DNA from: a virus
DNA: 20,032 nt
Reading direction: 5' to 3' (one strand)
Virus record (IMG/VR): IMGVR_UViG_3300040811_000227
Span: 1-20,032 of that record
In this document: positions 1-20,032 of the stretch, piece by piece
Numbering within the stretch: the first letter of the stretch is position 1
Layout: the number at the start of each line of letters is the position of its first letter
Program-made: the position numbers and the translations under genes
Notes under the pieces: model-generated
Database searches by the model: none
What the model was told of the DNA's origin: nothing
What the model saw: only the letters and a program-made list of their open reading frames with translations

Positions 1-474
1 GTTATCATCGCCATCAGCCATAATGAATATTTCTTTGTGCTTACCGTTAGCACTGTCTTCTTGTGCCCAAGTGCTTGAATATGTACTTGAGCAACTTCTA
101 CATTTAAAATTACAAATGTTGCTCCATCTAACATCAAAATGTCGAAGAGTCATTTCGGGATACGTACCGTCCTCTAGTGTGTGTTGTACTAGCGGAATTA
201 AATGTGCAAACTCTTTGTTTTTAGATATACGTGTGCTTTCGTTACCACTATCTTCTTGTTGATAACAAGCACGACAAGTGTCGCATTTTTTGCCTTCTAG
301 CATATTGCGTCTTAACTGTTTGTATCTATCGTTGTTCCATATTTCTTCAATTGTATTTTCTCTAACATTACCTAGATGTTTGTCATATTCACCAACACAG
401 CAAGGTAGAACACTACCGTCTGGATTGACATACATATGGATCCAAGGATAAATGCAAAACGATTTGTTATCCAT
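1..474 (-). CDS. Radical SAM protein, N-terminal part (cut by window edge)
   Basis: This is the first 158 residues of a radical SAM enzyme that continues beyond base 1. The core [4Fe-4S] motif CNFKCRSC gives Cys121, Cys125 and Cys128 (CxxxCxxC), which would bind the cluster that cleaves S-adenosylmethionine. Before it lie Cys7, a Cys25-Cys26 pair after an NPDG turn, and Cys64-xx-Cys67-xx-Cys70. This N-terminal layout (FCIYPWIHMYVNPDGSV, then CxxCxxC) is that of the phage twitch/SPASM-type radical SAM proteins and is shared in outline with the second radical SAM gene at 1380-2747. The ATG at 474 has a GGAG seven bases upstream and overlaps the stop of the SGNH-like gene by 8 bases, so it is the last visible gene of the operon. 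The substrate is unknown; the family includes peptide-modifying enzymes, but nothing here names a target. Confidence 0.88.
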   Translation of the reverse strand, partial: MDNKSFCIYPWIHMYVNPDGSVLPCCVGEYDKHLGNVRENTIEEIWNNDRYKQLRRNMLEGKKCDTCRACYQQEDSGNESTRISKNKEFAHLIPLVQHTLEDGTYPEMTLRHFDVRWSNICNFKCRSCSSTYSSTWAQEDSANGKHKEIFIMADGDDN

Positions 475-1393
475 TGTTCCACTCCGTATACAAATTTAAC
501 GCCCACAACGAATGTTGTGTATCGTTAGGATGAGGCTTATGTTGAGGACAGTTTCCTAAATAAGCATTAGACTGTGCAATCAAATCTAATTGATGAGATA
601 CATATCTAGAATTATATTTTATTTCCCTAAAATCTTTCATTATATGATCTAGCCAGCCTGCAACATAAAAGTCAGGCATTTCTAATTTAACTCCATTTAC
701 TTTAGCACTAAATTTTATCCAACTTTCGTCTACTTTTTTAAATGAATGTTTGTTAGTGTCTATAATTCTACAAAAGTTTTTCCATACAAGTGTTTTTACG
801 TTTGTATAAGGTTTTATTATTTCTTCGAGACAATTAAAAACAATTTTATCATATTTGTCTAACCATCTATCAAAAGATATACTTTTGCTTTTTAAAAATT
901 TTTTACTGTAAAGTTTTCCTATAGGATGTCTATATGCAGATAAGTCAGTTAGTTGTTGTAACTCTCTACTTGGCTCAGTAACCTGCATACACAAATAAAT
1001 GTTTTCATACTTTTCTTGTTCAACAATATATGGTAAAATACGCTCTAGTTCTTTTAGCATATACAAATTACTGTTGCCTGGGACAGCGTACTGATAAAAA
1101 TCAGTGTCCATTAATAGTGCAAGTTTAGGTCCGAATGTGTGTTTAAGTTGACTACATAAATCAAACTCGCCTGTTTCTGTAGCAATGTTTTCTAGGCCTT
1201 CGCCATATGCCCAACTTTCGCCGATGTTTAATAGCAAATCCTTTTTGCCTCTACGCATCCATATTTCAGTATTTTCTGCAGGTATTTTTATATGTACAGG
1301 TTTGAGATTATCATTACGTACTAAAATACTTTCAAAATTATTTAAGATACTGTGAGATGGATCTTTTCCTATATCTGTTTTATCCCAATCCAT
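467..1393 (-). CDS. SGNH/GDSL-hydrolase-like protein
   Basis: This is a 308-residue protein with the hallmarks of an SGNH-fold esterase or acyl-transfer enzyme. LLLNIGESWAYGEGL (Ser60) resembles block I (GDS), with Glu in place of Asp. YLCMQVTEPSREL resembles the core strand and loop often seen in such phage proteins. The C-terminal NDTQHSLWALNLY supplies a D291-xx-H294 pair like block V. A PGNSN segment near residue 105 may provide the oxyanion-hole Gly/Asn. If active, it would add or remove an acyl group, for example O-acetyl on a sugar, which fits its place between two radical SAM genes and downstream of glycosyltransferases. That role is inferred. The ATG at 1393 is preferred over an upstream TTG at 1405 because GAGGA lies five bases ahead of it. 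It overlaps the upstream gene by 14 bases. No signal peptide is visible, so action in the cytoplasm is likely. Confidence 0.6.
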   Translation of the reverse strand: MDWDKTDIGKDPSHSILNNFESILVRNDNLKPVHIKIPAENTEIWMRRGKKDLLLNIGESWAYGEGLENIATETGEFDLCSQLKHTFGPKLALLMDTDFYQYAVPGNSNLYMLKELERILPYIVEQEKYENIYLCMQVTEPSRELQQLTDLSAYRHPIGKLYSKKFLKSKSISFDRWLDKYDKIVFNCLEEIIKPYTNVKTLVWKNFCRIIDTNKHSFKKVDESWIKFSAKVNGVKLEMPDFYVAGWLDHIMKDFREIKYNSRYVSHQLDLIAQSNAYLGNCPQHKPHPNDTQHSLWALNLYTEWNNG

Positions 1394-2747
1394 TACAATC
1401 CTCAAAAAATTCTACTAGATCAGGAAACGTTTCTCTAAAGTCTACATTTCTTCTTCTGTCGTATTCTCTAAACCAAGCAGCAAAATCTCTGCGGCCTTCG
1501 TTTAGTTTTTGAGCAGTGTATTCTGTACTTGACATATAATCTACTACACGTCTAAACTTTTCGTATTCCATCTCGCTAAATTTAAATCTATCCTTATCAT
1601 CAAGATTATCTTTTATAAATTGCAAGTGCTTATGCATATAAGGCATAAAATCTTCCTTAGGAAGAATATTCATATCATACTGTAAAGGTTCTTTTAAGTA
1701 TGGTGTATCAAATCTTATACGTTGCCATTTTGTTTGAGAATCTGTGTTATATTTTTTACGCCATTCTAATATTTTTTCTAATAACTTATTAAAGTTTGTA
1801 ACAGTTAAAATATTAAATGTAACCATAAAAGTTAAAGGATGATTTGTTTTAGTCATATAGGTATCAAAGTTCTTTTCCCACAGTTCTAAATCTAATCCTG
1901 TACGAATGTACTCTGCTTGTTCGCCCCAAGTATCCATACTTGTAAAAACTTTAAAATCTTTAATGCAGCCTTTAGCAACAAGACTGTTTACTTTATCTGC
2001 AAAGCGTTCTATCAATATACTTTTAACACCAAAGTTACTGTTTATGTTTAATTCTAAATTAGGCATAGGGTTCTTTTCTAATTCGTCAAACATACGCCAA
2101 GTACTTTGTTGTAGTAACGGTTCTCCTCCTGTAATACGTAAAATTGTAAGTGTCTTACGTAGTTCAGGCCACCATTCCCAGAATGCTGTTACGTAAGGAT
2201 TATCTTCTTCTTTATGTATTTTAAACCAATCAATGTCATTGCGATGATTTTTAACCATTGTGTATGGTCCGTGATCACGTATTTCTTTATGATATGTACT
2301 ACTATGCTTAGGATGACAGTAACCACATTTAAAGTTACATTCGTTACCAAATGAAATTTCTACATACTGCGGATTAACATCAGCCATAGGGTCTGCTTTA
2401 ATTGCAGTAAATCTTTCTTCAGTATAGATACTAGCATTACGTTCTTTCCTGTCTGAAATATAGTCTTTGCCCATACATTCAATATTCCAACAGTACTGAC
2501 AACCGCTTGGCTTTTCACCATTAAGCATTTTTTGACGTTCTGCTTTCTTTTGAGGAGTATTATGTAGTTGACTTGGATTTTCTTTTAGTCCTTCTAATGG
2601 AATTTTATGAGGCGCAGGATGATAACAACTATGTGTTTCGCCTGTTTGTAAATAGATAGTGGTATGATGCCATTTAGCCATACAGAATGTAGGTGAAATC
2701 TCATCCATAATAGGAATAAATTTTTCTATTCTATCCTTGTCTTGCAT
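1380..2747 (-). CDS. Radical SAM protein (full length)
   Basis: This is a 455-residue radical SAM enzyme. GNECNFKCGYCHPKHSS gives the CxxxCxxC cluster ligands at about Cys137, Cys141 and Cys144. RITGGEPLLQ (about 205-214) is the GGEP strand that contacts S-adenosylmethionine. N-terminal to the core are a Cys-containing strand (CMAKWHHTTIYLQTGETHSC) and a GCQYCWNIECMG cluster (about 82-93), which mirror the pre-core cysteines of the partial gene at 1-474 and point to a second metal site or zinc. The C-terminal third has no cysteine-rich SPASM region: the only late cysteine visible is in the final ECCNGLG-like tail, read here as EDCNGLG. The ATG at 2747 is chosen over a TTG at 2750 because AAGGAG lies seven bases upstream. 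It overlaps the upstream glycosyltransferase by 17 bases. The substrate is unknown; a sugar or peptide modification would suit the operon. Confidence 0.92.
   Translation of the reverse strand: MQDKDRIEKFIPIMDEISPTFCMAKWHHTTIYLQTGETHSCYHPAPHKIPLEGLKENPSQLHNTPQKKAERQKMLNGEKPSGCQYCWNIECMGKDYISDRKERNASIYTEERFTAIKADPMADVNPQYVEISFGNECNFKCGYCHPKHSSTYHKEIRDHGPYTMVKNHRNDIDWFKIHKEEDNPYVTAFWEWWPELRKTLTILRITGGEPLLQQSTWRMFDELEKNPMPNLELNINSNFGVKSILIERFADKVNSLVAKGCIKDFKVFTSMDTWGEQAEYIRTGLDLELWEKNFDTYMTKTNHPLTFMVTFNILTVTNFNKLLEKILEWRKKYNTDSQTKWQRIRFDTPYLKEPLQYDMNILPKEDFMPYMHKHLQFIKDNLDDKDRFKFSEMEYEKFRRVVDYMSSTEYTAQKLNEGRRDFAAWFREYDRRRNVDFRETFPDLVEFFEDCNGLG
1399..1403 (-). promoter_or_regulatory. Ribosome binding site for the SGNH-like gene
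   Basis: GAGGA read on the minus strand lies five bases before the ATG at 1393. It decides the start against an in-frame TTG at 1405, which has no comparable site. It sits inside the end of the upstream radical SAM gene. Confidence 0.6.
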
Positions 2748-3786
2748 CAAACTGCTCCTTTAGCCATTTAAAATCATTTATCTTGCGAAGTGCATCAGGC
2801 TCAGCACTATTGCTAACACCATATTTCCTACCGGCTCTGGCGCCTTGAATAGCATAGTCCCCAAACGGTCTGTCTCTACCGTAATCACTACACCATTTAC
2901 TAAGTCTTTCATCTGTTTCATCATCTTTTTGACCTTTAATAGTTCTACTTGCTAACTTACAACATTCCCTAAAAGCACTTTTCCAGGTACTAAATGCATC
3001 TGTGTTAAATGCTGTAATGTTACTTACTTCTTCCATCGCTCTAAAACTGTCAGAAAGGCTTGTAGTCATATCTGGACTGTTTATATCCATATCAATTGTG
3101 AGTTGACGTGGAAATAATTTAACTCCGCCGTAGCCGTATTCTAAATCTGTTATAGGATTTCTACCTCTCCACACATAAACACTTTTTCTAGCATTAAAAT
3201 CGTAGTATGGTATTTGCATATCAAACTTAAAACTATCAACTATTTCTGCATCAGCGTCTACAATATAAAACAATTCAGTTGTACACTGCTTTGCTGCTTC
3301 TATGTGTGCTTGGTGTATACCCGTTACATCTTTAATCCATACAGCATTAGGAGACTTAGCAAGTAACTTGTTATAGTTTATTTCTGCATTTGCTTCGTGA
3401 TATGATATAAATGCAACATCAAATAATTTTGATTTACTTGCAACAATATCTATTTCTTTTTTGTTTGTGAAAAATCTATAATCCCATTCACGTTGTAATA
3501 TACGTGCAGACTTTGGAAAAATGCATACACCATCATAATAATTTCCGTTGCGGAAAACGTGTACATAATTTGCGTCCCATTCAGGAACTCTATAATCTAA
3601 ATTAAAATCATCGGCTAGTTCTAAATTGTCCCATACAACCCAAAAATGTTTTGTTAGACTTTTAGTTGCAACTTTCTCAAATGTTTTACAGTGTTCTATC
3701 TTCTGTGCATTAGGAAATCTCTGCTTGAACACTGTCCAACCATCGATATTACACTCACCATTGCTGACAAAAAAGATATCATACAT
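2731..3786 (-). CDS. Glycosyltransferase-like protein with duplicated GT-A domain
   Basis: This 351-residue protein is a paralogue of the next gene upstream (3779-4687). Residues 121-345 carry the family pattern: FDVAFISYHEANAEINY at the start, the nucleotide-sugar/metal motif VDADAEIVD (DAD 177-179), VYVWRGRN, GGVKLFPRQ, and a C-terminal AFREC plus AIQGARAG. Residues 1-110 look like a second, degenerate copy of the same N-terminal fold: YDIFFVSNGE, FPNAQKIEH, HFWVVWDN where the DxD should be, VHVFRNG and GVCIFPKS. That copy appears to have lost the DxD and is probably not catalytic. It may bind an acceptor or help pairing with its paralogue. The ATG at 3786 overlaps the previous stop by 8 bases and has no clear Shine-Dalgarno, so it is probably translated by re-initiation. 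The donor and acceptor cannot be read from the sequence. Confidence 0.75.
   Translation of the reverse strand: MYDIFFVSNGECNIDGWTVFKQRFPNAQKIEHCKTFEKVATKSLTKHFWVVWDNLELADDFNLDYRVPEWDANYVHVFRNGNYYDGVCIFPKSARILQREWDYRFFTNKKEIDIVASKSKLFDVAFISYHEANAEINYNKLLAKSPNAVWIKDVTGIHQAHIEAAKQCTTELFYIVDADAEIVDSFKFDMQIPYYDFNARKSVYVWRGRNPITDLEYGYGGVKLFPRQLTIDMDINSPDMTTSLSDSFRAMEEVSNITAFNTDAFSTWKSAFRECCKLASRTIKGQKDDETDERLSKWCSDYGRDRPFGDYAIQGARAGRKYGVSNSAEPDALRKINDFKWLKEQFDARQG
2755..2760 (-). promoter_or_regulatory. Ribosome binding site for the full radical SAM gene
   Basis: AAGGAG on the minus strand lies seven bases before the ATG at 2747, inside the end of the upstream coding sequence. It favours this ATG over the TTG one codon earlier. 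Confidence 0.65.
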
Positions 3787-4687
3787 ACTTTTGACTATAA
3801 TAGGTAGTACCTAATCTAATAGTTTCCTCGTATAATGCCATTACGTATCTACTTTCTTGCGGATCCAATGTTGGCCAATCTAATCCTAAATTGGTTCTTA
3901 TCTCGTTACCTAACCATTTAGTTTTATCAACCAAACCAATTTCATCTGTTTCGTATTGCTTACATTGTTCATTATAAAGATCACGTAGTGATTCAAAATC
4001 TCTAACTTGAATATGATCCCAGTCAGTACAGTTTGTAAGATATGTTCCTAATCTTGCACCATAAATGGCCCATAAGCCATTATCAATATGAGAACCAACT
4101 GTACTCCATATCCTTAATCTATGCAAGTTGTGCCACCATATACGCTCTTCGATCTCCATAGGCGGAACTTGTAATCCGCCATCTAACGTCATCTTAACTC
4201 CTTCACGGAATCCCGCTCGCCAAGCCATAAAAGGAGTTTCATTGATAATTGTATCACTATATGTAACTGGAAAGTTTCTATAACCTTCTTCCCAGCAAAA
4301 ATCTACTTGTGCTCTTTCACTATCTGCATTTTCGTGTGTTTTCATATCAAGGATATGCTGGCGATGCCATAACTTTAAGCCACCATTTCCGTAACGCAAC
4401 CCATTAACATTATTTCTGCCGCACCAACTATATGCACGGATTTTTTCATTTGTCATATCTAAATCTAAATCAAAAAACTTAGGATCAACAATGTTGTCTG
4501 CATCTACAGTTAGTACCCAATCTGTTTCTGCTGCTTCTGCTGCTGCTTTGTGTGCGTGGTCTGATCCTTTTACACCGTGTATACGTTGCGCCCAAGGAAC
4601 TTTATTACAAAGGTCGGCATAGTGTAAATCAGCATTTGGCTCATCATAACTTAAAAAGAAAACATCAAATTCTACTACTTTTGTCAT
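3779..4687 (-). CDS. GT-A-type glycosyltransferase
   Basis: This 302-residue protein has the GT-A pattern: FDVFFLSYDEPNADLHY at residues 7-23, VPWAQRIHGVKG, an AAAEAA helix, then LTVDADNIVDP with the DAD metal/nucleotide-sugar motif at 62-64. These are followed by AYSWCGRN, a GGLKLWHRQ turn, and a C-terminal AWRAGFREG and YGARLG region shared with the gene at 2731-3786. It is the single-domain member of that pair and so probably the ancestral form. GAGGA stands three bases before the ATG at 4687, which overlaps the upstream stop as ATGA. Glycosyl transfer is inferred from fold motifs. Similar proteins are common in marine T4-like phages, where they are usually annotated only as putative glycosyltransferases. 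Confidence 0.78.
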   Translation of the reverse strand: MTKVVEFDVFFLSYDEPNADLHYADLCNKVPWAQRIHGVKGSDHAHKAAAEAAETDWVLTVDADNIVDPKFFDLDLDMTNEKIRAYSWCGRNNVNGLRYGNGGLKLWHRQHILDMKTHENADSERAQVDFCWEEGYRNFPVTYSDTIINETPFMAWRAGFREGVKMTLDGGLQVPPMEIEERIWWHNLHRLRIWSTVGSHIDNGLWAIYGARLGTYLTNCTDWDHIQVRDFESLRDLYNEQCKQYETDEIGLVDKTKWLGNEIRTNLGLDWPTLDPQESRYVMALYEETIRLGTTYYSQKYV

Positions 4688-5328
4688 ACTTCCTCGAATA
4701 CATAATTTTTAAAAAGTCTGCGTGTAAACACACTAGCATCATCTGGACATTCGCAAGTAAATTCAAATGCTTTACCTACTATATCATCTAGTTTAACACT
4801 AGCGGTATAGTAACTTGTGTGTGGATCATTATATTCACATATATCAAAACTTAAAATAGTTTCACCGTCCCAAAATATTTTTCTTTTTGCTACTGGTTCA
4901 TCTCTGTTTAATTTATATGTACCACCAAACTTTTCTGATAGTTGAACTGTAAATTTATCACCTTTTCGTGATACAATAACATCAGGTTCGTCTATATCCG
5001 CCCACTTAATATCTATTACTCTATGTAGTACGTCATCAATTTTAAAAAGATTTTGTACTTCAGTAATCTCTAAACTTCCTGATTGTACATCAATAAAACA
5101 TTTACTTAAAGGAACTTCACCTTCTAATATTGCAAGTGCATTTTCTTTATCAATTTCTATAGTATTTTTAAAACGAGTTGTGTCAATAGAGTAATCAGGA
5201 CCTACACAAAGTACCTGACCTGATTCTTTGTCAAAGGCTGCAAGATATGTAATAACTGGTGGTTTCCAGTTCGCAGCCCATTCATCAAAATCTGGGAGGT
5301 CAGGAATTTCTCTTATCTTTTCTTCCAC
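4684..5328 (-). CDS. Hypothetical protein, 214 residues
   Basis: I do not recognise this protein. It is predicted to be largely beta-stranded and acidic, with no signal peptide or membrane segment. The N-terminal part (PPVITYLAAFDKESGQVLCVGPD) reads like a small barrel or sandwich strand pair, and later segments (GTYKLNRDEPVAKRKIFWDG) also suggest beta hairpins. A Cys pair near the C-terminus (FTCECPDD) is the only notable cysteine feature. The start is GTG at 5328 with GGAGG seven bases upstream. It overlaps the preceding gene by 16 bases and the following one by 4. It sits exactly between the two glycosyltransferase pairs, so it may be an acceptor, a scaffold or a structural protein decorated by them. 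That is speculation from position alone. Confidence 0.75.
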   Translation of the reverse strand: MEEKIREIPDLPDFDEWAANWKPPVITYLAAFDKESGQVLCVGPDYSIDTTRFKNTIEIDKENALAILEGEVPLSKCFIDVQSGSLEITEVQNLFKIDDVLHRVIDIKWADIDEPDVIVSRKGDKFTVQLSEKFGGTYKLNRDEPVAKRKIFWDGETILSFDICEYNDPHTSYYTASVKLDDIVGKAFEFTCECPDDASVFTRRLFKNYVFEEV

Positions 5329-6158
5329 GCTATTTCCTCCAATATGTTAATTGTTTCTAATGTAATTTTATCCTTTTCCACATAATGTAAAATATCAGTT
5401 TGTTGGAAATTTCCTATTTTAACTTTTGCATTTCTATCAAAATAAAACCCTACGTGATCAGATACTGTGTCTGCTGGATAAGGCCAATTTTGTATCATAC
5501 CTTTCATATGTACAACACGCGGAAACTCTAAAGGGTATGCAATATCATCAGCAACATCTAAAATTTTTGCTGCTAGTGCAAATGCTTCGTCTGTTCCTAC
5601 AACTTTAGGTTTTTTATTAACTAAAAATTCATTAGAATATCTGTCTGGATTTTTAATAATTTCTCTTTGTAGGTTAAAGAAATCTTTTGCTAATGTACTA
5701 TTTTTAACAAAAAATGTGTAAAAGGAATATAAGTTAGGTAAATCGTTGGCTGTAAAACATTTTCTGTAATGATCATCAGTAACTAGTTCGCCTCTATATG
5801 TGTATGCATTGTTAGCAACATATAGTTCACTGTTGTTGATAAAATACTCTGCCCAATGGCTGTAATCTCTAAAAAACAGCATATCTGCATCTAAGCATAC
5901 AGTATTTTCAAAAGGTGTTAGTGTATCCATATAGGATCTACTATCCCAACCTTCTGGACCTTTCCATTCAATTACGTGATCAAACACCCAGGTCGAAGTG
6001 AAGTTTTCAATATGATCCTTATTGTCTATTACTAGTGCAACTTTGTCATACCCTTCTTTTTGTGTATTCTTGATGCTTAATGCTAATGCATATGCAAGAC
6101 GTGTGTAATTTGTGTCAGCACCTTCATTAACAATAATTAAATATCCAAAGTCAATCAT
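5313..6158 (-). CDS. GT-A glycosyltransferase, GT8-like
   Basis: This is a 281-residue cytoplasmic protein with a GT-A fold pattern. It starts with a strand (YLIIVNEG), then TRLAYALALSIKNT, an ALVID strand, and LTPFENTVCLDADMLFF with the DAD motif at 90-92 that would hold Mn2+ and the nucleotide sugar. GTDEAFALAAKIL resembles the acceptor/donor-side acidic helix of GT8-like enzymes, and PRVVHMKG gives a late His that could be a metal ligand. It is a paralogue of the next gene upstream (6155-7006), sharing the TPF/Y-x-x-T-x-x-x-D-x-D block and the late A-F-A-x-A helix. GGAG lies five bases before the ATG at 6158, whose ATGA overlaps the preceding stop. The sugar and acceptor are unknown. Confidence 0.75.
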   Translation of the reverse strand: MIDFGYLIIVNEGADTNYTRLAYALALSIKNTQKEGYDKVALVIDNKDHIENFTSTWVFDHVIEWKGPEGWDSRSYMDTLTPFENTVCLDADMLFFRDYSHWAEYFINNSELYVANNAYTYRGELVTDDHYRKCFTANDLPNLYSFYTFFVKNSTLAKDFFNLQREIIKNPDRYSNEFLVNKKPKVVGTDEAFALAAKILDVADDIAYPLEFPRVVHMKGMIQNWPYPADTVSDHVGFYFDRNAKVKIGNFQQTDILHYVEKDKITLETINILEEIAWKKR

Positions 6159-7006
6159 ATTAACTCCATTAGTTGATTAATATTTCTTGTAATAGATTGT
6201 TTATTCATAATATGAATATCTCTACCTTTAATATTACACAAAGTATAATCATTTAAATTTGCAGTTAGTAGTTTGATACCGTTTGCATCGACTTCATAAA
6301 TCATATCTTTATCTGGCACTGAAAGTACAGGCGGCATTGCATAATCATCATCTGTTTCAAATCCATACATAATATGTCTAGCGATAGCAAATGAAATATC
6401 ATTTCTATACATTCTGCTATCAAATCTATAAAGGTCTGCAAACTTTTTGTAATTGTCTTTAATATGTTTTACTAGATCAAAAAATACTTTTGTATTTTCG
6501 TTTTTTGTAAACATAACTGTTGTTGCCCATAAAAGTTTTACACCTGTTTCGCTAATATACTTGTCTAAGTATCCTACTCTACTTCCTTGAACATCGTTAT
6601 ATTCTGGAGAGATGAGCAAGTCTGCATCAATATTCCAATATTCATTTAGAGAATCACTAAAAACAAAATAATCGCAATCTATCATTAGTGTTCTATCATA
6701 AGGTGTAAGATCCCAAACACTGGATCTATTACTATTTTTAAATGGAGCAACTACACTTTCTTTTCCGTCATTAAATTTTCTTTGTTGTGTATCTTCGGGT
6801 CTGTCAACTGTAATAATATTTTCAAAAACTTCGAGTGCTTTTTTCCATAGATCAGATTTGTGCATCCAATCAACAGTTGATTGATCTGTAACTAAACTAA
6901 CAGGAACCTGTAGATGTTTTTTAGCAAGGCCACCGGATACAATAGCCATCTTAGCATAATCTATCTGCCTGTTATTGTGTGCAAATATTAATATGCCTTT
7001 TTTCAC
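6155..7006 (-). CDS. GT-A glycosyltransferase-like protein
   Basis: This 283-residue protein is related to the gene at 5313-6158. It has an N-terminal strand GILIFAHNN, then VPVSLVTDQSTVDWM, and LTPYDRTLMIDCDYFVF with a DCD motif at 110-112 in the DxD position. DISFAIARHIMYG matches the TDEAFALAAKIL helix of its paralogue, and a late His occurs in IHIMNKQ. No membrane segment or signal peptide is seen. The start is GTG at 7006, whose GTGA overlaps the stop of the small upstream gene by 4 bases. No strong Shine-Dalgarno precedes it, so coupled translation is likely. The role in glycan assembly is inferred from motifs and operon position. Confidence 0.68.
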   Translation of the reverse strand: MKKGILIFAHNNRQIDYAKMAIVSGGLAKKHLQVPVSLVTDQSTVDWMHKSDLWKKALEVFENIITVDRPEDTQQRKFNDGKESVVAPFKNSNRSSVWDLTPYDRTLMIDCDYFVFSDSLNEYWNIDADLLISPEYNDVQGSRVGYLDKYISETGVKLLWATTVMFTKNENTKVFFDLVKHIKDNYKKFADLYRFDSRMYRNDISFAIARHIMYGFETDDDYAMPPVLSVPDKDMIYEVDANGIKLLTANLNDYTLCNIKGRDIHIMNKQSITRNINQLMELI

Positions 7007-7350
7007 GATACTAGTGTCTCTACTGATCTACTTTTTTTAATTTTTGTATATTCTTCGTGATATTCAAATGTTGCTGTGAAATATCTATCAAAAATTTCAT
7101 CTCTAAATTCTTCCAACTTTTCTACTAAAATTGGATTTTCATTTGTATCTAGTATTACTACATTTTCTGTTCTATCTTTATTGATAAGCATTTCTACAAA
7201 GTTTAATAGATTTCTATCAATTTTAAAAATACCACCATTCTTACCATATGTAAGTCTAGCGTCAATCTTTTCTTTTAGGGTTTTGCGCTGAACAGAAAGT
7301 GTTTGACGATACTTGGAAAATTCCAAAGCATCTTTATATTCATTTTGCAT
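7003..7350 (-). CDS. Small conserved-type hypothetical protein, first gene of operon
   Basis: This 115-residue protein is rich in Lys and Glu and probably mostly helical (KYRQTLSVQRKTLKEKID, then LVEKLEEFRDEIFDRYF), with one short strand VVILDTNENPI. I do not recognise a family. It is the first gene after the late promoter at 7377-7384: the ATG at 7350 has AAAGGAG five bases upstream and lies 26 bases from the promoter element. Its stop overlaps the GTG of the first glycosyltransferase, so it belongs to that operon. It could be a small partner or regulator of the modifying enzymes. There is no sequence evidence for any specific function. Confidence 0.75.
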   Translation of the reverse strand: MQNEYKDALEFSKYRQTLSVQRKTLKEKIDARLTYGKNGGIFKIDRNLLNFVEMLINKDRTENVVILDTNENPILVEKLEEFRDEIFDRYFTATFEYHEEYTKIKKSRSVETLVS

Positions 7351-7376
7351 AATAACTCCTTTATAATGTACGCATA

Positions 7377-7384
7377 TATTTATT
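7377..7384 (-). promoter_or_regulatory. Late promoter (NATAAATA) for the modification operon
   Basis: AATAAATA on the minus strand matches the late-promoter element NATAAATA described for T4-like cyanophages (T4 itself uses TATAAATA), which is read by host polymerase with a phage sigma factor and sliding clamp. It sits in the 74-base gap before the ATG at 7350, 26 bases away. It is the only such element left of 11200, so it probably drives all genes down to base 1. Confidence 0.72.
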
Positions 7385-7424
7385 GGTACATCTGGAGCGT
7401 AAAGGGGATTTGTGGTAGTAGTTT

Positions 7425-8468
7425 TTAGCCTATTTCTATAATAGAACCAATGTTTACAATAGGTGTAGCAATGTTGAAACTTCCTGCTCCGCCTGGTTGT
7501 AGTGTTCCTGTTGCTTCTGTAGTTTGAACGCTTACAGAAACTTGTCCATCTACTACGTCAGGACCAAAACCACCATCACCTGGATTCGATGGTCCAACTA
7601 CAGGCGGACCGCCTTGCTCCTCGTGATCATCAATCAGCTCTATTCTAATTTCAATAGTATCAGCACCTGTTAGATGTGGATTTGCTTGGTTAGGAGTTCT
7701 AGCAAAAATTCTGTATCTGTTTAGTGAATAAGGACTTGATCCTACTACATCAACATAAGGATCTTGGAAAGTACTTGTGCATTTATAAAAGTTACTACCA
7801 TTAAATGTAGGACCTGCTCCAGTACCTGGATGATTTCCGCTAAACTTTTGTGTTCCTGCTGCATTTAAAATACTAGTCCAAGAAGCATTCTGGTTAGTAG
7901 ACAGTCCTCCGGATCGTGTTGTAGTGATATCAATACTGCTACCGCTGTTAAAAAAGTGTCTACTTTCGTCTAGATCGCTAAACAACACGAAAATTGTACA
8001 GGTAAGTGAATCACTCCAGTTATCACCGTAAGTTGGATCTGGCCAAGTTCTTTGTACTGTCCCGTGATTTACTGTTCGTCTTTGGCCTGCAACTGCTAGG
8101 TTTCTAGCATTTGCGTAGATATCATTTACAAATGCTGCCCATTTATCAACTGGCTGTGAAGGTCCACCTGACGCTGGTGCTTGGTATTTAATTTTTTTAC
8201 GTTCAGTAACTTCAAGCATACTAACTTCATTTGAACCACTTGGAAGTGCGTTATTTAAATGTGTGTATGCATTCCAAATGTCATATCTTAAATCAGAATA
8301 CTGTTGTACAGTAACTCTATCACTTGTGCTTACCTGCGAACTTAATACAGGCTGACCATATCCTAGCCAGCCAAAACCATCAGACTTACCGTCACCTAAG
8401 ACACGCTGTATCTTAAGTTGCATATCATTATAATAATCTGGGTCTATAAGTTCGTGTGTTGCTGGCAT
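7425..8468 (-). CDS. Putative virion structural protein (paralogue of 8489-9397)
   Basis: This 347-residue protein shares its architecture with the gene immediately upstream: a helical N-terminus (DYYNDMQLKIQRVLG) followed by GYGQPVLSSQV; an LRYDIWNAYTHLN segment; a central block FFNSGSSIDITTTRSGG (about 172-188) followed by SWTSILNAAGTQKFSG; and a C-terminal tail with VSVSVQTTEATGTLQPGG. The paired C-terminal half looks beta-rich with low-complexity Gly/Pro linkers (about 290-305), which is typical of virion proteins. The position directly after the fibre gene also points to a tail or fibre component. The ATG at 8468 has GAGGT five bases upstream. A CGTAAATA one mismatch from the late element lies 17 bases before it. 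No enzymatic motif is seen. Confidence 0.72.
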   Translation of the reverse strand: MPATHELIDPDYYNDMQLKIQRVLGDGKSDGFGWLGYGQPVLSSQVSTSDRVTVQQYSDLRYDIWNAYTHLNNALPSGSNEVSMLEVTERKKIKYQAPASGGPSQPVDKWAAFVNDIYANARNLAVAGQRRTVNHGTVQRTWPDPTYGDNWSDSLTCTIFVLFSDLDESRHFFNSGSSIDITTTRSGGLSTNQNASWTSILNAAGTQKFSGNHPGTGAGPTFNGSNFYKCTSTFQDPYVDVVGSSPYSLNRYRIFARTPNQANPHLTGADTIEIRIELIDDHEEQGGPPVVGPSNPGDGGFGPDVVDGQVSVSVQTTEATGTLQPGGAGSFNIATPIVNIGSIIEIG

Positions 8469-8488
8469 TCGTTACCTCGTTACACTAT

Positions 8489-9397
8489 TTACGTCGCTGT
8501 AATGTTAGACATACTAAAAGTTGGCGATGTAATGGCAAACGGGTCTAAGTCAGGTTGCAATGACCCTGTTGCTTTGATCTCTTCTGCAACTATTGATAAT
8601 GTGCCATTTACAACGTCATCTGGTAGCGGTCCTGGTTGTGGATCGTCAGTGTAATTATCTATTAATTCTACTTTTATTGTAAAAACTGTTGCAACTCCAG
8701 TTGCGTTATCTGGCTGATTACATTTTGCAGACAGCCTATATGTATTTGCTGAGTATGGTGTTGATGAATCTGTTTCGTGATATACTTGGTACGAGTCGGT
8801 TAAATTATAAACATTTAGATCATCCTGTGCTGCTGCTCCAAATTCTTGTTCGCCTGCTGTAGTTAAAGTATTAGTCCAAGAATTATTTTGCTGTGATGAA
8901 TCACCGCCTGTTCTAGTAGTAGTGATTTTAATTTTTCCACCACTGTTCCAAAAATATCTTGCTTGATTAGCATTAGTAAAAGTTGCTTCTACTTCTGTTA
9001 CAGCATTGCTGCTCCAATCCGATGTAAAAGTTTTTGTAGCAATGTTACTAATCACAGACTGACTGGTTGCTACTACAAATCTATCACGTCTCGCTGCTTG
9101 AATTAAATTTGTATAACTTTGAAATGGTTCTGATGCTGTAGCAAGAATAGGATTTGTAATTTGTGCTAGTACAGGATTTGGTAATACTCCTGTTTGATGA
9201 ATAAGTATGCTCATCAAATCAAATCTTAATTTATCAAATTCTGTTTTTTCAATTCGTTGTCCTTGAGTAACAGTTTGAGAAATAATAGTTTGACCGTACC
9301 CGTACTGACCTGCTCCAGTTCCTAACGTTGTTGTGATTAGAGAACTTAGATCATTAAAATCTGCTGCAAGTATTTGATTTCCGGATGATACAGGCAT
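8489..9397 (-). CDS. Putative virion structural protein (paralogue of 7425-8468)
   Basis: This is a 302-residue protein. It begins ILAADFNDLSSLI and continues with YGYGQTIISQTV (about 32-43) and FDKLRFDLMSILIHQ, each matching the neighbouring paralogue. The central block YFWNSGGKIKITTTRTGG (about 148-165) and SWTNTLTTAGEQEFG align closely with the sister protein, as does the tail motif KATGSLQP. It lacks the Gly/Pro-rich insert of the sister protein. Its ATG at 9397 overlaps the fibre gene's stop by one base (TAATG), so the two are translationally coupled, which supports a role in the same virion substructure. The family name is not recognised and the structural role is inferred from context and composition. 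Confidence 0.74.
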   Translation of the reverse strand: MPVSSGNQILAADFNDLSSLITTTLGTGAGQYGYGQTIISQTVTQGQRIEKTEFDKLRFDLMSILIHQTGVLPNPVLAQITNPILATASEPFQSYTNLIQAARRDRFVVATSQSVISNIATKTFTSDWSSNAVTEVEATFTNANQARYFWNSGGKIKITTTRTGGDSSQQNNSWTNTLTTAGEQEFGAAAQDDLNVYNLTDSYQVYHETDSSTPYSANTYRLSAKCNQPDNATGVATVFTIKVELIDNYTDDPQPGPLPDDVVNGTLSIVAEEIKATGSLQPDLDPFAITSPTFSMSNITAT

Positions 9398-11178
9398 TAA
9401 AGAACCACCGCTTCTACATAATCAACACCATCTGTCGATGCTTCTAGTGCAATGGCAAATACATCTGCATTGGCTTTTGAAACTGCTCTTGCAGTTCCAT
9501 CTGCTGATGCAATAAGTCTGCTGCCTTTTGCAACACTGCCTGAAATTTTTACTGGTACTCTACCTTTCAGTGCAATATACTGTCCGCCATCTAAAATAGT
9601 ATTCATCATAAAAGCGGGGCTTTCTGATATAACACCTAATGCTCTGTCACCTTCTTGACACTTTGTAACTTCGGCTGAACCGCCTACTGCTACTACTGTG
9701 CCGACTTCATATTCTTCGTCAGTTAAATATTTTTCTGCTAAGTCAGCATAACGTGCTGCTGTTGCAGTTCCTTGGAATAAGTTTGCAAGTATATTTCCTG
9801 ATCCGTCTCTAGCAGCAATTGTATTTGCTGTTGCTGTTGTTTTTGCTGTTTTGTAAGTTGGATCTGAATCTACAGCAGTATCGTCAATTTTAATTCTATC
9901 TGCTTTTGTTGCTTCGCCTTCGAATTTAGTTGCATACAACTTACCAGACGCATCTCTAACTGGGATACTTGTACCTGATCCTGGAACACTTGTTGAAGGT
10001 TGAATACTGTTTAATGCACTTGCGTTTGTTGCAGTACCTGTAAGCGAACCTTGAACGTTACCAATTAATGTACCTTGTACATTTGCACCAGGATAACCAA
10101 TCTGCTTAGTTGCAGAATTAACCATAATTGCATTACTGCCATCAGTACTAATAACATTACCACTAACATTTCCTGTAACGTTTCCTGTAACGTTTCCTGT
10201 TAAGTTACCAAATGTTTCAACAATATAGGCTTGTTGCCATTTATTAGATGCCCTACCTAGATCAAAAATATTGTCTTCACCTGGGAATATTCCATCTACA
10301 TTAATATTAGCAACATTTCTATTTGTAAGTCCGTCTTCAACAATTCTAAAGTTGATTGGATTACCTAATTGCGAAGTAACTCTAATTTCATTTTCATTTT
10401 CAATGTGTACTTTAAGATCACTTTGGTCACCAACCTTAAAGCCATCATCTAAAAATGATATAAGGTTTTCAAACGTAACGTTATCGCCCCTTAAAAATTC
10501 TGATGCTTGAATAAACGACCCGTCAATAACTAAACCTAGTGCAGAACTACTTGTTCCCCAGTAATAATGATTTGATGATGTAATACCATCGTTGTTAGTA
10601 TTAACAAGTGTTAATCCTTTCTTGACTAAAGTAAACCCATCAATTGGATTTACAGAAGTATTAAGTGTAAATTCTGTTTGCGATACAATCGCCATTACTT
10701 TACCGCCAGCAGTAATTCTTAAAATGCTGTGGTTAGTATTACCTGTGTCTTTAACTACCTGCGCAGTAACACCTGAACTACCTAAGTCTGGTGATGCTTC
10801 AGGTCCTACTAGAATAAACTCCGCACCTGACCAAGCATATAACTGTTTTGCAGATGAGTCCCACCAAAGGTCACCTTGTGCAAGTCCGGATGGTGCAGTT
10901 GAACTTACTTCTGCTCCGCCTGCTGCTTTCCATTTATCACCATCGTAAAACTTTAATCTAGCATTTGCACTATCAAACCATACTTGACCTTTAACTGCTT
11001 TAGGAGGTTGTGTAGTATTTGCAAAATTTTCAAGTAGATGAAGGAAGTTTTCGTTCTGAACTTCACCGTATCCAGCATAGTTTTTACCTACGAATCTCAA
11101 ATCCGTGGTAGTGTCAATTGTACCGTCTTCTACGGAAGTTAAAAACTGTCCATTAAATTTATCTACTGCGTAAGCCAT
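9397..11178 (-). CDS. Tail fibre-like protein with C-terminal conserved domain
   Basis: This is a 593-residue fibre-type protein. Residues 1-126 are the module shared by four proteins here: GYGE 36-39, ENFLHLLENF 43-52, GQVWFD 64-69, GDLWWD 102-107 and LVGP 123-126. A beta-rich shaft follows, with IFDLGRASNKWQQAYIVETF, a run of five TGNV-type tetrapeptides (see the repeat at 10153-10212) and ARDGSGNILANLFQGT. The last 120 residues or so (from ARYADLAEKYL near 474) form a compact domain with EVGTVVAVGG, DRALGVISESPAFMMN, GGQYIALKGRVPVKI and KGSRLIAS. This ending recurs on marine T4-like fibres and recalls the Peptidase_G2-like intramolecular chaperone fold, but I cannot confirm autocleavage. 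The ATG at 11178 has AGGA eight bases upstream and a late promoter 22 bases upstream. Confidence 0.85.
   Translation of the reverse strand: MAYAVDKFNGQFLTSVEDGTIDTTTDLRFVGKNYAGYGEVQNENFLHLLENFANTTQPPKAVKGQVWFDSANARLKFYDGDKWKAAGGAEVSSTAPSGLAQGDLWWDSSAKQLYAWSGAEFILVGPEASPDLGSSGVTAQVVKDTGNTNHSILRITAGGKVMAIVSQTEFTLNTSVNPIDGFTLVKKGLTLVNTNNDGITSSNHYYWGTSSSALGLVIDGSFIQASEFLRGDNVTFENLISFLDDGFKVGDQSDLKVHIENENEIRVTSQLGNPINFRIVEDGLTNRNVANINVDGIFPGEDNIFDLGRASNKWQQAYIVETFGNLTGNVTGNVTGNVSGNVISTDGSNAIMVNSATKQIGYPGANVQGTLIGNVQGSLTGTATNASALNSIQPSTSVPGSGTSIPVRDASGKLYATKFEGEATKADRIKIDDTAVDSDPTYKTAKTTATANTIAARDGSGNILANLFQGTATAARYADLAEKYLTDEEYEVGTVVAVGGSAEVTKCQEGDRALGVISESPAFMMNTILDGGQYIALKGRVPVKISGSVAKGSRLIASADGTARAVSKANADVFAIALEASTDGVDYVEAVVL
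10153..10212 (-). repeat. Five tandem 12-base repeats coding TGNV units
   Basis: There are five consecutive 12-base units; the plus-strand form is aacgtttcctgt, exact twice, with three diverged neighbours. They encode the fibre run GNLTGNVTGNVTGNVSGNV within the shaft of the gene at 9397-11178. Such in-frame arrays can expand or contract by slippage and so change fibre length. Confidence 0.85.
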
Positions 11179-11200
11179 TTTGTTTTTCCTAGTTCACTTG

Positions 11201-11208
11201 TATTTATC
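11201..11208 (-). promoter_or_regulatory. Late promoter (NATAAATA) before fibre gene 9397-11178
   Basis: GATAAATA on the minus strand lies in the 34-base gap between the stop of the 154-residue gene and the ATG at 11178, 22 bases from the start. It matches the marine T4-like late element in sequence and spacing. Confidence 0.72.
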
Positions 11209-11212
11209 GTTT

Positions 11213-11677
11213 CTACTTCATCAGCATCAGGCATACCCAGTTGCTTTGAGTAGTACTTGTACTTACGGAATGTATATCTGTAAGTGAAAATTCTATTCCT
11301 TGCCCTCTATTAACCGTAATTGTTGCTCCATCTACATATATGCTACTATTATCAGTTAAACTATATGCTACAATTGTACCTGCTGCTGTAGCATTTTGCC
11401 AGGTATTCATTGTATCTAATCTTCCTGTATTAGCAGGAAATGTTAAAAAATATCCTATTACTGCTTTATCAATATCTTCAGAAGCAAAACAAGATTTAAA
11501 AGTTGATCTCTGAGTTCTATCCCAAGTTTTCCACTTTGATACTTCATATTTGCTTAGATTACCATAATTATTTGCACCTAGTCTAATACTATTAGACACA
11601 AAGTCAACATTAGATCTTAATGTATCAAGTGCTGTTAAGTTTTCTGTGCTCAATGCTGTTTTATTAATATGTGCCAT
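11213..11677 (-). CDS. Hypothetical protein, 154 residues, fibre-cluster associated
   Basis: I do not recognise a named family. The N-terminal half is polar and probably helical (NLTALDTLRSNVDFVSNSI, then YEVSKWKTWDRTQRSTF). The C-terminal half looks beta-stranded with small residues (GTIVAYSLTDNSSIYVDG, TITVNRGQGIEFSL) and ends in a hydrophobic strand SNWVCLMLMK. The second half resembles the beta sandwiches found at the tips of virion proteins. The ATG at 11677 has a GTAGGT-like site and lies five bases after the oxygenase stop, so it is in the same transcript as the oxygenase and the acidic unknown. It may be the substrate or partner of that oxygenase, or a small fibre accessory. Neither is shown by the sequence. 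Confidence 0.7.
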   Translation of the reverse strand: MAHINKTALSTENLTALDTLRSNVDFVSNSIRLGANNYGNLSKYEVSKWKTWDRTQRSTFKSCFASEDIDKAVIGYFLTFPANTGRLDTMNTWQNATAAGTIVAYSLTDNSSIYVDGATITVNRGQGIEFSLTDIHSVSTSTTQSNWVCLMLMK

Positions 11678-11682
11678 AATAC

Positions 11683-12156
11683 CTACTCGTAAAGATATAC
11701 CAATGAATATCTTTTATTGTTAACCGGTGATACACTATGCACCGGACCTATTCCATTTATACAAATTCCTTGCCCAATAGAATCCTTAACGAATGAATTA
11801 TCTTCATCAATAAGTACTCCATCATCACTATCTTGTAATGCAATTACTAAATTTTTTCTATAGTAATCAAAATCTCTATGCTTACCTAAATAATCACCTA
11901 CGTTATATCTATTAATTGCAACCTCTGCAAGTCTATGTTCGTCAAAATGAGGAGCAATTGATTTTAAAAAGTCAACAACGTGTGTTGGCATTTGTCTATG
12001 TCCACAAAAATCATAAGAGCAAGAAGACTCTTCAATTTGTCTAGGTGGAGTAAGTTGTGAACGTCTGATCCATCTCGGATCTTCTAGACTCTCGGCAACT
12101 TCTCTAGCCTTGATTGCTGTATCTTTATCCAAGTAATTAGATATCTCGTATGTCAT
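11683..12156 (-). CDS. 2-oxoglutarate/Fe(II)-dependent oxygenase
   Basis: This 157-residue protein is of the prolyl-4-hydroxylase-like 2OG-Fe(II) family, which hydroxylates substrates using O2 and 2-oxoglutarate. INRYNVGDYLGKHRDFD contains the iron ligands His93 and Asp95 (HxD). GPVHSVSPVNNKRYSLVYLY contains the third ligand His140 and Arg149, which would bind the 2OG carboxylate. The catalytic core is complete. The ATG at 12156 is chosen because AGGAG lies seven bases upstream and the first 48 codons of the longer frame (from 12300) overlap the previous gene and look like shadow sequence. It overlaps the upstream gene by 20 bases. Such enzymes are frequent in marine T4-like phages, with unproven targets. 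The location among fibre genes suggests a virion protein or chaperone as substrate, which is inference. Confidence 0.9.
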   Translation of the reverse strand: MTYEISNYLDKDTAIKAREVAESLEDPRWIRRSQLTPPRQIEESSCSYDFCGHRQMPTHVVDFLKSIAPHFDEHRLAEVAINRYNVGDYLGKHRDFDYYRKNLVIALQDSDDGVLIDEDNSFVKDSIGQGICINGIGPVHSVSPVNNKRYSLVYLYE

Positions 12157-12643
12157 CACCATACTCCTGAATAGCACCTTCATATTTCTCAGCAATCTCT
12201 GATTCAATATCTTCCGTAGTTTTGTATTCAACTTGTGGATTATTTCTAAAGTACTCTTTTCTAATACCATTAGCACGTCTAACTTCAGTAATAAAGTCAT
12301 TCATTTCTTTTAAATCTTCTGCTTCAATTCCTGCATTGTCTGCTAGTCTTTCAATTGCAGATCCTAAAATACTTAATTGATCTTCTAATGGATACTTGTC
12401 TGTAATTCTGTTTCTTGCAAGTGTGTTTAATGCATCTTCTGTCATTAAAGGTGTTGCATTTACATCATAAATTTCATAGTTGTCATAGTCGCCTCTAACA
12501 TTTTCATTTTCGAGATCTATTTCAACTTCTCTATAAAGATATAAATCATTATTCAGTAGTGAAACATCATCAACCATTCCAAGAACAGTTGTAAACTTTC
12601 TGTTTAATTTATTAAATTGTGCTAGTGCTGTTTCTCTATTCAT
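12137..12643 (-). CDS. Acidic hypothetical protein, 168 residues
   Basis: This acidic, mostly helical protein has many Glu, Asp and Asn residues (VEIDLENENVRGDYDNYEI; LNTLARNRITDKYPLEDQL; AGIEAEDLKEMNDFITEVR) and no cysteine or membrane segment. The size, acidity and place beside fibre genes would suit a tail-fibre assembly protein or chaperone, but no family motif is visible and this is only a suggestion. The ATG at 12643 lies eight bases past the fibre stop, with a weak, distant AGGA. A late-promoter element ends only five bases before the ATG, so the message from it may be leaderless. Its 3' end overlaps the oxygenase by 20 bases. Confidence 0.75.
   Translation of the reverse strand: MNRETALAQFNKLNRKFTTVLGMVDDVSLLNNDLYLYREVEIDLENENVRGDYDNYEIYDVNATPLMTEDALNTLARNRITDKYPLEDQLSILGSAIERLADNAGIEAEDLKEMNDFITEVRRANGIRKEYFRNNPQVEYKTTEDIESEIAEKYEGAIQEYGDDIRDI
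12164..12168 (-). promoter_or_regulatory. Ribosome binding site fixing the oxygenase start
   Basis: AGGAG on the minus strand lies seven bases before the ATG at 12156, within the last codons of the upstream gene. It supports the 157-residue form over a 205-residue reading from 12300. A second ATG at 12162 would be too close to it. Confidence 0.7.
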
Positions 12644-12648
12644 ACCAA

Positions 12649-12656
12649 TATTTATC
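12649..12656 (-). promoter_or_regulatory. Late promoter-like element overlapping a fibre stop codon
   Basis: GATAAATA on the minus strand includes the TAA stop of the fibre gene at 12652-14811 and ends five bases before the ATG at 12643. T4-type late transcription starts about six bases downstream of the element, which would place the 5' end at or near the start codon. The sequence match is exact, but the geometry is unusual. Confidence 0.5.
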
Positions 12657-14811
12657 CTGCATTACTCCACGAGCCATTTGAGTTCTTTTTAACGACTCTT
12701 CTGTATCTATCTGAAATGCTAACACTGCCGCCGTTTGAGTTAGCAGGCCTGCTGTAATTTCTTTCTTCCCAAAATGCAACTCTTGTTCCTGTTGGGTAAC
12801 TTACATATGTTGCTTGAACATTTGCCAGTGTTGTTGAACCTGCCCATAAAGTAAGTGCTGCTGAAACTTTTTCATCAACATATTGTTTAGTTGCTGCGTG
12901 TAAATTTGTTGTAGGAGCAGAATGAAGTGTTAAAAATCCTGTCATTGTACCGCCTGCTTTAGGAACAGCATTTGGATCTGTAATGTTGATATTGCTTGTT
13001 CCGTCAAATCCGACGCCGTTAATAGTTCTTGCTGTTTCTAGTGCTGATGCTGTTGTTGCATTACCACTTAGATCTGCTGTAATAGTTCCGGCAGCAAAGT
13101 TACCGCTGCTATCTCTAGCAACAACTTTATCCGGTGTATTTGCTGTATCTGCATCTACATCAAGTGTTGCACCGTAAGAGCCTGGAAATTCTGTTTTACC
13201 ATTACCATCTAAATAGTTACCAAATACTAACGGATTAAATGATGGTGATCCCCAATATGGTGCTCCAGAACCGCTTGATAAAATAGTTTGACCTGGAATA
13301 CCAGCAGCAGTCATTTCAGTATCGCCGTTTGCATTTTGATAAGGAATACTTCCTGCTACACCGCCTGTTAAATTTTGTGACGAAACAGACAACGTTGCAT
13401 TTGTTGCTGTGCCTGTTAAATTACCTGTAAAGGTTTCAGCGTAAGCGTTTTTAAAACGTAATGATGCTTTACCTAGGTCGCCGTCTAAATCAGTTACCGG
13501 AACTAAACCACCTAATGGTCCAATACCATCTGTTACTGCTGTATCATTACTAATAATTTTTAAACTAAAATTATCACTAGGATCCATCACTTGAAGTGTA
13601 AGTTCTGCATTTGCTTGAATAATTGGTTCAGCAGTAGCATTTAATTCTAGTTTATTGTTGACAGTAACCTTTGTATCAACATCAAGTTCAACAAGTGTTC
13701 CTACTCTTTCTAAATTAGATGAAACAACTTGGTTTGCAATTGCTGTGCCTGTTAATGTAAATGCATCTGCTGTAACAGTAATATCCGCTGTACCGTCAAA
13801 TGCAACACCATTAATATCTCTAGGTGTTACTAGTCTAGTTGTAGTAGATGAATTACCAGTAAGTGTTGCTCCGATAAATGCTGTTGCTGTTACAACATCA
13901 AAACTACTTGTTCCTGATGCTGCTGTAACATTACCTGTTACATCACCTACTAGGTTTGCTGTAATTGTTCCTGCTGAAAAATCTCCGCCACTGTCTCTAA
14001 CAACAATTTTACCTATTGTATTAGATGATGTTGCATCAATAGTCCAACTAGTTGGATTGCTACCATCAAAATTATTACCAATTATATATGGACCTGATTC
14101 TAATGGAGCATTAGTAGTAGAAGTAATGGTAATATCTTGACTTCCATCAAACCCTACACCATTAATTTGTCTAATTGTTTTGAATCTTTCTGCTGTTGTT
14201 GCATTACCTAAAACATTTCCTGCAAAAGTATTATTAGAATTTATATTATATCCTGCATAGATATTACTAAATCCTGTTATTGCATTGTCTGATCTAATTG
14301 TAAATGTATTACTAGCAACGATTCCAATAACAAGTCCATTTACATAAACTTTAATAATAGGATACTCTACATCATTAGTAGCAAATACTGATTCTGATAT
14401 AGCCGCAGTAGTGTCAAAGCCTTCAGAAACTTGTGGACCTATTAGGTGCCAATCTGTACCTGTCCATACGTGTAATTTTTTGTAAGGTGTTTTAAACCAA
14501 AATGCACCGAGTGGTGGATTAAGTGGTGGATCATCGCTTACTTCTGCTTCGCCTGCCGGTACCCAACGTACACTGTCATAAATTTTTAATTGATTAGTTG
14601 TAGTGTCGAACCAAAGTTGTCCTTTTATAGGAGTTGCTGGAGGTGCGTTATTAGAAAAGTTTTCTAAAAGGAATAAAAAGTTTTCGTTTTGTATTTCGCC
14701 ATAACCGATATAATTTCTACCAACTAGTGTAAGACTTGTAGTAGTATCGACTGTAGCATCTTGTAATACAGTTAACTCTGTTCCATCAGTTTTGTTTATT
14801 GTATATGCCAT
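12652..14811 (-). CDS. Long tail fibre protein with T4-type fibre repeats
   Basis: This is a 719-residue protein. Residues 1-126 or so are the shared docking module (GYGEIQNENFLFLLENF, GQLWFD, a diverged GAFWFK, LIGP). The shaft contains three copies of the T4-like fibre repeat with the core INGVGFDG or INGVAFDG, each preceded by an ATTAxR/ALETAR-like arm (Phage_fiber_2-type pattern). It also has two copies of VVRDSGGDFSAGTITANL / VVARDSSGNFAAGTITADL. A late GGTMTGFLTLHSAPTTNLHAATKQYVDEKV (about residues 620-655, quoted in part) is the classic hinge repeat of myovirus fibres. The C-terminus is a short basic, Ser/Asn/Gly-rich tip (SDRYRRVVKKNSNGSWSNAG). Two AGGAG sites precede the ATG at 14811. 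The distal tip probably sets receptor specificity. Confidence 0.88.
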   Translation of the reverse strand: MAYTINKTDGTELTVLQDATVDTTTSLTLVGRNYIGYGEIQNENFLFLLENFSNNAPPATPIKGQLWFDTTTNQLKIYDSVRWVPAGEAEVSDDPPLNPPLGAFWFKTPYKKLHVWTGTDWHLIGPQVSEGFDTTAAISESVFATNDVEYPIIKVYVNGLVIGIVASNTFTIRSDNAITGFSNIYAGYNINSNNTFAGNVLGNATTAERFKTIRQINGVGFDGSQDITITSTTNAPLESGPYIIGNNFDGSNPTSWTIDATSSNTIGKIVVRDSGGDFSAGTITANLVGDVTGNVTAASGTSSFDVVTATAFIGATLTGNSSTTTRLVTPRDINGVAFDGTADITVTADAFTLTGTAIANQVVSSNLERVGTLVELDVDTKVTVNNKLELNATAEPIIQANAELTLQVMDPSDNFSLKIISNDTAVTDGIGPLGGLVPVTDLDGDLGKASLRFKNAYAETFTGNLTGTATNATLSVSSQNLTGGVAGSIPYQNANGDTEMTAAGIPGQTILSSGSGAPYWGSPSFNPLVFGNYLDGNGKTEFPGSYGATLDVDADTANTPDKVVARDSSGNFAAGTITADLSGNATTASALETARTINGVGFDGTSNINITDPNAVPKAGGTMTGFLTLHSAPTTNLHAATKQYVDEKVSAALTLWAGSTTLANVQATYVSYPTGTRVAFWEERNYSRPANSNGGSVSISDRYRRVVKKNSNGSWSNAG
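12998..13065 (-). repeat. Fibre repeat copy 3 (INGVGFDG)
   Basis: This 68-base unit encodes a segment ending in ARTINGVGFDGTS. It aligns base for base in outline with the units at 13790-13857 and 14141-14208, which shows the shaft of this fibre grew by internal duplication. Confidence 0.75.
13790..13857 (-). repeat. Fibre repeat copy 2 (INGVAFDG)
   Basis: This is the second 68-base unit in the same fibre gene, with core RDINGVAFDGT. It is the most diverged of the three, with Asp and Ala changes in the core. Confidence 0.75.
14141..14208 (-). repeat. Fibre repeat copy 1 (INGVGFDG)
   Basis: This is the first 68-base unit after the docking module, encoding ATTAERFKTIRQINGVGFDG. It matches the T4-like tail fibre repeat pattern. 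Confidence 0.75.
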
Positions 14812-14829
14812 CTATCGCTCCTAATCTCC

Positions 14830-16701
14830 TTATGGTAACACCGTATCTGATACGTGTGTCCAAACATTTGCTAATAACTGAAACTCTTTAATAATTCTTG
14901 TTGTTGTAATGCTTGGTGCATCAACTGTTGCTTGTGATACTGAAACGTTAGTTACTGCATCTGCTGTTCCTGATGGAGTATTAAATGTTGCAGTTGATTG
15001 AGAAACCAACGGATTAATATCTAAACTAGTTGTCGAGTTACTTAATAGTGTACATAAAATTCTTGCTGTGGTACCATCTCTGTATTCGCTTGGCGGAGCC
15101 AAGTTTGCCAAAACATTTGTAGCAATATAACTGTTTGGTTTACCATCTGATAAGTCCATACTAAAATGAACTGTTCTAGTTTCAATAGTGTTATCAGTGT
15201 ATTCTTTTGTTGCAGCATCTTGAGCACTTGTCGGATCACTCAATCCAACAATTCTAGGAGCGCCAATTAATGATATGTTACCTGTAGTATCAGGTGCAAG
15301 TTCTAAATCTAGTGCGCCCGATAGTGTACTAATTCTATTGTTTTCTAATCTTAACTGTGCAACTGGTGGTGTCCCTGGTCCAACGTTAACAACGTTTTGA
15401 GTACCAAAGGCTGTAACACCTGGAATACTTGTAATTCCAGCACCTAAACTGTTTCCAGTAAGTACAGGAATACCATCAATACTAAAGACTTTACCTGCTG
15501 ATAAATTAAAGTTTTCTGAACTTGTCCAAGACTGCGAAGCAAGTGCAGGGTATTCAGGAGTGCCTGGCAATCCTAAGTTAGACCACATAATCACGTGGTC
15601 AGTTGTTCCTTTTAGAATAACTCCGCCGCCGTCTGCAATAATGTCAGTATTACTTCCACTATCTCCTGTTTGAGCAAGTATAATATACTTGTCTTCGATT
15701 TCTAATGATGTTTCTCTAATAACAGCAATGTCGCCATCATTAATTGTAAGTCTACCACGTACAGTTAAGTCGCCGCCTACTTCTGCTGATCCTGCGATTT
15801 CTACTGAACTAGTTTCTTTACCATCATATAATTTAATTGTTCTAGTTGATGAGTCAATGGAAATTGCTTCTTCCTGTGTAGTTGCATCTGCTCTGACGTC
15901 AAATATAATTTGTTTGCCTGTTGCTTGGTTTGATAATCTAACATTACCATTACTAACCTGTAACACACCTTGACCACCAGCACCAAACTGTAAACCTAAA
16001 TCACTTTCAATTTGAAGTGCATTTTGTAAACTGTTTGCTGTATCTGTTCTAACATACAAACTAGCATCAACATTGTTTAGTTTTTCTGAGTTTGTAGTTG
16101 TAACATCAAACTTAATACCTGCAAGTGTACCTGCATTGAATCCTGGAATAATACTTCCTTCATATCCTTCAATGTTATTTTTAGGTGTAAATGTATCTTT
16201 AGAAAATATTCCTAGTAGTACACCGTTATTGTATAAACTAGTAATAACACGAGTTTGGTTAAGTGTATCAAGAATACTTGTAACACGCAATCCTGACACG
16301 CCTTGAGAATCTGAATAGTCAGGTCCTAGTAGAATTGTATTTGTACCGTCGAAGAAGTATAACTGTTTGTCACTATCGTTAAACCACAAGTCACCAACAC
16401 CTAGTGTTTCAGGTTGTGTACCAGCAATAGTTGCAGAACTAACAGGAACAAATGCTGTTCCTGAATATACTTTTAATTTTGCTTCCGAGGAGTCATACCA
16501 AATTTGTCCTCTAATAGGCTGGGTTGGTTGAGCAATACTTGCAAAGTTTTCTAATAGTTTAACAAAGTTTTCATTTAATGCTTCGCCAAAGCCACTATAG
16601 TTTTTACCAATAAGAGTTATATCAGTTGATATAGTATCAATCTGACCGTCGGCAACCGTTGCTACAATCGACCCGTCTGTTTTATTAATTTGATATGCCA
16701 T
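14830..16701 (-). CDS. Tail fibre-like protein
   Basis: This 623-residue protein opens with the shared docking module (GFGEALNENFVKLLENF, GQIWYD, GDLWFN, LLGPDYSD). The middle is a beta-rich shaft: GVLQVSNGNVRLSN, GDLTVRGRLTINDGD, LEIEDKYIILAQTGD and GGGVILKGTTDHVIMW, a set of motifs usual in marine T4-like fibres. A DAATKEYTDN segment near residue 495 is a relative of the ATKQYVD hinge repeat. After it comes a compact C-terminal domain (from TRTVHFSMDLSDGK) with DGTTARILCTLL and a Ser/Thr-rich region ending VWTHVSDTVLP, which may be the receptor-facing tip. The ATG at 16701 has a GAGAG-like site. It is 18 bases from the start of the next gene downstream, in one transcript with its neighbours. 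Confidence 0.84.
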   Translation of the reverse strand: MAYQINKTDGSIVATVADGQIDTISTDITLIGKNYSGFGEALNENFVKLLENFASIAQPTQPIRGQIWYDSSEAKLKVYSGTAFVPVSSATIAGTQPETLGVGDLWFNDSDKQLYFFDGTNTILLGPDYSDSQGVSGLRVTSILDTLNQTRVITSLYNNGVLLGIFSKDTFTPKNNIEGYEGSIIPGFNAGTLAGIKFDVTTTNSEKLNNVDASLYVRTDTANSLQNALQIESDLGLQFGAGGQGVLQVSNGNVRLSNQATGKQIIFDVRADATTQEEAISIDSSTRTIKLYDGKETSSVEIAGSAEVGGDLTVRGRLTINDGDIAVIRETSLEIEDKYIILAQTGDSGSNTDIIADGGGVILKGTTDHVIMWSNLGLPGTPEYPALASQSWTSSENFNLSAGKVFSIDGIPVLTGNSLGAGITSIPGVTAFGTQNVVNVGPGTPPVAQLRLENNRISTLSGALDLELAPDTTGNISLIGAPRIVGLSDPTSAQDAATKEYTDNTIETRTVHFSMDLSDGKPNSYIATNVLANLAPPSEYRDGTTARILCTLLSNSTTSLDINPLVSQSTATFNTPSGTADAVTNVSVSQATVDAPSITTTRIIKEFQLLANVWTHVSDTVLP

Positions 16702-16717
16702 CTAGTCTCTCTACCTA

Positions 16718-18856
16718 TTAAGTTGTTGTAAATTTCGGTGGTCCTGATCTAATAATATAGTTTACAGTCAAGAATGGATTCATAACACCCACTGGTTGAC
16801 TGAATGCTACAGAACCATCTACTTTAATTCCGCCTGTGTTTGGTTGATAAACAGCACCGTTTGATGTTGTTGGACCTAGGCCGAAGTCTGCATCACCAAC
16901 TGCACCGCCGCCTACTGCAACTGATGAATATTGAATACTGTTAACAATAAATGAGTGTTCGTGCTGTGGCAGGTTATTTTTATTTAAAACAACTGTACTT
17001 TGTCCACTAGTGCTACCTAGTGTTTGTGCTGCTGTACCTTCTACTCTTGCAGGAGTAGGTTCGCCGCCACCGTTATCAACAAAGCCGCCAGTACCATTAG
17101 GAACATCAATGTTATTATCCATATTGTGTCTACCTAATGCAAAACGTCCTCTTAAATCTGGTACTCTATATGTGCCTGCGCCGTTTAATGTAGCAATACC
17201 GTTATATCTTGTTCCAATAACGTCGAACAAATCTGGAAACTTAGCTCTTTCAATTTCGCCACCATCACATAACAGATACCCATATGGTACATTATTTCCT
17301 GCAAATGGCATAATTGATCCAATTGGAACACCTAAGTCACCGATAAATGTATTTCTACTTTGTCTTAAAAGTCCTGTACTTGAGCCTGTTTCTGAAACTG
17401 CTCTATAAACTAGAATTTCATCTCTTATTTCTGAAACATTAGGTGTAGGATTGTCTTTACCTTGAATAATATTTGATGTTAATTCTGTTGTAAAAATTTT
17501 ATTTGTTGCGCCAACTTGTCCGTCAAACTGAATAGTATCCGAAATAACATCTCCAGCAATTTGAAAACTTGTAACATTTTTTAAGTTAGTTGCGGTGTTA
17601 GCATTACCTGTGATGTTACCATTAATTGTTCCTTCAATTTCATCAGCAATAACTTTTTTAGCATATACACTGTTCCATCTTTTAGATACAGTACCCATTG
17701 TATATGTGTCAGTGGCTGCTGGTTCAAGATTTTTAGTAAACGTGTTTCCTGAAACACTTAATGCATTACCTACAAGTAAGTTCTTACCTACTGCAACGCC
17801 GCCGGATGTAACAATAGCGCCTGTATCTAAGTTAATAGTTTCTTGATCGCTAGTTACTTTAATTGTACCTGTAATTTGCGCATTGCCGTCAACATCTAAT
17901 TCGTTATCAGGCGATGCAACGTTAATACCTACTTTATTATCTGCTACTCGTAAAATAGTTGTTGGCACACCGTTTCTGTTTGTTTGAATATCTACTGAAC
18001 TACCAGATGAACTATTATAAATTTTTGCAGCAGTTGCTGAAGTACTGATGTTAAAGTTACCGTCAATACCAATTGTTAATCCACTATTGTTTCTTACGTT
18101 AATACCAAAATCTGTTGTGTTAACTTGATCTGATCTTAAAAATGTTCCTGCCGCAACTTCAACTCCGCCTACGTTAAGTGCATCGGCGTTGGCTGCTGTT
18201 CCTACTAGTCTTGGTAAGTTGCCACCTAAGAATATACTTGCAAATTCACTTGCTTCTTGATCATTTGCAGGAGTACTAATATTAATACCTGCTTTGATTT
18301 CATCAAAGCCTGCAATAGCAATTTTAGGAGTAAAAGAATCTTTTGAAACAATTACAACTGGCTGATCACCAATGTATAATATTAAAATACTCCTGTCTAC
18401 GTTTGTACTGTCTGAAATAGTTTCTACGGCTGGTCCATAACGTAGGCCGTCAATAGAACTTTCTTGAGGCCCTACTAGTAACCAACGTGTACCTGTATAA
18501 ATTCTTAACTGCTGATTTGTTGTATCAACCCAAAGTTCACCAACTTTAGATGTTTCAACACTAGGTGCAACTGGTGATTTTTGAATATTTGATGCTGCTT
18601 TCCAGTTTGTGTTATCCCATAACTGTAAAACACCATTTGTAGTATCATACCATAATTGTCCTTCTGTAGGATTGACTGGTTGATTAGGACTTGCAAAATT
18701 TTCTAATAAGTTTAGAAAGTTTTCTGCAATAATTTGTCCGTATCCTGTGACGTTACGTCCTGGAAATGTTAAACTAGTATCCTGACTTGAGGTGTTATCG
18801 AAAACTGTGATAGGTGTTTTGTTTTCGCTATCTGTAAAATTTACAATATATGGCAT
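16718..18856 (-). CDS. Tail fibre with phage tail-collar domain (gp12-like)
   Basis: This 712-residue protein starts with the shared docking module (GYGQIIAENFLNLLENF, GQLWYD, GELWVD, LVGPQES). Its shaft contains VGINVASPDNELDVDGN and MGTVSKRWNSVYAK, typical fibre beta-repeat motifs. A tail-collar domain lies at about 509-570: IGSIMPFAGNNVPYGYLLCDG, FPDLFDVIGTRYNG and YRVPDLRGRFALGRH. This is followed by LPQHEHSF near 633, whose HxH resembles the metal-binding histidines of the T4 short tail fibre gp12. The chain ends QPVGVMNPFLTVNYIIRSG, the usual end of collar proteins. By family analogy it is a receptor-binding short-fibre-like protein. GGAGGT precedes the ATG at 18856, three bases after the previous stop. 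Confidence 0.9.
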   Translation of the reverse strand: MPYIVNFTDSENKTPITVFDNTSSQDTSLTFPGRNVTGYGQIIAENFLNLLENFASPNQPVNPTEGQLWYDTTNGVLQLWDNTNWKAASNIQKSPVAPSVETSKVGELWVDTTNQQLRIYTGTRWLLVGPQESSIDGLRYGPAVETISDSTNVDRSILILYIGDQPVVIVSKDSFTPKIAIAGFDEIKAGINISTPANDQEASEFASIFLGGNLPRLVGTAANADALNVGGVEVAAGTFLRSDQVNTTDFGINVRNNSGLTIGIDGNFNISTSATAAKIYNSSSGSSVDIQTNRNGVPTTILRVADNKVGINVASPDNELDVDGNAQITGTIKVTSDQETINLDTGAIVTSGGVAVGKNLLVGNALSVSGNTFTKNLEPAATDTYTMGTVSKRWNSVYAKKVIADEIEGTINGNITGNANTATNLKNVTSFQIAGDVISDTIQFDGQVGATNKIFTTELTSNIIQGKDNPTPNVSEIRDEILVYRAVSETGSSTGLLRQSRNTFIGDLGVPIGSIMPFAGNNVPYGYLLCDGGEIERAKFPDLFDVIGTRYNGIATLNGAGTYRVPDLRGRFALGRHNMDNNIDVPNGTGGFVDNGGGEPTPARVEGTAAQTLGSTSGQSTVVLNKNNLPQHEHSFIVNSIQYSSVAVGGGAVGDADFGLGPTTSNGAVYQPNTGGIKVDGSVAFSQPVGVMNPFLTVNYIIRSGPPKFTTT

Positions 18857-18859
18857 ACG

Positions 18860-19501
18860 TTACACCTCCGTAAAGCCAGTTAAACTCTGGACTCTAATTG
18901 TATAATCTATTTGTAATAATCTATTCAATGACTTTTGTATCGGATGGAAAACAACGTGTGTTAATAACTTTCCATTACCATTTGGATTATACCATTTTAA
19001 TCCTAATTCATCAAAAACAAAATCGCCATCTAGGTCAACGCTGTTATCAAATGCTTCTTGCTCATCAGGCTCACCGTAATCTAGTAAACAACTAATAATA
19101 ATATCACTGTATGTTGCACCACTTATGTGCCTTACTTCCATTTTATTTCTTACAGGGTCGTTATTTGTAGTTGCATTTTGATCTATAATTTTGTTAAATG
19201 TTTGGTTATAGAGACTTGAGTTTGTGCCAACAGTATTAGGCGTCAAATATGTAATTAACCCGGTAGGGTCAACTGTTGTGCCGCCACTGCCAAAGACCAT
19301 TTCATAAATTGTACCTTGTCCTTGGTTAGATAAAGCATTAACCATTGCAATACTCATATTCTCGTAATGGATCGCATTCCTTTTATCTTCAAAAACTTCG
19401 CCAGTTTCTGGATCAAAAATCTTAATGTGACCTTCAAAATTAAACCCACCTACTTCATTAGGGTTTTTAGGGTCTTTTGTGTTTTCCGTTTGTTTTGGCA
19501 T
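18860..19501 (-). CDS. Conserved-type structural or tail-associated protein
   Basis: This 213-residue protein begins MPKQTENTKDPKNPNE and continues with GGFNFEGHIKIFDPETGEVF, IHYENMSIAMVNAL, IYEMVFGSGGTTVDPTGLI, an RNKMEVRHISG strand, and YSDIIISCLLDYGEPDEQ. The ending LLQIDYTIRVQSLTGFTEV is a run of beta strands typical of virion proteins. I do not recall a named family. The start is taken at 19501, not at an in-frame ATG at 19522: GAAGAG lies six bases before 19501, and the late promoter at 19527-19534 is 25 bases upstream, like the 22-26 bases seen at two other genes, whereas 19522 would be only 4 bases from it. It directly precedes the collar fibre, so a link between tail and fibre is plausible. 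Confidence 0.75.
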   Translation of the reverse strand: MPKQTENTKDPKNPNEVGGFNFEGHIKIFDPETGEVFEDKRNAIHYENMSIAMVNALSNQGQGTIYEMVFGSGGTTVDPTGLITYLTPNTVGTNSSLYNQTFNKIIDQNATTNNDPVRNKMEVRHISGATYSDIIISCLLDYGEPDEQEAFDNSVDLDGDFVFDELGLKWYNPNGNGKLLTHVVFHPIQKSLNRLLQIDYTIRVQSLTGFTEV

Positions 19502-19507
19502 ATCAGT

Positions 19508-19513
19508 CTCTTC
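19508..19513 (-). promoter_or_regulatory. Ribosome binding site fixing the 19501 start
   Basis: GAAGAG on the minus strand lies six bases before the ATG at 19501. The upstream in-frame ATG at 19522 has no such site. Confidence 0.5.
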
Positions 19514-19526
19514 GTGTTTCATAGTG

Positions 19527-19534
19527 TATTTATT
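19527..19534 (-). promoter_or_regulatory. Late promoter (NATAAATA) overlapping a stop codon
   Basis: AATAAATA on the minus strand contains the TAA stop of the structural gene at 19530-20032 and lies 25 bases before the ATG at 19501. It probably drives the fibre cluster that follows. Confidence 0.65.
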
Positions 19535-20032
19535 CAGGTAATCTCGTACTCTTCTCTGCTATGAATGTACTAATTGGAGTACTATTTTCAAGCAATGTGA
19601 CGCCTGTAGTAGCGGTTGTAGCACCCCTATCATACCAGGTATTACCAATCCTTTTAATAATGCTTATCCTTGTTCCTGCTGGTACAGGATTCGTTATTCT
19701 AATGTACTTAGTTGATCCGTCAACAGCAAACTCCGCTTCCAGAGTTTTATCTGCTTGTGGACTGTATGAACCTAGAGATTCGTCAAAAATCTTCAGGCTT
19801 GTTTTACGCAAACGTGTACCACCCGCAAATACTTCAAGTGTATCACATCTTCCAAAATCACTAGGTATAGATCCTGCATACCAGTTATTATCTGCTTCTT
19901 TAACTGGAGTAAAATCAAGAGGTCCAATTAAATTTGAACTTCCATCACTTACAAAATCGTATCTAACCTGCTCGTCTGTATACGAAATAATATTATCAGT
20001 ACCGGCATCTACTACCAGTGATCCTTTAGAGT
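19530..20032 (-). CDS. Structural protein, C-terminal part (cut by window edge)
   Basis: The reading frame is open from base 20030 to the stop at 19530-19532, giving the last 166 residues of a protein that starts outside the window. An in-frame TTG at 19811 is not a real start, because the same frame with similar composition continues upstream. Visible segments include IISYTDEQVRYDFVSDG, NNWYAGSIPSDFGRCD, LEVFAGGTRLRKTSLKIFDE, FAVDGSTKYIRITNPVPAG and GNTWYDRGATTATTG, ending IAEKSTRLPE. The pattern of a strand with GGxRLRK, then a conserved DESLGSYSPQADKT loop, is that of large virion proteins of marine T4-like phages. A baseplate or tail position is plausible from its place before fibre genes. 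Its total size is unknown. Confidence 0.82.
   Translation of the reverse strand, partial: SKGSLVVDAGTDNIISYTDEQVRYDFVSDGSSNLIGPLDFTPVKEADNNWYAGSIPSDFGRCDTLEVFAGGTRLRKTSLKIFDESLGSYSPQADKTLEAEFAVDGSTKYIRITNPVPAGTRISIIKRIGNTWYDRGATTATTGVTLLENSTPISTFIAEKSTRLPE

Follow-up and report, generated by a model that had tools for sequence, protein, structure and literature searches.

A late-type gene block directly behind fibre genes

The window analysed here, meaning the whole stretch of 20,032 nucleotides of viral DNA, carries nine minus-strand genes (g1-g9) that run from a T4-type late element to the contig end. Three fibre-type genes on the same strand precede them: u3 (9397-11178), parts of which are shared by jumbo T4-like phages in their structural genes, u2 (8489-9397), and the u2-related u1 (7425-8468), which lies directly upstream of the block and varies in length and sequence among relatives. 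The late element, AATAAATA (7377-7384, minus strand), stands upstream of the start of g1 (7003-7350), the operon's first gene, encoding a small helical protein of 115 aa. The following predicted products are a GT8-like glycosyltransferase (g2, 6155-7006, 283 aa, GTG start), its GT-like paralogue (g3, 5313-6158, 281 aa), a fast-evolving protein with no recognised fold (g4, 4684-5328, 214 aa, GTG start), a GT-A glycosyltransferase with a VDADN motif (g5, 3779-4687, 302 aa), a g5 paralogue with an extra N-terminal domain (g6, 2731-3786, 351 aa), an N-terminal twitch radical SAM enzyme (g7, 1380-2747, 455 aa), a facultative protein that is SGNH-like by motif (g8, 467-1393, 308 aa) and a second, also facultative, N-twitch radical SAM protein (g9, 1-474, cut by the contig end). 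Re-checking reproduced exactly the overlaps of 4, 4, 16, 4, 8, 17, 14 and 8 bases given by an earlier, sequence-only reading, and both GTG starts that it listed are present. Its count of nine genes holds for the window, but the contig end cuts the operon, the last two genes are optional and relatives carry more. Most block proteins had no match in family searches, so the unrelated, well-known role for each enzyme that this reading had named as grounds against itself did not arise. Prediction placed no membrane segment in any block protein of the window; the sole hydrophobic stretch seen falls within the start of one g6 relative, a start that is long and probably over-called. Scanning of the whole stretch found no Rfam family and no tRNA.

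The late element matches T4's TATAAATA at 7 of 8 positions. As had been claimed, the block holds no other: apart from the copy at 7384-7377, positions 1-7376 hold no ATAAATA on either strand. Elsewhere in the window the coding strand carries the late element at 19533, 12655 and 11207. Among relatives, ATAAATA occurred in 70 of 89 distinct 70-base regions upstream of g1, where 7 were expected, and in most loci it sat at -32 to -38 relative to g1. The block interiors of relatives (507,783 bases) contained it once on the coding strand, compared with 22-531 occurrences for each of 20 anagrams. The element and its arrangement are not due to chance. Promoters inside the block had been proposed as counter-evidence; the one internal coding-strand late element in all relatives together does not refute the reading. 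A homologue of the gp55-type late sigma factor was detected in 8 of 10 long relatives, with an E-value of 5e-5 for the query against T4 gp55 (PDB 7d7c). Both marks of a T4-type late promoter, a TATAAATA-like element just upstream of a start and a gp55-type sigma factor, are present, the sigma factor in the relatives; they support the proposed late expression, and the block is probably switched on late. Another reading is DNA hypermodification, in which the transferases would glycosylate phage DNA, as is established for phage glycosyltransferases (noted in PMC12619734). We consider this very improbable, given a late element and a site behind fibre genes, not among replication genes, and given that neither the block nor what follows it includes a recognised base-modifying gene.

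The core of the block is conserved in a clade of large phages

The order g1-g7 is near-invariant among relatives and the overlaps are retained. Loss of gene order in every relative would have spoken against a dedicated system; the order is kept across >250 loci. The 4-base overlap of g2 and g3 recurs in 60 of 68 relatives and that of g4 and g5 in 62 of 70, g3 and g4 overlap in every relative compared, and in relatives the median distance from the last fibre gene to g1 is 62 bases. Between the window and its closest relative (L004), dN/dS was 0.04-0.13 in all eight complete genes. The core is g1-g7, while g8, g9 and the genes beyond vary. Past the position equivalent to base 1, relatives continue with several further overlapping genes, and their variable tail includes SGNH-like genes, nucleotide-sugar dehydrogenase or epimerase genes (downstream, on the same strand) and additional radical SAM genes. 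Practically all relatives have the block immediately after fibre genes, and g1-g7 are core genes whereas the fibre ends vary. We looked for excess co-evolution of the fibres u1 and u2 with the cassette genes and saw none.

By sequence, the source is placed in an uncultivated, widespread clade of large T4-superfamily phages; relatives encode Gp23, and the nearest Gp23 proteins are those of jumbo phages. Searches of INPHARED with g1, g3, g5 and g8 gave no match, and g7 retrieved distant Vibrio phage proteins only. Relatives derived from metagenome-assembled genomes were considered as bacterial copies, an explanation that was rejected for most of them: because g1-g2-g3 are retained (L277-L281, L284, L286, L289, L299 and L302) and L277, which was read through, has fibre genes, they appear to be contigs of phages that had been binned with bacteria. 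The g5 copies of Bdellovibrionia and roseobacter look chromosomal.

Two pairs of predicted glycosyltransferases

By profile comparison, the four transferases are two paralogous pairs, g2/g3 (hhalign 98%, E 2e-14) and g5/g6 (100%, E 5e-44). The model of g5 (pLDDT 89) had as its best solved Foldseek match the PBCV-1 capsid glycosyltransferase (E 1.5e-5) and was aligned by VIA with B4GALNT1 at Z 11.6 and rmsd 3.0 over 141 residues; its viral fold matches include the glycosyltransferase of mycobacteriophage Che8. A PDB profile search with g5 returned nothing convincing. Both Asp residues of its DxD motif (D62/D64) are invariant, as are D177/D179 of g6. The modelled fold and the DxD motif support g5 as a GT-A glycosyltransferase, and homology to g5 supports g6 as GT-A-type. 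In g2 the DxD (D110/D112) is invariant among relatives, and it is conserved in g3 (D90/D92). The similarity of g2 to known families is weak: Pfam Glyco_transf_8 matched 2 of 34 g2 members at E about 0.01 and no g3 member, and glycogenin scored E 0.09; g3 alone had no Pfam or PDB match. Of the four glycosyltransferases first proposed, then, g5 stands by its model and the kinship within both pairs by profile, whereas the GT8/glycogenin assignment of g2 is weak.

These enzymes could also serve late remodelling of the host surface glycan (lipopolysaccharide core or O-chain), for example to keep released virions or competitors from adhering to debris or to infected cells. The pelagimyophage authors proposed such remodelling for their GT-rich host recognition cluster (PMC7029224), and the resemblance of g2 to GT8 and the sugar-nucleotide dehydrogenase and epimerase genes downstream in relatives agree with it, as does the finding of lone or paired g5-type genes in bacterial chromosomes, in glycan-type neighbourhoods. 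However, the core lacks genes for a flippase, a polymerase or any other membrane protein, it is tied to fibre genes and a late element although remodelling of a living host is usually more useful earlier, and its glycosyltransferase set is constant despite widely differing fibre tips. We judge this explanation, the main rival to virion modification, rather unlikely.

Radical SAM proteins, the SGNH-like protein and the small proteins

The proposal of two radical SAM proteins proved firm, both being of the N-twitch type by profile and cysteine pattern. The g7 protein matched N_Twi_rSAM (NF033640) at E 6e-97 and 325 bits, above the curated cut-off of 170, and its Cys 138/142/145 (CxxxCxxC) and the cysteines of its N-terminal domain are conserved in 30 of 30 sequences. 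The truncated g9, with 145 positions present, matched the same profile at E 2e-49 (168.7 bits) and SPASM at E 2e-18, a SPASM-type cluster domain preceding CxxxCxxC; SPASM and Radical_SAM both match the full-length orthologue L006:12277-13461. In g8, which is found in some relatives only, G62-E-S64-W, N111/N113 and the C-terminal His 298 are conserved in 14 of 14 sequences, giving invariant GESW and GNxN motifs and a C-terminal His. The SGNH label is a candidate assignment by motif; profile and family searches with g8 gave no match.

The cultured jumbo phages Phosso (host Sinorhizobium meliloti) and Atu_ph07 (host Agrobacterium C58) carry a different radical SAM cassette at the equivalent site behind a u3 homologue. 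One of its products is a structural-type protein ending in a CHxSCHxSCHxS tail, which points to virion-protein modification at that location. The structural-type protein of Phosso showed no relation to the u1 and u2 profiles, and a search of the marine loci for a CHxSCHxSCH-tailed protein found none; the tail was seen in Phosso and Atu_ph07 only.

Twitch/SPASM-type enzymes often modify peptides. A RiPP-type peptide natural product or protein cross-linking, in which a peptide or part of a fibre would be matured by radical SAM enzymes and given sugars by glycosyltransferases as in glycocins, would suit this common target, the weak scores of the g9 cluster domain against sactipeptide and other maturases, the S-glycosyltransferases ThuS/SunS among the g5 fold matches, and the cultured phages, in which the equivalent site combines a CHxS-repeat tail with SPASM-like radical SAM genes. 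The marine cassette, however, has no small Cys-rich or repeat-tailed precursor, and no repeat-tailed precursor of the His-Xaa-Ser kind lies beside a radical SAM gene in the marine loci. The sole small protein, g1, has a well-predicted helical fold (AlphaFold, pLDDT 88) and no invariant Cys. We hold this reading to be distinctly unlikely.

In a Foldseek search of BFVD the g1 model matched an unnamed phage protein at E 3e-6, followed by many models of DUF4376 proteins, some of which are tail-fibre chaperones, at E about 0.01 and prob about 1.0; the sequence of g1 did not match Pfam DUF4376. A prefoldin assignment was rejected, its Z of 7.5 and rmsd of 4.3 over 98 aligned residues being within the chance range for helical proteins. 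In distant relatives g4 has either diverged strongly or given way to another gene, and PDB profile searches with g1 and g4 gave nothing convincing. Neither is a recognisable enzyme. Of the sequence-only reading as a whole, the gene arrangement, the late signal and part of the enzyme classes are upheld; it needs amending in that g1 and g4 are not enzymes one can recognise, the transferases are two duplicated pairs, g8-g9 are optional and relatives continue with nucleotide-sugar enzymes.

A candidate pathway for tailoring virion fibres

We give about even chances to a late cytosolic pathway for adding sugars to virion fibres and modifying them chemically. The block would open a late operon behind the fibre genes and form its conserved portion, with one observed T4-type element from which transcription is predicted. 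Here g1 may help fibre folding, to go by fold similarity only, and g2/g3 and g5/g6 would be two pairs of cytosolic GT-A-type transferases; the predicted core also includes the small g4 and the N-twitch g7, and the variable tail would add the SGNH-like g8, the radical SAM protein g9 and the nucleotide-sugar enzymes that relatives encode beyond the point where the contig stops. All would most likely work in the cytoplasm while virions are assembled: the transferases would link a short chain of sugars to fibres or to some other protein of the particle, with the sugar or the peptide tailored by the radical SAM and SGNH-type enzymes.

For virion fibres as the target we count the fibre-adjacent position, the late element with its avoidance inside the block, the gp55-type sigma factor, the conserved overlaps, and g1-g7 as core genes against varying fibre ends. 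The g5 fold with its PBCV-1 and Che8 matches, the lack of membrane segments, the downstream nucleotide-sugar genes and the radical SAM cassette at the equivalent site in Phosso and Atu_ph07 are counted likewise. Against it, soluble glycosyltransferases and sugar-nucleotide enzymes fit envelope remodelling equally, g5-type genes occur in bacterial glycan-type neighbourhoods, no excess fibre co-evolution was seen, and the analogy to Phosso and Atu_ph07 is positional. A bolder joint claim, which we advance tentatively and regard as doubtful, is that a late, fibre-coupled phage pathway uses radical SAM chemistry and the paired transferases together to equip virion fibres with one glyco-peptide cross-link or carbon-tailored glycan. 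This would be a post-translational modification of virions of a new class, with parallel radical SAM cassettes at the equivalent site in cultured jumbo phages.

Comparison with known systems

In the literature that we searched there was no laboratory work on this operon and no paper connecting radical SAM enzymes with the fibres of phages or with RiPP-type modification. The pelagimyophage host recognition cluster of T4-like marine phages resembles it in placing glycosyltransferase, sugar-nucleotide (UDP-sugar) and radical SAM cassette genes beside tail-fibre genes (PMC7029224). That cluster is described as hypervariable and nonsyntenic (PMC7029224), whereas the operon here has a fixed seven-gene order, one late element and Gp23 nearest to jumbo phages. 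Moraphages, large aquatic phages with Bacteroidota as predicted hosts, share the feature of several core glycosyltransferases (four orthogroups), but the text of that paper does not mention radical SAM (PMC12619734). The T4-like marine genome TARA_ERS488813_N000010 is comparably rich in radical SAM genes, with 12; the passage on them treats them as Fe-S metabolism, with no tie to a fibre-adjacent operon (PMC5332604). The modelled fold of g1, which comes directly after fibre genes, may resemble that of the DUF4376 tail-fibre chaperones known from Alteromonas phages V22 and A5 (PMC7289586, PMC10579305), but there is no sequence match to DUF4376 and g1 is followed by enzymes. Mycobacteriophage glycosyltransferases act on virion proteins (Freeman et al. 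2023, as cited in PMC12619734), and that of Che8 is among the g5 fold matches. By sequence they belong to a different family from those of the operon. To our knowledge, no radical SAM partner is known for that glycosylation.

The cassette of Phosso and Atu_ph07 is alike in lying directly behind a u3-related structural gene and in having several radical SAM genes. The analogy is positional because that cassette has no glycosyltransferase and the radical SAM proteins are weakly related (g9 profile E 4e-8); the CHxS-tailed protein is a further difference. Glycosyltransferase and radical SAM genes of marine phages have been reported before, many unexplained and usually listed as auxiliary metabolic genes. 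Here such genes form a fixed core operon with a late element, joined to fibre genes, an arrangement that favours a function in making the infectious particle over one in host metabolism. Since Phosso and Atu_ph07 are in culture with a cassette at the equivalent place, the question is open to bench testing.

Conservation of the block and of its late element

We re-read the frames on the 20,032-base virus record and found nine minus-strand genes, g1–g9, whose starts and overlaps agree exactly with those of the sequence-only reading. That reading had also proposed a comparison of gene order with related phages, and about 300 loci were gathered from viral and genome collections. Profile searches showed that the order g1-g2-g3-g4-g5-g6-g7 was kept in essentially every sufficiently long viral locus and that truncated contigs carried sub-strings of it, even though several genes fell to about 35–45% identity. 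Several contigs overlap or are nearly the same and sample a single phage, so the loci are not independent; removal of duplicates left 98 of the first 147 loci and, in the larger set, 89 distinct regions upstream of g1. The gene overlaps were likewise conserved. The dN/dS between the window and its closest relative, L004, was 0.04–0.13. A collection search with g7 alone returned 499 matched stretches encoding a relative, pointing to many further copies.

The strongest single signal is the late element AATAAATA, read on the minus strand at 7384-7377. It is the sole ATAAATA in the first 7.4 kb of the window. In most relatives the element lay 32–38 bases ahead of g1, and 70 of the 89 distinct g1 upstream regions contained it, against 7 expected. 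Within the cassettes of the window and its relatives (507,783 bases), ATAAATA had a single copy on the coding strand and five on the opposite one, whereas the 20 other heptamers of the same letters had 22–531 and 97–314 copies, respectively. Compared with these anagrams, ATAAATA is nearly absent, as if stray late promoters were selected against inside the block. The anagram TAAATAA was also low on the coding strand (22 copies), which may be due in part to its stop codons; the contrast with the remaining anagrams was still large. The fibre region upstream of the block was rich in the element (88 copies in 333,300 bases), which preceded the fibre-type gene u3 in 55 of 58 loci.

Proteins of the block and the proposed acceptor

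The confident g5 model (pLDDT 89) had a GT-A fold, with the PBCV-1 capsid glycosyltransferase as best Foldseek matches (E 1.5e-5, TM only 0.3–0.4) and B4GALNT1 as best VIA match (Z 11.6, rmsd 3.0, 141 aligned). Profile comparison identified g6 as a g5 paralogue with an extra N-terminal domain and g2 and g3 as mutual paralogues, and gave no match between the two pairs. The DxD motif was conserved in g2 and g3, and g2 showed weak GT8/glycogenin similarity. N-twitch radical SAM proteins with the expected cysteines conserved were encoded by g7 and g9; g8 had SGNH-type motifs only, and g4 had no convincing match in profile and family searches. For g1, a well-predicted helical fold, the named viral fold matches were DUF4376 proteins, a domain borne by tail-fibre chaperones of Alteromonas phages (PMC7289586, PMC10579305); because the E-values were about 0.01, this modelled likeness is a lead.

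What the sequences show directly is the position, the late element, the overlaps that couple the genes, and the folds and families; we infer that expression would occur late in infection and that the enzymes would act on a virion protein in the cytoplasm, and the sequence of pathway steps is proposed on the same footing. The window proteins were without membrane segments, and the core contained no recognisable flippase or polymerase. This leans towards a protein acceptor, although lipopolysaccharide-core enzymes are soluble as well. The fibre gene before the core varied from about 300 to 877 residues and the core was constant; this would fit a common decoration of different fibres, but equally a target that is not the fibre tip. 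Four fibre-type genes, u3, u6, u7 and u8 (window 9397-18856), shared one N-terminal module, MAYxINKxDG..., and may attach by the same domain.

Genes beyond the window and the phages that carry them

In relatives, g9 was followed on the same strand by two copies of the unassigned family F2, a gene (F8) whose product is SGNH-like as judged from its first residues, and a gene for a UDP-glucose/GDP-mannose dehydrogenase. In others it was followed by an epimerase gene, a gene with a weak methyltransferase match and one for a B12-type radical SAM protein; these genes ran until a convergent block. Because of this variable tail of sugar genes, we place the core within a glycan pathway. In most relatives F2 (about 400 aa, without a convincing Pfam or NCBIfam match) occurs repeatedly after the cassette, for example at L006:13461-14699 and 15468-16625. 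The number of N-twitch radical SAM matches in long records reached nine, though several were weak or distant from the cassette.

Gp23 was present in long relatives, and that of one shared 67–72% identity with the Gp23 of jumbo phages, among them Phosso, Vibrio phage 2.275.O, CBB, GAP32 and PA5oct. One relative was located on a 353-kb contig; the search of viral and genome collections yielded no cultured member of the clade. Relatives encode a homologue of an Atu_ph07 gene that adjoins a recombination nuclease and that the authors on that phage consider similar to the late-transcription sigma factor (PMC6102473); we equate this locus with the authors' 'gp694' by its position. The homologue, which matched T4 gp55 in the PDB at E 5e-5, was present in 8 of the 10 long records, with 38–43% identity.

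Comparison with known systems

Two cultured jumbo phages, Phosso and Atu_ph07, also have a radical SAM cassette behind a u3-related gene. No glycosyltransferase was recognised in it, and it resembles the marine cassette in position but only weakly in sequence. For one radical SAM protein there, the top scores were to peptide maturases (PapB at E 8e-12, DynA and HxsB) and fell far short of the cut-off. Adjoining its gene is a protein that we read from its sequence as structural-type, with a CHxSCHxSCHxSRSRR tail (C-terminus DYCHTSCHASCHSSRSRR in Sinorhizobium phage Phosso PV764938, L307:15679-16599; DFCHSSCHASCHNSRSRR in Agrobacterium phage Atu_ph07 MF403008, L308:16449-17339). The tail was kept though the two proteins were only 38% identical elsewhere, and within the collection it was limited to these phages. 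It looks like a modification site, which makes the protein a candidate virion target of the radical SAM enzymes and suggests that such enzymes, when encoded at this position, have virion proteins as substrates.

Related genes were also seen in other settings. In cultured Vibrio phage K566 (L309:7863-12265), a gene that resembles GT8 by eye lay among three radical SAM genes of N-twitch type. On a 493-kb contig of a Bdellovibrionia MAG (G021) lay a triplet of g5, g6 and a radical SAM gene (L285:8001-11165); the MAG also had 33 N-twitch radical SAM matches, many within one 30-kb stretch. A lone g5 homologue occurred in the roseobacter genomes Ruegeria, Tateyamaria and Cribrihabitans (L287, L288, L291-L293), with a gene judged GT4-like by eye upstream in the two loci read (L287, L292).

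In pelagimyophages, a hypervariable host recognition cluster next to the fibres is reported to contain both glycosyltransferase genes and radical SAM cassettes, which the authors interpreted as O-chain modification (PMC7029224). Moraphages have four core glycosyltransferase groups (PMC12619734), and 12 radical SAM genes have been noted in one T4-like marine genome (PMC5332604). Marine phage glycosyltransferase and radical SAM genes are thus already on record; no description of this conserved late operon turned up in the literature searched.
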